Below are positions 1 to 64,000 of a stretch of DNA of 64,000 nt, piece after piece; position 1 is the first letter of the stretch; the number at the start of each line of letters is the position of its first letter. The DNA is taken from positions 992,001 through 1,056,000 of the forward strand of contig JAFS01000001.1 of assembly GCA_000526255.1 (NCBI GenBank), given 5' to 3'. This stretch comes from Verrucomicrobia bacterium LP2A. GTDB taxonomy: Bacteria > Verrucomicrobiota > Verrucomicrobiia > Methylacidiphilales > Methylacidiphilaceae. Position numbers and translations under genes: made by a program. Under the pieces are notes generated by a model. The model ran no database searches, had not been told where the DNA came from, and worked only from the letters and a program-made list of their open reading frames with translations.

Positions 1-107
1 AAGTCCCATAGGCCGTTGAGTCCCCCGTAGATCTCGGAGGAGGGATAGACGAAGCCGCGACGCTTGCAGAGCGCAACGAGCTTTTCCATGAGAGGTTCTT
101 CTGTCAT
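1..107 (-). CDS. glyS: Glycyl-tRNA synthetase, N-terminal fragment (runs off the left edge)
   Basis: Only the first 35 codons are in the window. The reading starts at the ATG complementary to 105-107 and carries the class II dimeric GlyRS opening: a short acidic start, then a helix ending in [15 protein letters not shown] and GLNGLWD, which is the diagnostic N-terminus of bacterial/eukaryotic-type single-chain GlyRS. The enzyme charges tRNA-Gly in the cytoplasm. An in-frame second ATG six codons in is an alternative start. It is divergent from the AsmA-like gene, with about 60 bases between them for both promoters. Confidence 0.85.
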
Positions 108-166
108 AAGAAATCAGCGGCGCGCGCTGAGCCCGGACGTGCGGCAACAAGAGCGGTTACGAATCG

Positions 167-2581
167 ATGTCACCAAGATCCAAGACAAGGAAAAAACCCC
201 TTCCCTCTCGCACATCTGTTCTGCGGATCCTTTCCGGTTTCGCCGCCCGAATCGCCAGCCATTTCGTTCTCGCGACCGTTGGGCTGCTTGCCGCGATCCT
301 CGTCGCCGCCTTTCTCCTATTACGGTTCTCCGGAGTTCCCACGCAAATCAAAAACGTCCTCCTGGCCGAGCTGGAGGCGCGAGACATCACCATCTCCGTC
401 GGCCGCCTCTCCCTCGACCCGCTGGGCCATCTCATCGCCAGCCGAGTCGCCGTCTTTCGCAATCGGGACCGGCAAGAGGTCTGGCTCCAGATCGACCGCA
501 TCCGGCTTTCGGTCGCCTGGCTCGCCTGGTGGAAAGGCAAGCCCTGGATCAAGAACGCCTCCGTCCACAACGCCACGATCCGTCTTCCGATCACTCCGCA
601 GAGCGAGGTGGAGCTATCCCAGGTGTCCGCCCGAGTCAACTTTGTCCCGGGCGCCCTGGAAATCCTGAGTGCGAGCGCCCGCGTCCTCAATCTCGAGCTC
701 CGCCTCAAAGGGCGCATCCTCCTCAACGGATACCCCTCGCTTCCGCCCGCCACGCCCGAGCAGCGCCAGGAGACCGATCTCCTCTGGCATCGCATTCTCG
801 CCGCCGTCGACGAGATCGAAACCCAACGGCCGATCCCCGCAGAGGTCGAGCTTTCGATGGCGACCAAGGACCCTTGGGAGGCGAGCATTCACTGCCGGAT
901 TCTCTCTTCCCCGATTGCCTGGCAGCAGATTCCCCTCGGGCGTCTGACAGGAGACCTCCGGCTCGCTGGACGAATTCTCCGCCTGGAAGAGCTCAGACTC
1001 GGATTTCCCCGAGGGGAGATCTCCCTGTGGGGGGAAGCCGATCTGCCGCAACAGACGGGATTCATCGAATTTCTGAGCAACGCCGACCCGACCGTTCTCC
1101 GCCCTTCGCTTCCGGACAGTGTCGCGGCCGTCGTCCAAGAATTTCATTTCATCGATCTTCCCAGCTTGAGCGGACGGCTGACGGCCAAGTGGGGCAGCGA
1201 GCCATCCCTCCGCCTCTCAGCCGACCTCCATTGGCACCACTTCCGCTACCGGGGCCATCCCTTCGACGAGTTTTCGATCCCCCTCGCCTACGATGGCGCC
1301 AAGCTCTTCATCCCGGAAGCGAAGCTCCGTTCTCCCGGAGGCAATGTTGACGCGGAGCTGCTCTACGAGAGCGCGCCGCCCAAGCTGCGCATCAAGGCGG
1401 AATCGACGATCGACCCGACCGTTTTCCTGGGTCTGGCCGGCAACGCCGCCGACCGGTTCTTGGAATCGCTCTCCTTCCCCAAGGAGCCTCCCTGGGCCCG
1501 AGGGGAGATTACGAGCCAAAAGCCGCTGGATCCCAAGAGCTGGGAGGTGCATGGCAGCTTTTTAGCGAAGAACTGCTCTTACCGGGGAGTGGCCGTTCGC
1601 TCGATCCAGTCCGACATCGGATTCCAGGATCAGATTCTCCGGTTTTCGCACTTCGGGGCGGCCCGGCCCGAAGGAACGATCTCGGGGAACTTCGACAACG
1701 ATTTCGGCCACAAGATCGTGACCGTTCACGATCTCGCCTCCTCGGTCGACGTGATCGCCTCTGCCCCGGCTCTGGGAGACAAGTTCCCCGCCTACGTGCA
1801 ACCCTACCCCTTCGAAAAGCCGCCCCAACTCAAGGTGAATGGCGTTGTCGATCTTAACGAGGGGACCAGGAACCCGGTCAGCAACCTCCGGGTCGAGGTC
1901 CAGTCCGATTCCGTGCTCAACTATGTCCTCTTCGGACGCAACTTCCCAATCGTCTCCCCCAGGGGCAAGATCCTCCTCCGCCGCAACGAGCTCACCGTCC
2001 AGGTCGACCAGTCCTCCCTTTTCGGCGGCCCGCTTCACGGGACCTTTCAGGTCACCCTTCGCCCCCCGCACGCCCCCTGTCCCTTTCATTCGGTATTCGA
2101 TCTCGATCACGGCGATTTTCACCAGGTCATGGCGAACCTCTATCACGTCGAGAAATGCTCCGGTCCCCTGCTCTTCCATCTCGCCTTGTCCGGATTCGTC
2201 GGCAATCTTCCCTCGCTGACGGGCGATGGGGATTTCGACGTTCGCGACGGCTACATCCTCTCGATCCCGTTCCTGGGGGGCCTCTCGACCGGCATGAGCA
2301 CGGTCATCCCGGATTTTGCGATGGCCAAAGCCGATCAAGCGCGCGCCCACTTTCGCGTAGGAAGTGGGGAGATCACGACCGACCAGTTCACCATCTCGAG
2401 CGTCGCGTTCACGATCATTGGGAAGGGAAGCTACAACTTCCTTCACGATAACCTCGAAGCCGATGCCCGGGTCAACGTTCGCGGGCCGATGGGGGCCGTC
2501 TTGTTCCCGATCAGCAAGCTTTTCGAGTATCATGGCTCGGGCAAGCTCGCCGCGCCGGAATGGAAGCCGTCTAACTTTTGA
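167..2581 (+). CDS. AsmA/TamB-like envelope protein with one N-terminal membrane anchor
   Basis: An 804-residue protein with a basic N-terminus, one membrane segment at about residues 32-53, then a long beta-rich periplasmic part. The region after the anchor (ARDITISVGRLSLDPLGH) has the pattern of AsmA-family N-termini, and the last 200 residues (DGDFDVRDGYILSIPFLGGL through KGSYNFLHDNLEADARV) match the AsmA-like C-terminal domain. Family members are thought to form lipid-conducting bridges between inner and outer membrane; the role here is inferred from the family only. The ATG at 167 is the first in frame before the anchor, with no strong ribosome site. The stop is 58 bases before valS, so the two may be co-transcribed. 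Confidence 0.7.
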   Translation: MSPRSKTRKKPLPSRTSVLRILSGFAARIASHFVLATVGLLAAILVAAFLLLRFSGVPTQIKNVLLAELEARDITISVGRLSLDPLGHLIASRVAVFRNRDRQEVWLQIDRIRLSVAWLAWWKGKPWIKNASVHNATIRLPITPQSEVELSQVSARVNFVPGALEILSASARVLNLELRLKGRILLNGYPSLPPATPEQRQETDLLWHRILAAVDEIETQRPIPAEVELSMATKDPWEASIHCRILSSPIAWQQIPLGRLTGDLRLAGRILRLEELRLGFPRGEISLWGEADLPQQTGFIEFLSNADPTVLRPSLPDSVAAVVQEFHFIDLPSLSGRLTAKWGSEPSLRLSADLHWHHFRYRGHPFDEFSIPLAYDGAKLFIPEAKLRSPGGNVDAELLYESAPPKLRIKAESTIDPTVFLGLAGNAADRFLESLSFPKEPPWARGEITSQKPLDPKSWEVHGSFLAKNCSYRGVAVRSIQSDIGFQDQILRFSHFGAARPEGTISGNFDNDFGHKIVTVHDLASSVDVIASAPALGDKFPAYVQPYPFEKPPQLKVNGVVDLNEGTRNPVSNLRVEVQSDSVLNYVLFGRNFPIVSPRGKILLRRNELTVQVDQSSLFGGPLHGTFQVTLRPPHAPCPFHSVFDLDHGDFHQVMANLYHVEKCSGPLLFHLALSGFVGNLPSLTGDGDFDVRDGYILSIPFLGGLSTGMSTVIPDFAMAKADQARAHFRVGSGEITTDQFTISSVAFTIIGKGSYNFLHDNLEADARVNVRGPMGAVLFPISKLFEYHGSGKLAAPEWKPSNF

Positions 2582-2639
2582 CCGGGCGGAGAAAGCGTCC
2601 CGGCTCGCCAAAGCCCGAAGCCGGCGATATAGGAAGAAA

Positions 2640-5270
2640 ATGTCCGATCTTCCCAAAGCGTATGAGCCCCAAGCGATCGCTGAGTCGCTCTACGCTCGCT
2701 GGCTCCACGACGGAAACCATCGAGCGGATCCCGGGTCGCTCAAGCCCGCGTTCTCCCTCGTCATGCCGCCTCCCAACATCACCGGCATGCTGACTCTCGG
2801 CCACGTGCTGAATAACTCCCTCCAGGACGTCCTCGCCCGGAAGGCCCGCCTGGAGGGGCGTGAGGTTCTCTGGCTCCCCGGCACCGACCACGCGGGACTG
2901 GCTACCGAGATGGTCGTGGAGCGCTCCCTGCGCAAGCAGCGCGGCATCGGGCGCAGGGAGGCGGGCCGGGAAGAGTTCCTCCGGCTGGTCCAGGAATGGC
3001 GGGAAACCCACGGCCGCATCATCATCGAGCAGCTCAAGAAGCTTGGGAGCTCTGCGGACTGGTCGCGGGAGCGATTCACGATGGATGGGGACTACTCGCG
3101 GGCGGTTCAAAGAGTCTTCGTCGAGCTCTACCGGAAGGGGCTTATCTATCGGGGCAAACGCATGATCAACTGGTGCCCCGCATCCCTGACCGCCCTCTCC
3201 GACGAAGAAGTCCTTCCGCGGGAGGAGCAGTCGAATCTCTACTATGTCCGCTACGCGGTCGAGGGCGACCCCGGCTCCTTCCTCACCGTCGCCACGACCC
3301 GACCGGAGACCATTCCGGGAGACACGGGCATTGCAGTCCATCCGGAAGATGAGCGCTACCGGCGCTGGATTGGAGGGCGGGCCCTCCGGCCCTTCCCTCA
3401 GGGGCCGATTCCGATCGTCGCCGATGCGGCGGTCGATCCCACCTTCGGCACGGGAGCGCTCAAGATCACCCCCGCGCACGACAAGCTCGACTTCGAAATC
3501 GGCCATCGGCACGGCCTACCGATCGTCGACATCCTCCATCCGGACGGCCATCTCCACTGCCCTGCCGTTCCCGAGCTCGACGGTCTCGATCGCTTCGAAG
3601 CACGGAAAAAGGCGGCCTCGCTTCTGGAAGAAAAGGGTCTGCTCGCCAAGGTCGAGGACTACCTCCACACCGTGGGGGTGAGCGAGCGGGCCAACGTGCC
3701 GATCGAGCCCCGGCTCTCCGAGCAGTGGTTCCTCCGCTATCCGAAGCTCGAGGAAGCCCTCCGGGTCGTGCGGGAGGGCCGGATCCGATTCTTTCCGGAG
3801 CATTGGGAAAAGGTGTACGAACATTGGATCGAGAATATCCAGGACTGGTGCATCTCCCGTCAGGTCTGGTGGGGACACCGGATTCCCGTCTGGTGGAAAG
3901 AGGGCTCGCACCGATGCCAGGTGGAGTCGCCTGGCCCCGATTGGATCCAGGATCCCGACACCCTCGACACCTGGTTTTCCTCCTGGCTCTGGGCGTTCGA
4001 GACGATGGACCCCGCTACCCGGCAAAAGTTCTATCCCACCTCGGTCCTCGTGACCGGCCCCGACATCATCTTCCTCTGGGTCGCCCGCATGATCATCGCA
4101 GGACTCGAGTTCCAGCCGGGCCGGGGCCCGGGCCTGGAGGAGAACATCCCCTTTCGCGCCGTCTACTTCACCGGTCTCATCCGAGACCGCTTGGGGCGGA
4201 AGATGTCGAAATCCCTCGGCAATTCGCCGGATCCCCTCGTCCTGATCGAGAAATATGGTGCGGACGGCCTCCGCTTCGGGCTCTTGCGGATCGCCCCGCA
4301 AGGCCAGGACATCCGCTTCGACGAGAAGCAGATCGAAGAAGGGCGAAATTTCTGCAACAAGCTCTGGAATGCCTGCCGCTTTCGCATCCGCTACGCTCCA
4401 ATCTCCGCAGACGCGCATCCCTGGGAGCATCGCCTCTCTCCGTTTGCGGTGGAGATGCTGGCCGCGCTTGGCCGGACCGGAATCCGACTCGAGGAGGCCT
4501 TCGCCGCCTACGAGTTCAGTGAGGCCGCGGGGCTCCTCTACGCCTTCGTCTGGGATGACTTTTGCGCCTCCTTTCTCGAGGCGGCCAAGGTCGACCTCAC
4601 CCGGGAGGGAAGCCCGACCGCCTCGGGAACCCTCGCCGCGTTCGACTATGCACTCTCCTGGACCCTTCGGCTGCTCCACCCCTTCTGCCCCTTCGTCACC
4701 GAGGAGCTCTGGAACCGCCTCGAGCTCGGCCCCTCCACCATCCAGTTCGCCGGCTGGTTCGGCGCCGCAGAGGCGCGGGAGCTCGAGGAACGGCTAGCCG
4801 CGACGAAGGAGGCTGCTCTCCAGGCTCGGGCGATCTACCAGGCGGCCGAACGAGGCCGCCACCTCCGGTCCACCTACGGCGTCCCTTCCAACCAAAAGGT
4901 GCCCTTTCTACTCCGCGCCGACACGCCGCTAGGCGATGCCGAGAGGGCTGTCCTCGCGGCACTCGCGAGCGCGAGCGAAATCGCCGACGTCGACGGCCCA
5001 CCACCCAAGGCTCCAATGGTGCTCACCGCCGTCGGCGAGCTCTACCTCCCCTTGGAGGGCATTCTCGATCTGGAGTTGGAGCGGAAACGGTTGACCAACG
5101 AGAAGGAAAAGCTCGCCCGTAACTGGAAAGGGATCCAGGAACGGCTGCAAAATCCGGAAGTCTCCGCCCGGGTTCCCGCCGAAAAGCTCGAGGCCTGGAA
5201 AGAACAGGCGAAACAGCTCGAAAGTGCGATGCGGCGCATCGAGGATCAGCTCAGAGAGCTCTCGCAATAG
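2640..5270 (+). CDS. valS: Valyl-tRNA synthetase
   Basis: An 876-residue class Ia synthetase that charges tRNA-Val. The HIGH-type signature is at residues 49-56 (TGMLTLGH), the CP1 editing domain starts with TTRPETIPGDT, and KMSKS is at residues 521-525. The anticodon-binding domain and the ValRS C-terminal coiled coil (LELERKRLTNEKEKLARN to the end) are present, so the protein looks complete. The ATG at 2640 is preceded by AGGAAGAA and begins MSDLPKAYEP, a typical ValRS N-terminus. The same frame is open further upstream, but that part overlaps the AsmA-like gene and does not resemble ValRS. Convergent with recA, 16 bases between the stops. Confidence 0.95.
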   Translation: MSDLPKAYEPQAIAESLYARWLHDGNHRADPGSLKPAFSLVMPPPNITGMLTLGHVLNNSLQDVLARKARLEGREVLWLPGTDHAGLATEMVVERSLRKQRGIGRREAGREEFLRLVQEWRETHGRIIIEQLKKLGSSADWSRERFTMDGDYSRAVQRVFVELYRKGLIYRGKRMINWCPASLTALSDEEVLPREEQSNLYYVRYAVEGDPGSFLTVATTRPETIPGDTGIAVHPEDERYRRWIGGRALRPFPQGPIPIVADAAVDPTFGTGALKITPAHDKLDFEIGHRHGLPIVDILHPDGHLHCPAVPELDGLDRFEARKKAASLLEEKGLLAKVEDYLHTVGVSERANVPIEPRLSEQWFLRYPKLEEALRVVREGRIRFFPEHWEKVYEHWIENIQDWCISRQVWWGHRIPVWWKEGSHRCQVESPGPDWIQDPDTLDTWFSSWLWAFETMDPATRQKFYPTSVLVTGPDIIFLWVARMIIAGLEFQPGRGPGLEENIPFRAVYFTGLIRDRLGRKMSKSLGNSPDPLVLIEKYGADGLRFGLLRIAPQGQDIRFDEKQIEEGRNFCNKLWNACRFRIRYAPISADAHPWEHRLSPFAVEMLAALGRTGIRLEEAFAAYEFSEAAGLLYAFVWDDFCASFLEAAKVDLTREGSPTASGTLAAFDYALSWTLRLLHPFCPFVTEELWNRLELGPSTIQFAGWFGAAEARELEERLAATKEAALQARAIYQAAERGRHLRSTYGVPSNQKVPFLLRADTPLGDAERAVLAALASASEIADVDGPPPKAPMVLTAVGELYLPLEGILDLELERKRLTNEKEKLARNWKGIQERLQNPEVSARVPAEKLEAWKEQAKQLESAMRRIEDQLRELSQ

Positions 5271-5286
5271 AGCGCCGGTCAGCCGA

Positions 5287-6351
5287 TCAGCCGCTTGCGG
5301 GCTTCTCGCCCGGCTTGGCCGTCTCCCCGTTGCCGCCGCCGAATGCCTTCGCGCGGGCGGCTGCGTCGATGCGGGCCGCGAGATCCGGGTTGCTCTTGAT
5401 CGCTTGGACGGCCGCTTCCCTTCCCTGTCCGATCTGGGTGCCGTCGAAATAGATCCAGGCGCCGCGCTTGTCGAGGATCTTCTGGTCGATCCCGAAGTCG
5501 ATGAGCGACCCCTCCCGGGAGATCCCCTCGTTGTAGAGGATGTCGAACTCGCACTCCGTAAAGGGGGGCGCGATCTTGTTCTTCACCACCTTCATCTTCG
5601 TCCGGTTTCCGTAGACCGTTCCGTCGCTCGTCTTGAGCTGCCCGATCCGGCGCACGTCGACGCGGACCGAAGCATAAAACTTGAGCGCTCTTCCCCCCGG
5701 AGTGGTCTCGGGATTCCCAAACATCACTCCGATCTTTTCGCGAAGCTGGTTGGTGAAGATACAGATCGTCTTGGCCCTGCTGATAAGTGCGGTCAGCTTC
5801 CGCAGGGCGCTACTCATTAGCCGCGCCTGGGCGCCAACCGTCACGTCTCCGATCTGCCCTTCCAGCTCGGCCCGCGTGGCGAGCGCGGCCACCGAGTCGA
5901 CCACGATCACATCCACCGCGTTGGAGCGAATCAAGGTTTCCGCGATGGTCAGCGCCTCCTCTCCGCAGTCGGGCTGGGAGATCAGCAGCTCGGACATGTT
6001 GACTCCCAGGCGCTGAGCATATTGAGGGTCGAGCGCGTGCTCCACATCGATGATGACACCAACCCCTCCCAGCTTCTGCGCTTGGGCCACGATCGTAAGA
6101 GCGAGTGTCGTCTTTCCCGACGACTCGGGACCGAAAATCTCGACGACCCGGCCTCTCGGAAAGCCCCCCGCGCCGAGCGCCCGATCGATCACCAGGCAGC
6201 CGGTGGGAATGACTTCGATCTGGAGGCGCGCTTGGTCATCTCCCAAGCGCAGAATGGCTCCCTCGCCATATTCCTTCGAGATCGCCTGGAGAGCCAGATC
6301 GAGGTTCTTATCCTGCCGCCGACCCTTGAGGTCCATCTTTTCGGATTCCAC
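5287..6351 (-). CDS. recA: RecA recombinase
   Basis: Cytoplasmic ATPase that forms filaments on single-stranded DNA, drives homologous recombination and triggers SOS. The Walker A motif GPESSGKTT, the motif DVEHALDP, the L2 region ([19 protein letters not shown]) and KFYASVR are all intact. I chose the GTG at 6351 because AAGGGG lies six bases upstream, giving 354 residues. An ATG five codons later (6336, [11 protein letters not shown]) and an upstream ATG at 6399 are alternatives. The C-terminal tail is Gly/Lys-rich and short, as usual. It follows rpoD on the same strand with only about 60 bases between. Confidence 0.95.
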
Positions 6352-6414
6352 AGAATGCCCCTTTTCTTTCCCCTTTGCCCAGAAAGAATTCCCCCGCACG
6401 GAGTCCCAAAAACC

Positions 6415-8289
<1,875 letters not shown>

Positions 8290-8353
8290 GCTTGACTCAT
8301 TTTCGGGGTTTCGACGGCTACGAGACAGCCAAGGAAAGACAAAGTGAGAGAGG

Positions 8354-10102
8354 TTACTCGAGGCTCCTCCGCAAGTCAACGAGTTCCCTCAAGGCGCCCT
8401 GCACTTCGGAAGAGGCTCCTCCGGCTCGAACCCTTTCTTCGAGGAGGCGGATCCGCCTTCGCTTCCCCAAGAACTCGAGCCGCCTACGGAGCGTGCTCCA
8501 GCGTTCTTCCGGCTCAATCGAGGGGTCGACGGGCGGTGGGCTCACCAGCAGGCCGGTGACGAAGGCCCGTTCTTCCTCTGAAAGAGCGGGAAAGAGCGTC
8601 TCCGGATCCGGGCCCGACGAAAGGATCTTCCGCACGAGCCCTCCTTCCTCGTTCTCCTCCAGCCACTGGAGGTCGAGCTCTGCGCGAACCCGCCCCAGGA
8701 GTCCGGGCACTTCGCAGAGCAGCCAGATCAACTCCGTCAAAACGGGATCCCGGTTCACCGGGGGGAGGTTCGCGGGCAGCCCGTGCTCCCGGCTCGCCGT
8801 GCCTACCCTGCGAATCGCTTCCTCCAAGGCGCCGCGGGAGATTCCCAAGCGCGTCGCCACCTCCAGGGCCAGGCCTTCCCGACGGATCGAGTCGGAAATC
8901 CTGGCAAGCCAGACGGCCATCGATTGGGCCGCCTGGCTCCGGCCTCGAGGCAGGGCAAGGTCATTCTGGCGAACGGCCTGATCCAGGAGATGGGAGAGGT
9001 AGGCGGGGGCCCGCTGCAAGATTTCCCGAAAGCGGCCGGCCGCCACATCGCCCCCGCGGAGAAAGCTGTCCGGATCTTCGCCCGTGGGAAGAGAGGCCAC
9101 GCGGACATCGAGCCCCGCCTCCGTCAGAATTTCGAGTCCCCGCACTGCGGCACTCTCGCCCGCCCGATCGGCGTCGAAGCAGACGATCACTTCTTCCGTG
9201 AACCTCCGGAGAAGCCGCGCATGGTGCTCGGTGAGCGCCGTACCCTGCACGGCAACGACGCTGGGGAAGCCGACGGCATGGCAGCGGATCAGATCCATCG
9301 GCCCCTCGCAGAGAACCGCTCTCCCCTCCTGAACAATCGCCCGCTTGGCGCGATCCATGCCGAAGAGAACCTTTCCCTTGGTAAAGATCGGGGTCTCGGG
9401 GGAGTTGAGATACTTGGGCGCTGATCCGTCGGCGCTCACGTTCCTTCCGCTGAAGCCGACGATCCTGCCCCCTTCCTCGGCGATCGGGAGAATCAGCCGG
9501 TCGCGGAATCGGTCGTAAGGCCGCCCCTTTTCTCCGGGAACGACCAAGCCTCCCTCCACCAGAAGCTCGATCGGGTAGCCGCGCAAGGCACCCCACCGAA
9601 GGACGCCGTCCCAGCGATTCGGCGCATATCCCATCCCGAATGCTTCCGCGACCTCCCGGCCGATGGCCCGGGATTCGAGGTAGTGGCGCCCCGCTTCCCC
9701 TTCACCCTCCTTCCATAGGATTTCCCTCCACCAGTCGGCGACGGCCTTGTGAAGGGAAAAGAGGCGCTCGCGCGTCGAGGGGGCGCCCGCCTCCTTCCGA
9801 AAGCTCGCGGGCATTTCCATTCCGGCGCGCTCGGCCAACAGGCGTAGGGCGCCGAGAAAGTCGAGGCGCTCGTACCGCATCACGAAATCGAAAACCGTTC
9901 CTCCGTATCCGCTGCTGAAACACTTGAAAAGCTGCTTCTGAGGATCGACAAAGAAAGAGGGAGTCCGCTCCGAATTAAACGGGGAGAGAGCCTTGTATTT
10001 AGAGCCGGCTCGCTTTAGAGGAACATAATTGCCGATGACCTCAATAATGTCGCTGGCGGCGCGAACCGTTTCCACAAAATCCCGGAACGCCGACGTCCCC
10101 AT
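8354..10102 (-). CDS. dnaG: DNA primase with degenerate zinc-binding domain
   Basis: A 582-residue primase that makes RNA primers at the replication fork. The order is N-terminal zinc-binding-type domain, TOPRIM catalytic core ([17 protein letters not shown], then [14 protein letters not shown] with the acidic metal-binding residues), and a helicase-interacting C-terminal region. In the N-terminal domain the positions that are Cys40, His43, Cys61 and Cys64 in E. coli DnaG are Ser40, Asn43, Cys61 and Ser64 ([13 protein letters not shown] and KCFSSGYGG), so a normal zinc site cannot form, though the fold pattern is kept. The start at 10102 ([14 protein letters not shown]) fits DnaG best. rpoD follows 64 bases downstream. 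The catalytic core looks intact. Confidence 0.93.
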
Positions 10103-10125
10103 TCCGTTGGAATAAATCGGCTGTC

Positions 10126-11265
10126 GTGGCAAAACGCAAGGCCTACCCGAATCCCATGGGGCACCTCCTCGTTCTCGCTGCCATCTTACTGTTCCTATCG
10201 TCCCCCGCTCACTCGAGAGCCGCCGGATCGGCCGTCGTCATCGTCGAGCGGCCCTCCGTCATCCGCAATTTCTCTGCCGACGGCGCGGCGGTTCGGACCA
10301 TGTTCCGCGATGCCCTCCTCCAATACACGAGGCAGACTTCGATGAAGGCCGCCTGGACCAAGGTCGGCATCACCCCGCAAGACATCGTCGGAATCAAGAT
10401 TTCCGCGTCGGGCGGTCCCGTCATGTCGAGCCGCAAGCCGCTCGTCGCCGCCATCGCCGAGAGCCTGGAGCAGGCGGGCGTTCCTCTCTACCAGATCGTC
10501 GTCTGGGACAAGCTGGAAGACGACCTGCGGGAAGCCGAATATTTCCCCCGTCCCGAAGGAGCACCCTACCGCACCCGCTCCGTGATTCCGGAAACGGGTT
10601 TCGATGAGCATGTCTTCTACGTGAACGAAGTCCTCGGCCGCCTCATCTGGGGAGATCTCGCCTTCCGGGGGATCAAGCCCGGCGGCGGCCAGGCGCAGCA
10701 ATCCCAAAAGCGCGGCGAGAAGCAGAGTGTCGCGCAGATGTACGGCCAAGGCATATCGGCGGGCAGCCTGGAGAACCAGGTCAGCAACAAGTCCTACTAC
10801 GCGCGGCTCCTCACGCAGATCTGCACCAAGATCATCAACGTGCCGGTCTGCACCGACCACAGCGGGGTCGGCTTCTACGGAAGCCTTGCCTCTCTTGCCC
10901 TCGGCATGGTCGACAACACTCGGCGGTTCCAGGGGGAGGGGAATTGGGGCGATCCGGCCATTGCGGAGATCCTGGACCGGCCTTTCGTCCGCAGCAAAGT
11001 CGTTCTCCACGTGATGGACGCACTCATCGTCCAATATGCGGGCGGACCCGACTTCGCGCCGGAGTTTACCTATCCTCTCGGAGCGATCTACCTGAGCAAA
11101 GACCCGGTCGCGATTGATTCCCTGCTCATCGGCCGCGTTGACTCGTGGCGCGTCGGCGCTCACATTCCTTCGCTCCAGCCTATGATCCATTACATCCAGA
11201 CCGCCGTCGAGTACGGGCTGGGCACCTCCGATCCCAAGAACATCCTCCTGATCCCCCTCCCATGA
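10126..11265 (+). CDS. Exported DUF362-family protein
   Basis: A 379-residue protein with an N-terminal signal peptide (basic KRK, a hydrophobic stretch, then a cut near SRAAG). The GTG start at 10126 is preferred because it keeps the basic n-region; an ATG at 10156 is possible. The body carries DUF362 features: KVGITPQDIVGIKISASG near the start, the conserved NVPVCTDHSGVGFYGSLASL block and KDPVAIDSLLIGR near the end. DUF362 is found alone or fused to ferredoxin domains and has no settled function; no Fe-S cysteine clusters are seen here. It is divergent from dnaG, and its stop overlaps the mazG start by four bases (ATGA), so the two are probably translationally coupled. Confidence 0.75.
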   Translation: MAKRKAYPNPMGHLLVLAAILLFLSSPAHSRAAGSAVVIVERPSVIRNFSADGAAVRTMFRDALLQYTRQTSMKAAWTKVGITPQDIVGIKISASGGPVMSSRKPLVAAIAESLEQAGVPLYQIVVWDKLEDDLREAEYFPRPEGAPYRTRSVIPETGFDEHVFYVNEVLGRLIWGDLAFRGIKPGGGQAQQSQKRGEKQSVAQMYGQGISAGSLENQVSNKSYYARLLTQICTKIINVPVCTDHSGVGFYGSLASLALGMVDNTRRFQGEGNWGDPAIAEILDRPFVRSKVVLHVMDALIVQYAGGPDFAPEFTYPLGAIYLSKDPVAIDSLLIGRVDSWRVGAHIPSLQPMIHYIQTAVEYGLGTSDPKNILLIPLP

Positions 11266-12071
11266 ACCCCTCCTCCGATCCCTCCATCGACCGGCTCAAG
11301 TCCATCCTGGCCCGGCTCCGCGCTCCCGACGGCTGCCCTTGGGACCGGGCGCAGACGCATCAGAGCATCAAGGGGCAGCTCCTGGAAGAGTGCTACGAGG
11401 TGCTGGAAGCGATCGACCGGAACTCGCCGCAGGATCTCCAGGAGGAGCTCGGCGATCTCCTGCTCCATGTGCTCTTCCATTCCCAGATGGCGCGGGAGCA
11501 AGGTGCCTTCTCCTTCAACGACGTCGCCGAAGGTCTCTCGGACAAGCTCATCCGGCGCCATCCCCATGTCTTCGGGGATGCGAGGGCCGAGAGTGCCGAG
11601 GAAGTCGTCGCGCACTGGGAACGGACCAAGCGGGAGGAGAAGCCCGAGAGGAAGAGCCTCTTCGACGGGATTCCCCGCGAGCTGCCCGCCCTCCTTCGCG
11701 CCCAGAAGTACCAGAGCAAGGCGGCCAAGCTCGGCCTCGACTGGAACGATGCGGAGGGACCCAGGGCGAAGATCGCCGAGGAGCTGGCCGAGGTGAACGA
11801 GGCTGTAGCCGGAGGAGATCCGAAGCGAATCGAGGAGGAGATCGGCGACCTCCTCTTCACCGTCGTCAATCTGGCCCGCCATCTCCACGTCAACGCCGAG
11901 TGCGCTCTGAGCGGGGCCGCCGGCCGCTTCCGCTCCCGGGTCGAGTTCATCGAGGAGGCGTTGCGCGTCCGTCCTCCTGGAAATCCGCCCGATCTCGCCG
12001 AACTGGAGCTTCTCTGGGAACGGAGCAAAGCGCTCACCGGAGGACGCGGAACCTTTCCCGATCCCTCTTGA
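11262..12071 (+). CDS. mazG: Nucleoside triphosphate pyrophosphohydrolase MazG
   Basis: A 269-residue all-alpha NTP pyrophosphatase that cleaves NTPs to NMP and PPi, removing non-canonical or excess nucleotides. Two tandem MazG domains are visible. The first has CPWDRAQTHQS, EECYEVLEAI and EELGDLLLHV; the second has EELAEVNEA and EEIGDLLFTVVNLARHL. The paired EExxE and ExxD acidic motifs that bind magnesium are intact in both. Length and architecture match E. coli MazG. The ATG at 11262 overlaps the preceding stop. Confidence 0.93.
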   Translation: MNPSSDPSIDRLKSILARLRAPDGCPWDRAQTHQSIKGQLLEECYEVLEAIDRNSPQDLQEELGDLLLHVLFHSQMAREQGAFSFNDVAEGLSDKLIRRHPHVFGDARAESAEEVVAHWERTKREEKPERKSLFDGIPRELPALLRAQKYQSKAAKLGLDWNDAEGPRAKIAEELAEVNEAVAGGDPKRIEEEIGDLLFTVVNLARHLHVNAECALSGAAGRFRSRVEFIEEALRVRPPGNPPDLAELELLWERSKALTGGRGTFPDPS

Positions 12072-12106
12072 CTTCTTTCCCCCGCTCTCTCCCTTTTCGT
12101 TTGTAG

Positions 12107-13006
12107 ATGATCCATGCCGTTCACGACCCCGCAAGCATCCACCGACGCGCGATTGCGCTCGGCCGCCTGCTGGGATGGAGACGGGCTATCCTTCTCCGCA
12201 TCCGGAACGACCCCGTGGAGGCGCTCTGCTCCCCAAGACTGCGCACCGGGGAGGGGAAACCCCGTGTCCTCCTCTCAGCGGGAATCCACGGAGACGAGCC
12301 GGCCGGAGTGGAGGCGCTGCTCTCCTTCTTCGAGCAAAAGCCGCACTGGATCGGCCAATTCGCCTTCACCCTCATCCCCCTGCTCAACCCCTGGGGGCTC
12401 CGCCACAACTCGCGCCTCAACGAGCAGGGCATCGACCTCAATCGCTCCTTTCACCGGACCGATCTGCCGCTGATCCAGGAGCTCTGCGCACTCTACGCGC
12501 GCCGCGGGCCCTTCTCCTTGGCCCTTCTCCTCCACGAGGACTACGATGCCTGCGGCATCTACCTCTACGAGACCGGCCCGAGCGGCGAAGTCCGCTTCGG
12601 AGAAGAGATCCTCTCCCGAGTGAGCCCCTGGTGTCCCGTCGACCCCCGGGACCGGATTGAAGGACGCAAGCATCGCAACGGAATCCTTGCCCGGCCCCTG
12701 CGAAGAAAGTGGTTCGAGAAGATCGGCTTGCCCGAAGCCGCCCATCTCCATTTCGCGGGATGCCGACGCGTCTTCACGATCGAGACCCCCTCCGAGTTCG
12801 ACGTCGGCTTGCGCGTGAAAGCGCACATGGAGGCGATCGATGCGGCCCTCGGCCTGCTCGCCGCGAGCCGACCACCCGCCAACCCTCGCGCGCGCTCTCT
12901 CGCCTCCCGTCGCCGCAAGGACGCTATTTCCTCGCGCGCTCCTCTTCTCGCCACCGCTCCTGCGCCGAATGGGGAAAGTCGATCGGATCAATCTCGTAGC
13001 GCCTGA
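12107..13006 (+). CDS. M14-family zinc carboxypeptidase / succinylglutamate desuccinylase-like protein
   Basis: A 299-residue predicted cytoplasmic metallohydrolase. The zinc-binding HxxE is at His61 and Glu64 (AGIHGDEPAG), the third ligand is probably His143 (LLHEDYD), the substrate Arg/Asn motif is in NRLNEQGIDLNRSF, and the likely catalytic Glu lies in FTIETPSEFD. This matches the AstE/AspA branch of M14 peptidases. The substrate cannot be read from the sequence. The C-terminal 50 residues are Arg/Ala/Ser-rich without domain character, and the last 83 bases overlap the convergent acyltransferase gene, so the tail may be poorly conserved. Confidence 0.78.
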   Translation: MIHAVHDPASIHRRAIALGRLLGWRRAILLRIRNDPVEALCSPRLRTGEGKPRVLLSAGIHGDEPAGVEALLSFFEQKPHWIGQFAFTLIPLLNPWGLRHNSRLNEQGIDLNRSFHRTDLPLIQELCALYARRGPFSLALLLHEDYDACGIYLYETGPSGEVRFGEEILSRVSPWCPVDPRDRIEGRKHRNGILARPLRRKWFEKIGLPEAAHLHFAGCRRVFTIETPSEFDVGLRVKAHMEAIDAALGLLAASRPPANPRARSLASRRRKDAISSRAPLLATAPAPNGESRSDQSRSA

Positions 13007-13745
13007 CGAGGCTCTCGAAGAGAGCGAGCAGCCGCTCGTGGATCCGCTGGGTAAAGGCGCAACGATCCTCACACGGCCCGAAAGCGAGCGGCTCCCCGAA
13101 GGAGACGAAGACGCGCGGTGGACGATGCCACGATCGAAACTGATAGAGCCGGTCGGAGCCCACGACGACCGCCGGCAGAACGGGCGTTCTCGCCATCTGC
13201 GCGAGTGCCGCAGCACTCGGGCTCAGCCGGGCTCCGAGCAAGATCGAAGCCTTGCCATGGCGGATCCCACGCTCGGGGAAGAGACCGACGATCCTTCCCT
13301 GCTTGAGCCGTTCGATCGCCGCCTTCGCCGCCCGGGCATCCTGGCGGTTCCGATCGACCGGAATCACGTTGAGGGCACCCAGGATCTGCGCGAGGACCAG
13401 GTCGTTGAAGAGCTTCCCATCCGCCACATAGTCGATCGGCCGGGGGGACCTCATCCCGAGGAGAATCGGATCGAAATGGCTGATGTGGTTGGAGACCAGG
13501 AGGCAGCCGCCGCTCTTCGGGATCCGCTCGAGGCCTTCGATCGAGATGCGCCCGCTTCTCTGGAGCACGCGCAGGCAGATCGCGCCGCTGATGGCGAAAA
13601 AACGGTCCCTCCCGCCTTGCCCCAAGCAGCCGTTGCCATTGCTCCTTCCCCGGATCTTGTCCGGCGAACCATTTCGCGCCGCGCACACCTCGGGGAAAGA
13701 AGCTTCTTCTCCCGGCTCAGGCAAATGCCCCTCTTCGATTCCCAT
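12924..13745 (-). CDS. 1-acyl-sn-glycerol-3-phosphate acyltransferase family protein (PlsC-like)
   Basis: A 273-residue membrane-associated acyltransferase. Motif I is SNHISHFDP (the catalytic His and Asp of HX4D), motif II contains VIPVDRNRQDARA, motif III is FPERGIRHGK, and a motif IV-like hydrophobic segment includes TPVLPAVVVGS. It probably adds an acyl chain to lysophosphatidic acid or a related acceptor in phospholipid synthesis. The conserved domain begins near residue 60; the first 45 residues are polar and not family-like, so the true start may lie downstream of the ATG at 13745. The 3' end overlaps the convergent M14 gene by 83 bases. Confidence 0.82.
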   Translation of the reverse strand: MGIEEGHLPEPGEEASFPEVCAARNGSPDKIRGRSNGNGCLGQGGRDRFFAISGAICLRVLQRSGRISIEGLERIPKSGGCLLVSNHISHFDPILLGMRSPRPIDYVADGKLFNDLVLAQILGALNVIPVDRNRQDARAAKAAIERLKQGRIVGLFPERGIRHGKASILLGARLSPSAAALAQMARTPVLPAVVVGSDRLYQFRSWHRPPRVFVSFGEPLAFGPCEDRCAFTQRIHERLLALFESLVRRYEIDPIDFPHSAQERWREEERARK

Positions 13746-13819
13746 TTTTGGAGGAAAAACTTTGCCTTGCTATCGCGGGTCCGAACAAGCAAATCCTTTG
13801 CCTCGGAGAGCCCCATCCC

Positions 13820-14320
13820 ATGCAAACGCCGCCGCCCGAACCGACAACCAAGCCCGCCGTCCTTTTCCTCTGCACCGGCAATTCCGCCCGGAGCGTTCTC
13901 GCTGAATTCCTCTTCCGCTCCCTCGCCAGAGACCGCTTCCGGGTCGAGAGCGCCGGCTCCCGCCCCACCGGCCGGGTCAACCCCCACGCCCTTTCCGTGC
14001 TGCAGAAAGTGTACGGTATCGACGCCTCATCGGCCCGCAGCAAGCGGATCGACGAGCTGCCGAGTGGTCCATTCGCGGCGGTGATCACCCTCTGCGACAG
14101 CGCCGCGGCCGAATGCCCCATCTGGCCCTACCCAGCCGCCCGCGCCCACTGGCCCTTTCCCGATCCGGCGGCCATCGAGGGGACGCTGGAGGAGAAGGAG
14201 CAGGCGTTTGCCGACGTCGCCCGAGCGCTCGAAGGGCGTTTCCGCAGCCTCCTGGCACTTCCCGTGGAAGCCCTCGCGCGGCCCCAGCTCGAGGCCGAGC
14301 TGCGGAAGCTCTCCTCGTAG
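13820..14320 (+). CDS. arsC: Thioredoxin-type arsenate reductase / low-molecular-weight phosphatase
   Basis: A 166-residue protein with the CX5R phosphate loop at Cys18-Arg24 (CTGNSAR). The usual second loop Cys (CxGNSCR) is Ala here. Two further cysteines at about positions 92 and 99 (LCDSAAAECPIWP), followed by HWPFPDPA, match the redox Cys pair and signature of thioredoxin-coupled ArsC. The predicted activity is reduction of arsenate to arsenite with electrons from thioredoxin. The ATG at 13820 is chosen because the upstream in-frame extension would need a TTG and is not ArsC-like. It lies 3 kb from the acr3-arsD-arsA cluster, which would export its product; the two are separated by the 14.5-17.4 kb accessory patch. 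Confidence 0.82.
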   Translation: MQTPPPEPTTKPAVLFLCTGNSARSVLAEFLFRSLARDRFRVESAGSRPTGRVNPHALSVLQKVYGIDASSARSKRIDELPSGPFAAVITLCDSAAAECPIWPYPAARAHWPFPDPAAIEGTLEEKEQAFADVARALEGRFRSLLALPVEALARPQLEAELRKLSS

Positions 14321-14346
14321 GGCGGTCCCTAGCCCTTCCTCGACTC

Positions 14347-14363
14347 GGGAGGATCATCCTCCC
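14347..14363. terminator. Perfect 7-bp hairpin after arsC
   Basis: GGGAGGATCATCCTCCC is an exact inverted repeat with a three-base loop, 27 bases after the arsC stop. There is no T-run after it, so it is at best a non-canonical terminator or an mRNA-stabilising hairpin. Confidence 0.4.
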
Positions 14364-14565
14364 TGCGCCACGGACGCGGCAAATGCTGCTTCCTTCGTGG
14401 CAATCGATCGACGCCCGGGACCGCGGACACCCCGCTCCCTCGGGCGAACGGCTTCCGTAAGATCAACCGACTCTCCTAGGGCGAGCCGGCCGGACAAAAA
14501 TTTTTCGCGTGGACCGGGTGCGCGCAAGGACCCGATCGCCTAACAGAGGATGTGGGGAGCGCATC

Positions 14566-16125
14566 GTGGAGGGGGTGTCGAAAACGCCGCAGTGGTCCCA
14601 GGCCTTCGCACGGGCCGTAGGCATCCTTTTCCTCCTCTGCCTGATCCTTCCCAGCGCCCCGATTCCCTCGCTCGGCCAGAGCGCCCTGCCGGAGCCAGAC
14701 GGCTCGGCCCAACAAGGGGAGGCACCAGCGGCGCCGAGCGGAGCGGGCACCATGAGCTCGGTCCTGCCCGGCGGCCCTACCGATCCATCCTCCCCTTCGC
14801 CGACCGACCCCTGCAACGCCTGTCCTCCGCTTCCGGCGCAGCCACAAGCCGCGCCACAAGAGCCAGCTACCCCAAGCCCGAGCCCTCCCGGAATGGCGGG
14901 CAGTGACGGCAGCGCCTCACAAGAGAGCACGCAGAGCGACACCGATCCCCCGAACCTCCAGAAGGCCCGCTGGCCGACCCGAAGCGAGCTCCTCCAATCC
15001 CACCGCGCAACTCAAGGCGGCCTCCCGCGAGCCGCCAAGCGACTTCTCCGACCGGCCCGCCTGGGCGCGTCCCATGGGGAATCGCAACCCCGAAGCCCAA
15101 GCGGGCCAGCCGGCGACCACTCCCCCGAAGAACGCAATTGAGCAGATCGCAAGCCTGCTCAACCAGTTGCACAACGGGATCGATCAGATGCAGGTCGCGG
15201 CCTTGGTCAATCTCTGGGGAATTCAGGGGTATGTGCTGGGCGAGTGGCATTTTGATCCCGCCATGATCCAGCGGGAGAAGGAGTTTCTCGAATTACTCCG
15301 GCGGCATGGCGTACAAACCCTGATCATCGAGTATCCCAAGGACCAGCAGGCGAGGCTCAACCGCTACCTCCGCGATCCCACCTATGCGAACATGGCCGAC
15401 GCGCTTTCCGCGTTCATCCTCGAGATGGTTGGAATGGAGCCGGCGAAAAGGGCGAAAGTGGTCGCTCGGCTCGCCCAGGAGCTTCAGGCGGTCGACGCCA
15501 ACCCTAGAGAGGCGCAAAGGGCCGACCCTAACCTGACCGACGCAGTTGTGGCCTTGGACCAAGCTGAGATGCGGATGGCCCGCACGTGGCTCGCTGCAAA
15601 TCGAATGGGGTTTGCCGTGCTGGCGGGAGATCTCCCCCTTCGCGAGGTTCGAGATGAAAGCGGCAAGCGGATCCCGAATCCCAGCACTCAACAGATCTCG
15701 CACTATCGGGTAAGTGGACAGGGAATGCATGACCGCAACGAGTCGATGAGCAGGTGGCCGAGAATAGCCGCGGCCCCTTTGCCATCATCGTGGGGGACGA
15801 CCACGCAGGCTTTGCCAAGGGCCGGCTCAACGACATGTTCGAAAGGGATGGCCTCCGAGTGATTGCCATTGCCCCAGGCGAGCTGAGCCCAGAGGGACGG
15901 CTGGCCGAATCGGCCATCTCCGCCTACGAGGTTGACGGGAAGAGCTTAGAGGAGCTCAACGCCATCATGCGCGAGGTTAATGCCCAGGAACCGTTTCGGG
16001 CCGTCGATGACCGGAATCAGCGGGCAGTACGGACCTTGGTCCGGGCACTCTGGCTCTGGCGGAAGCAAGAGGAGGCTAGGATAAAAGGGCTCTTCGACCA
16101 GCCACCCCAGGAGAAAAACCCCTGA
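14566..16125 (+). pseudogene. Frameshifted secreted ChaN/TraB (Tiki superfamily)-like gene
   Basis: One coding sequence appears split over three frames. The first (from the GTG at 14566, behind GGGGAG) gives a signal peptide (FARAVGILFLLCLILPSAP) and a Pro/Ser-rich linker. Near 14990-15060 the reading moves to a second frame with GYVLGEWHFDPAMIQREKEF and TLIIEYPKDQQARLNRY. Near 15740 it moves to a third, with VAENSRGPFAIIVGDDHAGF. LGEWH, the acidic IIEYP strand, RNESM and GDDHA in this order match the ChaN/TraB-like metallo-protein pattern. Two shifts in one gene point to decay, but sequencing errors are not excluded. Followed 13 bases later by another exported protein, so perhaps once one operon. 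Confidence 0.6.
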
Positions 16126-16138
16126 CTCAGGAAAAGCC

Positions 16139-17086
16139 ATGCAAAGAATCTTTCCCCATCTCCTCCTTCTCCTTACCCTTCTCCTCGGGTTAGCCGGTAG
16201 TGCCATGGCCCAAGAGAAAGCGCCCTCTGCCCCGCCGACTCCCGAGGTTCAAGCGGTGATCGAAGAGCTCCGAGGGCTTCGCATGCCCCAAACCATCTCC
16301 TTCCTCAAGAAGGTCGACCCCAAGCTCTTTGCCGAAGCCCTCAAGATGCAGGAAGGAGCCTGTGCCATGATGCTCGCTTGCCGCTGGTCGACGCCGCTGC
16401 CCGATCGCTTTACCGATACCGGAAAGGCCGAGATCCACGAGCATACAGACAAGCTCTCCCGCGAGTTCGCCCAGCTCCCCCAGGCGATCCTCGAGCCCCT
16501 AGCCAAATGGAGGGTGGAGGCTGTCTGCCCAGACCTAGGTCTCCCCGAGGCAGAAGAGTGGGAGCTTCTCCAAACACAGGAGGCCTTCCGCTTGGCGATC
16601 TTCCTTGCAGAGCTCACCCCGGTCCAGCGCGAGGCCGTCTACGAGCTCCATGACCTGGAGCACTCGGATTTCAAACGACGCCCTCCACTGACCGAATCCA
16701 TTGACGAATACTATGTTCTCTTCACCCAATGGGGGTCCCAAAAGCTCCATCAGGTCTTGGATTCCCCCTGGTCAGCGGCCGAGTTCTTGAAGACGTTTGG
16801 ATTGCTTTTTGTCTTAGAGGACGGGCAGTGGAAGCTTTCGCGGATGCCGAGCTGGTTTTGGGAAGAGCTCGCCGAGTTTGTCGAAGGGCCTAACGCCTAT
16901 CCCACCTTTGCCCAGATGGCAAGGGAGTCGGTATTGCCGTCCAGCCCCTACCGTAATGCGCGTGATGCGCTCTTCTCCCTCGCCCACGCCTCCTTAAAGG
17001 ACGATCGGATGGTGCGGGGGATGGAAGCGCTCAACGCCCGGATTGAGGCCGAATTTTATCCCGTGCGCAGGAGGGTCCGCCATTAA
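16139..17086 (+). CDS. Secreted protein of unknown function
   Basis: A 315-residue protein with a clean signal peptide (hydrophobic LLLLLTLLLGLAGS, cut after AMA) followed by a helical, charged mature part. I recognise no family. Mature landmarks are TPEVQAVIEELRGLRMPQ, a Trp/Glu-rich middle and a C-terminus ending in RRRVRH. It starts 13 bases after the ChaN-like pseudogene. Its 5' end is repeated just downstream as a truncated copy (17097-17339), so the locus has undergone tandem duplication. It may be a partner of the upstream exported protein; that is inference from position only. Confidence 0.6.
   Translation: MQRIFPHLLLLLTLLLGLAGSAMAQEKAPSAPPTPEVQAVIEELRGLRMPQTISFLKKVDPKLFAEALKMQEGACAMMLACRWSTPLPDRFTDTGKAEIHEHTDKLSREFAQLPQAILEPLAKWRVEAVCPDLGLPEAEEWELLQTQEAFRLAIFLAELTPVQREAVYELHDLEHSDFKRRPPLTESIDEYYVLFTQWGSQKLHQVLDSPWSAAEFLKTFGLLFVLEDGQWKLSRMPSWFWEELAEFVEGPNAYPTFAQMARESVLPSSPYRNARDALFSLAHASLKDDRMVRGMEALNARIEAEFYPVRRRVRH
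16163..16365 (+). repeat. Direct repeat, copy 1 (5' part of the secreted-protein gene)
   Basis: This stretch, covering the signal peptide and about 50 mature residues, is repeated with an offset of 934 bases at about 17097-17299. The first 40 bases are identical; further on the copies diverge by scattered substitutions but keep the reading frame and words such as TPEVQAVIEEL. Confidence 0.8.
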
Positions 17087-17096
17087 CGGCCCTGCC

Positions 17097-17339
17097 CTCC
17101 TTCTCCTTACCCTTCTCCTCGGGTTAGCCGGTAGTGTTATGGCCCGGGAGAAATCGCTCTCTTCCTCACCGACTCCCGAGGTTCAAGCGGTGATCGAAGA
17201 GCTTCAAAACCTCCGGATGCCCGAAAGCTTCTCCTTCCTCAAGCGGGTCGATCCCAAGACCTTTGCCGAAGCCCTCAAGACTCCCGAAGGGCGATGGGCG
17301 ATGGACCTCGCCTCCCGCTCTGGCCTGTTTTGCGCGTGA
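17097..17339 (+). pseudogene. Truncated tandem copy of the secreted-protein gene
   Basis: The second copy of the direct repeat encodes a signal-peptide core (LLLLTLLLGLAGSVMA), then TPEVQAVIEELQNLRMPESF and FSFLKRVDPKTFAEALK, before drifting out of homology and stopping at 17339. It has no ATG and no ribosome site of its own. The first codons of the neighbouring gene are replaced by unrelated sequence, so it is a remnant rather than a gene. Substitutions relative to copy 1 keep the protein pattern, so the duplicate may once have been functional. Confidence 0.7.
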
Positions 17340-17463
17340 AGTGGCTGGCGCAGAGGATCTTTCTCCAACGGGAAGCGACATTCTGCACAGCCCGGGCTGC
17401 CTCGTCCCGGAACGCTCTTCCCAGCCGGCGAGAAGGAAAAGAGATGGAACGCTGATCCAGACT

Positions 17464-19242
17464 TCAGCCCGCCTCTTGCTGGTCGGAGCGATCGATCAAC
17501 TCCTGCAGCGGTGCGATGCCAACCGGCTCCCGCTCCAAGAGCGGAACCAGGGCGAAACGCTTCGCGTGAACCGCCGCCACGGCGTCGATCTCGCGCCATT
17601 CGCTCTGCGCACGCTGCCGCAGCAAGGGCGAACGCGGGTTCGCCGCAGCAACGCTGCTGTTCACAATCCATGCCCACGGCTCGATGCCGGCACGGCGAAG
17701 GTCGGCTTGCAAGCCCGCGGCTTCGAGCACGGGTGTCGTCTCGGCCAACGTGACGATCAACACCTTGGTCTGCTTAGGATCCTGCAGCCGCATGAGCGGG
17801 GTCGTGCAAGAGGTCCCGCGTTTTTCCTTCTGGCGGATGACCTCGCGGTGATAGGCGCCGGTCGCATCGAGCAAGAGGAGCGTGTGGCCCGTGGGGGCGG
17901 TGTCGAGAATGACGAACTTCTCGTCCGCCTCCTGCAGAATCCGGGAGAAGGCTTGGAAGACCGCGACCTCCTCCGTGCAAGGCGACCGCAGGTCCTCCTC
18001 GAGGAGCGCTCGCCCCGCCGCATCGAGGTGGGCACCCTTGGTCTCCAGCACCTCCTTGCGGTACCGCTCGGCCTCCTCGCGCGGGTCGATGCGACTGACC
18101 ATGAGCCGGGAGGAAGCGTCTCCCAGCGTCTCGGTCAAGTGGGCCGCCGGATCGGAGGTCGTCAGGTGGACGGGAAAGCCGCGGCGCGCCAGCTCGACCG
18201 CGAATGCGGCCGCAAGCGTGGTCTTACCCACCCCGCCCTTGCCCATGAACATCACGAGTCCCCGCCCGTCGGCGGCGACCCCATCGAGCAGGGCGGAGAG
18301 CGCAGGGGAGCTCGGGCAAGCCGGATCCTCCGCCTCCGGTAACTCAACCTTTCGTCCCTCTCCGTCCAGCAGCCGCCGCAACGGATCGAGACCGACGAGA
18401 TTGAACGGCTGGAGCGGAATCTCATCCCGCGGCAAGGCCCGGAGCGTCTCGGGCATCGTGCGAAGAGCGTCCTGCTCCCGCCGCCGGATCGACGCGGCGA
18501 GTCGATCCCCTTCCGCTTCGTCTGAAGGAAAGATGCCGTTGACGACCAGATGCTGCTGCAAGAGGCCGATCGCCGCGAGCTCTTCCCGGGTGCGGGCAAC
18601 CTCCCGTAGCGCGGCTTCTTGGGCGCGCGCGACCAGGACCAAGCGGGTGCGCCCCGGATCGGCCAACGCTTCGACGGCGGCCTTGTACTGGCTGCGCTGC
18701 CTGCCCAGCCCGGCCATCGGCCCCAAGCAGGAGGCCCCCCCTTTCCCCGCTTCGAGGAATCCGGTCCAGGCACCGGGCAGTTGCAGCAGCCGAATCGTGT
18801 GCCCCGTGGGCGCGGTATCAAAGAGAATGTGGTCGAAGCCCGCCGTCCGCTCCGAATCGGTCAGCAGCACCGTAAACTCGTCGAAGGCGGCGATCTCGGT
18901 CGTGCAGGCGCCGGAAAGCTGCTCCTCGATCCCCTGGACCACCGGTTCGGGCAACATCCCGCGGACGGGGCCGACGATCCTCTCCCGATAGGCTCGGGCC
19001 GCCTCCTGCGGGTCGATTTCCAGGGCGGAGAGATGGGCCACCGCGGGAACGGCCGCGATCCGGTGGCCGATGGGGAAGCCAAACACCTGCCCCACGTTCG
19101 AGGCTGGGTCGGTGCTGACCAGCAGCACCCGCTTGCCTTCCTCCGCCAGATGAACGGCCGTGGCGCAGGCGATGGAGGTCTTACCGACCCCGCCCTTCCC
19201 CGTGAAAAAGAGGAAGCGCGGCGGATCTTCGAGAAAGCGCAT
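17464..19242 (-). CDS. arsA: Arsenite efflux ATPase ArsA (duplicated form)
   Basis: A 592-residue soluble ATPase made of two homologous halves. P-loops GKGGVGKTS (near residue 15) and GKGGVGKTT (near residue 340) each open a half, and each half carries a switch II/signature DTAPTGHT. Metalloid-binding cysteines are in place (CTTEIAAFDEF in the first half, CTEEVAVFQAF and GTSCTTPL in the second). In arsenic systems ArsA accepts As(III) from ArsD and energises the membrane carrier. Here the carrier is Acr3 rather than ArsB. It is the last gene of the minus-strand acr3-arsD-arsA operon, 15 bases after arsD. Confidence 0.93.
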   Translation of the reverse strand: MRFLEDPPRFLFFTGKGGVGKTSIACATAVHLAEEGKRVLLVSTDPASNVGQVFGFPIGHRIAAVPAVAHLSALEIDPQEAARAYRERIVGPVRGMLPEPVVQGIEEQLSGACTTEIAAFDEFTVLLTDSERTAGFDHILFDTAPTGHTIRLLQLPGAWTGFLEAGKGGASCLGPMAGLGRQRSQYKAAVEALADPGRTRLVLVARAQEAALREVARTREELAAIGLLQQHLVVNGIFPSDEAEGDRLAASIRRREQDALRTMPETLRALPRDEIPLQPFNLVGLDPLRRLLDGEGRKVELPEAEDPACPSSPALSALLDGVAADGRGLVMFMGKGGVGKTTLAAAFAVELARRGFPVHLTTSDPAAHLTETLGDASSRLMVSRIDPREEAERYRKEVLETKGAHLDAAGRALLEEDLRSPCTEEVAVFQAFSRILQEADEKFVILDTAPTGHTLLLLDATGAYHREVIRQKEKRGTSCTTPLMRLQDPKQTKVLIVTLAETTPVLEAAGLQADLRRAGIEPWAWIVNSSVAAANPRSPLLRQRAQSEWREIDAVAAVHAKRFALVPLLEREPVGIAPLQELIDRSDQQEAG

Positions 19243-19257
19243 GGAGGATCCGCGGCT

Positions 19258-19620
19258 TCAGCAGCAGCAACAGTGACCGGAGCCGCAATCCTCCTCCGGC
19301 TCCTCCCCGGCCTCCACCACCAGACCCGCCCAGCGGGCGAGCTCGGAGCGGCTGGGGTAGCGGCCGGCCAGGGCCACTTCGTCCCCGACCAGAACCAGGG
19401 GAAGCGCTTCTTGGCCGGAACGCTCGAGGAATGCCCTTACCGTCGCGTTCTCGGCAAAGGCGAGCGGCTCTTGGGCGAGATTCCGCCGCTCGATCGGCGC
19501 CCCGTTCCGCTTCGCCCACTCCACATCGGCGGCGAAGTCGACAAGCACCTGGTCGACTTCGGCACCACAGACTCCCGTACTACAGCAGAGCGCCGGCTCA
19601 AAAATTTCGATCGTTGTCAT
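19258..19620 (-). CDS. arsD: Arsenite metallochaperone / repressor ArsD
   Basis: A 120-residue protein starting MTTIEIFEPALCCSTGVCG, with the three cysteines (12, 13, 18) that bind As(III) and pass it to ArsA. The thioredoxin-like fold words VLVGDEVALAGRYPSRSEL match the family. The C-terminus is a run of cysteines (SGHCCCC), a second vicinal-thiol site seen in some ArsD proteins. The ATG at 19620 is preceded by GGAAAGGAAGAGAG. It lies between acr3 and arsA in the operon. Confidence 0.93.
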   Translation of the reverse strand: MTTIEIFEPALCCSTGVCGAEVDQVLVDFAADVEWAKRNGAPIERRNLAQEPLAFAENATVRAFLERSGQEALPLVLVGDEVALAGRYPSRSELARWAGLVVEAGEEPEEDCGSGHCCCC

Positions 19621-19728
19621 CTCTCTTCCTTTCCTGGTTTTTCGTATTCCCTGGCTTTGTGAGTTCCGCGATTCTCGAACGGAGTCTCGCGGAATTCTTT
19701 CCACTTCCTTCTCTTCGCGCTCCGGTCC

Positions 19729-20814
19729 CTACCGGCCGATCGAGACACCCCACCCCTTCTCGTACCAGGCCTTGGTGCCCACGCAGAGGCGGCAGACCGA
19801 AAGCATGACCGGCACCTCGACCAGCACCCCGACCACGGTCGCCAACGCCGCGGGGGAGGCCGGACCGAAAAGCGTGATCGCGACGGCAACCGCAAGCTCG
19901 AAGAAGTTGCTCGCCCCGATCAGCGCACCGGGGGAGGCGACGTTATGCGGCACCCGAAACCAGCGCATGAGCAGATAGGTGAGCCCCGAGTTGGCATAAA
20001 CTTGGAGCAGGATCGGAATCGCCAGAAGCCCGACGGCGATCCAGTTCGTCAGGATGTTCTCCGCCTGGAAGGCGAAGATCAGCGCCAGAGTCGCCAGAAG
20101 GGCAAGAGTCGTCACTGGCTTGAAGCGCGCTAGAAACGCGCTCTCGAACCAGGCAAGGCCCTTGAGCCGGATCGCGAGGCTGCGGCTCATCCAGCCTGCG
20201 GCGAGCGGAATCACGATGAAGGCGACGACCGAGGTGAGCAGCACCTCTTTGGGAACGACGATCCCGCTCACCCCGACCAGGAGCATCACGATTGGGGCAA
20301 AGGCAACGGTCATGATCAGGTCGTTGATCGCCACCTGCGCCAAGGTGTAGGCCGCGTCGCCATCGGTCAGATAGCTCCAGACAAAGACCATCGCCGTACA
20401 GGGCGCGGCCGCCAGGATGATCAGGCCCGCCAGATAGTTGCGTGCGGTCGCCGGGTCGATCCAGTGGAGGACCGAAGAAAAGAGCCCGACGACGAAGAGC
20501 GATCCAAAAACAACCATGCTGAAGGGCTTGACCAGCCAGTTGACGAAAAGGGTCACCGCCAGCCCCTTCGGCCTCCGGGCGACCCCGCGAAGCCCGCCGA
20601 AGTCGATCTTGAGCATCATCGGAAAGATCATGAGCCAGATCAGCACGGCGATCGGGAGGTTAACGTGGCTCTGTCCCCACTCCATGGAGCTGAGCTGACG
20701 AGTCGCATCCGGAAAGAGCTTCCCGATGGCCACGCCAAGGACCATGCAGGCCGCCACCCAGAGGGTGAGATACCGCTCGAAGAAGTCGATTCGCTTGCTT
20801 GACCTTGTCTTCAT
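19729..20814 (-). CDS. acr3: Arsenite efflux transporter Acr3
   Basis: A 361-residue inner-membrane carrier with about ten hydrophobic helices, belonging to the bile/arsenite/riboflavin transporter superfamily. The conserved Cys in helix 4 (LAAAPCTAMVFVWSYL) and the C-terminal signature NFFELAVAVAITLFG are intact. It exports arsenite, alone or energised by ArsA. It is the first gene of the operon and faces arsR across 64 bases. The ATG at 20814 opens MKTRSSKRIDFFERY, the usual Acr3 N-terminus. Confidence 0.94.
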   Translation of the reverse strand: MKTRSSKRIDFFERYLTLWVAACMVLGVAIGKLFPDATRQLSSMEWGQSHVNLPIAVLIWLMIFPMMLKIDFGGLRGVARRPKGLAVTLFVNWLVKPFSMVVFGSLFVVGLFSSVLHWIDPATARNYLAGLIILAAAPCTAMVFVWSYLTDGDAAYTLAQVAINDLIMTVAFAPIVMLLVGVSGIVVPKEVLLTSVVAFIVIPLAAGWMSRSLAIRLKGLAWFESAFLARFKPVTTLALLATLALIFAFQAENILTNWIAVGLLAIPILLQVYANSGLTYLLMRWFRVPHNVASPGALIGASNFFELAVAVAITLFGPASPAALATVVGVLVEVPVMLSVCRLCVGTKAWYEKGWGVSIGR

Positions 20815-20878
20815 AATCTGTTATTGAGCAATAAGAAGCGATGCTGGCTACATCTTACACTTCTACAATACTAGAATT
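20815..20878. promoter_or_regulatory. Divergent ars control region with two inverted repeats
   Basis: This AT-rich spacer between acr3 and arsR holds TTATTGAGCAATAA (20821-20834), a perfect 6-bp dyad with a two-base centre, and TTCTACAATACTAGAA (20861-20876), a 5-bp dyad with a six-base centre. The second dyad contains TACAAT (20864-20869), a good -10 box for arsR; transcription would start almost at the arsR ATG, implying a leaderless message. Both dyads are plausible ArsR operators. That assignment is inferred from position and symmetry. Confidence 0.55.
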
Positions 20879-21250
20879 ATGAGAACACGTCAAGCCGTCG
20901 AAGTGCTCGCCGCACTCGGGCAGGAGACACGGCTCGACATCTTCCGGCTGCTGATCCAAGCGGGCCCCGCCGGGCTACCGGCCGGGGAGATCGCGTCTCG
21001 GCTCAAGGTTCCGCTGGCTACCCTCTCCTTCCACCTCCAGCATCTGAGGCACGCACGGCTGGCGAGCTCGCGAAAGCGGGGGAAGCTCGTCCTCTACTCT
21101 CCCAACTTCGCGACCGTCGACCGATTGATCGCCTATCTGCTCCACGATTGCTGCGGCCATCCAACCCTGGCTCGGGAACTCTGCGGGGAGGCAGCCCACC
21201 AGCCCAAGGCCGGAGCAAAACCGGGTGCGAGCTCGGGCTCCCCGCTCTGA
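20879..21250 (+). CDS. arsR: ArsR-family arsenite-responsive repressor
   Basis: A 123-residue winged-helix repressor. The recognition helix region is VPLATLSFHLQHLRHARL. The common ELCVCDL metal site in the DNA-binding helix is missing. Instead Cys91-Cys92 and Cys102 sit near the C-terminus (HDCCGH and ELCGE), the arrangement known from Acidithiobacillus ferrooxidans ArsR, where three C-terminal cysteines bind As(III). It probably represses acr3-arsD-arsA and itself from the shared spacer. Confidence 0.9.
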   Translation: MRTRQAVEVLAALGQETRLDIFRLLIQAGPAGLPAGEIASRLKVPLATLSFHLQHLRHARLASSRKRGKLVLYSPNFATVDRLIAYLLHDCCGHPTLARELCGEAAHQPKAGAKPGASSGSPL

Positions 21251-21284
21251 TCCGCCGGTGAGGAATCGAAGGCGCCTGGAGCCG

Positions 21285-21950
21285 CTACGGCCCAAAGGAA
21301 GCCGAGCCGGAGAGGGCGTCGGGAAGCCGTTCCAGATACTCGTCGCGGCTGATGTCGATCGCACCCATCTGGCGCGTCGTCGGCGTCGCCACCTGAGTAT
21401 CGAAGAGCAGGAAGCCGCGCTCAATCAGGCGATCCACCGTGAAGACGAGGGCGGCCTTCGAGGCGTCAGAGACCAGGTGAAACATCGATTCGCCGGCGAA
21501 GAAGCCCCCGATCGCAACGCCGTAGAGCCCCCCGACGAGCTCGCCATCCTGCCAGACCTCGACGCTGTGAGCGTATCCTTGCCGATGAAGCTCGCAGTAG
21601 GCCTTGATGAACCGCGGGCTGATCCAGGTGTGCTCACGTCCCATCGCCGGGCGTGCGCAGCCGCGAATCACCTCGGCGAAGGCCTGGTTGACCGTAAAGG
21701 AGAACTTCCCTTGCCGCAGCTTCTGCGAGAGCCGCCGAGGAACATGGAACTGCTCCATCTCGAAGACTGCCCGCGGATCGGGCGACCACCAGGTCAGCGG
21801 CCGATCGGTCCATGGAAAGATGCCCGACCGGTAGCCCGCGAGCAGGCGGCCTACCGAGAGATCCCCGCCGACCGCCACCAGGCCGTCGGGATCGGCGCGG
21901 GAGACATCCGGAAAATGGATGCGAAATAGGTTCAGGATGATCGCAGCCAC
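21285..21950 (-). CDS. aat: Leucyl/phenylalanyl-tRNA-protein transferase
   Basis: A 221-residue enzyme that adds Leu or Phe from charged tRNA to proteins with N-terminal Arg or Lys, marking them for ClpS/ClpAP degradation (N-end rule). Recognised by FPDVSRADPDGLVAVGGDLS, YRSGIFPW, WWSPDPRAV, GREHTWI, HSVEVWQDGELVGGLYGVAIG and FFAGESMFH, all in family order. Length is as expected. No ClpS or ClpA lies in the window. Confidence 0.95.
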   Translation of the reverse strand: MAAIILNLFRIHFPDVSRADPDGLVAVGGDLSVGRLLAGYRSGIFPWTDRPLTWWSPDPRAVFEMEQFHVPRRLSQKLRQGKFSFTVNQAFAEVIRGCARPAMGREHTWISPRFIKAYCELHRQGYAHSVEVWQDGELVGGLYGVAIGGFFAGESMFHLVSDASKAALVFTVDRLIERGFLLFDTQVATPTTRQMGAIDISRDEYLERLPDALSGSASFGP

Positions 21951-21999
21951 GGCGCTATTTTAAAGAAAGGTTCGTGGTCCAAGACAACTCTTAATTTCA

Positions 22000-23235
22000 T
22001 CACAGCGCACGCTCACTCTCGGCCAGGAGGGTTTGACGGAGCGCGTCAAGCGCGGCCTGAGAGGCAAGCCGCTTCACCATGCTCCGATCCCCCAGGAAGG
22101 TTTTCCGGAACGAACGGGCCTTTTCCTTGGTCGCCAACCCGAACCAGACCAGCCCGACCGGCTTTTCGGGAGTGCCTCCCGCAGGCCCGGCGATCCCGGT
22201 CACCGCAACCGCCAAGTCTGCCCCGCTCCGCCGCAAGGCTCCGCGGGCCATCGCCTCGGCGACCTCGGCGCTCACCGCCCCATGGGCCGCGAGCAGTTCC
22301 GGATCGACTCCGAGCTCCGTTACTTTTGCCTCGTTTGCATAGGCAATCCAGCCGAAAGTGAAGGCCCTGGAGCTTCCCGGTACGTCGGTCAGCCGATGGC
22401 TCACGAGCCCCCCCGTGCATGACTCCGCCGTGGCGATGATTTTTCCTAAATGAGTCGCCAGCCCGACGACCGCCGCTTCCAGGGTCGCTCCATCCTCTCC
22501 GAAGAGGGCCGAGCCGAGCCGCTCCTTGACCAGGGCTTCCGCCTGATTCAGGATGGATGCCTCGGGATGGCCGATCCGAAGCTCCACCTCTCCCGCTCGC
22601 TCGCAGTAGCCGATCTCCTGGATCCCCAAGGTACGCAAACCTTCCTCGACACGCTCCTGCACCTCCCCTTCGCCCAAGCCGACACTCCACCAGGAGCGCC
22701 AGAGAAATGCCTGCCCCTCCGCTCGGGCCCGAAGCCAAGGGACGACCGCCGCGCGCCACATCGGCACGAGCTCCCGGGGCGGACCGGGCAAAAGAAACAT
22801 CGCCAGCCTTCCCTTCTGGATAAAAAGGCCCGGGGCCGTTCCGACGGAGTTCCAGAGAATCTGCGCTCCCTTGGGAACCATCGCCTGCCGCCGGATGGTT
22901 CCCGGGAGAGCCACGATCCCCTTGGCAGAGCAAAAGGCACGGATCCGCGAATCGACCGCCTCCTGGAACTCGAGCTCTCGGCCGATCGCCTCCGCCGCCG
23001 CCTCCCGCGTGTTATCGTCCGAGGTGATTCCCAAGCCCCCCGTCACCAAGACGGCGTCGGAACGAAAGAGCGCGTCCTCGAGGACCCGCCGAACGACCGC
23101 ACCGTCGGGCACGACCGTCTGCCGATCGAGCCGCAGCCCAAGCGTGCGGAGCTCCCTCCCGACAAACGCCAGATGCGCCTCCGTCACCTCGCCCAACAGG
23201 AGCTCGGTTCCGGTACTCACCAGTTCGACGGTCAT
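22000..23235 (-). CDS. cinA: CinA-like protein: molybdopterin-binding domain plus NMN amidohydrolase
   Basis: A 411-residue two-domain protein. The N-terminal half is a MoaB/MogA-like (COG1058) domain with STGTELLLGE and VTGGLGITSDDNTREA. The C-terminal half is the PncC-type nicotinamide mononucleotide amidohydrolase domain with TAESCTGGLVSHRLTDVPG and VTGIAGPAGGTPEKPVG. The family deamidates NMN and hydrolyses ADP-ribose in NAD recycling, and is often linked to competence genes. The start lies 40 bases after the secA stop, so it is probably the distal gene of that operon. Confidence 0.93.
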   Translation of the reverse strand: MTVELVSTGTELLLGEVTEAHLAFVGRELRTLGLRLDRQTVVPDGAVVRRVLEDALFRSDAVLVTGGLGITSDDNTREAAAEAIGRELEFQEAVDSRIRAFCSAKGIVALPGTIRRQAMVPKGAQILWNSVGTAPGLFIQKGRLAMFLLPGPPRELVPMWRAAVVPWLRARAEGQAFLWRSWWSVGLGEGEVQERVEEGLRTLGIQEIGYCERAGEVELRIGHPEASILNQAEALVKERLGSALFGEDGATLEAAVVGLATHLGKIIATAESCTGGLVSHRLTDVPGSSRAFTFGWIAYANEAKVTELGVDPELLAAHGAVSAEVAEAMARGALRRSGADLAVAVTGIAGPAGGTPEKPVGLVWFGLATKEKARSFRKTFLGDRSMVKRLASQAALDALRQTLLAESERAL

Positions 23236-23275
23236 CGGACCCTTCCACTAGCCGGCATCTCTCGATCGGAAACGA

Positions 23276-26305
<3,030 letters not shown>

Positions 26306-26408
26306 CAGAAAGACTCTATGCAAACAAGGTGGCTCGCACAAGGGGCGAGCGTCTCACCCTATTCCGCCAGCCACCCCGCAACCGCTTGCCCGCCATACGA
26401 ATCCCGCC

Positions 26409-27515
26409 CTATCGCGCGACAACCTCGACGGTCTGCGTCCGCTGAAGGAGGATCGGCCCCCGCTGCTCCACGAGCGTAATGGTCAAGATGACCTTTGCTC
26501 CCGCCCCGATCCTCGCCAGCTCGGGCGGCAGCTCCCCAAGATCGGTGACTGGGACGTTTCCGATGGCCGCCACGATCATCCCCGCCTGGATCCCGGCGGC
26601 GGCGGCCGGGCTTCCGCTCTCCACCGATCCGACCAGAAGGCCGCTCCCCGGTGCCACCCGGAACGAGGCGGCCAGATCCTCGGTCAGCTCCTGCGCAACG
26701 ATGCCGAACCGCTTGACCAGAAAATCGCCGAGGGTCGCAGTCGGAGCCTTCCGGCCCTCCTGCACGTTCTCCCTCGCCTTTCGATACCAAGCCAGCACCC
26801 GGTCCCCGGGAATGGCAAAGCCAATCCCCTCAATCGCCTCCCCGCTGAACTTGGCCGAGCTCAAGCCGACGAAGGCGCCCGTGAGATCGACCACCGGCCC
26901 TCCGCTGTTGCCCGGATTGATCGCGGCATCGGTCTGGAGCAATCCCTCGATCTGGCCCTCCTCCGTCTGGATCACCCTGCCTTTGGCGCTCAGGATGCCC
27001 TTGGAGACGCTGTTCTGATAGCCGACCGGGTTTCCCAGCACGATCACCGTCTGGCCCAGGAGGTTGGGAGAGAGCCGGTGGATGTCGTACGAGGGGAGCG
27101 GCTTTGGCGCATCCACCTTGAGGAGCGCCAGATCCTGAACCGGATCCTCGAAGAGAACCTTGGCCTGGAGATCGTTGCCCTGGGAGAGGCTCACCTTGAC
27201 CGCCCGGTTGACCGCCCGCTCGACGACATGGGCACAGGTGAGCACGAACCCTTCGGGCGCGACAACGACTCCCGATCCGAGGCTCCGCACCCGCTCCGAA
27301 AAGGAATAGTACCGGCCAAAGAAGAGCTCGAAGGGGTCCCGCATCTGCCGCTGCACGACCCGTTCGGCGTTGATGTTCGCCACGGCCGGGAGCACCTTCT
27401 GGACGACCTGAACGACCGGCTCGTCGGCCGGAGCCTCGGCTCTGCCAACCGCCGGGCCGAGCAGCCAGAGAAGGGCGAGCCCGATCGATCCCCTCTTCCG
27501 CCATTGTCGTCTCAT
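26409..27515 (-). CDS. Periplasmic DegP/DegQ-like serine protease with one PDZ domain
   Basis: A 368-residue trypsin-fold protease with a signal peptide (RRQWRKRGSIGLALLWLLGP, cut near GRAEA). The catalytic triad is visible as His in LTCAHVVER, Asp in DPVQDLALLKVD and Ser in NPGNSGGPVVDL. One PDZ domain follows (GLLVGSVESGSPAAAAGIQA), so the layout is DegS-like with a signal peptide. The likely role is envelope protein quality control. The ATG at 27515 has AAAGGA upstream. The same frame is open further upstream across trpD, but that part is Arg/Ser-rich shadow. It sits between trpD and secA on the same strand. Confidence 0.88.
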   Translation of the reverse strand: MRRQWRKRGSIGLALLWLLGPAVGRAEAPADEPVVQVVQKVLPAVANINAERVVQRQMRDPFELFFGRYYSFSERVRSLGSGVVVAPEGFVLTCAHVVERAVNRAVKVSLSQGNDLQAKVLFEDPVQDLALLKVDAPKPLPSYDIHRLSPNLLGQTVIVLGNPVGYQNSVSKGILSAKGRVIQTEEGQIEGLLQTDAAINPGNSGGPVVDLTGAFVGLSSAKFSGEAIEGIGFAIPGDRVLAWYRKARENVQEGRKAPTATLGDFLVKRFGIVAQELTEDLAASFRVAPGSGLLVGSVESGSPAAAAGIQAGMIVAAIGNVPVTDLGELPPELARIGAGAKVILTITLVEQRGPILLQRTQTVEVVAR

Positions 27516-27564
27516 CCGCACGATCCTTTCTCCCGTTCCCGCCCCCGCAAGCCCCTCTCCCGGC

Positions 27565-28644
27565 TCATCCGGTCGCCCAGATCGCCGAGGCGCAGCGCAG
27601 CTCGGGTGCGAGCCGTTCGGCCGCCCGGAGCCGCTCCGCCACGATGCCGCGATCGAGCAGCTCCTCGACCGCCTCGAGCGCCTCGGCGAACGAGGCGGGA
27701 TGCCCCCCGGCGAGCAGCCCCACCGCGGCGTTTGCCGCGAGCAACGCACGAACGAGCCCCTTCTCCCGCCCCTGAAAGACCGCCCGGAGCCGGGAGGCGC
27801 TCTCCTGCGCGGACCCGACCAACGCCTCCTCCAACCGGGCGCCCGCATATCCCCGGCGCCGCGCGAAGGCGGCCAGCACCTCCCGACCCTCCGGCAGGGC
27901 GAGGCCGCGGATCTCCGCCTCTCCCTCGATGCCGAGCTCCCCGAGAGCCCGCCCCTGTGCATCGGTCCCGAAGACCACGGCCGCCCTCTGGCAACCGCCG
28001 AGCGGGAGTGCTTCCTCGAAGAGGGTCAGATGGGCACGGGAAAAGACCCCGACCACCTGCGCCATGGGGCGGGCCGGATTGAGCAGCGGCCCGAGCAGAT
28101 GAAAGATCGTCTTCTGACCCTGGGCGGCGAGCTTCTTCCGCAAGGGCCCCATCGCCAGGAACGCGGGATGGTAGTCGGGAGCATGGAGATAGGCCATCCC
28201 GAGCTCCTGCAGGCTGCGCTCTGCCGCCTCCGGGGAGAGACGGATCGGGATCCCCATCGCCTCGAGAACGTCTGCACTTCCCGAAACCTTGCTCACCCCG
28301 CGGTTGCCATGCTTGACCACAGGAATGCCCGCGGCGGCGAGCACGAACATGGTCCCGGTCGAGATATTGCAGAGGTTGAGCCCGCCCCCGCCCGTCCCGC
28401 AGCAGTCCAAGAGAGGAGCGCCCTTCCAGTGGCCGCCAAACCCCAGAGGCACCGCGCGCCCCCGGAAGGCCTCGGCGAAAAAGGCCGCTTCCCGGCCCGT
28501 CGCTCCGCGCTCCTCCAGGTCGACCAGGAAGGCGATCTTCTCTTCCTCCGCGACCCCCGCGTCGAGCAGAAGGGCGACTGCCCGCTCGACCTCCTCGCTC
28601 CCGAGCCGTCGGCCGAGAAGATTCCCCAGCTCTGAAGACTTCAT
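27565..28644 (-). CDS. trpD: Anthranilate phosphoribosyltransferase
   Basis: A 359-residue enzyme that joins anthranilate and PRPP in tryptophan synthesis. Family motifs in order: glycine loop CCGTGGGGLNLCNIST, KHGNRGVSKVSGSADVLEA, APDYHPAFLAMGPLR and TIFHLLGPLLNPARP. In the glycine loop the usual GTGGDG reads GTGGGG (Gly at residue 87), removing an Asp that contacts PRPP in studied enzymes; the other PRPP and anthranilate residues look kept. It overlaps the carA stop by four bases, so it is translationally coupled to the pyrimidine genes; no other trp gene is in the window. Confidence 0.88.
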   Translation of the reverse strand: MKSSELGNLLGRRLGSEEVERAVALLLDAGVAEEEKIAFLVDLEERGATGREAAFFAEAFRGRAVPLGFGGHWKGAPLLDCCGTGGGGLNLCNISTGTMFVLAAAGIPVVKHGNRGVSKVSGSADVLEAMGIPIRLSPEAAERSLQELGMAYLHAPDYHPAFLAMGPLRKKLAAQGQKTIFHLLGPLLNPARPMAQVVGVFSRAHLTLFEEALPLGGCQRAAVVFGTDAQGRALGELGIEGEAEIRGLALPEGREVLAAFARRRGYAGARLEEALVGSAQESASRLRAVFQGREKGLVRALLAANAAVGLLAGGHPASFAEALEAVEELLDRGIVAERLRAAERLAPELRCASAIWATG

Positions 28645-29816
28645 GGGCCGCCCGGGGAGTCAAGAGGGCGGCCGCTTTCCGCCATCGTTCGAAAGGCCGA
28701 AAACCAGCCGAGGCCGTCGTGGGGGCCAGGAGCCGCCTCAGGATGATACTGGACTGAAAAGATCGGCAGCTCTTCGTGCGCCATCGCCTCGCAGGTTCCA
28801 TCGTTGAGGCTCACCTCCCGAACGCGGACGCCTGGAGGCAGCGATTCGGGATCGACCGCATAGCCATGGTTCTGCGAAGTGATCCTCACCGTTCTTGTCA
28901 CCAGGTCGGCCACGGGATGGTTGGCGCCGCGATGGCCGAACTTGAGCTTAAAGGTCTTCCCTCCCAGCGCAAAAGCAAGGAGCTGGTGGCCGAGGCAGAT
29001 CCCGAAGATCGGCTTCTTCCCGACCAGCGCCCGCACCGTCCGGTGGAGCGAGGGGAGGGCCGCGGGATCCCCGGGCCCGTTGGAAAGAAAGACCGCGTCG
29101 ATCCCGGCCGCCAGGATTTCCTCAGGCGGCGTTCCCGCCGGCACGACGCGCACCGCGAAGCCCGCCCGCCGCAGCAGCCGCAGGGTGGCATACTTGATCC
29201 CGAAGTCGAGGGCCGCCAGCTGGACGGGCGGCCGGGTGGCCCCCTTTCCCTCCTCGCCCGCCTCTTTCTCCCAAGAATCCTCCGCCGCCGGATGGGTCTC
29301 CCAAGCGTAGGGCTCCGGACAGGTCACCTCCCGCACAAAATCACGCTCCCCGTAGCTCCACCCCCGGGCCATCGCCACCGCTCGGGCGATCTCGATCGGC
29401 TCGGTCGAGAGAACCCCGCGGCAGACCCCTTGCTCCCGCAGCCGAAGGGTCAAGCGCCGCGTGTCGATGCCCTCGGCGGCAACGACACGCGCCCCGGCCA
29501 GGTAGTCCCGAAGGGTGCCGGTCGCCCGCCAGCTGCTGGCCCGTTCGGAAAGCTCCCGCATCAGAAAGCCGGCGACCTGCACCCTCGAGGACTGGTTGTC
29601 AAAGGGGTTGACCCCGTAGTTGCCGATCTCCGGAAAGGTCATGGCGACGAGCTGGCCCCGGTAGGAGGGATCGGTCAGCACCTCCTGATAGCCGGTCATC
29701 GCGGTATTGAAGCAGACCTCTCCCACGACGGTTCCCGCGCTCCCGGCCGCCTGTCCGCGAAAGACCTCCCCGTCCTCCAAGACGAGCACGGCTTCGTTCT
29801 CCCTCACAAACGCCAT
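28641..29816 (-). CDS. carA: Carbamoyl-phosphate synthase small subunit
   Basis: A 391-residue glutamine amidotransferase subunit that supplies ammonia to CarB for carbamoyl phosphate. The N-terminal CarA domain (GEVCFNTAMTGYQEVLTDPSY) is followed by the class I GATase domain with the nucleophile elbow GICLGHQLLAFALGG and the His/Glu of SVQYHPEAAPGPHD. The start at 29816 (MAFVRENEAVLVLEDG) overlaps the pyrC end by 13 bases. carB is not in the window. Confidence 0.95.
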   Translation of the reverse strand: MAFVRENEAVLVLEDGEVFRGQAAGSAGTVVGEVCFNTAMTGYQEVLTDPSYRGQLVAMTFPEIGNYGVNPFDNQSSRVQVAGFLMRELSERASSWRATGTLRDYLAGARVVAAEGIDTRRLTLRLREQGVCRGVLSTEPIEIARAVAMARGWSYGERDFVREVTCPEPYAWETHPAAEDSWEKEAGEEGKGATRPPVQLAALDFGIKYATLRLLRRAGFAVRVVPAGTPPEEILAAGIDAVFLSNGPGDPAALPSLHRTVRALVGKKPIFGICLGHQLLAFALGGKTFKLKFGHRGANHPVADLVTRTVRITSQNHGYAVDPESLPPGVRVREVSLNDGTCEAMAHEELPIFSVQYHPEAAPGPHDGLGWFSAFRTMAESGRPLDSPGGP

Positions 29817-31084
29817 ACGATCTTCCCCTCCACCATCGTGAGCATTGCCCTTCCCTGCACCTCCCACCCCGAGAACGGCGTATTTCGACCGCGCGATTGA
29901 AACGCCTGCGGATTCACTCTCCACCGGAGATGGGGATCGATGACGACCAGGTCGGCCGCGGTTCCGGTCGAAAGCGTTCCCCCCGGAAGGCCGAGGAGGC
30001 GGGCGGGAATCGTGCTCAAGCGGGCGATCAGCGCCGGCCAGTCGAGTAGCTTGGTCTTCACGAGGGTCTCCGCAGCCACCGCCAGCATCGTCTCAAGCCC
30101 CACGATCCCGAAAGGCGCCCGATCGAACTCGACCTCCTTCTCGAAGGAGCAGTGCGGGGCGTGGTCGCTGGCGATCAGGTCGATCGTTCCGTCGGCGATC
30201 CCCTCGCGCAGCGCTTCCCGGTCGGCCTCGGAGCCGAGCGGGGGATTCATCTTGAAGTGGGTGTCGTAGTGGCCGAGATCTCCATCGGTCAGGGCCAGGT
30301 GGTGCGGCGTGACCTCGGCCGAAACCGCCACCCCCCTCCGCTTGGCCTCGCGGATGAGGCGGACCGAGCCCGCGCTCGAAAGGTGCTGGCAGTGGAGCCG
30401 CGCCCCGGTGAGCTCGGCCAGAAGGAGATCCCGACCCACGATCAGCTCCTCGGCAAGGCTCGGCCACCCCCGGAGCCCCAGGACGGCGCTCCAGTAGCCT
30501 TCGTGCATCACCCCTCCGGCCGAGACGCTGCTCTCCTCGCAGTGCTCGAGCACCGGAAGATCGAGCATGGCGGCATATTCCATGACCCGACGCATGAGGC
30601 CCGCATCCTGGATGCAGCTCCCGTCGTCGGTCAACGCCACCACCCCGGCCGCACGCAGCGAGCCCAAGGGAGCGAGCTTCTCCCCCTTTCTCCCCTCCGA
30701 CAGGCAGCCCGTGGGGTAGACCCGAACGACCCCCTGCTCCCGAGCCCGCTCCCGGATCCAGCCGATCGTATTCGGCTGATCGGCCGGAGGATGGGTATTA
30801 GGCATCGCCACGACCGCCGTGAATCCTCCCGCCGCGGCGGCGCGCGTTCCCGAGGCGATCGTCTCCTTCTGAGACTCCCCCGGCTCCCGCAGATGGACGT
30901 GAATGTCGATCAGGCCCGGGGCGACGATCCGGCCGGAGGCGTCAATCGATTCCCAGCTCGTCTCCGCCGGAAGGGAAGCGGGATCGACGATCCGCCCCTC
31001 GGCGACAAAGAGGTCGCCCACCTCATCCCGGCCGCAGCTCGGATCGAGGATGCGGCCGCCCGAAAGACGGTAGAAGCCGCTCAC
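29804..31084 (-). CDS. pyrC: Dihydroorotase
   Basis: A 426-residue class I dihydroorotase (amidohydrolase superfamily) that closes carbamoyl aspartate to dihydroorotate, step three of pyrimidine synthesis. The metal-binding DIHVHLREPG near the start, MPNTHPP, the conserved His in EVTPHHLALTD and the catalytic Asp in SDHAPH are all present, so it should be active rather than an inactive PyrC paralog. It overlaps pyrB by four bases upstream and carA by 13 downstream. Confidence 0.94.
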   Translation of the reverse strand: MSGFYRLSGGRILDPSCGRDEVGDLFVAEGRIVDPASLPAETSWESIDASGRIVAPGLIDIHVHLREPGESQKETIASGTRAAAAGGFTAVVAMPNTHPPADQPNTIGWIRERAREQGVVRVYPTGCLSEGRKGEKLAPLGSLRAAGVVALTDDGSCIQDAGLMRRVMEYAAMLDLPVLEHCEESSVSAGGVMHEGYWSAVLGLRGWPSLAEELIVGRDLLLAELTGARLHCQHLSSAGSVRLIREAKRRGVAVSAEVTPHHLALTDGDLGHYDTHFKMNPPLGSEADREALREGIADGTIDLIASDHAPHCSFEKEVEFDRAPFGIVGLETMLAVAAETLVKTKLLDWPALIARLSTIPARLLGLPGGTLSTGTAADLVVIDPHLRWRVNPQAFQSRGRNTPFSGWEVQGRAMLTMVEGKIVWRL

Positions 31085-32064
31085 GCCCCTTCCCCATCCC
31101 GGCGATGAAACCGCGCCAACTCCGCAAGGGCCGCCATCCGGACAGCAACCCCGCTGGCAACCTGGTCGAGGATGACCGAGCTCGGCCCATCGGCAACCTC
31201 GCTTTCGATCTCGATCCCCCGTTCGACCGGTCCCGGATGCATCAGCAAGACCTCCGGGGGACAGCGGCGCAAGCGGGCTTCGTCGAGCCCGTAGAGAGAG
31301 ACATATTCCCCGAGCGAGGGGAACATCCCCTCCCGTTGCCGCTCATGTTGGATGCGCAGGAGGATGACCACCTGCGCCCAGGGCAGGACGGGATCGAGCT
31401 CGCTGCTCAGCCTCACCCCGAACCGGCCGAAGACCTCCGGGAGAAGCGTCCGAGGGCCGACTAGGGTCACCTCGGCGCCGAGCTTCCGCAAGCCCCAGAT
31501 GTCCGACCGGGCCACGCGGCTGTGGAGAATATCTCCGACGATCGCCACCCGGACCCCTTCGATCTTCCCGAGGCGGCGACGGATCGTGAGAAGATCGAGG
31601 AGCCCCTGCGTCGGATGCTCATGGGCCCCGTCTCCCGCGTTGATCACCGACGAACGCACCCGTTCGGCCAGAAAATGGGCCGCGCCCGCCGCCGAATGGC
31701 GGAGCACCAGGAGGTCGACCCCCATCGCCTCGAGGTTCCGCGCGGTGTCCTTGAGGCTCTCCCCCTTCCGGATCGAGCTCGACTCCTGATCGATCTCCAG
31801 CACATTGGCACCCAATCGCTTGGCGGCCAGCTCGAAAGAGACCCGCGTGCGGGTGCTCGGCTCGATGAAGAGATTGACCACCGTGAGGCCGCGCAGCGAC
31901 GGCAACTCCCGTCCGCCTTCCCAACGGCTCCCCACCTCGTCAGCGGCGTCAAGAAGGAGGAGGATCTCTTCCTTCTCGAGCTCCTGCAGGCCCAGAAGAT
32001 GGCGCCGCTTCCATTTTCCTTCGGCACCGTCCTGCGGATTTCCCTTAGGGCCTTCCGACGCCAT
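31081..32064 (-). CDS. pyrB: Aspartate carbamoyltransferase catalytic subunit
   Basis: A 327-residue ATCase that makes carbamoyl aspartate. Carbamoyl-phosphate loop EPSTRTRVSFE, the SSSIRKGESLKDTARNL segment with the 80s-loop Ser and Lys, GAHEHPTQGLLDL and VAIVGDILHSRVARS are all typical. No PyrI regulatory subunit is nearby, so it probably works as a trimer or with PyrC. The ATG at 32064 is the first with family homology and has no clear ribosome site. First gene of the overlapping pyrB-pyrC-carA-trpD run, divergent from leuD. Confidence 0.94.
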   Translation of the reverse strand: MASEGPKGNPQDGAEGKWKRRHLLGLQELEKEEILLLLDAADEVGSRWEGGRELPSLRGLTVVNLFIEPSTRTRVSFELAAKRLGANVLEIDQESSSIRKGESLKDTARNLEAMGVDLLVLRHSAAGAAHFLAERVRSSVINAGDGAHEHPTQGLLDLLTIRRRLGKIEGVRVAIVGDILHSRVARSDIWGLRKLGAEVTLVGPRTLLPEVFGRFGVRLSSELDPVLPWAQVVILLRIQHERQREGMFPSLGEYVSLYGLDEARLRRCPPEVLLMHPGPVERGIEIESEVADGPSSVILDQVASGVAVRMAALAELARFHRRDGEGA

Positions 32065-32215
32065 AGCGCAAGGAAAATGGCAAAAGGGCGCCTTCGCGTC
32101 CAGCGGGATTGCTTGGCGGCCACGCCTCGCCGTACGATTCCTCTCACCTTTCCCAAGCCGTTCCTCGTCCCTTCCGCGAGCGGCCTCTCCCCCCACCACC
32201 CCATTTTTTTTCGGA

Positions 32216-32244
32216 TTGCCATCGGTAGTGGCCCGTCCTACAAC
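32216..32244 (+). promoter_or_regulatory. Sigma-70 type promoter for leuD
   Basis: TTGCCA (32216-32221) and TACAAC (32239-32244) are spaced by exactly 17 bases and lie 18 bases before the leuD GTG. The same -35 box, ATCGG after it, and a TACAA -10 occur before the tRNA-Gln gene, which supports it as a true promoter. Confidence 0.6.
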
Positions 32245-32262
32245 CAGAAAAGAGAAGCAGCA

Positions 32263-32805
32263 GTGGCTACAATATCCGGTCCCGCCTACGTCGTCGGCGA
32301 CAACATCGACACCGATCAGATCATCCCGGCCCAATACCTCATGCTGGTGCCGACGGAGCCGGACGAGCTCCGCAAGCTTGGCTCCTATGCCCTCTCGGGC
32401 CTGCCCGATGACCTCTACCCGGAGCGGTTCGTGGCCGCCGGGGAAGAGACGTCCCGCTATTCGGTCATCATCGCCGGCCGCAACTTCGGCTGCGGCTCCT
32501 CCCGGGAGCATGCTCCGATCGCGCTTGCGGCCGCGGGCTGCCGGATCGTGATCGCCGAAAGCTACGCGCGGATCTTCTTCCGCAACTCGGTTTCCACGGG
32601 AGTCCTCTACCCGTACGAGTGTGCCGAGCGGCTCTGCGACCGGATCCGGACGGGCGATCGCGTCGAGGTCGATCTCCAGCGGGAAACCCTCTCCGTGGGC
32701 ACCACGCGCCACGCGCTGAAGCCTCTGGGAGAGGCGAGGCCCGTGATCGAAGCGGGAGGCATTTTCCAATACGCCCGCAAGACCGGCATGGTGCCGACCC
32801 CGTAG
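32263..32805 (+). CDS. leuD: 3-isopropylmalate dehydratase small subunit
   Basis: A 180-residue swivel-domain subunit that pairs with LeuC in leucine synthesis. Recognised by VVGDNIDTDQIIPAQYL, AGRNFGCGSSREHAPIAL and AESYARIFFRNSVSTG. The GTG at 32263 is preceded by AAGAGAAG and gives the standard LeuD N-terminus; the frame stays open upstream, but that part lies antisense to pyrB. Short, compact form as in the archaeal/LeuD2 type. leuC is not in the window. leuB follows 30 bases on. Confidence 0.92.
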   Translation: MATISGPAYVVGDNIDTDQIIPAQYLMLVPTEPDELRKLGSYALSGLPDDLYPERFVAAGEETSRYSVIIAGRNFGCGSSREHAPIALAAAGCRIVIAESYARIFFRNSVSTGVLYPYECAERLCDRIRTGDRVEVDLQRETLSVGTTRHALKPLGEARPVIEAGGIFQYARKTGMVPTP

Positions 32806-32835
32806 GGGTGCTGCGGCCCGCTACCGCTTTTTCTC

Positions 32836-33921
32836 ATGAAGACCTATCGCATCGCCGTCCTCGCCGGAGACGGCATCGGCCCGGAAATCATGGCCGCCAC
32901 CCTCCCGCTCCTGCGGGCCGCCGCGCACAAGTTCGGTTTCCGCCTCGACTTCGAGGAAGCCCTCGTGGGGGGAGCGGCGATCGACGCCGCCGACAGGGCC
33001 CTCCCCGAAGAGACCCTCGAGGTCTGCCGCAGATCCCAAGCGATCCTCTTCGGCGCGGTCGGAGGCCCTCAGTGGGAAGCCCTTCCCGCCGAGAAGCAGC
33101 CCGAGCGCGCCGCCCTTCTACCCCTGCGGCGCACCTTCGGCCTCTACGCCAACCTCCGCCCGATCGCCTGTTACCCGGAGCTCCTGAGCGCCTCCCCACT
33201 CAAGGCCGAGGTCGCCCGCGGCGTCGACCTGCTGGTCGTGCGAGAGCTGACCGGAGGGCTCTACTTCGGCCAGCCCAAGGGGACCGTGATGACCGATCGG
33301 GGAGAGCGGGCCATCGACACCCTGGTCTACGAAACCGCCGAGATCGAGCGGGTTGCCCACGTCGCCTTCGAGGCGGCGCGCTCCCGAAGGAAGTTCGTGA
33401 CCCTCATCGACAAGGCCAACGTGCTCGAATCAAGCCTCCTCTGGCGGAAGACCGTGCGCAGGATCGCCGCCGACTACACCGACGTCCAGCTCGGCTTCCT
33501 CTACGTCGACAACGCGGCGATGCAGCTGGTGCGCAATCCCCGCCAGTTCGATGTGCTCCTGTGCGAAAACCTCTTCGGGGATATCTTGAGCGATGAGGCG
33601 GCGGCCCTCTGCGGCTCCCTCGGCATGCTTCCGAGCGCTTCGCTCGGCAAGGCCCGGTTCGGCCTCTACGAGCCCGCCGGCGGCTCCGCCCCCGACATCG
33701 CCGGCAAGGGGATTGCCAATCCGAGCGCGCAGATCCTCTGCGCCGCCCTTCTCCTCCGCTACAGCCTCGGCGAGGAAGAGGCGGCCCAGGCGATCGAAGC
33801 GGCGTTTCGCGCTACCCTGAGCGACGGCTTCCGGACACCGGACATCGCCGACGATGGCGGAAAGACCGTCGGAACGGAAGCTTTTGCCCAGGCGATCCTC
33901 GACCGCTTCGAAAACCCCTGA
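32836..33921 (+). CDS. leuB: 3-isopropylmalate dehydrogenase
   Basis: A 361-residue NAD-dependent beta-decarboxylating dehydrogenase. Features: AGDGIGPEIMA at the start, the substrate-binding RRTFGLYANLRP, RELTGGLYFGQPKG, the catalytic Lys in TLIDKANVLESS, the metal-binding Asp in DNAAMQLVRNPRQFDV and NLFGDILSDEA, and the NAD-binding EPAGGSAPDIAGKGIANP. It catalyses the third leucine step, following LeuCD. The ATG at 32836 is the first in frame after leuD. Confidence 0.95.
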   Translation: MKTYRIAVLAGDGIGPEIMAATLPLLRAAAHKFGFRLDFEEALVGGAAIDAADRALPEETLEVCRRSQAILFGAVGGPQWEALPAEKQPERAALLPLRRTFGLYANLRPIACYPELLSASPLKAEVARGVDLLVVRELTGGLYFGQPKGTVMTDRGERAIDTLVYETAEIERVAHVAFEAARSRRKFVTLIDKANVLESSLLWRKTVRRIAADYTDVQLGFLYVDNAAMQLVRNPRQFDVLLCENLFGDILSDEAAALCGSLGMLPSASLGKARFGLYEPAGGSAPDIAGKGIANPSAQILCAALLLRYSLGEEEAAQAIEAAFRATLSDGFRTPDIADDGGKTVGTEAFAQAILDRFENP

Positions 33922-33984
33922 CCGCTTGCCAGAAGGCCGCCGGGGAGTTTTGCTTTTCAGGAGCGCTCGTTCTTTGCCAAAAGG

Positions 33985-35142
33985 ATGACCATGAACTCGA
34001 TCAATCTGAGCAAACCCGTTCCCATCGGAACAGAGGATCTAATCAACGCACGCATCCTCTCGATCTCCGAGGACAAGCTCACCGGCTTCCACCAAGAACC
34101 GTTTGCCGAGATCGCCCGCCTCTCCAACCTTCCCCTCTCGATCGTCATCGCCCGGATCCGAGCGATGCTCGAAAGCGGCACGATCCGCCGGGTGCGGCAG
34201 ACGCTGCTTGCCAACGACTTGGCTCCCGGAGCCCTGATCGCCTGGGAGATCCCGGAGGAGAAGCTCGGGGCGGCCTTCGACTTCCTCGTGGTCGAGGACC
34301 CCTTCAGCGGCCATGTCGTCCTCCGTTCGACCGATTCCGCCTGCGCCGGCTCCTCCTTCCGGCTCTGGAGCACCCTCAAGGTGCCGCAAGGCTTCTCACT
34401 CGAAGCCCACTGTCGTTACTTGTCCACGCAGATCGGGGCGGTCCGCCATCGGATCCTCCGCGCCAAGGGAATCTTCACCCTCGGCGTCGGTCATGTCCGC
34501 CGACGGGCGCTCGAGATCGGCGCGATCTGCCCGGCCAAGGCCCAGATGCACGCGGTCGAGGTCAGAACACTTTCCGAGGGGCAGTGGAAAGTCTTGGGCG
34601 CTCTCAAGGAAGAACTCCGGCCGGAGGAGATTGCGTCAGGTCTGTGGGAGTCTCGAGCCCGGTCGGTCGGCCTTGGCCTCCCGGAATTCGTCCGGATCGC
34701 GCGAGAGCTGGAGAAACTCGGCATCCTCGGCCGCTTCTCGACCTTTCTCGAGCATGTGAAGCTCCTCTCGACGGGCGAGAGGATCACCCGCTTCAACGGC
34801 CTCTTCCACTGGGCGGTGCCGCAGGGAAGGGAGAAGGAGGCGGGGGAAGAGATCGGCCGCTTCGAGGTCCTCACCCACTGCTACTGGCGGGAGGCGGGCC
34901 CCGAGTTCGGCAACGTCAACCTGATGGCGGTCGCGCATGGCCGGGAAAAGGATCGGCTTTTGCTCCACAAGGCCGCCATGGACGAGCACCTTCGACAAGT
35001 GGGGATCCCCGTTCTCTACTCGAATATCTTCTGGGGAGGCCGCAGCGAAATCAAACCGTCGGAAATCTTGCCGGAGGCTTACCGAAAATGGAGCCGCACA
35101 AGGAGAATCGACTGGGAGACGATGCGCGACGGCTCTTCCTGA
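33985..35142 (+). CDS. Two-domain Lrp/AsnC-like protein, resembles fused siroheme decarboxylase (AhbA-AhbB / NirD-NirL)
   Basis: A 385-residue protein built of two similar halves. Each half starts with a winged-helix like Lrp/AsnC (first: PFAEIARLSNLPLSIVIARI then GTIRRV; second: EGQWKVLGALKEELRPEEI then ELEKLGILGRF) and continues with an alpha/beta RAM-like domain. Halves with conserved RR/RF after the helix-turn-helix and His near HCRYL or THCYWRE resemble the AhbA and AhbB siroheme decarboxylases (heme or heme d1 synthesis), normally two separate proteins of about 160 residues. A transcription regulator is the alternative. Its 3' end overlaps the SulP transporter start by 55 bases, linking it to sulfate uptake. 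Confidence 0.5.
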   Translation: MTMNSINLSKPVPIGTEDLINARILSISEDKLTGFHQEPFAEIARLSNLPLSIVIARIRAMLESGTIRRVRQTLLANDLAPGALIAWEIPEEKLGAAFDFLVVEDPFSGHVVLRSTDSACAGSSFRLWSTLKVPQGFSLEAHCRYLSTQIGAVRHRILRAKGIFTLGVGHVRRRALEIGAICPAKAQMHAVEVRTLSEGQWKVLGALKEELRPEEIASGLWESRARSVGLGLPEFVRIARELEKLGILGRFSTFLEHVKLLSTGERITRFNGLFHWAVPQGREKEAGEEIGRFEVLTHCYWREAGPEFGNVNLMAVAHGREKDRLLLHKAAMDEHLRQVGIPVLYSNIFWGGRSEIKPSEILPEAYRKWSRTRRIDWETMRDGSS

Positions 35143-36968
35143 AGCGCATCTGGCCCGCCTCCGCTCGACTGGCTCGCCGGCTTCGGGATCAGTGGAATGA
35201 GCTCCACCTGGAGCTCGGGCCCTTGCGGGCCACCTTCCACTCCTACTCGGGGGCGAAGCTGCGCGCCGACCTGAGCGCCGCGCTCAACGTCGCCCTCCTC
35301 TCCTTTCCGCAGGGGATGGCCTACGCCCTCATTGCGGGGCTGCCCATCCAGTTCGGAATCTATGCCTGCGCGGTCGCCTCGATCATCGGCCCGCTCTTCC
35401 AGAGCTCCCGTTACGTCGTCCTCGGTCCGACCAACGCCACCGCGGTGTTGGTCTTCAGCTCCTACCTGAGCATGGAGGGGAAGATCGACAAGGTGCACTC
35501 CCTGAGCTTTCTCCTGCTCCTCATCGGACTGGCCCTCCTGGCCGGGGCGATCTTCCGCGCCGCGGCCCTCACCCAGTATGTCTCCCGAACCGTCGTGATC
35601 GGCTACATCACCGGCGCGGCCCTCCTCATCATCGCCAATCAGGCGCACCACATTCTCGGCGTCTCGATCCCGGAGGTCGCGACCTTTTTCGACATCGTCA
35701 ACCAGACGATCCGCCACGCGGGCCAAGCCCAATGGCCCTCAGTCGCCTTGAGCCTCCTCTCCTTCCTCGCCTGGTGGTGGCTCAAGAGCGTCTTCCCCAA
35801 GCTCCCTGCGGTAGCGATCGCGCTTCTCCTTGTATCGGTCCTCGCGCTTCCCCTCCGCCTGCTCCATCTTCCGATCCACTACCTCGACCCAATCCCCTTC
35901 GGCTTCTGGCCGGTGAGCCTGCCCTCCTTCCACTGGAGCTGGTTTTCCCAGCTCGCCAGCGCTTCCTTAGCACTCGCCTTCTTCGCTGCGATCGAAGGGG
36001 CGAGCATTGGCAAGTCGCTCGCCAGCCGCTCCGGCGAGCCGATCGACCCAAACCGCGAGATGTTCGCCCAGGGAGCCGCCAACGTGGCCTGCGCCGTCCT
36101 GGGGGGGATGCCCGTCTCGGGCTCCCTCACCCGCTCCGCCCTCAACTGGGTCAGCAAGCCCGCCACCGTCCTCGCCAACTTCTGGAGCGGCCTCTTGCTG
36201 GCGGCCGGCCTCCTTCTGGCGGGCCCCCTCTTCGCCTACATCCCCATGCCCGCCCTCGCAACGCTGGTCGTCCTGACGGGATTTTCCCTCATCAACTGGC
36301 GTGACATCCGCATCGCGGTCGGAACGACGACCGCCGATACCCTCACCTTCCTCGTTACCTTCCTGAGCGCCCTCCTCACTCCCCTCGACTTCGCCATCGG
36401 CCTGGGCATCGGAGTCTCCCTCCTCCTCTTCCTCAAGCAGGTGGGCCAGCCTTCCTTGGTGGAATACACCTATGACGAGGAAGAGGGATTGCGGGAGAAA
36501 GGCCGCGCCGAGGAGAGGATCCTCCCCGAAATCTGCATCATCCATGTCGAGGGAGAGCTCTTCTTCGGTGTGGCCGATCTCTTCCGGGAGCAGATCCGCC
36601 GAATCTGCCTCGATGCCTCCCTTCGCGTCGTCATCCTGCGAATGCGCAATGCCCACCATCTCGATGCGACCTGCGCCCTCGCCATCGACGAGCTTGCGAA
36701 GATGATGCACGAGAGCGGCCGTCACCTTCTCATCAGCGGAGCGACGCGGCCGATCATCCGGGTCCTCCGCAGCTCCGGCGTAATCGATACGATTGGACGG
36801 GAGAACGTCTTCCCCCTCTTCGGAGTCCATCCCAACCTCTCGACCCGCAACGCCCTTCTCCGCGCCCAACAGCTCCTCGGCAAGAAGGAGAGCGAAGTCC
36901 GCATCTTCTTCGAGAAGGTCCATGCCAAGCCGAAGGGTGGGGGGGGCCAGACGGAGAGCGAGGGGTAG
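35088..36968 (+). CDS. SulP-family anion transporter with C-terminal STAS domain
   Basis: A 626-residue inner-membrane protein. About 11-14 hydrophobic helices follow a soluble N-terminal helix. Signature blocks are AALNVALLSFPQGMAYALIAGLP, LGPTNATAVLVFSSYLS and EGASIGKSLASRSGEPIDPNREM, with GGMPVSGSLTRSALN after it. The STAS domain covers roughly residues 480-590 (ICIIHVEGELFFGVADLF and MRNAHHLDATCALAIDEL). SulP proteins carry sulfate, bicarbonate or other anions; which one cannot be read here. The ATG at 35088 has GGAGG 11 bases upstream and lies inside the previous gene. Confidence 0.88.
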   Translation: MEPHKENRLGDDARRLFLKRIWPASARLARRLRDQWNELHLELGPLRATFHSYSGAKLRADLSAALNVALLSFPQGMAYALIAGLPIQFGIYACAVASIIGPLFQSSRYVVLGPTNATAVLVFSSYLSMEGKIDKVHSLSFLLLLIGLALLAGAIFRAAALTQYVSRTVVIGYITGAALLIIANQAHHILGVSIPEVATFFDIVNQTIRHAGQAQWPSVALSLLSFLAWWWLKSVFPKLPAVAIALLLVSVLALPLRLLHLPIHYLDPIPFGFWPVSLPSFHWSWFSQLASASLALAFFAAIEGASIGKSLASRSGEPIDPNREMFAQGAANVACAVLGGMPVSGSLTRSALNWVSKPATVLANFWSGLLLAAGLLLAGPLFAYIPMPALATLVVLTGFSLINWRDIRIAVGTTTADTLTFLVTFLSALLTPLDFAIGLGIGVSLLLFLKQVGQPSLVEYTYDEEEGLREKGRAEERILPEICIIHVEGELFFGVADLFREQIRRICLDASLRVVILRMRNAHHLDATCALAIDELAKMMHESGRHLLISGATRPIIRVLRSSGVIDTIGRENVFPLFGVHPNLSTRNALLRAQQLLGKKESEVRIFFEKVHAKPKGGGGQTESEG

Positions 36969-36974
36969 AGAAGG

Positions 36975-38306
36975 CTATCGAGCCTTAGGGGTAGAAGCCG
37001 CACTCGCCTGGCCGGATGTCGAACTTGGATCCTTGACCGGCTGAACTGGTTCCAGGCTCACCAGCCCATCGGTACTGAGCATGAGGGCTTTCCAGTTCTC
37101 ATCAGGATTTTCCCCAAACCACTTCTTCGGCGCAAGAAAGAGGTATTTTTCCGTTTTATACACAACGCCCACCTTTATCGCCCCATTTCCCACGCGCTCG
37201 ACATAATCCTTTTCGGTTTCTTTATCTAGCTTCAGCTCCTCCTTCCATCTTGCGATGTAGTGCTCCCCCCGAAACCCACCGAATTGCTGGGGAATTCCCG
37301 CACTGATCGGCGTGATAAACTCCCTCAACCACCACATTAAAACCACCACGACAAACCAACAGATCGCATATATCCACATTCCTCTATGTTCTGGAACCAG
37401 CACAGTACGCATCACCATTGAAATTCCTACGGGAATACCAACACCCAATACCGATCCGAAGAACCAGCAGAATCGTCCCCAGTTTGTACTCCCGATTTGC
37501 TCTTGATACACAATCCAGGACACAAGAAACACAGCGCCAACGGCAACCAGAACAAAAGACAACAGATAAAGACTTAAACTTTCCCATTCACATCCTATAT
37601 ATTTGCAATACAGTCCCATAAATCTAATTTTTTTGCGTATTATGTTCTCATCCGTCACCTCCGCACATGCGCTTTTCACTATTTCCGAAAGTTTACAACA
37701 ACCGACCGCTTCTCCCTTTTGTAGGTTGGCATTGGCCTCAGTTACTGTTTTCGTTGATTCATACTCCTTCTCCCGCTTCAGCCTGGTCACAGCATTCCGT
37801 AAGTAATCTAGGGAAACTGCAATCAACACCACCGAACCCGTGATCGCAGGCAAAAGGATGAGAGCAATTAGCGCAATATCCTCCGTGCGATTTGCCGACA
37901 TGAATGCAATCCCATGCTGGACAAACCACAAGGCTCGCACAAAAAATCCATATAGCGCTAAGCCAATCGTGGCATACGAAAGCAGGACAATAGCTACTTT
38001 ATAGATATATCTATATTTCTTTTGAATGCCATCATGCGTGGCTGGTAGCCCATGTACATATCTCTTGACCCACCCGATAAGTAGCCTAAAAATACAGAAG
38101 TACCAGTATACCGCAAGGACAATGACCATGCTTACGAGAAGCAACCCGAGCCATAGGAATATGCCAACCACAACAATAAACACTCCCCATGCCATAAAGA
38201 TTCGCCTATCAGGCCACTCAAGCCCAACTAAGGCGGTGACTATTGCAGCTACCAAAATTAACAGTGCAAAAAGGCACCGGCGGTTGTTATCACCGCTACT
38301 GGTCAT
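36975..38306 (-). CDS. Orphan polytopic membrane protein of low GC
   Basis: A 443-residue protein with about eight hydrophobic segments (for example VAAIVTALVGLEWP, FIVVVGIFLWLGLLLVSMVIV, IALIALILLPAITGSVVLIAV, LLSFVLVAVGAVFLVSWIV) and a hydrophilic C-terminal domain of about 110 residues rich in Lys and Glu. I recognise no family. A central loop has paired cysteines (AVGCCKL and LYCKYIGCEW). Base composition is clearly AT-richer than all neighbours and the codon use differs, which suggests recent acquisition. The stop lies six bases from that of the convergent SulP gene. No partner gene is visible on the same strand except the broken Uma2 gene upstream. Confidence 0.65.
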   Translation of the reverse strand: MTSSGDNNRRCLFALLILVAAIVTALVGLEWPDRRIFMAWGVFIVVVGIFLWLGLLLVSMVIVLAVYWYFCIFRLLIGWVKRYVHGLPATHDGIQKKYRYIYKVAIVLLSYATIGLALYGFFVRALWFVQHGIAFMSANRTEDIALIALILLPAITGSVVLIAVSLDYLRNAVTRLKREKEYESTKTVTEANANLQKGEAVGCCKLSEIVKSACAEVTDENIIRKKIRFMGLYCKYIGCEWESLSLYLLSFVLVAVGAVFLVSWIVYQEQIGSTNWGRFCWFFGSVLGVGIPVGISMVMRTVLVPEHRGMWIYAICWFVVVVLMWWLREFITPISAGIPQQFGGFRGEHYIARWKEELKLDKETEKDYVERVGNGAIKVGVVYKTEKYLFLAPKKWFGENPDENWKALMLSTDGLVSLEPVQPVKDPSSTSGQASAASTPKAR

Positions 38307-38347
38307 ATCTTTGCTACTCCCCTAGCACATGGCACCCTCCCCGATCA

Positions 38348-38842
38348 TCAGCTCCCCCCAACCGCAAGGGCCTTCCTTATCTGCAGCATCGCCAAGAAAA
38401 AGCCCAGCAGGAGGGCAGTACTCAGGGTGTCGTCAAAGCTGTGGACGACGGCCGGCTCCTCTCGCTCCTCGGCTAAGCGGTAGATCCTCACCGTTTCTTC
38501 CCGCCGGTCGAAGATCCAGTATTTGGCAACCCTCCTCTCTGAACGTGAGCCCCCCATCCCATTGCCTGATCTGCTCAGTCGGCATGTAACCAACATCGAG
38601 CACTGCTCCTTCCCGGTCCGGCTCGGTCACGCCCGAGAAGCCAAAGACGATGTTGTTCCTCACGATGCCAAGCGGACGATCATCCCACTTGTTCCCGATC
38701 CCTCGATGATCTCTACCGCCAAGCTGCAATTGCCCGGCATCTCCTCCCTCCTGAGGAGATTCCCGTGGATAAGCTCCCCATGCTCCTCCTCGGGAGCCGC
38801 CAGCCAATCCTTCCCCGTGTAGGGATCGAGCATGGTCAGCAT
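38348..38842 (-). pseudogene. Broken Uma2-family (DUF820) endonuclease gene
   Basis: Three minus-strand reading pieces together give a Uma2-like protein. The N-terminal piece has DPYTGKDWLAAPEEEHGELI then HGNLLRREEMPG. The middle piece, in another frame, has IVFGFSGVTEPDREGAVLDV. The C-terminal piece has VAKYWIFDRREETVRIYRLA and a typical DTLSTALLLGFFLAM ending. The order and the KYWIFD/VRIYRL strand are diagnostic of this PD-(D/E)XK-fold family, which is common in cyanobacteria and verrucomicrobia and of unknown role. At least two frame changes and lost core residues make it non-functional. Confidence 0.65.
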
Positions 38843-38920
38843 GGGAATCTCCGGCTTCCCCCTTCCACGATAGTGGCGTCTTAGGCGTAGGGCAAGCGCC
38901 GAAGGCTCGGCCGCTCCGGC

Positions 38921-40087
38921 CTACCCCCGCTCGGGCTTGAGCCGCGCGAAGAAGCGCCGGCCGCAGCGGAGAAGAGGATGCTCAGAAAGGCTCACGGTCG
39001 AGCGGGGATCGGTGACCCGCATCCCGTCGATCAGCACCGCACCCTGGGTCACCAGCCGCTTCGCCTCGGATTTGCTTGGTGCTGCTCCGATGAGGAGGAG
39101 CGCTTCGAGAATGGGCTGCTCGTGGCCGGGAAGCGCGAACTCGGGGATCTCCTCCGGCACCTCCCGCTGGGAAAAGACCCGCTCGAAGGCCTTGCGCGCC
39201 CCCTCTGCCACCTCCGCACCGTGAAATCGGGCGACCAGCCGCTCGGCGAGCCGCTTCTTCGCCTCCATGGGATGGACCTCGGGTGAGAGGGGAGCCCCCA
39301 GGAAGATCGGATACCATCTCCCCATGAGGGCGTCGGAGATGCTCATCGTCTTCCCGAAGATATCGTCCGGGGCCTCGGAGACCCCGATCGCATTCCCGAG
39401 CGACTTGCTCATCTTGTTCTCCCCGTCGATCCCCTCCAGGAGGGGAAGGGTGAGGACAATCTGGGGAGGCTGCTTCACCTGCTCCTGGAGATCCCGACCG
39501 ATCAGCATGTTGAAGAGCTGATCGCTGCCACCGATCTCGACATCGGCACGGACCATGACCGAATCCCAGCCTTGGAGAAGGGGATAGAGGAGCTCGTGGA
39601 GCCCGATCGGCTCGCCCTTCTCCAAGCGCTGCTGGAAATCGCGCCGCTGGAGGATCTGGGTCGCAGTCGCCCGGCGCTGGAGGAGCAGCAGCTCGCGGCT
39701 CGTCATCTTCTCGAACCAGCTCGCGTTCCAGACGACCTCCACCCGATCGGGATCGAGGATCCGAAAGGCCTGCTCCTGGTAGGTCGCCGCGTTGCGGCGC
39801 ACCTCCTCGGCGGAAACCTCGGGCCGGGTGGTATTGCGGCCGGTCGGATCCCCGATCTGGGCGGTAAAGTCGCCAATCACCAAGACCGCCTGGTGTCCTA
39901 AATCCTGAAACTGGCGGAGCTTGAAGAGCGGCACCGAATGGCCCAGATGGAGGTCGGGCGAGGTTGGATCGACCCCGAACTTCACCCGGAGCGGGCGGGA
40001 GGCCGCTAAGCGCTCCCGCAGCTCGCGCGTGGAATGGACCTGCTCGGTGCCGCGGAGCAGCAGCGCAAGCGCCTCTTCGCCCGCCAT
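38921..40087 (-). CDS. tyrS: Tyrosyl-tRNA synthetase
   Basis: A 388-residue class Ic synthetase. The HIGH-type HLGHSVPLFKLRQFQDLGH, VGGSDQ-type ADVEIGGSDQLFNML, KMSKSLGN and a C-terminal S4 RNA-binding domain (SEAKRLVTQGAVLIDGMRV) are intact. The motifs and length fit the TyrZ-like bacterial group. Immediately downstream of the RRM protein gene (11 bases between stop and start), so probably co-transcribed. Confidence 0.94.
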   Translation of the reverse strand: MAGEEALALLLRGTEQVHSTRELRERLAASRPLRVKFGVDPTSPDLHLGHSVPLFKLRQFQDLGHQAVLVIGDFTAQIGDPTGRNTTRPEVSAEEVRRNAATYQEQAFRILDPDRVEVVWNASWFEKMTSRELLLLQRRATATQILQRRDFQQRLEKGEPIGLHELLYPLLQGWDSVMVRADVEIGGSDQLFNMLIGRDLQEQVKQPPQIVLTLPLLEGIDGENKMSKSLGNAIGVSEAPDDIFGKTMSISDALMGRWYPIFLGAPLSPEVHPMEAKKRLAERLVARFHGAEVAEGARKAFERVFSQREVPEEIPEFALPGHEQPILEALLLIGAAPSKSEAKRLVTQGAVLIDGMRVTDPRSTVSLSEHPLLRCGRRFFARLKPERG

Positions 40088-40098
40088 GATGCGCAGCC

Positions 40099-40695
40099 CT
40101 ATCGGGAGGGCTCGGAGGTCTCCCTGCTCTCTCCCCCGCGCTCTTCCCGGCGCTCCGATTTCGCTCCGCTGACGACGATCGGCCTACCAATCAGCTCGGA
40201 GCGATTGAGCTGGGTAAACGCCTGCTTGGCCGCTTCCAGATCCGCCATCTCGACGAAGCCGTAACCCTTGGAGCGATTGGTCCTCCGGTCGCGGACGATG
40301 TCGACGTTGTTGACCGTTCCGACCTTGGAGAAGAAGTCGAAGAGGTCGCTCTCGGCCAGATCGTAGGAAAGATTGCCGACGTAGAGCCGGGGAGTGGACG
40401 GCTCGACGACCGATTCGAACATCGGCGCTTCGCGCTTCGGCCCCGTGCTCATGGGTCTTTGCGACTCCCGCACCCGGTCTCGGTCCCGCTCCCGCGGGCC
40501 GCTCGAACGAGGGCCGAGGGCTAACGGCTCCTCCCGTTTCCCAAAGAGGCCCTGGAAAAAGGCTTGCACCTTCTCTCCAAAGGAGAGCTTCCGCGGCGGC
40601 TCCGGAGCCCGGAAGCGGCCCCCCCGCCTGCGTGGCCGCTGGTCGCGCCTGGAATAGCGTCCGTAGTTTCTTGATTGTGAAGGATCTTGACTCAT
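40099..40695 (-). CDS. RNA-binding protein with one RRM domain
   Basis: A 198-residue protein. An Arg/Pro-rich low-complexity N-terminus of about 100 residues precedes a single RRM with RNP2 (LYVGNLS) and RNP1 (KGYGFVEM), followed by a short acidic/basic tail. The family is common in cyanobacteria and verrucomicrobia and binds RNA, often with cold or stress response; no function is proved. The start begins MSQDPSQSRNYG. Upstream lie 480 bases without a gene, which could hold a long leader. Confidence 0.85.
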   Translation of the reverse strand: MSQDPSQSRNYGRYSRRDQRPRRRGGRFRAPEPPRKLSFGEKVQAFFQGLFGKREEPLALGPRSSGPRERDRDRVRESQRPMSTGPKREAPMFESVVEPSTPRLYVGNLSYDLAESDLFDFFSKVGTVNNVDIVRDRRTNRSKGYGFVEMADLEAAKQAFTQLNRSELIGRPIVVSGAKSERREERGGESRETSEPSR

Positions 40696-41175
40696 GATGG
40701 ACTATCCGTTGGTGAGGACCCCAAATTCCGCTGCCCGATAGAGCCAGGGAGCCGGAAGGGATCTCTCGCTTGTTGTATGGTTCGATGCGCATGCCTGGTT
40801 CTCCCCCGACGGCTTCCCTCCTCGATCGGCCGCGATCCGCCAGGAAGCGCAGACACGGGACTGCCGGCCGATGCCGAAGGCCGACGGACGAGAGGAAGTC
40901 CCCGACCGTCCCCGGCGCTCTGGTTCTGGAAGCTCCCCAAAGGGGCGACGGGACGAACGCCTGGAAAGAGGATTGGATCGGAGCCGCAGGCTCGGTCGCT
41001 CGCATCCCCGACCCCCTCCGGGAGGGGGGAGCCTCCGGCCCAGCGGCGATTTCCTCTTCCACGCGCAGAACTTCTCTTCTCCGTCTCGTAATTGAGAACT
41101 CTGCCCTAAAGGATAGGCGAATGTCCCGAGGACGCAACGAATTTTCCCGCAGCGAGGAGGAGAGATTCCTTGCGG
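40696..41175. other. 480-bp gene-free stretch
   Basis: Open frames here are Arg/Ser/Pro-rich and have no recognisable family or ribosome site. The half next to the RRM gene is the place for its promoter and leader. No strong terminator, repeat or RNA gene was seen. Confidence 0.5.
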
Positions 41176-41592
41176 TCAGGGCAGCGCGCGGTCGGTCTCT
41201 CCCTCCGGGGCGGCCACCATGCGAAACGGAGGGACGCCGACGACGATCGCCCTGCCGCCCTCGTCCTGGCCGAAGTAGGCCCCTTCGGCCAAGGTGGTCT
41301 GCCGATAGAGATGATAGCTCGAATAGCAGAACTTTCCGCCCGGCCGCAGCTCGGGAAACGATCCGACGATCCCCTCCCCCTCGATCACCACCTTTTCTCC
41401 CGTCTCCTCATCGGTAAGCACCCACTTTCTACCCTGGAGACGAACGGTCCGGTCGCTCCCGTTGCGAATGCTCAGGTAATATTGACAGACCAGCGGGCGT
41501 TCCGAATCCTCCTTGGAAGAGGCGCGAAAACGAAGCTGCTCGATTGTGACCTCCAGTCCGGGCACGATTTGCGGGGAAAACGAGTGTTTCAT
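41176..41592 (-). CDS. apaG: ApaG-domain (DUF525) protein
   Basis: A 138-residue protein covering a single ApaG domain with an immunoglobulin-like fold: IVPGLEVTIEQLRFRASS, YYLSIRNGSDRTVRLQGRKW, VIEGEGIVGSFPELRPGGKF and YSSYHLYRQTTLAEGAYFG, all in family order. ApaG is linked to cobalt/magnesium resistance and Ap4A metabolism in enterobacteria, but its biochemical function is unsettled. It is divergent from thiD. Confidence 0.85.
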   Translation of the reverse strand: MKHSFSPQIVPGLEVTIEQLRFRASSKEDSERPLVCQYYLSIRNGSDRTVRLQGRKWVLTDEETGEKVVIEGEGIVGSFPELRPGGKFCYSSYHLYRQTTLAEGAYFGQDEGGRAIVVGVPPFRMVAAPEGETDRALP

Positions 41593-41660
41593 TTCCCTTT
41601 CCGAGAGAGGAAAAACAATTTGAGAGTAAATCCGCCGTTCGGCTTTGGCAAGGCCCCTCG

Positions 41661-42482
41661 ATGAGCTCCTTCCCTCCCGTCGCTCTGACGATCGCCGGCT
41701 CCGACTCGAGCGCTGGTGCGGGCATTCAAGCCGATCTCAAGACCTTCTCCGCTTTCCACACCTACGGGGCCACGGCGATCGCCGCGATCGTCGCGGAGCA
41801 CCCGGGCAAGGTTCTCGCGATCTCTGCTGTCGCCCCATCCCTGGTCGGCAGCCAGATTGCCGCCGTCTTCGCGGCCCTCCCGGTGGCCGCAGTCAAAACC
41901 GGAATGCTCTACCTTCCCGCAATTGTCCGGGAGTCGGCCGACCGGCTCAGGGAGCTCGCTCGCGGCCTTCCCCTGGTCGTCGACCCGGTCTTGGTCGCTT
42001 CGTGCGGCGATCCGCTCTCCTCCCGGGAGACTCTTACGGCCCTCGGCGAGGCCCTCTTTCCCCTGGCCCGCCTGGTCACCCCCAATCGGGCGGAAGCCGA
42101 GCTTCTCCTGGGAAGGGAGCTCGGCAGCTCCGCAGCGCTGGCGGACGCGGCCCAGGAGCTCGCAGAGCGATTCGGGGTCCCCTTCCTCCTCAAAGGCGGC
42201 CATCTGACCGGCGAGGCGGCGGTCGACTTCCTTGCCGAGGGGGGAACGCTGCGCTCCTTCGCCGCTCCGCGCATCGCGGGGGCAAGCCCCCACGGGACCG
42301 GCTGCACGCTCTCCGCAGCAATCACCGCGCGGCTCGCCTGGGGGGATCCACTTCCCGACGCCGTGGAGAGGGCCAAGCGGTGGCTCACCGCCCTGCTTCC
42401 ACGCACGATCCGTTCCGGGCCCTACGAATTTCTTCCGCTGCCCGGGCCGGGGGAGCTGCCAGCAGCTACCAGCCTTCCGTAA
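41661..42482 (+). CDS. thiD: Hydroxymethylpyrimidine / phosphomethylpyrimidine kinase
   Basis: A 273-residue ribokinase-fold kinase that phosphorylates HMP and HMP-P in thiamine synthesis. Typical are TIAGSDSSAGAGIQADLKTF, VKTGMLYLP, VVDPVLVASCGDPL, VTPNRAEAELLLG, FLLKGGHL and ASPHGTGCTLSAAI with the catalytic Asp position replaced in context by the GTGC anion hole. No other thi gene is in the window. The last 17 bases overlap the convergent lptE gene. Confidence 0.92.
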   Translation: MSSFPPVALTIAGSDSSAGAGIQADLKTFSAFHTYGATAIAAIVAEHPGKVLAISAVAPSLVGSQIAAVFAALPVAAVKTGMLYLPAIVRESADRLRELARGLPLVVDPVLVASCGDPLSSRETLTALGEALFPLARLVTPNRAEAELLLGRELGSSAALADAAQELAERFGVPFLLKGGHLTGEAAVDFLAEGGTLRSFAAPRIAGASPHGTGCTLSAAITARLAWGDPLPDAVERAKRWLTALLPRTIRSGPYEFLPLPGPGELPAATSLP

Positions 42483-43008
42483 CCAGGACCACGACCCTCT
42501 TCGCGAAGTCCTGGGCTACCCAGGGCATCACCTGCCGCTGCGCCTCGGGCGAGTTGATCTGGGTAAAGAAGAAGCTTGATCCGGAGACACCGACCCCGTT
42601 GAGCGTCTTCCTCCCGAGCTTCCGATTGAGCAGAGTCGCGCTCCCAATAAGGACGAAGCGGTATTCTGCGGTCGTCAGAGGATCGAGGACCTCCGGACGA
42701 ATGGGCATCCGCGTAAAGTCGGTGAGCGTGACCTCGAGCTCCGCGTCGGCCTCCTCGGGGCCAACCGTGCGCAAGCTCCCATCGTTGTCGAAGGCCTGGA
42801 TGATCTCGTTGGTGACCATCGACTGGAGCTGCGGGATGACCGTCTTGTTGCGCACCGTCGGGACCCAGATGGTGCGGAGCCCATGCATCTGCTTGCCGCC
42901 CACCGTTCCGAGGCGATAGCCTCCCGAGCAGCCCACCAGCAGGGCCGCGAGCAGGAGCAGAGCCAGCCATGGACGCCCGGCCCCCGTTGCTTTCGATCCG
43001 CACCTCAC
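42466..43008 (-). CDS. lptE: LptE-like outer-membrane LPS-assembly lipoprotein
   Basis: A 180-residue lipoprotein. The signal peptide ends in a lipobox (LLVGCSGGYRLG), with Cys as the lipidated residue. The mature part has GLRTIWVPTVRNKTVIPQLQ, TNEIIQAFDNDGSLRTV and a C-terminal helix, as in the LptE/RlpB family that helps LptD insert LPS. It overlaps the bamD stop by four bases, so both outer-membrane assembly factors are made from one message. A lone LptE call rests on short motifs, so I keep some doubt. Confidence 0.75.
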   Translation of the reverse strand: MRCGSKATGAGRPWLALLLLAALLVGCSGGYRLGTVGGKQMHGLRTIWVPTVRNKTVIPQLQSMVTNEIIQAFDNDGSLRTVGPEEADAELEVTLTDFTRMPIRPEVLDPLTTAEYRFVLIGSATLLNRKLGRKTLNGVGVSGSSFFFTQINSPEAQRQVMPWVAQDFAKRVVVLVTEGW

Positions 43009-44081
43009 GGCCCGTTTGCTCCGGCGCTGCCTCCGGGCGCACCCGCCGGAGGTGGACCTGAAGGGGTCTCCAATGGAGCAGCCGTGCTTGCCGTTTGCGC
43101 CGTAGGCAGGCCAAGGTCCTTTTCGACCATGGGGCGAAGCTCCTTGACCTTTTGCTCCGCGATCTTCCCCTGCTCCGACTCGGGGTTCTGGCGGATCACG
43201 TCGCTGTAGTAGATGAAGGCGGCCTTGTAGTTGCGCGTCTTCTCGTAAAAGCCGGCGATGTTGAAGCTGCCGAGGGTGGCCCGCTTCTTGAGAAGAGCGA
43301 GATGCTCCCGGGCGGCCGCCACCTTGTCCCCGAGGGGATAGCGGACAATGTAGTCCTCGAAGGCTTCCATCGCCTTCTCCCCCGAGCTCTGGTCATAGGC
43401 CGTGGACAGGGCTGAAACGAACCAGGTGTAGCCCAACTGGTACTGCGCATCGTCCGCCAGCTCCGAGTTCGGGTATTTGTCGAGGATCCGGCTGTACGCC
43501 GCAATCGCCTCGGTGTACTTCTTCTCCTGGATCCTCGCCAAGCCCAGCTGAAACTCCGCGATCGGGGCGAGCCGGCCGTACGGTGCCGCCCGAATGATTG
43601 ACTCGTAGATATCGACGGCGACCTTCATCGATGGCCCGAAAGGCACTCCCAGGAGCCGCTGCGGCTCTCCTGCCAGGTAGAGATTGCCGATCGCCAGCTT
43701 CCGCTCGAGCGCCTGCTCGAAGAAGGAGCTCGCCGGGTACTTCTGGATCATCTTGTCGTAGGCCTTATCGGCCTTGAGGAAGTCGCCCCGCTTCTCCAGA
43801 CACTCGGCGATCCGGAACTGCGCTTCGGGAGCAAAGAAGGAGTAGGGCCACCGACGCACGAGTACGGAAAACGCGCGTAAGGCGTTATCGTAGTCCTTCG
43901 CGTCGAGAAACTTCTTCCCCAGGGCGAGCTGGTCGCGCGAGCTCGACGCCGAGAGGCCGGCTCCCGTGCTCTCGTCAGTCCAGCCCTCTCCGGGCCTCCA
44001 GACGAGCGGAGCATAAAGCCGCGCGGGCACGAGCCCGACTACGACTACGAGCAGAGCCAGAAGCAACCGCCAAATAAGCAC
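43005..44081 (-). CDS. bamD: BamD-like outer-membrane assembly TPR protein without a lipobox
   Basis: A 358-residue protein with an N-terminal hydrophobic signal (WRLLLALLVVVVGLVPARL) that lacks the Cys needed for lipidation. TPR helices follow: ALGKKFLDAKDYDNALRAFS, AQFRIAECLEKRGDFLKADKAYDKMIQKYP, AEFQLGLARIQEKKYTEAI and DDAQYQLGYTWF. The repeat order and spacing match BamD (YfiO), which binds BamA and nascent outer-membrane proteins. The C-terminus is a Pro/Ala/Gly-rich tail. The missing lipobox means it is probably anchored by its signal segment or is soluble. Operon with lptE. Confidence 0.75.
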   Translation of the reverse strand: MLIWRLLLALLVVVVGLVPARLYAPLVWRPGEGWTDESTGAGLSASSSRDQLALGKKFLDAKDYDNALRAFSVLVRRWPYSFFAPEAQFRIAECLEKRGDFLKADKAYDKMIQKYPASSFFEQALERKLAIGNLYLAGEPQRLLGVPFGPSMKVAVDIYESIIRAAPYGRLAPIAEFQLGLARIQEKKYTEAIAAYSRILDKYPNSELADDAQYQLGYTWFVSALSTAYDQSSGEKAMEAFEDYIVRYPLGDKVAAAREHLALLKKRATLGSFNIAGFYEKTRNYKAAFIYYSDVIRQNPESEQGKIAEQKVKELRPMVEKDLGLPTAQTASTAAPLETPSGPPPAGAPGGSAGANGP

Positions 44082-44351
44082 CGTGACCCGCTAGACTAGC
44101 CGCTCCAACCCCTACGGTCAAGGGGTCGGTCGGAGAAGCGCCCCTCCCGCCCGGGGAAGATTTTCCCCGACTTCCCGCTGGTCGGGACGATGGGAATCGA
44201 TTAAGATCGCACCCGTTTGCAGGAATTGGAGTTCGGCGGATCCGAGAGATCGTTCGTTCTGTCATCCGGACGCCCGCGGGAGATGCCTGCGGTCGAGGGC
44301 CGGAGCGGTGGAGGATCACGGCATCTGCGGAGCAGGGAAGAAAGGACGCCC

Positions 44352-45614
44352 ATGACCTCGCGCAAGACAAACCCCCGTCAGAATCCTTCCCGATCCAGGC
44401 CAGGCAGGAACCGGAGCGCGGGGGCTCCCCGCAAACGCGCCTCCCGATCGAGGCTCCCGGCCGATCCAACCGTCACGCTTGAGCCCGTGATCGCTGTGGA
44501 GAAGGGACGTGCGGCATCGGCCCCAGTCGATCCTCCCTCGGGCCTCCCGACCTCCGCGACCGAAGCCAACTCCCCTCGCGTCTATCTCGTAGCTCGAGGA
44601 CCCGACTCCCTCTTCGCCTACTGGAACTGGTCCGAAGAACGCCTCGCGGCAGTTGCCCGCGAGGCCGACGATAGCTGCGTCCTCCTCCGGCTCCGGCGGG
44701 CCGACGGGACGATTCGCGAGGAGCATGCTCTCCCGCCCGGCTGTCGGAACTGGTACTTTTCCCTCCCCGAGGGCGGACAGAGCTTCTCGGTCGAGCTTGG
44801 CGCCTACCAGGTCCGGGAATCCCAGAGGGTCTTTCGCCCGTTCGGCTCTTCCCCTTCGGTTACCCTGCCCCGGTTCTCGCCTTCAGAGCGGACCGACCAG
44901 ACCCTGGTCACCCTTCCTCCGCAGATCCCCTTCGGCCGGCTGGCCGAGGAGCTCGACCCCCTCTCCCATCCCGGGGAGCGGATCGCCGAAACCCTGGCCC
45001 GCCTGCAGCAGGCGCCGGGCGAAGGTCCCTCTCCGGTCTCCCCCGAGCTTCTCTCCCGCTGGACGGCGGGCTGGGCCGCCTCGCAGACCGCCGGAAGCTT
45101 CGGAGGCAGCCCGTCGAGCTTTGGCCTCGTTTCTTGGCCGGGCTCTTTCCCGTGGCCTGGCTCGGTGACCGCTTTGCCGGGCTCGCTTGCCTGGACGGGT
45201 GCGGCCATCGGCTGGCCGGGCAGCTTGGCTTGGCCCGGCTCCTTTGTCTGGCCCTCCTCCTGGGCCTTCAGCCCCTTCGGCGCTTCCTGGGGCCTTCCGC
45301 CCGGGGGCGGCCGCGAGCGGGGCTTCTTCCTCCACGTCAACGCAGAGCTCATCCTCTACGGGGGAACCGATCCCAAGGCACGGGTCACCGTGCTCGGGGA
45401 GCCAATTCCGCTCCAGCCCGATGGCACCTTCCGCTACCATTTCCTCCTTCCTGATGGAAGCTACCGCATCCCGATCGAAGCGCTCTCGCCAGACAAGGTG
45501 GAAACCCGCGGGGCGACCCTCTCCTTCCTCCGGCAGAGCGACTACCAGGGGAAGGTCGACGCCACTCCGCAGCCTCCGCTTCCGCCCGAGCCCTTGGGAC
45601 GCATTCCCGGCTGA
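44352..45614 (+). CDS. DUF4912 protein with WPGS-type repeats
   Basis: A 420-residue protein starting at the ATG at 44352, behind AAGGA. A basic Arg/Ser/Pro-rich tail leads to a DUF4912 domain (VYLVARGPDSLFAYWNWSEE, ELGAYQ). A tract of Trp-Pro-Gly-Ser units follows (WPGSFPWPGSVTALPGSLAW and WPGSLAWPGSFVWPSSWAF, bases about 45130-45280), then a C-terminal second domain with FFLHVNAELILYGGTDPKARV. DUF4912 genes often sit beside GH57 glucan-branching enzymes, as here. Function unknown; a structural or carbohydrate-associated role is inferred from the neighbour. Confidence 0.72.
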   Translation: MTSRKTNPRQNPSRSRPGRNRSAGAPRKRASRSRLPADPTVTLEPVIAVEKGRAASAPVDPPSGLPTSATEANSPRVYLVARGPDSLFAYWNWSEERLAAVAREADDSCVLLRLRRADGTIREEHALPPGCRNWYFSLPEGGQSFSVELGAYQVRESQRVFRPFGSSPSVTLPRFSPSERTDQTLVTLPPQIPFGRLAEELDPLSHPGERIAETLARLQQAPGEGPSPVSPELLSRWTAGWAASQTAGSFGGSPSSFGLVSWPGSFPWPGSVTALPGSLAWTGAAIGWPGSLAWPGSFVWPSSWAFSPFGASWGLPPGGGRERGFFLHVNAELILYGGTDPKARVTVLGEPIPLQPDGTFRYHFLLPDGSYRIPIEALSPDKVETRGATLSFLRQSDYQGKVDATPQPPLPPEPLGRIPG

Positions 45615-45660
45615 AGCGGTCTTTGGGGAGGAAAACGGGCGGAAGACGGCGGATCGCGCG

Positions 45661-47247
45661 ATGGAGACCCAGGGCTACCTGTCGATTCTTCTTCACGGCC
45701 ATCTCCCGTTCGTCCGCCACCCCGAGCACGAGGAGTTCTTCGAGGAGGACTGGCTCTTCGAGGCGATCACCGAGTGCTATCTCCCGCTCCTTGCGGTCCT
45801 CGAGGGGCTCTTACGCGATGGGATCGACTTCCGGCTCACCCTCTCGCTCTCGCCCACCCTCTGCGCGATGCTCGGCGACCCCCTCCTCCAAAAACGCTAC
45901 CGGATCCACCTCGAGCGTCTGCTCGAGCTCGCCTGCCGTGAGTCGGACCGGACGATCTTCTCTCCCCCCTTCCACGAGCTCGCCCGCTTCTACCGGACCC
46001 GGCTCGAAGAGGCCCGCGCAGCCTACGTCGATCGCTACCGAGCCGACCTCCCGGGTGCCTTCCGGCGGATCTCCGACACGGGGAAGCTCGAGCTGATCTG
46101 CTGCGGGGCGACCCACGGCTACCTCCCCCTCCTCGCTGAAACGCCCGAAGCGGTTCGCGCCCAAATCCTCATCGCCCGCGACTCCCACCGGGCGCTCTTT
46201 GGCGAAGGGCCCAGGGGATTTTGGCTCCCCGAATGCGCCTATTGTCCGGGGGTCGAAGCCTATCTCCGCGAAGCCGAGATCCGCTGGTTCGTGGTCGACA
46301 CCCACGGCCTGCTCTTCGCCGACCCCCGTCCCCGGATGGGCTTTTACGCCCCCGTCTACACTCCCCATGGGCCAGCGGCCTTTGCCCGCGACATCGATTC
46401 GAGCCGCGAGGTCTGGAGCGCTTCCGAAGGCTACCCCGGCGACTTCGCCTATCGAGAGTTCTACCGGGACATCGGCTTCGAGCTCGACTACGACTACCTG
46501 CGCCCCTACCTTCTCCCGACCGGCGAGAGAAAGTTCCTCGGGATCAAGTACTACCGGATCACCGGAACCACCCCGGACAAGCAACCCTACTCCCCCGAGG
46601 CCGCACGGGCGAAGGCGGCCCTCCACGCCGAGGATTTTCTCACCAAGCGGCGTCGCCAGGTTGCTTCTCTCCGGGAACAGAGCCTCCCGCTCCCCCCGAT
46701 CGTGCTCGCCCCCTATGACGCCGAGCTCTTCGGTCACTGGTGGTACGAGGGACCCCAGTTCCTCGACTTCCTCTTCCGAGAGATGGCCTCCGATCCCGGT
46801 TCCCTCTCCCCGGTCACGCCGAGCGAATACCTCGAGCGCCACCCGACCCAGCAGCTCGCCCAGCCCGCTTCCTCATCCTGGGGATGGCACGGCGACTCGG
46901 AGGTCTGGCTCGACGGAGTCAACGACTGGATCTATCCCCACCTCCACGAGGGCGCCCGCCGGCTCGTCGCGCAGGCCAGGCGGTACAACACCCATAGGAA
47001 GCCGCCCGAGCGTCTCCTCCGGCAAGCCGCCCGCGAGCTTCTGCTCGCCCAAGCGAGTGACTGGGCTTTTCTCCTGAAGACGGGGACCGCCTCGACCTAC
47101 GCCAAGCGCCGCACCGAAACCCACCTCTACCGGCTCGACCGGCTTTGTGGCCAGATCGAGAACGGCTCCCGCGACTTGGACTTCCTCCGCGAATGCGAAT
47201 GGCGGGACAACCTCTTCCCCGATCTCGACTGGCGCTACTTCGCTTGA
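45661..47247 (+). CDS. GH57 1,4-alpha-glucan branching enzyme
   Basis: A 528-residue enzyme of the DUF1957/GH57 branching type. Conserved regions: LHGHLPFVRHPEHE at the start, CGATHGYLPLL, GFWLPECAYCPGV with the nucleophile Glu191, and LAPYDAELFGHWWYEGP with the acid/base Asp353, matching Glu183 and Asp354 of the Thermococcus enzyme. A C-terminal helical domain follows (NDWIYPHLHEGARRL). It makes alpha-1,6 branches in glycogen. The ATG at 45661 begins METQGYLSILLHGH. Downstream of DUF4912 by 46 bases; tRNA-Gln follows. Confidence 0.9.
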   Translation: METQGYLSILLHGHLPFVRHPEHEEFFEEDWLFEAITECYLPLLAVLEGLLRDGIDFRLTLSLSPTLCAMLGDPLLQKRYRIHLERLLELACRESDRTIFSPPFHELARFYRTRLEEARAAYVDRYRADLPGAFRRISDTGKLELICCGATHGYLPLLAETPEAVRAQILIARDSHRALFGEGPRGFWLPECAYCPGVEAYLREAEIRWFVVDTHGLLFADPRPRMGFYAPVYTPHGPAAFARDIDSSREVWSASEGYPGDFAYREFYRDIGFELDYDYLRPYLLPTGERKFLGIKYYRITGTTPDKQPYSPEAARAKAALHAEDFLTKRRRQVASLREQSLPLPPIVLAPYDAELFGHWWYEGPQFLDFLFREMASDPGSLSPVTPSEYLERHPTQQLAQPASSSWGWHGDSEVWLDGVNDWIYPHLHEGARRLVAQARRYNTHRKPPERLLRQAARELLLAQASDWAFLLKTGTASTYAKRRTETHLYRLDRLCGQIENGSRDLDFLRECEWRDNLFPDLDWRYFA

Positions 47248-47262
47248 TCCCCTTTCCCGCCC

Positions 47263-47291
47263 TTGCCATCGGAAGGCTTTTGCCCTACAAA
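47263..47291 (+). promoter_or_regulatory. Promoter of tRNA-Gln
   Basis: TTGCCA (47263-47268) and TACAAA (47286-47291) are 17 bases apart and lie 18 bases before the tRNA. The same TTGCCATCGG start and TACAA box appear before leuD (32216-32244). Confidence 0.6.
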
Positions 47292-47309
47292 GACCAGTGC
47301 CCGCTTCAC

Positions 47310-47385
47310 TGCCGCGTGGTGCAATTGGTAGCACACCAGACTCTGGATCTGGGTGTTCTAGGTTCGAGTCCTAGCGCGGCAGCCA
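47310..47385 (+). tRNA. tRNA-Gln (anticodon CUG)
   Basis: All stems fold: acceptor TGCCGCG with CGCGGCA (7 bp), D stem GTGC/GCAC, anticodon stem CCAGA/TCTGG with loop CTCTGGA (anticodon CTG, reads CAG), and T stem CTAGG/CCTAG with loop TTCGAGT. Discriminator G at 47382 and an encoded CCA at 47383-47385. Confidence 0.97.
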
Positions 47386-47427
47386 GATTGCGGAAATCCG
47401 CAGTGGCAGGACTTCTTTCCCGATCGA

Positions 47428-47601
47428 TCACGAGAGCTGCGCGATGCGCCAGAAGCCTGTGGCAAGCTTCGCGAGCTTCCTCTGATGCTCCAGAAGCCGC
47501 TCAGGCGTCCACTCCTCATTCTCCTCGGCAAGCTCGCAGGTGAGCCGAAGCTTGCTCTTCTTGAGAGCCAGCCGCTTCTCGGCATAGGGCCGATTGGCCA
47601 T
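47428..47601 (-). pseudogene. C-terminal tail of a GmrSD-like DUF262/DUF1524 gene
   Basis: Fifty-seven residues, ANRPYAEKRLALKKSKLRLT then CELAEENEEW and LLEHQRKLAKLATGFWRIAQ, match the extreme C-terminus of DUF1524 (HNH) proteins such as GmrSD modification-dependent restriction enzymes. It reads on the minus strand towards the tRNA. Its N-terminal partner is 2.15 kb away at 49764-50210, beyond the mobile element, so one gene has been split and most of its middle lost. Not likely to be expressed as a working protein. Confidence 0.6.
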
Positions 47602-47623
47602 ATCCCTGTTCGGGCCTATCGAC

Positions 47624-47652
47624 TTGACACAGACCTCCACAATCCCTAGATT
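47624..47652 (+). promoter_or_regulatory. Promoter of the IS1595-like transposase gene
   Basis: TTGACA (47624-47629) and TAGATT (47647-47652), spaced by 17 bases, lie directly before the ATG at 47659; transcription would start almost at the start codon. The -35 box lies inside the left terminal repeat, as is common in small insertion sequences. Confidence 0.55.
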
Positions 47653-47658
47653 TTGATC

Positions 47659-48183
47659 ATGATCGGCACCGCCGTCACGCTCCGTGCGTTCCACGATCTC
47701 TTCCCGGACGAGGACGCCGCGCGGGCGTGGTTTGAGCGCGCCCGCTGGCCGGACGGCCCGATATGCCCGGTGTGCGGATGCGTCAACCACGCTTCCTGGC
47801 TGCGGACGATCCGCCGCTGGCAATGCACCGCCTGCCACCGACAGTTCTCGGTCACCGCTGGCACGCCGATGCACCGCACCCACCTGCCGATGCTCACCTG
47901 GGCGCAGGCCATCTACCAGATCGTCGCGTCGAGCAAGGGCATCTCCGCCGTGAAGCTCTCGGAGATGCTGGGCGTATCCTACCAGGCGGCGTGGCACCTC
48001 GGTCACCGCATCCGCGCCATGATGGCCGAGGATAGCCCATTGCTGTCCAACCTCCTCGAGATCGACAAGACCCATGCCGGAGCGCCGCCGCGCAAGCGCC
48101 CCAAGCCGGAGCGCATGGCCCTGCTCGTCCGGGGCGGCGTCGGGCGCATGCTGCCTTATCGCTTTCTCACGGGAACCGCCTGA
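47659..48183 (+). pseudogene. IS1595-family transposase, C-terminally truncated
   Basis: A 174-residue protein. It has the IS1595/ISXO2 N-terminus: LFPDEDAARAWFERARWPDG, a zinc ribbon (CPVCGC and CTAC), SVTAGTPMHRTHLPMLTWAQ and the helix-turn-helix VKLSEMLGVSYQAAWHLGHR. The DDE nuclease domain begins (EIDKTHAGAP, first catalytic Asp) but ends within its first strands, so the later catalytic Asp and the third catalytic residue are missing. It cannot be an active transposase alone. The stop codon TGA overlaps the TnpB ATG (TGATG), which implies coupled translation. Confidence 0.75.
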
Positions 48184-49745
48184 TGGCCCGCACCAAGCCC
48201 GAGCATCCGCCCGTCCATCGGACCGACCTGCTGCCGTCGAACCTGACGGCCAGCAAAGAGGCGGCGGTGCGCGCGCTGCTCAGAGCCTACCGCCGGGGCG
48301 CGGTGCTGCTGGGCCGGGAAGAGTGGCGGCTCTTCTTCGAGACGGGCCGCTTTGAGAAGAACCACGACGTGGACAAGGTCACCTTCGCCGCCGTCATCGG
48401 CGCGGCCAACCGCGTCCAGATGGCCCGCTGGCAGGTCGTCGGGCAGCTCCAGGGCTGGATCCGTAACCGGGCCAATGAGTTTCGAGACATGGTCAACCAC
48501 AGCACGCTGACACCCGCCACCAAGCAGATGCTCCACGCCATCAACGGCCTGGGCGCGTGGTTCCGGCGCGGCGAGGTGGCGAGGAGAGACACGGGCGAGG
48601 TGATTCCCGTTTCCGTGCGACGGCTGGCGCGCGCCATGATGCGCCACTGCATGGCGCGGCATCGCCGCCCGGACCTCTCGCGCATCTCCATGCGCCTCGA
48701 CCACCGCGCGGGGAGCATCTCCCGCCCCATCCAGGCGACGCAGGGCGGCAGGGTCGGCTGGTGGGTGAGCCTCTCCACGCTCGAGAAGGGGCGCAAGATC
48801 GCCATCCCGCTGCTTACCTACGACTACCATGCCAAGCGTCCTGGCCGCGTGACCAACGGCATCCAGGTGAACGAGCGCGAGGGTCGCCTGAGCTTCGGCG
48901 TGGTGACCGACATGGGCGAGGTCTGCGCCAAAAGCCGCGCCGCCTACGACGGCCACGGCGCGCTGGCGCTTGATTTTGGGCTGTCCACGCTCTTGGCCAC
49001 ATCCGACGGCCGGCTGCGCGGCCAGGGATGGCTCAAGCGGCTCAAGCGGTACGACGCGCTGCTTGCCTTGATCGCGGCCAGCCAGCAGCGTGCCGGACGC
49101 AGGCCACGCGAGAGCAAGCGGTATCGAGCGCTGGTGGAGGACGTGCGCGGCTTCCTTCGCACCGAGGTCGGCCGCGTGCTCAACCGCCTTGTCGAGCAGG
49201 GCAAGCCCAAGGAGTTGGTGCTGGAGCGGCTCGACTTCCGCCACTCCGACCTCTCAAGGCGGCTCAACGCGATCCTGCGCAACTGCGGACGCTCGATCGT
49301 CCAGGAGAAGTTGCGCGACCTGGAGGAGCGGTTCGGAATCCCCTCCGCCGAGGTCAACGCCGCATACACCTCTCAGGCATGTTCCGGTTGCGGCTATGTG
49401 GACAAGCGGAACCGCCGCGACCAGAAGACCTTCGTCTGCCTTTGGTGCGGTCACCAAATGCACGCCGACCTCAATGCGGCGGCCAACATCGAAGCGCGCC
49501 GTGCGCGCCCCAATGGTTGGCTGTTCCAGGGGAAGGCTGCGGTCCTTGCCGAGCTCGTGCGCGAGTTCGGGGAGCGACGTGTCCGGGCGCTGGGCCTGGG
49601 CAGAACCGGGAGCCGGGGTGCCCCCGCCGACCCACGATCAACCAATCCCTACTTCGGTGGAGTGCCGTCGACCGTGGTGAGGTCATCCGAACGCCGCGAG
49701 GCGTCCATGAAATCGCCCGATACTCCAGCCCTTGTGGCTGCCTGA
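48183..49745 (+). CDS. tnpB: TnpB, RNA-guided nuclease (IS200/IS605-IS607 accessory protein)
   Basis: A 520-residue protein, longer than most TnpB (about 400). The RuvC-like site is complete: Asp264 in LDFGLSTLLATS, Glu348 in LVLERLDFRHS and Asp429 in MHADLNAAANIEA. The zinc finger has Cys400 and Cys403 (CSGCGYVDKR) and Cys419 and Cys422 (CLWCGHQ). TnpB proteins use an omega-RNA from their own 3' end to cut DNA that matches the flank of the element, keeping the transposon at its site. No TnpA of the IS605 (Tyr) or IS607 (Ser) type is present; the partner here is an IS1595 fragment. The 3' end overlaps a strongly structured RNA region. Confidence 0.88.
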   Translation: MARTKPEHPPVHRTDLLPSNLTASKEAAVRALLRAYRRGAVLLGREEWRLFFETGRFEKNHDVDKVTFAAVIGAANRVQMARWQVVGQLQGWIRNRANEFRDMVNHSTLTPATKQMLHAINGLGAWFRRGEVARRDTGEVIPVSVRRLARAMMRHCMARHRRPDLSRISMRLDHRAGSISRPIQATQGGRVGWWVSLSTLEKGRKIAIPLLTYDYHAKRPGRVTNGIQVNEREGRLSFGVVTDMGEVCAKSRAAYDGHGALALDFGLSTLLATSDGRLRGQGWLKRLKRYDALLALIAASQQRAGRRPRESKRYRALVEDVRGFLRTEVGRVLNRLVEQGKPKELVLERLDFRHSDLSRRLNAILRNCGRSIVQEKLRDLEERFGIPSAEVNAAYTSQACSGCGYVDKRNRRDQKTFVCLWCGHQMHADLNAAANIEARRARPNGWLFQGKAAVLAELVREFGERRVRALGLGRTGSRGAPADPRSTNPYFGGVPSTVVRSSERREASMKSPDTPALVAA

Positions 49746-49751
49746 GTTAAC
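49610..49751 (+). ncRNA. Likely omega-RNA scaffold (reRNA) of TnpB
   Basis: Four hairpins in a row lie over the TnpB 3' coding end and just past it: CGGGG/CCCCG (49614-49626), CTAC-TTCG-GTGG with a UUCG loop (49649-49660), ACGCC-GCGA-GGCGT with a GNRA loop (49691-49704), and ACTC-CAGCC with GGCTG-GAGT (49722-49747). It ends TTAAC at 49751, beside the element end. The place and the structure match omega-RNAs of other TnpB genes. The guide would then start at about 49752 or 49764, depending on the true end. Confidence 0.55.
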
Positions 49752-49763
49752 GCGATAGTACCC

Positions 49764-50210
49764 ATCCCGATAATAGGCGTCGTTGTGCCGGTTGAGGGAA
49801 AGCTTGTTTTCCGACCGGAGCGTCACGGGGTCGAGATAGCCGATATAGGTTGCCCGCAGCTGGTCGATCCGTTTTTGGTTGGGTTCGGCATTCTTCTCTT
49901 CTGCGATCAATCTTTTGAGCCGCCGCATGGCGGCGAGCACAATGAGGCTCAGCGTCGTCAATCGTTGCTGGCCATCGATCACCTCGAAGAGGCGGTTGTT
50001 GGTCGTCTGCAGGACCAGATAACCGAGGTAATGGCCAGGCTCCCCTTCCGGAGGAGGCATTAGGGTCCCCAAGATATCTGCCCAGAGGTCTTCCCACTCA
50101 TGCTCACGCCAGGAATAGTCCCGTTGAAAACGGGGAATCCGGTAGATCAACCCGTTGCCGAGCAGTTGCCGATAGGTGCGGTTTTCCGTATTGAAGTTGG
50201 TCGCCGCCAT
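49764..50210 (-). pseudogene. N-terminal fragment of a GmrSD-like DUF262 protein
   Basis: About 149 residues of a DUF262 domain: IPRFQRDYSWREHEWEDLW, VIDGQQRLTTLSLIVLAAM (the DGQQR NTP-binding motif) and KLSLNRHNDAYYRD. It then runs into the mobile element and stops after 25 foreign residues at 49683. DUF262/DUF1524 proteins are Type IV-like restriction enzymes (GmrS/GmrD) acting on modified DNA. The rest of the gene is missing except a C-terminal tail at 47428-47601. The ATG at 50210 has GAAAG upstream. Confidence 0.7.
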
Positions 50211-51231
50211 CTTTCAAATCCGTGCCGGAGGTTCCGAGCCCGGATCCCATTTCTCTTTTGGGCCCGGGATTTCTGCAACACCTTTCGCAGGCAGCTTCGG
50301 CGCCCATCCCTGAATCGAGGGAAGCCGCAACGACTGCGCACTCCGCGACCGAGGGCTTCGTTCCTCGAATGCGATCTCAGGTTGGAAGCCGAATCGCCCA
50401 GGACTGAGCTGGCCTCCCAAGGCAAAATCTCCCGCAGATCCCGCATTTCCACTGGGCGCATCCGCGGCGGCGGCATTCCTTTGCGCCGGAAGGGGCTTCC
50501 TTCCGCATACCCTTTCGCGCCATAGGGCACCGATGGCGAGATCGTGGGACTCTCGGACGCTGCTGCCTTATCGCTGAAGCTCGGGCAATCCCCTTGCGGA
50601 CAGCCTGCAAAGTGAATCGGAACTCATCGGCTCCTCCTTCGGGAGAATCGTGTCAAGTGACAGGAGCAACCGATCCCTTGGCGTCATTGAGCATTGACCC
50701 CTCTATACGGCTTTTTTGAATGGTTGGGCTGGGGCTCCCAGCTGAACTGAGCGGTTGAGGAGAGCGGTTTTGGGTTGAGGGATGGCAAGAAGCGGGGTTC
50801 TTGCCATCTTCGACGGATTTTGCGGAGAGAGGAGACCCTCAAGGAGACTTCGATTTTGTCGATCCTCCATGACGGGAGATTGCCACCTACAGCCCGCCAA
50901 ATCAGCTCCCATTGTTTTCCCTCAACTCCATAGCCTACAGCGCGCGTTGCATCTCGATCTGCGCGCTCCTAGCGCAATTTTGGCATTGGCAGCTGCCTTT
51001 GCCGACCGCAACGCGGAATCCTTCTGTTTCCTCCGGTGCCGAAGCAACCTTCCAGGCTCCGTGGCCGACCTGAGCGGAAGGGAAGCGCGACAGCAGGGAG
51101 CCCCCTGGCTTTTGCCGTGGGTAAGCAGCGCATTTCGGTCGGGTATTCGGCAGAGGGGGTAAAAGGAGTTGACAGCCCCTGAGCGCCTGTTAGGCTCCTT
51201 CACAACCGATTCGGGCGCAGGAGCAAAGGAC
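50211..51231. other. 1-kb gene-free stretch
   Basis: Open frames here have no family, no ribosome site and Arg/Ser/Pro-rich products. The only strong structure is the hairpin at 50781-50808. Some runs (such as 50700-50720, CTATACGGCTTTTTTGAATG) are AT-rich and could hold promoters. The last 60 bases contain the ribosome site of the protease-hydrolase gene. Confidence 0.5.
50781..50808. repeat. Perfect 11-bp inverted repeat
   Basis: GATGGCAAGAA and TTCTTGCCATC are exact reverse complements separated by six bases (GCGGGG). No T-run follows on the plus strand. It could be a terminator, an operator or an insertion-sequence end. Confidence 0.6.
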
Positions 51232-54200
51232 ATGGCCCCTTCCTCCGAGGAACCTCTCAATCCGGATGAGACCCCGAGCAGGCCTCCGCACGACATCCGG
51301 GCCAATCTGACCAAGACACGCATCGCGCCAGACCTGCTTGCCGAGATGGTGGCGATCCGTTCTGACCTCTCCACCGAGCCCGCCGGCGGCGGGGGCAGTC
51401 CCGCGCCCGCTCTTTGGGAGACGCAGCCCCTGGGATTGATCGCGAAAGACATTCCGTCACCACCCCCGACGTTCGACGTGATCATCGAATTCAATCGAGA
51501 CTTTCCCGGCGGAATCAGGGAAGCCCGGGAAATCCTGCTTGCCGCATCCGAAAAGGCCAGCGGCACTCCATCCGAACTGGCCATTACCCGACCGGACTAC
51601 CAGGCGGCTCCCTCCGCCGAGCTGCACAGGTACATTGACGACTTGGCCAAGGCCTTTGGGCCGGACGACGAGGTTAAGAAAAAGAAGTCGCTATACACCG
51701 ACAATTACATCTTCGCCACGCTCTCGAACGGCATGATCACGAAGCTTACGAATTGGACGCTTTCTCTTCCGAGCAATCCGACCGACCCCGCAGGCTCGAG
51801 GAAGCAAGTTCCTCTAATCTATAAGATTTGGAAGGACCGGAAGATTGCGCGCTGCGTGTACGAATCGGCGCGGACCATCAAGTGCGATGCTGCGAGGAGA
51901 ACGTATGGCGCCGACGGCAAGGGAGTCGTTTGGGCGATCGCCGATACGGGCATTGACCAGACCCATCCGCACTTCCGGCTGCTGGAGACCTTGAAGCTTG
52001 AGAATGGGCTGCGACACAAGGACTTCACAGAGGAGCACTCCTCTGAGGACGATTCCGAGAAAGCCGCGCTGCAAGATGAAGACGGCCACGGGACGCATGT
52101 TGCCGGGATCATCGCCGGCTTCACCTGTCGGAAAGAGACAACTCCGGGCGTTACGTCGGATCTCGAGAAAATCATCGTCAATGCTCAGGAACGCGATGGG
52201 AAGGGCAATACAAAAACCAACCAGTTCGAACGCCGCGACCCTATCTCCGGGCTGGCGAAGCATTGCAAGCTTTTGAGCCTGCGGGTCTTGGCGCGTGGCG
52301 AAACGGGCGATTTGAGCAATTTGCTGGCGGCGATCGGCTATATCCAACAATGCAACGACAATGGGCGATCCCTCAAGATCCACGGCCTCAACCTGAGTCT
52401 CGGATACGAGTTTAGCCCGGAGTGGTTTGCCGCTGGCCAAAGCCCGCTTTGTGTCGAAGTCGATCGGCTGGTGCGGTCCGGCGTCTGTGTCGTTGTCGCG
52501 GCAGGCAATGCCGGCTATGGCATCGTCCGCTCCTACACGGGCGCGGGCGAGCAGGCGGCACAGATGGGGACCATCTCGGATCCCGGCAACGCGTCGCTCG
52601 CAATCACGGTCGGCTCGACCCACCGCGACATGCCGCATGTCTATGGCGTTTCCTATTTCTCGGCGAAAGGACCCACTGCGGACGGGCGGATGAAGCCCGA
52701 TCTCATTGCCCCCGGCGAACGCATTGTATCTTGCGCCTTGATGGATCCGAAGGGCCCGCAAGGGAGGGAAGCGCCCTTCCGCGAGGATTCGGGAACCAGC
52801 ATGGCGGCGGCGCACGTCTCTGGTGCGATCGCAGCCTTCCTATCCGTGAGGGACAAATTCAAAGGCAAGCCCGAGCAGGTCAAGGCCATCTTCATGAAGG
52901 CGGCAACCGACCTGCGTCGCTGCGAAGAGTTCCAGGGAGCGGGTCTCCTTGATCTGATGCGCGCCCTTCAGTCCGTCCAAAGAGGATCCAATATGAGCGA
53001 AGAAAGCTGGTCTCCGGCGCTCTGGCTGGAGTTCGACGAGCAGGGAAAAATCGATGCCGAGGCCTCTGCTCAGCTAATGCAGATCCTTGGGGCACCGAGC
53101 GTTGAGGATTTGGTAATCCTCTCGCACGGCTGGAACAACGACAAGGAGAATGCGACCAAGCTTTACAGCGCTTTATGGACCAACACGGCCACGAATTTCC
53201 CCAAGGGCACGGTGGGGCGAATGGTCGTCGCCGGCGTGCTCTGGCCCTCCAAGGCGTTTCGGACCGATTTCGACGTGATGTCGCTGACGAGCGCCGACCT
53301 CGACCACACGCTTGCTCTAGCTGGAGGCGCCCAGCAGCAAGATCTCTCGGACGAGGAGTGGAAATCGCTGCTAGACGATTTTGAGAAGTTTCTGGGAGCT
53401 GCGGGTGAGGCGACGGTAACCGCAGCGGGGGCGGCGGCAGGATCGCTGACGGAGAGCAACGCCCACGCTTTGGTGATGGCGGGAGCGACCGCGGTCGGTG
53501 TCAACGTTCGATCGCGCGATCCTGAGCTCGCGCTTGATTCCGCCGTGCTTGCGCAGGCGCAAGCCTCGAAGACCGACGCGAAGCTGCTTCTCCTGAACCT
53601 TGCTGATCCACCGCAGCTGACGCTTCCGCCGCGACTCGGAACCGCCCTAGGGCTCGGTTCCCTAGTGCAAGGTGTGATCGCGGGGACGCGGGCCGCCGTC
53701 GCCCGCTTCCTCAACTATCTCACTTTTTATGAAATGAAGAAGCGTGCCGGGGTCATCGGGGCGAGCTTGGCGAACGACGTCCTCGCTAAGCTCAGCCCCT
53801 CCCGGCCGACTCGACTCCATCTCGTAGGCCATAGCTTCGGCGGGAGGTTGGTGACGGCAGCCACTAATCAATTTACACCCGGCCCTAACCTCGAACTCTT
53901 TTCTCTAACGATCCTGCAAGGCGCCTATTCGCAGAACGCTCTTGCCCGGCAGGTCAAGCCCGGCCTCGATGGGGCCTTCCCGTCGGTCGTTGGCAGACCC
54001 ACCGGACCGATTACGATTACACACACCCACAATGATCTGGCCTTAACCGTCGCCTATCCTCTCGCCTCACGGCTTTCGCATGACATCACGCAGGCTATCG
54101 GCGACGCGAGCGACGAGTTCGGGGCGATGGGAGCAAACGGTCCGCATAAGCTTGCACCGGGCGTGGCCGAGCCCGATGACGTTACGCAAGCCTTCGCTCC

Positions 54201-54327
54201 AAAGCGAGGCAAGGTGAACACCTTCCTGGCCGACGGCTTCATCGTGAAGACAGCCCAGGTCGACGCCCACAACAACGTCACTAATCCGACTGTCGGATGC
54301 CTTCTTGCCGGGACAATCTTGGCCTGA
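51232..54327 (+). CDS. Subtilisin-type serine protease fused to an alpha/beta hydrolase
   Basis: A 1031-residue protein. After about 200 residues of unknown type comes an S8 peptidase domain with Asp238 (IADTGIDQTHPH), His286 (DGHGTHVAGI) and Ser523 (GTSMAAAHVSG). A second domain follows from about residue 590: LVILSHGWNNDKENATKLYS (oxyanion strand) and LVGHSFGGRLV with nucleophile Ser868, like alpha/beta-hydrolases (DUF900 or lipase type). No signal peptide, so it should act inside the cell. Inside the frame, ATG 52993 (Met588) with AGAGGATCC before it could start the hydrolase alone. ATG 51232 has AAAGGA. Flanks are unknown. Confidence 0.8.
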   Translation: MAPSSEEPLNPDETPSRPPHDIRANLTKTRIAPDLLAEMVAIRSDLSTEPAGGGGSPAPALWETQPLGLIAKDIPSPPPTFDVIIEFNRDFPGGIREAREILLAASEKASGTPSELAITRPDYQAAPSAELHRYIDDLAKAFGPDDEVKKKKSLYTDNYIFATLSNGMITKLTNWTLSLPSNPTDPAGSRKQVPLIYKIWKDRKIARCVYESARTIKCDAARRTYGADGKGVVWAIADTGIDQTHPHFRLLETLKLENGLRHKDFTEEHSSEDDSEKAALQDEDGHGTHVAGIIAGFTCRKETTPGVTSDLEKIIVNAQERDGKGNTKTNQFERRDPISGLAKHCKLLSLRVLARGETGDLSNLLAAIGYIQQCNDNGRSLKIHGLNLSLGYEFSPEWFAAGQSPLCVEVDRLVRSGVCVVVAAGNAGYGIVRSYTGAGEQAAQMGTISDPGNASLAITVGSTHRDMPHVYGVSYFSAKGPTADGRMKPDLIAPGERIVSCALMDPKGPQGREAPFREDSGTSMAAAHVSGAIAAFLSVRDKFKGKPEQVKAIFMKAATDLRRCEEFQGAGLLDLMRALQSVQRGSNMSEESWSPALWLEFDEQGKIDAEASAQLMQILGAPSVEDLVILSHGWNNDKENATKLYSALWTNTATNFPKGTVGRMVVAGVLWPSKAFRTDFDVMSLTSADLDHTLALAGGAQQQDLSDEEWKSLLDDFEKFLGAAGEATVTAAGAAAGSLTESNAHALVMAGATAVGVNVRSRDPELALDSAVLAQAQASKTDAKLLLLNLADPPQLTLPPRLGTALGLGSLVQGVIAGTRAAVARFLNYLTFYEMKKRAGVIGASLANDVLAKLSPSRPTRLHLVGHSFGGRLVTAATNQFTPGPNLELFSLTILQGAYSQNALARQVKPGLDGAFPSVVGRPTGPITITHTHNDLALTVAYPLASRLSHDITQAIGDASDEFGAMGANGPHKLAPGVAEPDDVTQAFAPKRGKVNTFLADGFIVKTAQVDAHNNVTNPTVGCLLAGTILA

Positions 54328-54478
54328 GCGGCTCTGCCCGGGAGCGGCAAACGATGGCTCGCTTGTCAGATCCTCCGCGAAGGCGATCGGATCTGGCTGC
54401 CCAAGCCGAGCAGCTGGCAGCGGGTACTCCCGGTAGAGCCGGGGCGCGCGCCCTGTCGCTCCCCTGCGGTCTCAAAAC

Positions 54479-55291
54479 TTACTCGCCGGCTCGCCGGACG
54501 CTCGCCGACAACCGCTGGGTCCACTCCCGGACCGCCCTCTCGAGCTCGCGGGGGGGAGGCGGAACCAATTCCTCCGTCCGAGCCGTCGAATAGTAGAGGC
54601 CGTCATTATCGTCCTTGTAGCGCTCGCCATCGGTCCAATAATAGAGCTTCAGCCTTACGACCGCATCCCTGGGAACCTGGATCGGCTCCGTCTCCCAAAT
54701 CGGCCAGCCGGCGTCGTTGCGGTGGTCGGTGCGCCCGAGATCGATCTCCTTCGGTCCGGCGGTCTCTTGACCTACGATACGCCAATGGAGGACGAGCCGC
54801 GCGACGTCGGGCGAGGCAGCAACCTGTGCCGTGAAAATGCCGTCCCGAACATCCGCTTGCCGCAACTCGACCTGGAGCGACGGAAACCCGAAATGGAAAT
54901 TGTGGCCGAAATCGCTGTCGCAGCGCTTCGGGCCGTGAGGGCTTTCATATTCGAACCAAGCGGTCATCTCATGCGCCCCCGCGGGAATGGCGGCGTGGCC
55001 GACCAATACGCTTCCGTCGCCAGTCTCGTCATAGTCGGGAGAGGTTAGCATTCCGGACGGGGAGCGCAGCGGAGTTACGCTGACCACGCCGGTGGGCGGA
55101 AAGCGCAGGTGCGCCGTGATCCGGTGGCCGGGGTCGCCGAAGATGTAGTGCTCGTCTGCAGGCACGATGCGCCTTGGATCGTAGCGCAAGGTCACAGTTT
55201 GCCCCGGCTGGAAATTGCCCCTCACCAGCTCGTGGAAGTCGGCCGTAAAGGTAATGCGAGGCGGTAAGTTGCCGAAAGGTCGCGGAATCAT
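54479..55291 (-). CDS. DUF6209-like protein of unknown function
   Basis: A 270-residue protein without signal peptide. RITFTADFHELVRGNFQPGQ, LRYDPRRIV and FEYESPHGPKRCDSDFGHNF suggest a beta-sandwich protein of the DUF6209 type, recalled from memory and not certain. Its C-terminal half contains LYYWTDGERYKDDNDGLYYS, which resembles starch-binding folds. It overlaps the stop of the GH31 gene by four bases (ATGA), so it is coupled to it and may help the enzyme bind glucan or protein. Function not known. Confidence 0.55.
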   Translation of the reverse strand: MIPRPFGNLPPRITFTADFHELVRGNFQPGQTVTLRYDPRRIVPADEHYIFGDPGHRITAHLRFPPTGVVSVTPLRSPSGMLTSPDYDETGDGSVLVGHAAIPAGAHEMTAWFEYESPHGPKRCDSDFGHNFHFGFPSLQVELRQADVRDGIFTAQVAASPDVARLVLHWRIVGQETAGPKEIDLGRTDHRNDAGWPIWETEPIQVPRDAVVRLKLYYWTDGERYKDDNDGLYYSTARTEELVPPPPRELERAVREWTQRLSASVRRAGE

Positions 55292-58158
55292 GGCAGGTCG
55301 AACTCCTTGTCAAATTTCAATGGGTCTCTCATGTCGTCTCTACATCCATCTGGGCCGACTGCAATCGTAACCGAGGCCCGGTCGTCCATGACCTTGACGA
55401 CGAGCGAGCGGGTGCCACCGTCCTGGGCGAACGCGTCTCCTGACTGGTTGGCAAGCTGGTCGACGCTTGTGACTTGCGGCAGCGTGGCCCCGTTCACGGT
55501 GACCGAGGCGGGCAAGCTCGCGGTAGTGGGATCGTACAGGACGCGCACGAGGAGATAGGGCTCCGGAGGGGTATAGGCATCGATCAGGCGTTGCACCACG
55601 ATCGTCCGGACTCCCCCCTGGGACGTCTGGCTGATTCGTGTCGTTCGGTATTCCCCGTTGCTCTCCGCACGGGTGGTGAACCCGTCATCGAGGTACATCA
55701 GGTAATCGCGATCGGGGCCGGGATAGACGGTGATCTCGAGGGGATTCTGCGGCAGCTGCCCGACATACTGCTCGACCAGCGAGAGCATCGGCAGGATCGC
55801 GCCGGCGCGAATGTAGATCGGCACCTGGTCGAGGCCCGCCACCCAGTTCGGGATGTTGGTGCCCGCAGGGACCGCCGCGTCGAGCGGCGCCGTATTGTCC
55901 TTGAACGCGTACCAGGCAGCCGTGTTGGGAAGGTAGACGCTGCGCGTCGCGACGGGGGGATTCTGTTGCTGCGCCGGGAAGAGAATCGGGGCCACCAGAA
56001 AGTCGCGTCCGACGAAAAACTGATCCCCGAGATGGTGGTAGACCTGGGAATCCGAGGGGTCGTTCAGGAATAGAGCGCGCGCGGGCGGCATGCCGGTCTG
56101 CGTCCATTCGTACAGGGCATCGTAATGGATCTGCAGCATCCGGTAGCGCAGCTCCACGTATTTGCGGCAGTGGGTCGGGACCGGCTCCCCGTAGTTGTAG
56201 GGCTCCTGGAACTGCTTGTTGTATCCGTCGTAGTGATTGCGATACCAGGGCAGGAACGCACCGAGGTGCATCCACCGCGTCAGCAGCTCGTAGTTCGTGA
56301 CACCGCCGTGGACGAAGCCGGGGCCATAGCTTGATTCGCCGACGCTGGCCGAGCCTTTCGCAAACCCGCCGATGTCGCAGCCCGAGATCGGCACGCCGGA
56401 GAGCCCGAGGTTGAGCACCTCGGGAAGGTTGACCGCGAGGAAGTCCCAGCTCGACGCGGAGTCTCCAGTCCAGAGCGCGCAGTAGCGCTGGATTCCGGCG
56501 AAACCGCCGCGGGCGATCATGAAGTTGCGCCGGTCGGGGCGGAGCGCGCGCAGGCCCTCCCAGGTCGCCTGGGCCAGGAACAGCGCGTAGGCGTTGTGGC
56601 AGGAGCCGTTTGGCGCGTAGCCCACGCCGTCATTGACCATCAGCGTCAGCGGGAAGGTGTTGTACGCAAACTTCGTCGAATCGAGCGCCGGGCACATCAT
56701 ATCCTGCCAGATCATGTCGATCCCGACCTCCCGGATCAGATGGGCATATTGCTGGCCCCAAACCTGCCGCACGTCCGCTCGGCCAAGATCGGGGTAGTTC
56801 CCCGACGACGACAGAGGCATGTTTCCGTACTGGTTGGGAGTCAGCGGCGGGTAATGGTAGGGATTGAAGCGATTGAAGTTCACTCCGTAATTCACCCCAC
56901 CAATGAAGAGGGAGCGGCTGGGTCCCTGCCCGACATAGGTCCCATAGATCAGGCCGCCCATGTTGAGGATGGCCTGGCGTTGCGCATAGGCCGTCGTATT
57001 GCCGTTCTCGTCCAGCGCGTTGTCGGTCAGGAAGGGCGTGATGTTGGTCGAGCACTTGAAGCCTTGCGCATGAAGCTTCGCGAGCAGGGCCGGAGCATTG
57101 GGAAATTTGATCTCGCTATGCGTGAAGGTCCGATAGTTGTCCTGGAAGTCGACGTCGATATGCAGCCCGTCGCACGGTATGCCGCTTTGGCGATAGGCAT
57201 CCGCTGCGGCCTGCAGCCGGTTGTAATCGTAATAGCCATAGGCTCCCTGGTGAAACCCTAGTGCGTACCGCGGCGGCATCGGGCTGCGGCCGGTCAGCGT
57301 CGTGTATTGGGCCAGGACATCCTGGGCGTGATCGCCGAGCAGAAAGTAGGTGTCGAGCTCGCCGAAGAGCGCTCCATAATAGATCTTGCCATCCATGTTT
57401 GAATAGTCGTTCGATCCTAGGTTGAAGTAGGATTGCGAACTATTGTCCAGGAACAACCCATAGGCATAGGGCGCACCGGCAAATTCCTTGTTCGGGCTGG
57501 GATTCACTTCCAGAAGGAAAGGGATCGACACGTAGAGCGGCTCCGACGGATTGAGCGGCCCCGGGCCCGACGGCACGGTGACGCCCACGCTGTAGGTGTA
57601 GTTGTCGAAATTGAACTGCGTCAGCGTAAAGAGGCTCTTGTTCAGCTGTGCACCGGCCTTCTCGCCTAATCCAAAATACAGGGCCGTTTCCGGCCGTTGC
57701 CGGAAGTTGGCGATCACAAAATGGCCCGGAATATAGACCAGGTTATAGGTCGGTGGGTCGGCAGCAATCAGTTGCGCACCGCGGAAGACCTGCAAGCGGT
57801 AGGGCTGCCGGTCGATCTGGACGCGCATCGACCCGGTGTCGACGACCAGGCGAGCCGGCGAGTCTTCCGTGACGGTCAGGCTCACGGGCCCAAGATTGAG
57901 GTTCACCACGGCGGGCGAGCCCTGCGGCCCGTAGGTGGCCGCTGGATCCGGGTGGAAGCGAAGGCGGAAGCTCGTCATTGACAAAAAGGAGAGCAGGATC
58001 CGGCAACCTCCCGCGAGTTCCAGCGTGAAGGTGTCGCCGTTCCGGGTCACGTTCTGAACGGGCCCGGCGGAAGTCCAGTCGCCGCGGTTCGGCGTGAAGT
58101 CATTCACCGGGGTGTAATCGATATCCGCGGGGTAAGCGAGGTTGGTCTGGGCGTCCAT
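55288..58158 (-). CDS. GH31 protein resembling alpha-1,4-glucan lyase
   Basis: A 956-residue glycoside hydrolase of family 31. The nucleophile is Asp486 (GIDMIWQDMMCP) and the second catalytic Asp566 lies in LWTGDSASSWDF. WQDM and WTGDxASxW, and the end YPGPDRDYLMYLDDGFTTRA, are closer to algal and fungal alpha-1,4-glucan lyases (which make 1,5-anhydrofructose from starch) than to alpha-glucosidases (usually WxDMNE). N-terminal DUF5110-like and galactose mutarotase-like parts flank the barrel. No signal peptide is visible, so it would act on internal glycogen. Not proved: alpha-glucosidase or transglycosidase activity is possible. Operon with 54479-55291. Confidence 0.85.
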   Translation of the reverse strand: MDAQTNLAYPADIDYTPVNDFTPNRGDWTSAGPVQNVTRNGDTFTLELAGGCRILLSFLSMTSFRLRFHPDPAATYGPQGSPAVVNLNLGPVSLTVTEDSPARLVVDTGSMRVQIDRQPYRLQVFRGAQLIAADPPTYNLVYIPGHFVIANFRQRPETALYFGLGEKAGAQLNKSLFTLTQFNFDNYTYSVGVTVPSGPGPLNPSEPLYVSIPFLLEVNPSPNKEFAGAPYAYGLFLDNSSQSYFNLGSNDYSNMDGKIYYGALFGELDTYFLLGDHAQDVLAQYTTLTGRSPMPPRYALGFHQGAYGYYDYNRLQAAADAYRQSGIPCDGLHIDVDFQDNYRTFTHSEIKFPNAPALLAKLHAQGFKCSTNITPFLTDNALDENGNTTAYAQRQAILNMGGLIYGTYVGQGPSRSLFIGGVNYGVNFNRFNPYHYPPLTPNQYGNMPLSSSGNYPDLGRADVRQVWGQQYAHLIREVGIDMIWQDMMCPALDSTKFAYNTFPLTLMVNDGVGYAPNGSCHNAYALFLAQATWEGLRALRPDRRNFMIARGGFAGIQRYCALWTGDSASSWDFLAVNLPEVLNLGLSGVPISGCDIGGFAKGSASVGESSYGPGFVHGGVTNYELLTRWMHLGAFLPWYRNHYDGYNKQFQEPYNYGEPVPTHCRKYVELRYRMLQIHYDALYEWTQTGMPPARALFLNDPSDSQVYHHLGDQFFVGRDFLVAPILFPAQQQNPPVATRSVYLPNTAAWYAFKDNTAPLDAAVPAGTNIPNWVAGLDQVPIYIRAGAILPMLSLVEQYVGQLPQNPLEITVYPGPDRDYLMYLDDGFTTRAESNGEYRTTRISQTSQGGVRTIVVQRLIDAYTPPEPYLLVRVLYDPTTASLPASVTVNGATLPQVTSVDQLANQSGDAFAQDGGTRSLVVKVMDDRASVTIAVGPDGCRDDMRDPLKFDKEFDLP

Positions 58159-58200
58159 GACAACGATCCTGTGGTTGACGATTGCTGAGGCCCCAGGCGA

Positions 58201-59877
58201 TCAATGTGCGATGTCGATGAAGCCGGCGGGCCCGCGCGGCTTGGCCGGGGCCGAGTTTGGCAGCGGCGCCGTTTGCGCTTCAATCTGAAGGAGCCAGGAG
58301 AAGTTCCCGTTGCCGGTCTTCCCGAAATGCGAGTTCTCGCCAAAGATCGGGATCTTCCGCCCATTGCCGTCCCGCTTGACGCTTCCGTCCTCGTTGGTCC
58401 GGAAGCCAACGGCGGCGCCGGCGGAGTAGTGGCAGCCGACGCAGCTTTCCGTGCCGAACACCGGCGTGTTGTCGATCGGCGGTGCGCCGTCTGCCAGTCG
58501 ATCGTCCTGCTCCAGCGGGCCGGCCGGCTGCAGCCCTTTCTGGAAATAGGTTTCCATCGTCGTGTTCACGAGGAAGACAGGGACCATATCGCCGGGCGTC
58601 TTGTGCGTGATGCTCTCCGGTGCGCTCATGTTTCCCCCAGCAAAGGCGGGCGCGTTCGGATGCACCGGCCACTGCGTCCCGATGAGCTCGTAATACTCGA
58701 ACACCGAATGCTCTCTCCGCAGCGCCGCCTGCACCTCCGCGTTGAGCGCCGCCGTCGAAGCGGCGATCTTCTTGTCGAGTGGATTGAGCGTTCCCTGGGT
58801 CGGCACGTCGACTCGCGTCACCTGGACGGGGGTGGTGGTCAGATGCTCGATCCAAGTGGTGGCCTTGGCCGGGTCGGGCTCGATCACCGGCGACCCGCTC
58901 CTCGGATCGAGGGTGGCGTTCTTGGGCGGCAGCTGGTTGGGCGCAGCATGGGAATGCGGGTCGAAGAAATTCGGATGGGACTCGCCTCCCCCGGGCAGCG
59001 GGTTGGAGCGCACGTTGTCGATCTGCTCGAACGTGGCCCAGATCCACTCCGGCGACGAGCGGGTCCGCATCGAAATATGCATGCCCACCAATCCCGCATC
59101 GATCTCGCGTGTCGGCGGCTCCTGGCCGTCCGGAAAGGGCTCGGCGAGCTGGACGCGGACGCGGCGCGTGAAGAACCGGCTGCGGTCATCGTTAGCGCCG
59201 AGCTCCTTCCACGCAAACTTCACCTCGATCGCGCCGCGCAGCCGTTTGGATGCCGAGCCGATCGGGAAGGCGATCTCGTTATCGTCGGCTTTCTGCGTGT
59301 ATTCTACCTGGCCGTCGAGGCTATAGAGCTTGTTGCTGACGAGGTAGTCGAACTCTTCCTTGTTCACCAGCACTTCGTAGCGGACCCATTTCCCGTTCTG
59401 ATCGACCAGCGGGCCCGAAAAGGCCTGAAAATTCTGATCCGCGCTGGTCGTATGCTGCCGCCACGCCGCCTTGGGGCGGAAGAGGGAGTTCTCTTCCGCA
59501 GTCGCTTGGCTCGGGTTCCAAGGCCTGGGACGGGCCCCCTCCGGCAGAAAGATGGTGCTGGCGGGTCGCCAGAAGCTCCAGACCCGCTCCGAGGAGCCGT
59601 CGGCGATCGTCTTGCCTCGGGCCGGCTTTCCGTCGGACGCCGCAGGCCAGTTCAACGCAATGAAGGTCTGCCACGCGAGAATGTCAAACTCCCGTTGCGC
59701 TTCGAGCACTCGACCCTCTCGGTCGAAACGATCCACCACCGCCCGATCGACGTCGTAGGGAAGGTTTGACGAGAACGGCAACGGGAACGAGCGCCCAGCC
59801 GGTGACTGCGCGAAAGCTGTTGATGCGAATGCGAGCAGACCGGCACCGAGAGCCGAGCGACAGAACATAGTCCCCAT
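58201..59877 (-). CDS. Exported protein with one c-type heme motif
   Basis: A 558-residue protein with signal peptide (CRSALGAGLLAFASTAFAQ). A single CxxCH at Cys479-Cys482-His483 (ESCVGCHYSAG) lies near the C-terminus. The rest is a large soluble domain (DILAWQTFIALNWPA and VGMHISMRTRSSPEWIWATF) known from a family of proteins called cytochrome c-like in many proteobacteria; I know no function. Possibly a periplasmic electron-transfer or oxidase protein. It is the first gene of the minus-strand run before GH31, 42 bases apart. Confidence 0.65.
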   Translation of the reverse strand: MGTMFCRSALGAGLLAFASTAFAQSPAGRSFPLPFSSNLPYDVDRAVVDRFDREGRVLEAQREFDILAWQTFIALNWPAASDGKPARGKTIADGSSERVWSFWRPASTIFLPEGARPRPWNPSQATAEENSLFRPKAAWRQHTTSADQNFQAFSGPLVDQNGKWVRYEVLVNKEEFDYLVSNKLYSLDGQVEYTQKADDNEIAFPIGSASKRLRGAIEVKFAWKELGANDDRSRFFTRRVRVQLAEPFPDGQEPPTREIDAGLVGMHISMRTRSSPEWIWATFEQIDNVRSNPLPGGGESHPNFFDPHSHAAPNQLPPKNATLDPRSGSPVIEPDPAKATTWIEHLTTTPVQVTRVDVPTQGTLNPLDKKIAASTAALNAEVQAALRREHSVFEYYELIGTQWPVHPNAPAFAGGNMSAPESITHKTPGDMVPVFLVNTTMETYFQKGLQPAGPLEQDDRLADGAPPIDNTPVFGTESCVGCHYSAGAAVGFRTNEDGSVKRDGNGRKIPIFGENSHFGKTGNGNFSWLLQIEAQTAPLPNSAPAKPRGPAGFIDIAH

Positions 59878-60472
59878 AAACGGAGTAATCCTCCACTCCC
59901 GGCATGCCAGATCGCAAACGATTGCTGAAAACCTTAAAAAGTATTAAGATACTTTTCCTCGGAGTTCAATAAGATTTTGCTCGAGTGCCATTACCCAACC
60001 CTCGGGCCGCGAAGAACAGTCTACTCCACGAGGGGGGCACCCGGCGTGACCGAACACAAGGATTGGCGCCTGGAGCTTCAACCGAAATCGATCCTGCTCC
60101 ACGGCTGCGAATCCGCGTAGTTCGACTGACCGACAGCCAAGGAAACCATCATTACGACAACAACGGCGGCTGCGGGATCAACTAACGTCTGCACCGCTCC
60201 CGCGGACTGCAGCTCAACTGCGTAAGGACCGCTACCCAGGTCTCTTTCCGACCCAATCCGCAGGAAAGGGATCACAATTGGCTTCTCGTCTTTCCCGGAC
60301 TTGTCCGAATCGAACGGCAGGAGTCCGTCGCGAGCGCCTCCATGGACGAGAGCTGACGGGCAGCGCGACGCGCTGGCTCTTTTTGTTGGGCGGGCGGGAA
60401 AGAAGAAGCCAAGCGACTCCCAAGAGCATCTTTTCGGTGGGCACGGGCGCGGTAGTCTGTTAAGCGGGTTGG
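59878..60472. other. 595-bp gene-free stretch with a possible carbohydrate-binding remnant
   Basis: The stretch between two divergent operons. At about 60105-60185 a plus frame reads RIRVVRLTDSQGNHHYDNNG then GCGIN, a pattern like the last strands of starch-binding modules (DNNGG), with no start codon close by. It could be a remnant of a carbohydrate-binding protein. Nothing else is recognisable. Confidence 0.35.
59937..59956. promoter_or_regulatory. Perfect 8-bp AT-rich inverted repeat upstream of the heme-protein operon
   Basis: AAAAGTATTAAGATACTTTT is an exact dyad with a four-base loop (TAAG), 60 bases before the start of the heme protein on the minus strand. It ends in a T-run on either strand, so it could be a terminator hairpin, or an operator for the operon. 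Confidence 0.5.
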
Positions 60473-62683
60473 ATGCAGGGACTGGAGACGAGAGCGCGAC
60501 GCGACGAGAGGCTCGATCCCCACGGACGCTTTCGTGAGGCGTGGAGGCCCGTGATGGCGGCCGTCCGCCAGTTGGGGCCGGAGGAGCTCGCTCGCCGCGC
60601 CACCGCGCTCAACCGCCTGACCGACCTAGCCGGACCGTCCGGCGATGCGCCGCGCTCCATCTACGATCCGCTGCCGGTCCTGCTGACCGCCAGCGAGTTT
60701 TTGGGGCTCGAGGCCGCGATCCGGCAGCGAGCCCGGCTGCTGGGCCTGGTGTTGGAAGATCTCTACGGGCCCCAGGGACTCCTCCGCCGGGGCGAGATCC
60801 CTCCCGCGCTCGTGCTCGGGCAGAGCCGGTTTTTACGCGGCCTCCACACTTCGGCGCCCCTGGCGGCTCCCCGGCTTTCCCTCTACGCCGCCGATCTGAT
60901 CCGCACCCCCGACAACCAGTTCCGTCTGCTCCGGGATCATGCGGGGGCGATCTCCGGCCTCGGCCATGCGCTAAGCCTCCGCCGCCTCGCCGCGGGCACC
61001 CTTCCGGAGATCTTCCCCGCCGGCGGCTTGCGCTCTCTGCGCCCGGCGCGCGAGATGCTGGTCGATCATCTCTACCGCGAAGCCGGGGGACGGCTCGTCG
61101 CCGTCCTTTCCGCCAGCACCGCCTCCCGCTCGAGCCCGGAAGCCATCGACGAGGCTCTCCTCGCCCGCTCCCTCGGCTTGCTGCTGATCGAACCGGGCGA
61201 CCTCGCCACGCGCAACGGCGGCTTGCTCATGAAGACCCTGAGCGGCCTCCTCCCGATCGCCACCTTGATCCGAGGCATCTCGGGCATCGACCTCGATCCA
61301 CTCGAGCAGGGCGGGCGGTCGGCACGGGGCGTCCCGGGTGCCTTCGGTGCCCTGCGCGCCGGAGTCCTCACCATGTGGAACGCCCCCGGGACCGCCCTGG
61401 TGGAGGCGGCGGAGCTCCTGCCCTTCCTCGACCGACTCTGCGAGCCCTTGCTGGGCGAGGGTCCGCTGCTCTTGCGCGCCACCGAGGAGGATCGGGCGCT
61501 CGCTTCCCAGGCGCCCTTCGTAGACAACCAGGTCATCGCTTCGGCCCCGATCGGCTTTCGCCTCTTCGCCTGGAATGATGGCGAAGAGTGGCGGGTATTG
61601 CCTGGCGGGCTCGGCCTGCCGCTCGAGGCTCCCGGGCCGGAGGGTCCGTCTCTCGGCCTCAAGGACGTCTGGGTGCTCGAGTCGGAGGAGGATTTCTACA
61701 TCGTCGGACCTCCCCCGGTGGAACCACCCGAGCTCGGACCCTTCCTCGCCGCCGCTCATCTCCCCTCTCGTCTGGCCGACAACCTTTTCTGGCTCGGCCG
61801 CTCGGTCGAGCGGCTGGAGGCCGCCTGCCGCCTGCTGATGCTCGCCCTGCCCCGCCTTGAATCGGGCACCTCGCTGCCGCGCGACATCGCCGAGCGCACC
61901 CTCCTCATCCATTGCCTCGCTCGGGCCAAGCTTTTGTCCCCCGACATGGCTGGCAGCACCGTCTCAGGCCGGCTGCTGCGCCAGAGCCTGGCGCGCGGCC
62001 AGCTGATCGGAGGGCTGGTGAAGGAGGTCGGCCGGCTGGTCAATGTCTCCTCCGAGCGGCTTTCGCCCTCGATGCTGGCCACGGTCCGCTTCGCGCTCCG
62101 CCAGGCGGCCGACAGCCTCCCCAACGAGGAGACCGCACTCCCCATGCTGCTCAGCTTTGCGGCCACCTTTGCGGGTATTGCGGCAGAAAACATGTCCCGC
62201 GACGGCGGATGGCTCTTCCTCGAAATGGGACGGCGGCTCGAGCGCGGAGAGGCGATGGCGGAGAGCCTCGCCATCCTGTTCGACGCCCCTCCCGAGAGGC
62301 TTGAGCCGGGCATGGCGCTCAGCATCGAGCTGGCCGATTCGGTCTTGAGCTACGATCTGCGCCATGCGGGCATCCTCTCCCCCGGCCCCGTGCTCTCCAT
62401 GGTCCTTGCCGACCTCTTCAACCCGCGTTCGCTCGCCTTCCAGTGCGCAGCGCTGCGCGCCTGCCTCGAGGGCCTGGGCGCCGACGACGACGCGGAGACC
62501 GTCCACCAGCTGCAACGGGAGGTCACCAACCTGGTCGGTGTCGCCTCCGGCCTGGGCGAGCCTCTCCAGGAGGCCGCAGCCAGGCTCCGCCTCCTCTCCG
62601 ACCGGATGCACCGGCGCTTCTTCGCCCTGCTGCCCGAAGCGCACTCCCTCGAGGAAAGCGAAGTCCGCGACCCCGCGCCATGA
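60473..62683 (+). CDS. Circularly permuted ATP-grasp domain fused to an alpha-E domain
   Basis: A 736-residue protein. Residues 1-420 have the circularly permuted type 2 ATP-grasp (DUF404/DUF407) pattern: IYDPLPVLLTASEFLGLEAA, FRLLRDHAGAISGLGHALSL, DPLEQGGRSARGVPGAFGAL and a late acidic ELLPFLDRL. Residues 430-720 are the helical alpha-E (DUF403) domain: LPSRLADNLFWLGRSVERLE, ETALPMLLSFAATFAGIAAE. Such proteins stand with transglutaminases in a conserved cluster thought to make a peptide tag or modification; function is not settled. The ATG at 60473 is the first in frame. Stop overlaps the next start by four bases. Confidence 0.85.
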   Translation: MQGLETRARRDERLDPHGRFREAWRPVMAAVRQLGPEELARRATALNRLTDLAGPSGDAPRSIYDPLPVLLTASEFLGLEAAIRQRARLLGLVLEDLYGPQGLLRRGEIPPALVLGQSRFLRGLHTSAPLAAPRLSLYAADLIRTPDNQFRLLRDHAGAISGLGHALSLRRLAAGTLPEIFPAGGLRSLRPAREMLVDHLYREAGGRLVAVLSASTASRSSPEAIDEALLARSLGLLLIEPGDLATRNGGLLMKTLSGLLPIATLIRGISGIDLDPLEQGGRSARGVPGAFGALRAGVLTMWNAPGTALVEAAELLPFLDRLCEPLLGEGPLLLRATEEDRALASQAPFVDNQVIASAPIGFRLFAWNDGEEWRVLPGGLGLPLEAPGPEGPSLGLKDVWVLESEEDFYIVGPPPVEPPELGPFLAAAHLPSRLADNLFWLGRSVERLEAACRLLMLALPRLESGTSLPRDIAERTLLIHCLARAKLLSPDMAGSTVSGRLLRQSLARGQLIGGLVKEVGRLVNVSSERLSPSMLATVRFALRQAADSLPNEETALPMLLSFAATFAGIAAENMSRDGGWLFLEMGRRLERGEAMAESLAILFDAPPERLEPGMALSIELADSVLSYDLRHAGILSPGPVLSMVLADLFNPRSLAFQCAALRACLEGLGADDDAETVHQLQREVTNLVGVASGLGEPLQEAAARLRLLSDRMHRRFFALLPEAHSLEESEVRDPAP

Positions 62684-63552
62684 CCCTCTACCGGCTCCAC
62701 CACACCACGGTCTACGACTACACCGAGGCAGCGGTTGTCCTGGGCACCCATTTCCTCCACCTCTTGCCGCGCGAACGCCCCGGCCAGACCGTCCTCGCCG
62801 CCCGGCTCGACATCTCCCCGATTCCCGACAGCCGGCGCGACGAGGTCGATCATTTTGGCAATTTGACCACCACGGTCTCGATTACCGGAGCACACCGGGA
62901 GTTCCGGGTAGTCATGAGCGCGACGGTCGAACTGAGCCAGCCGGCCCTTCCGTCCGCCACCCCCCCCTGGGAGGAGATCGCCGCCCGCAGCCTCAACGAT
63001 GTCGATCTGGTGGAGTTCTGCTTGCCGAGCGCGCTGGCGACACCCGACGGGGAGATCGCGGCCTATGCCGCCGGCAGCTTCCCCCCGGGCCGACCCATCC
63101 GGGAGGCGCTGCTCGACCTCAACGGGCGCCTCCACGCCGACATGACCTACGAGCCTGGGGCGACCGGCAGCTCCACGACCGCCTCCCAGGCGTTCGCCGG
63201 CCGCCGAGGCGTCTGCCAGGACTACGCCCATCTCATGCTCGCCTGCCTCCGTGCGCTCGGGCTTCCGGCGCGCTACGTCTCCGGCTACCTGCGCACCCAG
63301 CCGCCGCCCGGACAGGATAAGCTCCGGGGTGCGGACCAGTCTCACGCCTGGATTTCCGCGTGGGCGGGACCGGAGGCGGGCTGGATCGACCTCGACCCGA
63401 CCAACCGCCTGCTGGTCCGAGACGAGCATGTGACCCTCGCCTGGGGGCGCGACTTCCACGACGTCTCTCCCCTGCGAGGCATCATCGTGGGCGGCGGAAG
63501 CCACACGGTGCGGGTCCAGGTCGATCTCGATCCGCTCCTGCTCCCTCTTTGA
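62680..63552 (+). CDS. Transglutaminase-like cysteine protease with N-terminal beta domain
   Basis: A 290-residue protein. The N-terminal transglutaminase beta domain ([19 protein letters not shown] and [18 protein letters not shown]) leads into the catalytic core with Cys179 ([20 protein letters not shown]), His222 ([10 protein letters not shown]) and an Asp in DLDPTNRLL. Members have protease or amide-transfer activity. No signal peptide. The ATG overlaps the previous stop (ATGA), so translation is coupled with the ATP-grasp/alpha-E protein, which fits a joint function. Confidence 0.88.
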
Positions 63553-63649
63553 TCGGCCAAATTGTCGTGCCGCCCCGGCGCGAGCCGAAATTCCTTTCCA
63601 AAGTCCTCCCGCCGTGCTGACTTTCTCCCGGAACCAACCAGGAGACCCC

Positions 63650-64000
63650 ATGTCGATCCACGCCGCGCTCACCCACCACACCTCCTACCGCTACGACCGC
63701 CCGGTGCTGCTAGACCCGCAGATCGTCCGGCTCCGCCCCGCCCCGCACAGCCGCACCCCGATCCTCTCCTACTCCCTGCAGGTCGCCCCCAAGCCCCATT
63801 TCCTCAACTGGCAGCAGGATCCACAGGGCAACTTCCTGGCCCGCCTGGTCTTTCCGGAGCGGGTGACCCACTTCGAGGTGACGGTCGACCTGGTCGCTGA
63901 CCTGGAGACGATCAACCCCTTCGATTTCTTCTTGGAGCCGCAGGCGGAGTCGTGGCCTTTCGCCTACGATGAGACGCTCTCCGACGAGCTGGCCCCCTTC
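63650..64000 (+). CDS. Transglutaminase / DUF2126 protein, N-terminal part (runs off the right edge)
   Basis: The first 117 residues, starting at the ATG at 63650 with AGGAG nine bases before it. [20 protein letters not shown] and [20 protein letters not shown], then [20 protein letters not shown], match the N-terminus of the large DUF2126 transglutaminase (about 1100 residues) that is found next to the ATP-grasp/alpha-E and small transglutaminase genes in many bacteria. Confidence 0.85.

What the first reader, a model, noticed from the sequence alone, without database searches (positions are those of the whole stretch)
47612..49763. IS1595-like element carrying a TnpB nuclease in place of its own catalytic domain
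The transposase reading stops just after its first catalytic Asp, and its stop codon overlaps the start of a complete 520-residue TnpB (TGATG). TnpB is normally linked to IS605 (Tyr) or IS607 (Ser) transposases; an IS1595 (DDE) partner is unusual. Similar inward sequences (about 15 of 22) lie at both outer ends, so TnpB seems to lie inside the element rather than beside it. Either this is a composite that still moves with help from an intact IS1595 copy in the cell, or the zinc-ribbon/HTH fragment has become a DNA-binding partner of TnpB. A deletion joining two different elements is the main alternative.
Basis: partly seen in the sequence, partly recalled or inferred. Interest (0 to 1): 0.78.

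Follow-up and report, generated by a model that had tools for sequence, protein, structure and literature searches.

The report
Bacterial DDE transposon carrying TnpB nuclease
A common type of bacterial jumping gene carries an RNA-guided DNA-cutting enzyme so far tied to two other kinds of jumping gene, and its insertion sites bear the mark expected if that enzyme helps it to stay in place.

Summary
The finding is real and larger than reported. The window copy (47611-49763) is an in-frame deletion derivative of a two-gene transposon: an IS1595-family DDE transposase (tnpA) overlapping a full tnpB (TGATG). Its genome holds four copies with the whole tnpA region, two tnpA-deleted copies and one cut by a contig end; a sister species holds five. 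The same pair occurs in Azospirillum, Parvibaculum, Indioceanicola, Salipiger, and Trueperaceae and Gemmatimonadota MAGs. Exact 8-bp target duplications (14 of 21) and empty sites show mobility. TnpB is open in 11 of 11 Methylacidimicrobium copies while tnpA decays. The 3' end of tnpB encodes a covarying RNA that runs to the element's last base, as TnpB guide RNAs do. In 24 of 24 readable left ends RTA stands directly 5' of the octamer, with nothing conserved on the right; 17 TnpB-less IS1595 relatives show it 0 times. That is where a TnpB target-adjacent motif belongs. Most likely TnpB cuts element-free copies of the site and so retains the element. Not shown: cleavage, guide RNA, or whether TnpB or the transposase sets RTA. 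The papers searched report no bacterial DDE-TnpB pair, but key surveys were not held.

The parts
47600..47602 (+). ATA, the RTA motif directly 5' of the left octamer; predicted TnpB target-adjacent motif
   Evidence: 24 of 24 readable left ends have RTA here (22 by script; L151 and L036 by reading)
47603..47610 (.). Octamer at the place of the left target duplication (TCCCTGTT); its right partner is missing in this copy
   Evidence: exact duplications in 14 of 21 copies elsewhere
47611..47632 (+). Left terminal inverted repeat
   Evidence: 15 of 22 matches to the right end; same left end in the other copies
47659..48183 (+). tnpA remnant: IS1595 zinc ribbon, HTH region and first Asp, then an in-frame 438-bp deletion (junction about 48107/48108) and the C-terminal end
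48183..49745 (+). tnpB, 520 aa; D264, E348, D429 and four zinc-ribbon cysteines conserved; start overlaps the tnpA stop
49558..49763 (+). Predicted guide-RNA scaffold overlapping the tnpB tail; best covarying hairpin 49580-49588 with 49594-49602, second 49691-49695 with 49700-49704, and 49712-49716 pairing with the terminal repeat 49752-49756
   Evidence: coordinates
49742..49763 (-). Right terminal inverted repeat, also the 3' end of the predicted scaffold
49764..49783 (+). Right flank, the predicted guide of this copy (length of 20 assumed from known TnpB guides)
   Evidence: Inference and TnpB biology; sequence read
47428..47610 (-). C-terminal piece of an interrupted GmrSD restriction gene (left flank)
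   Evidence: PF07510 GmrSD_C, E 5.8e-07
49764..50210 (-). N-terminal piece of an interrupted GmrSD gene (right flank)
   Evidence: PF03235 GmrSD_N, E 1.3e-25

Best explanation
This is a non-autonomous copy of a two-gene transposon. An IS1595-family DDE transposase moves the element and makes 8-bp target duplications; TnpB, with a guide RNA made from the 3' end of the tnpB transcript, retains it. The guide begins right after the last base of the element, so it reads the duplicated octamer and the DNA beyond it. A site that has lost the element, or an allele that never had it, reads RTA + octamer + flank: a target-adjacent motif followed by the guide match. TnpB cuts there, and repair from the filled copy restores the element. 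The element spares itself because at its right end the guide match follows ACCC (or a like end) and not RTA, and at its left end the match stops after 8 bases. Shown by sequence: two-gene unit, ends, duplications, empty sites, conserved tnpB, covarying RNA, one-sided RTA. Inferred: guide RNA production, cleavage, repair, cut-and-paste movement, and mobilisation in trans of tnpA-deleted copies.
For: Full tnpA is IS1595 by PF12762 (E 3e-23) and NF033547 (E 1.4e-39). tnpA-tnpB overlap in copies of two Methylacidimicrobium species and a tnpA directly upstream of tnpB in other phyla. tnpA and tnpB identities correlate over 21 pairs of 7 elements, r = 0.955. Exact 8-bp duplications in 14 of 21 copies; empty sites. 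tnpB open with its catalytic motifs in 11 of 11 copies; the five measured tnpA deletions are all in frame. pN/pS on the same five copies 0.41 for tnpB and 0.65 for tnpA; 0.32 for tnpB codons 1-440 and 0.91 for its tail in all 11. RNA: covariation 0.226 against 0.124 in shuffles (0 of 500) and at most 0.084 when slid. RTA in 24 of 24 left ends against 0 of 17 in TnpB-less relatives.
Against: No expression or cleavage data. The 17 controls are distant (26-38% tnpA identity), so RTA could be a taste of this transposase clade. Several of the 24 ends belong to close kin. In the empty G004 allele of the L004 site, and in three of five empty alleles of the L017 site, RTA itself is not kept. NF040570 scores below its curated cut-off (82.3 against 100 bits). 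The single-sequence fold is ordinary (z -0.62) and no Rfam family fits. Four of five long open tnpA copies lack five residues near the last catalytic region, so an active helper in the cell is not certain. The structure model failed (pLDDT 39.8).
Confidence: 0.8

Rival explanations
1. RTA is chosen by the IS1595 transposase of this clade, and TnpB is an active or inactive passenger whose motif need not be RTA.
For: Every TnpB-bearing element also has, or had, this tnpA clade; no TnpB-less relative nearer than about 40% tnpA identity was found in the 385 and 387 genomes searched. In IS605 the two recognitions coincide (recalled).
Against: The motif is one-sided and orientation-bound, whereas three TnpB-less IS1595 controls show a two-sided TCA/TGA; tnpB is better conserved than tnpA; the covarying RNA ends exactly at the boundary.
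Confidence: 0.14
2. The zinc-ribbon/HTH fragment of the window copy is a new DNA-binding partner of TnpB.
For: The fragment is kept in frame with the tnpB start in the deleted copies.
Against: The fragment differs in length between copies; L032 keeps only about 83 N-terminal residues; in-frame deletions are explained as well by translational coupling to tnpB.
Confidence: 0.03
3. An accident: two unrelated elements were joined by a deletion, or a TnpB element inserted into an IS1595 copy.
For: The window copy seen alone, with a truncated tnpA and no duplication, looks like that.
Against: Same order and ends in many copies, species and phyla; co-divergence of the two genes; among 80 TnpB loci of IMG/VR only 2, both of this lineage, have an IS1595 neighbour within 3.5 kb.
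Confidence: 0.01

Closest known systems
IS1595 family insertion sequences (passenger-bearing kinds named in PMC8496243, passage)
   Same: Transposase domains, terminal repeats, 8-bp duplications
   Different: A TnpB with a guide-RNA-like 3' end as second gene, and RTA at the left
TnpB of IS200/IS605 and IS607 elements
   Same: RuvC and zinc-ribbon nuclease; scaffold overlapping the end of tnpB and ending at the element boundary; guide from the flank; motif on the left side. The next relatives here (34-37%) have IS607 partners
   Different: Partner is a DDE transposase; element has terminal repeats and target duplications, so the guide starts with the duplicated octamer
Fanzor1 in eukaryotic DDE transposons, including IS4-type elements of Ectocarpus and its virus (PMC3627910, passages)
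   Same: TnpB relative carried by DDE elements with terminal repeats and duplications
   Different: Eukaryotes and their viruses, Fanzor1 clade; here a bacterial TnpB with an IS1595 transposase

Membership tests
IS1595 family | Zinc ribbon plus ISXO2-like DDE transposase | tested here: met
   Met by the full tnpA of L005; the window copy has only the zinc-ribbon part, being a deletion derivative
IS1595 family | Terminal inverted repeats and 8-bp target duplications | tested here: met
   15 of 22 in the window copy; exact duplications in 14 of 21 copies, not in the window copy
TnpB | RuvC D-E-D and C4 zinc ribbon | tested here: met
   D264, E348, D429, C400, C403, C419, C422
TnpB | Curated family score (NF040570) | tested here: inconclusive
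   82.3 bits, E 3.9e-23, cut-off 100
TnpB | Guide-RNA scaffold at the 3' end of tnpB reaching the right end | tested here: met
   Covariation in 15 sequences; expression not tested
TnpB | Target-adjacent motif at the left side | tested here: met
   RTA in 24 of 24; its use by TnpB is not tested
TnpB | RNA-guided DNA cleavage | not testable with these tools
   Needs a bench test
IS200/IS605 or IS607 element | Y1 or serine transposase; no terminal repeats or duplications | tested here: not met
   tnpA is an IS1595 protein; repeats and duplications are present
Fanzor | Eukaryotic host and Fanzor clade | tested here: inconclusive
   Host is bacterial; no Fanzor sequence was put in the tree

The most novel reading that the evidence does not exclude
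TnpB not only retains the element but takes part in choosing its target: RTA recognition by TnpB, or by a TnpA-TnpB assembly, places a DDE transposon beside a target-adjacent motif at each insertion, so that a Cas12 ancestor sets the target choice of a DDE transposon.
Probability: 0.12. Interest if true: 0.93.

Novelty: new variant of a known kind. Interest (0 to 1): 0.82.

Why it matters
[quoted passage not shown] This element is a bacterial counter-example with a stable DDE partner in several phyla. It suggests that the nuclease can be taken up by any transposon whose right end can double as the end of a guide RNA, and that a target-adjacent motif can lie beyond a target duplication. It makes directly testable whether RNA-guided retention helps a DDE transposon, and it offers a TnpB lineage with a predicted three-base motif. 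In the Salipiger record, and in one of the two Indioceanicola records (the other has no gene listed there), tnpB is annotated only as a zinc-ribbon protein, which may be why the pair was missed.

Tried and rejected
Structure: AlphaFold2 of TnpB from a 6-row alignment gave mean pLDDT 39.8 and was not used; no fold search was run. Rfam on 47400-49900: only two matches, to eukaryotic IRES families and far below their gathering scores. Single-strand folding showed nothing unusual; covariation was used instead.

Rarity: with TnpB at E <= 1e-60, 1 of 385 Alphaproteobacteria genomes matched, and that one is the centre genome itself; in the genus of that genome 3 of 45, the centre included. Tree: the ten IS1595-linked TnpBs are one side of a branch with weak support, 38/78, so a single capture is neither shown nor rejected; an earlier tree with a wrongly framed row (L060) is not used.

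Left out of the RTA count: L041 (tnpB without tnpA, no readable left end) and L026, L033, L045, L055 (no left end in the contig). Controls: of 59 loci (L070-L128; L099 is the own TnpB-bearing copy) 17 gave a confident pair of ends (repeat match of at least 14 of 20 plus exact 8-bp duplication); the other 42 were dropped. A shift of the control ends by a base was not tested.

Literature: TnpB with IS1595, 5 papers (passages of three read, none describes the pair; two seen as listing only). TnpB with ISXO2, none. IS1595 with RNA-guided, 5 (one of them read in passages). Other searches, listings only except as cited. PMC9956272 and PMC11870625, passages. Two TnpB survey papers are not held, ISfinder cannot be searched here and the 2009 IS1595 paper was not seen, so absence from print is not proven.

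Full report
1. What is there. The window copy runs from C47611 to 49763. Its tnpA reading (47653-48183) ends in a TGA that overlaps the ATG of a 520-aa tnpB. Pfam gives an IS1595 zinc ribbon and a Cas12f1-like TNB domain. The host is of the genus of Methylacidimicrobium tartarophylax: same-genus genome G006 has a 58,004-base contig, and so has the M. tartarophylax record found with the same TnpB.

2. The parent. In its own genome (2.47 Mb, 3 contigs) the unit occurs in six copies with both ends and one cut by a contig end. Four have the whole tnpA region (2573-2593 bp); two, the window copy and C2:208839, lack 438 bp of tnpA. The long tnpA is IS1595 by PF12762, PF12760 and NF033547. A same-genus species (G004) has five copies: two long and three with tnpA deletions of 459, 669 and 453 bp. 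The five measured deletions are all multiples of three; the contig-end copy L011 has a gap much like that of L032, read by eye. So the truncated tnpA of the finding is a deletion derivative, and the reading frame into tnpB was kept each time.

3. Decay and selection. tnpB is open at 520 codons with its catalytic motifs in 11 of 11 copies. tnpA is internally deleted in 5 and frameshifted in 1 (L004); of the five long open copies four lack five residues that L003 keeps, so an active helper is possible but not certain. On the same five copies pN/pS is 0.41 for tnpB and 0.65 for tnpA; over 11 copies it is 0.32 for tnpB codons 1-440 and 0.91 for its 80-codon tail, where the synonymous rate falls from 0.043 to 0.016. 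The tail is short, so this is a pointer only, but it fits a stretch held as RNA.

4. Mobility. Exact 8-bp duplications flank 14 of 21 copies with both ends; 2 match at 7 of 8, 2 at 6 of 8, and 3 (window copy, L002, L018) show none. Two contig ends of G002, L036 and L019, share TCTGGAAA and look like the two halves of one element; L151 matches at 4 of 8. The site of G004 copy L017 is uninterrupted, with one octamer and no gap, in G000, G001, G002, G003 and G005; the site of G000 copy L004 is uninterrupted in G004 apart from a 2-base gap beside the octamer, and alignable but more diverged in others. RTA is kept at the empty L017 site in G000 and G001 but not in G002, G003 or G005, nor at the L004 site in G004. 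The window copy lies between the outer pieces of a GmrSD gene; a neighbouring deletion would explain its missing duplication (inference).

5. Spread. Of 7 loci found with TnpB in two scans, 6 have an IS1595 tnpA directly upstream (one of them only its end, at a contig start, and one the M. tartarophylax copy itself); the seventh, Azospirillum oryzae, has none. Further pairs: an Azospirillum genome (G481), two Indioceanicola profundi plasmids (tnpA truncated or broken) and Salipiger profundus pTPRO6 with a 44% TnpB. tnpA and tnpB identities correlate over 21 pairs of 7 elements, r = 0.955; the window lineage is represented there by the tnpA of L005. The next TnpBs, at 34-37%, have IS607 partners in Thermus and Bifidobacterium. 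Of 80 TnpB loci of IMG/VR, 2 have an IS1595 neighbour, both of this lineage; a third, weak profile match (L168, E 5e-4, zinc-ribbon part) was taken as noise.

6. The RNA. Fifteen right ends give a consensus of 47 pairs, with 94.6% of cells paired; 11 pairs change on both sides (7.0 in shuffles; 5 of 500 reach 11); the covariation score is 0.226 against 0.124 in shuffles (0 of 500) and at most 0.084 when slid. The best hairpin has 6 of 9 pairs with two-sided changes. One helix pairs an inner segment (49712-49716) with the terminal repeat (49752-49756) and changes with it; another uses the last bases, 49758-49763. So the predicted scaffold runs to the boundary and the flank would be the guide. 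Relatedness of the sequences can raise such scores; the slid control speaks against that as the whole cause.

7. The one-sided motif. Directly 5' of the left octamer stands RTA in 22 of 22 ends by script (13 ATA, 9 GTA; mean background 0.0071), with T or A at the first octamer base in 21 of 22, and no position above 0.35 bit in the 12 bases after the right octamer. L151 and L036 agree: 24 of 24. Copies in one genome are separate insertions, but many elements are close kin. In 17 TnpB-less IS1595 relatives with confident ends RTA occurs 0 times, and three have TCA before and TGA after the duplication. These relatives are distant (26-38%), so a preference of this transposase clade is not excluded.

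8. Mechanism. See Best explanation. I put 0.8 on the two-gene element with TnpB retention and 0.14 on transposase choice with TnpB as passenger. Guide production, cleavage, repair and cut-and-paste movement are inferred from the known biology of TnpB and DDE transposons.

9. Comparison and novelty. The element meets the IS1595 tests and the sequence tests of TnpB (one curated score lies below its cut-off), and fails those of IS605/IS607. TnpB relatives in DDE elements are known as Fanzor1 in eukaryotes and their viruses (PMC3627910, passages). [quoted passage not shown] I found no report of a bacterial DDE-TnpB pair in the searches listed under Tried and rejected, with the gaps named there. 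I rate it a new variant of a known kind.

Noticed in passing
window 47428-47610 and 49764-50210: The window copy separates the C- and N-terminal pieces of a GmrSD-type restriction gene, with the middle missing.
   Followed up: partly
window 47310-47385: tRNA-Gln (anticodon ctg) lies just upstream of the interrupted gene.
   Followed up: no
L030 about 1452-1801 (G002): A mini-element of about 350 bp keeps only the left end and the 3' end of tnpB, that is the predicted guide-RNA region, with an exact 8-bp duplication and ATA before it.
   Followed up: partly
L065 3474-5060 and L068 3384-4850: The Thermus IS607 TnpB and the Thermus phage TnpB have AQVNA where the third RuvC Asp motif ADxNA is expected; they may be nuclease-dead.
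   Followed up: no
L119 (G835), TnpB part 2446-2757 minus, tnpA 1501-2298 minus: A TnpB zinc-finger end lies upstream of an IS1595 tnpA on the same strand at a contig end of a Verrucomicrobiota genome: the reverse order.
   Followed up: partly
L072, L073, L077, L086, L090, L093: TnpB-less IS1595 elements with confident ends and lengths of 1.8-2.5 kb, long enough to hold other passenger genes.
   Followed up: no
L115, L116, L118: TnpB-less IS1595 elements share a two-sided TCA / TGA context around their 8-bp duplications.
   Followed up: no
G000 C1 end (L011 5631-5930): The largest contig ends inside a further tnpA-deleted copy, so the assembly breaks at this element.
   Followed up: partly

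Follow-up and report, generated by a model that had tools for sequence, protein, structure and literature searches.

A subtilase and a lipase-like hydrolase, encoded by adjacent genes in relatives, share one reading frame in Verrucomicrobia bacterium LP2A

The reading frame at 51232..54327 (+ strand) encodes an S8 subtilase followed by an α/β-hydrolase in 1031 aa with no interruption. It lies in a window of 64,000 nucleotides of Verrucomicrobia bacterium LP2A DNA, the whole stretch analysed here. Comparison with relatives indicates that the two enzymes belong to a conserved two-gene operon and that they were joined in this genome by loss of the protease stop codon. Our best explanation, in which we place about as much belief as doubt, is that the operon of S8 protease and lipase-like hydrolase was acquired horizontally, that the hydrolase is most likely activated by the protease, and that stop loss then joined the two in the window genome.

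The protease half comprises 582 codons (51232..52977, +; Pfam and alignment) and ends ...LQSV, like the separate proteases of its relatives. The junction between protease and hydrolase was checked in 22 relatives, and in all 22 the two are separate, adjacent genes. The set covers Rhizobium (n=6; loci L002, L003, L007-L009, L062), Sinorhizobium (L018), Bradyrhizobium (n=2; L005, L006), a Beijerinckiaceae MAG (L004), genomes of the Bradyrhizobium family (n=2; L089, L090) and, on the actinobacterial side, Rhodococcus (n=3; L017, L094, L095) and others (n=7; L045-L048, L050, L051, L053). The proteases of these relatives have the ending ...(L/I)Q(S/A)V, with TAA, TAG or TGA as the next codon. There is usually a ribosome-binding-like site after this stop, and the distance to the hydrolase start ranges from a few nucleotides to a few tens.

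In the window the junction reads GTC CAA AGA GGA TCC AAT ATG. The junction alignment places the CAA codon (52978..52980, +) where the inspected relatives, as well as the pairs with an MBL-type partner described below, have TAA, TAG or TGA. The following AGAGGA (52981..52986, +) is a retained ribosome-binding-like site, located 6 nt upstream of the hydrolase ATG at 52993. Judged from this alignment, the fusion arose when the protease gene lost its stop codon; one T-to-C change would be enough if the ancestral stop was TAA. Fusion as the conserved architecture of the family was rejected, none of the 22 relatives being fused. Since no other fused copy was found, the fusion appears to be private to this genome and recent or, less likely, a sequencing error. 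The retention of AGAGGA and of the ATG at 52993 means that free hydrolase could still be translated, and the window genome may make it from this internal start. The initial annotation had emphasised a one-chain fusion of protease and hydrolase and asked whether the two domains are always fused or occur as neighbours. The 1031-residue frame is indeed open but the emphasis was misplaced: the relatives have neighbouring genes, and the single chain reflects stop loss within their operon.

Residues 229-571 of the fused frame match Peptidase_S8 (Pfam PF00082, E 1.7e-40). The catalytic residues Asp238, His286 and Ser523 (codons at 51943, 52087 and 52798, +) are invariant in an alignment of 18 sequences. 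With its S8 domain and Asp/His/Ser triad the protease half belongs to peptidase family S8 (subtilases). The PADLOC 'subtilase' model PDLC03014 gives E 8.3e-49, but this model covers the common S8 fold. The N-terminal ~200 residues resemble a subtilase pro-domain by eye and in the order of predicted secondary structure; Pfam and PDB sequence searches gave no support to this assignment, and we leave the region unassigned. With a pLDDT of 46, the structure model of the protease half was of too low quality to be used, and its Foldseek matches were meaningless. A hydropathy scan found no signal-peptide-like stretch in either half of the window protein or in the relatives, the maximum mean hydropathy reaching 0.7 in the protease and 1.3 in the hydrolase, compared with 2.6 in the control.

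The hydrolase half, as defined by alignment and model, comprises 444 codons from its own ATG (52993..54327, +). Its nucleophile Ser868 (53833, +) is the serine of the GHSFGG motif; this residue is missing in one of 19 aligned hydrolases, which comes from a locus without the protease. Asp935 (54034, +) and His1013 (54268, +) are invariant in all 19. The Pfam match to Abhydrolase_1 is weak (E 0.011, below the Pfam cut-off). An AlphaFold2 model was built from 17 sequences (pLDDT 77, pTM 0.83). By structure alignment it superposes with lipases and phospholipases over ~165-220 residues (Z 12-13.8), the best matches being Tle3 (Z 13.8), Nir DDHD domains (12.8-13.3) and a Bacillus lipase (13.0); the fold resembles esterases and a PHB depolymerase too. 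On this evidence the second half belongs to the α/β-hydrolase superfamily and is lipase-like, with a nucleophile elbow and Ser-Asp-His; the fold suggests a lipase or phospholipase. Several points made at the outset hold up: both active sites are complete, the chain has no detectable signal peptide, the second half is a Ser-nucleophile hydrolase, and the whole reads as an intracellular protease with a lipase-like partner.

The partner of the protease is not always a hydrolase. Some S8 relatives recovered in a plasmid search with the window protein have an MBL-fold protein as the next gene instead. Carriers of such S8-MBL pairs are Methylorubrum extorquens CM4, Paroceanicella, Miltoncostaea, Sinorhizobium meliloti, Rhizobium phaseoli, R. 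leguminosarum RCAM2802 and one genome of the window's own class. All six MBL partners tested match the PADLOC models LmuA (E 1e-46 to 1e-53), Avs1a and RTasMBL; no PADLOC model matched the window hydrolase. In the same place of the operon, one S8 subfamily thus stands beside either of two types of hydrolytic enzyme. From this swap with the MBL pro-nuclease family we infer that the S8 protease activates its partner.

On plasmid pCMU01 of M. extorquens CM4 (L016, 3779-10454) genes for a nucleotide cyclase, an E2 and a cNMP-binding TIR protein (Pycsar-like) are followed directly by the genes of an S8-MBL pair; the five genes may together form a defence unit whose nuclease is gated by the subtilisin. 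An FRG-domain gene, the S8 protease and the MBL protein occur together in L068 (R. phaseoli pRphaR630c, 4617-14825) and L093; DUF3616, SIR2 and NERD-kinase genes follow in L068, which looks like a defence island. A patatin-like phospholipase gene is located upstream of the S8-MBL pair in L067 (4826-9093, immediately) and in L015 (4363-9965, with one gene between). A Tle1-like gene is part of one of the S8-MBL operons. Genes for DUF3616 and DUF2272 recur near pairs of either kind (L018, L062, L068, L093).

The hydrolase model contains a predicted helical insertion, a candidate lid, at hydrolase residues 120-201 (53350..53595, +). A low-confidence loop borders it on either side (hydrolase residues 91-114 and 209-227). 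The second loop carries GTALGLGS (53638..53661, +), a candidate cleavage loop located by a motif search that was defined post hoc. The motif G-x-[AVT]-x-[GAS]-[LIVFM]-[GS] is present in 18/20 S8-paired and 0/7 unpaired hydrolases (Fisher p 4e-5), with the provisos that it was chosen after looking, that the rows are not independent and that several of the seven unpaired hydrolases share one Streptomyces-like lineage. In most motif-bearing hydrolases it falls in the second loop. The Gly/Ala/Ser content of the two loops does not differ significantly between paired and unpaired hydrolases. We regard the motif as a lead rather than proof of a cleavage loop. For comparison with the insertions of the MBL pro-nucleases, which block the active site and carry conserved cut sites, the hydrolase offers this helical element between low-confidence loops, together with the post hoc motif.

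By analogy with known protease-activated systems, we propose that the pair is an effector operon in which the protease gates a lipase-like enzyme, probably for defence against phage. The hydrolase would be held inactive by the helical lid between its two flexible loops. Some trigger, most probably infection by a phage, would release the subtilase, which would cut the loops flanking the lid, and the freed lipase or phospholipase would damage the cell's own membrane. In the window genome the fused product could be self-processed, or could be joined by free hydrolase from the internal start. A bolder version of this proposal strikes us as tentative and rather doubtful: that an intracellular subtilisin is an interchangeable immune trigger of an MBL pro-nuclease or a pro-lipase, that it cuts two small-residue loops at the lid, and that the window copy is a self-processing polyprotein.

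The window genome (2.47 Mb, 3 contigs, 99.9% complete) has two copies of PF02461 (AMO/pmoA family), and the G+C content of the window is about 63%; together these features suggest a verrucomicrobial methanotroph such as Methylacidimicrobium. In the genus members examined the flanking DNA is conserved up to the end of tRNA-Gln (CTG) (47310..47385, +), which marks the edge of synteny; the sequence that follows differs in most of them. In the genus-mate G063, colinearity (92-93%) extends as far as tRNA-Gln and resumes at 54008. Genome comparison therefore places the segment missing from G063 at 47389..54007 (no strand assigned), beginning right after the tRNA gene. The final ~110 hydrolase codons are retained in G063 beside tRNA-Gln, which makes it most likely that the common ancestor had the operon and that G063 deleted it. 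The variable segment also holds a gene for TnpB (RNA-guided nuclease family; Pfam; 48183..49745, +), a GmrSD_N (DUF262) fragment of 175 aa that is cut short (Pfam; 49683..50210, -) and an IS1595-type zinc-ribbon fragment. A broken restriction gene and TnpB beside the frame, and an accessory location, had been noted from the start, and both observations are confirmed. The downstream genes on the - strand (54479-59877) are one for a DUF6209 protein, which 3/7 genus members share, one for a GH31 glycosidase and one for a 558-aa product that matches nothing in Pfam.

Where they are well supported, the protease tree and the hydrolase tree agree, and on these trees the S8-hydrolase pair has travelled as a unit. 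Both place the window pair in a clade of ten members, the others all alphaproteobacterial (support 100/100 and 100/99), with Bradyrhizobium closest to it; horizontal acquisition of the operon by the window genome forms one part of our joint best explanation. Many copies of the pair are plasmid-borne. The pair is nevertheless rare. Among sampled genomes the hydrolase was found in 1/385 from the class that includes Rhizobium, this one being the query itself, and in 15/346 from the actinobacterial phylum, some without an S8 neighbour. For a phage origin no match was found, either in phages, searched with the hydrolase half, or in viral contigs. Within the window genome's family, genome G050 (L060, 6468-9279) has a hydrolase remnant with broken frames, divergent beside a SIR2-like gene.

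In Bradyrhizobium the next gene, ~60 nt downstream of the pair, encodes a HAD-SIR2-STALD protein matching ThsA (E 4.7e-37). This gene and that of a 288-aa protein apparently form one operon with the pair (L005, 13000-16088, where the ThsA match was scanned; L006, 12998-16086). A caspase gene lies two genes downstream of the pair in one actinobacterial locus. Most Rhizobium copies and one Bradyrhizobium-family copy lie among transporter or metabolic genes, the common location in R. leguminosarum being between an ABC transporter operon and thiMED, and one copy adjoins TctC and hydantoinase genes. No sensor gene fixed beside the S8-hydrolase pair was seen in the neighbourhoods compared. In Streptomyces-like genomes (L054, L055, L059) a gene for the exo-muramidase NamZ lies immediately upstream of the S8-less hydrolase; the hydrolase of L059 has lost its nucleophile Ser (GHGAG). 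The initial annotation had speculated on a defence system, with defence genes as neighbours and an effector activated by cleavage. Neighbours of this kind (ThsA-like, caspase, and a Pycsar-like operon beside one S8-MBL pair) suggest defence without showing it, most Rhizobium copies sitting in a transporter and thiamine context. Activation by cleavage is supported by analogy, in that the S8 subfamily pairs elsewhere with an MBL family shown to be protease-activated in antiphage defence (PMC12799240).

The NamZ genes beside S8-less hydrolases would also suit a protease and an esterase that maintain the envelope or cell wall through peptidoglycan or envelope turnover, outside defence. The Amidase_3 and Glucosaminidase genes near the pair in L062, the PG_binding_1 genes near L090 and L091 and the DUF2272 genes are in keeping with such a role. 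Neither protein carries a signal peptide, however, the sister S8 subfamily pairs with proteins of the MBL pro-nuclease type, and the pair has a patchy occurrence, with frequent copies in variable segments or plasmids; we consider envelope maintenance unlikely. Somewhat less probable again is a pair of ordinary metabolism, mobilising a polymer or storage lipid as an accessory trait. It would account for the R. leguminosarum copies between the ABC transporter operon and thiMED and for a fold that is also like esterases and a PHB depolymerase. The flanking genes nevertheless vary between lineages while the pair stays intact, and metabolism gives no ready reason for a swap to an MBL nuclease family.

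The protease might instead degrade the hydrolase, the two forming a toxin and its proteolytic antitoxin. Such an arrangement would fit the two-gene order with translational coupling as well as the flexible loops of the hydrolase, but the known protease-MBL pairs, whose MBL family is common to the sister branch, work by activation (PMC12799240), and we hold degradation to be improbable. We assign an equally small probability to the window copy being a decaying or misread operon, whose stop loss is early decay or a sequencing error and whose fusion has no special meaning. The sister genome G063 has deleted nearly all of the operon, the segment holds broken genes, and the junctions checked include no further fused relative, all of which decay would explain. 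It would sit less easily with 1031 codons free of frameshifts, with the retention of all catalytic residues and of the ribosome site, and with an assembly of 3 contigs that is 99.9% complete.

The unlocking of effector enzymes by proteases has only recently been recognised as a theme of bacterial immunity, and it has been shown for proteases of the trypsin and caspase types that act on MBL nucleases (Tuck et al. 2025, PMC12799240). If the hydrolase is indeed gated by the subtilase, the operon would add both a protease class (S8 subtilase) and an effector class (lipase-like hydrolase) to protease-unlocked immunity. No S8-hydrolase or S8-MBL system was found in the literature searched, which left out preprints and most subscription papers. 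The two-gene operons of both kinds are directly testable in laboratory strains.

Other known systems share single elements with the pair. T7SS mycosins were rejected as a match, the S8 fold scoring 85.9 bits, far below the family cut-off of 278.75; unlike mycosins, the window protease has no signal peptide and no ESX genes among its neighbours. With IetAS the pair shares an accessory location and an S8 peptidase inside the cell (IetS). The IetS model NF042956 scores only 35.1 bits against a cut-off of 900 and there is no adjacent AAA ATPase, the window frame being flanked by the GmrSD fragment and the DUF6209 gene; this assignment was rejected too. The closest solved fold to the hydrolase belongs to the type VI lipase effectors Tle1/Tle3 (Tle3, Z 13.8). 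In contrast to these effectors the window pair shows neither T6SS genes nor a delivery domain, and the hydrolase is intracellular beside a protease. A caspase always stands beside an α/β-hydrolase in the MoxR-vWA (VMAP) ternary systems, for which a conflict role is predicted (Kaur et al. 2020, PMC7159879). The window pair shares with them a protease beside an α/β-hydrolase, a likeness in gene pairing. The VMAP systems differ in that their protease is a caspase and MoxR, vWA and VMAP genes are present; none of these genes was seen among the scanned window neighbours or in the annotated plasmid neighbourhoods of relatives that were viewed.

The nearest parallel is provided by the systems of Tuck et al. 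2025 (PMC12799240). In Hachiman and AVAST an MBL nuclease is inactive until cut by a trypsin-like protease, an arrangement also found in Lamassu and DRT, and in Canu a caspase cuts the MBL pro-nuclease, so that the nuclease is gated. The text of that paper names no subtilisins as partners, and its tree cites 'multiple protease families'. The window protease is an S8 subtilisin and not a trypsin or caspase, its partner is a lipase-like hydrolase and not an MBL nuclease of the HamM, Avs1a or LmuA type, and the pair has no fused sensor enzyme. Like the window pair, the described systems set a protease gene beside the gene of a hydrolytic enzyme, and partners are swapped between proteases. The S8 relatives of the window protease pair with the same MBL family (LmuA, Avs1a and RTasMBL models), and the authors predict that further classes of protease-activated enzymes exist (PMC12799240).
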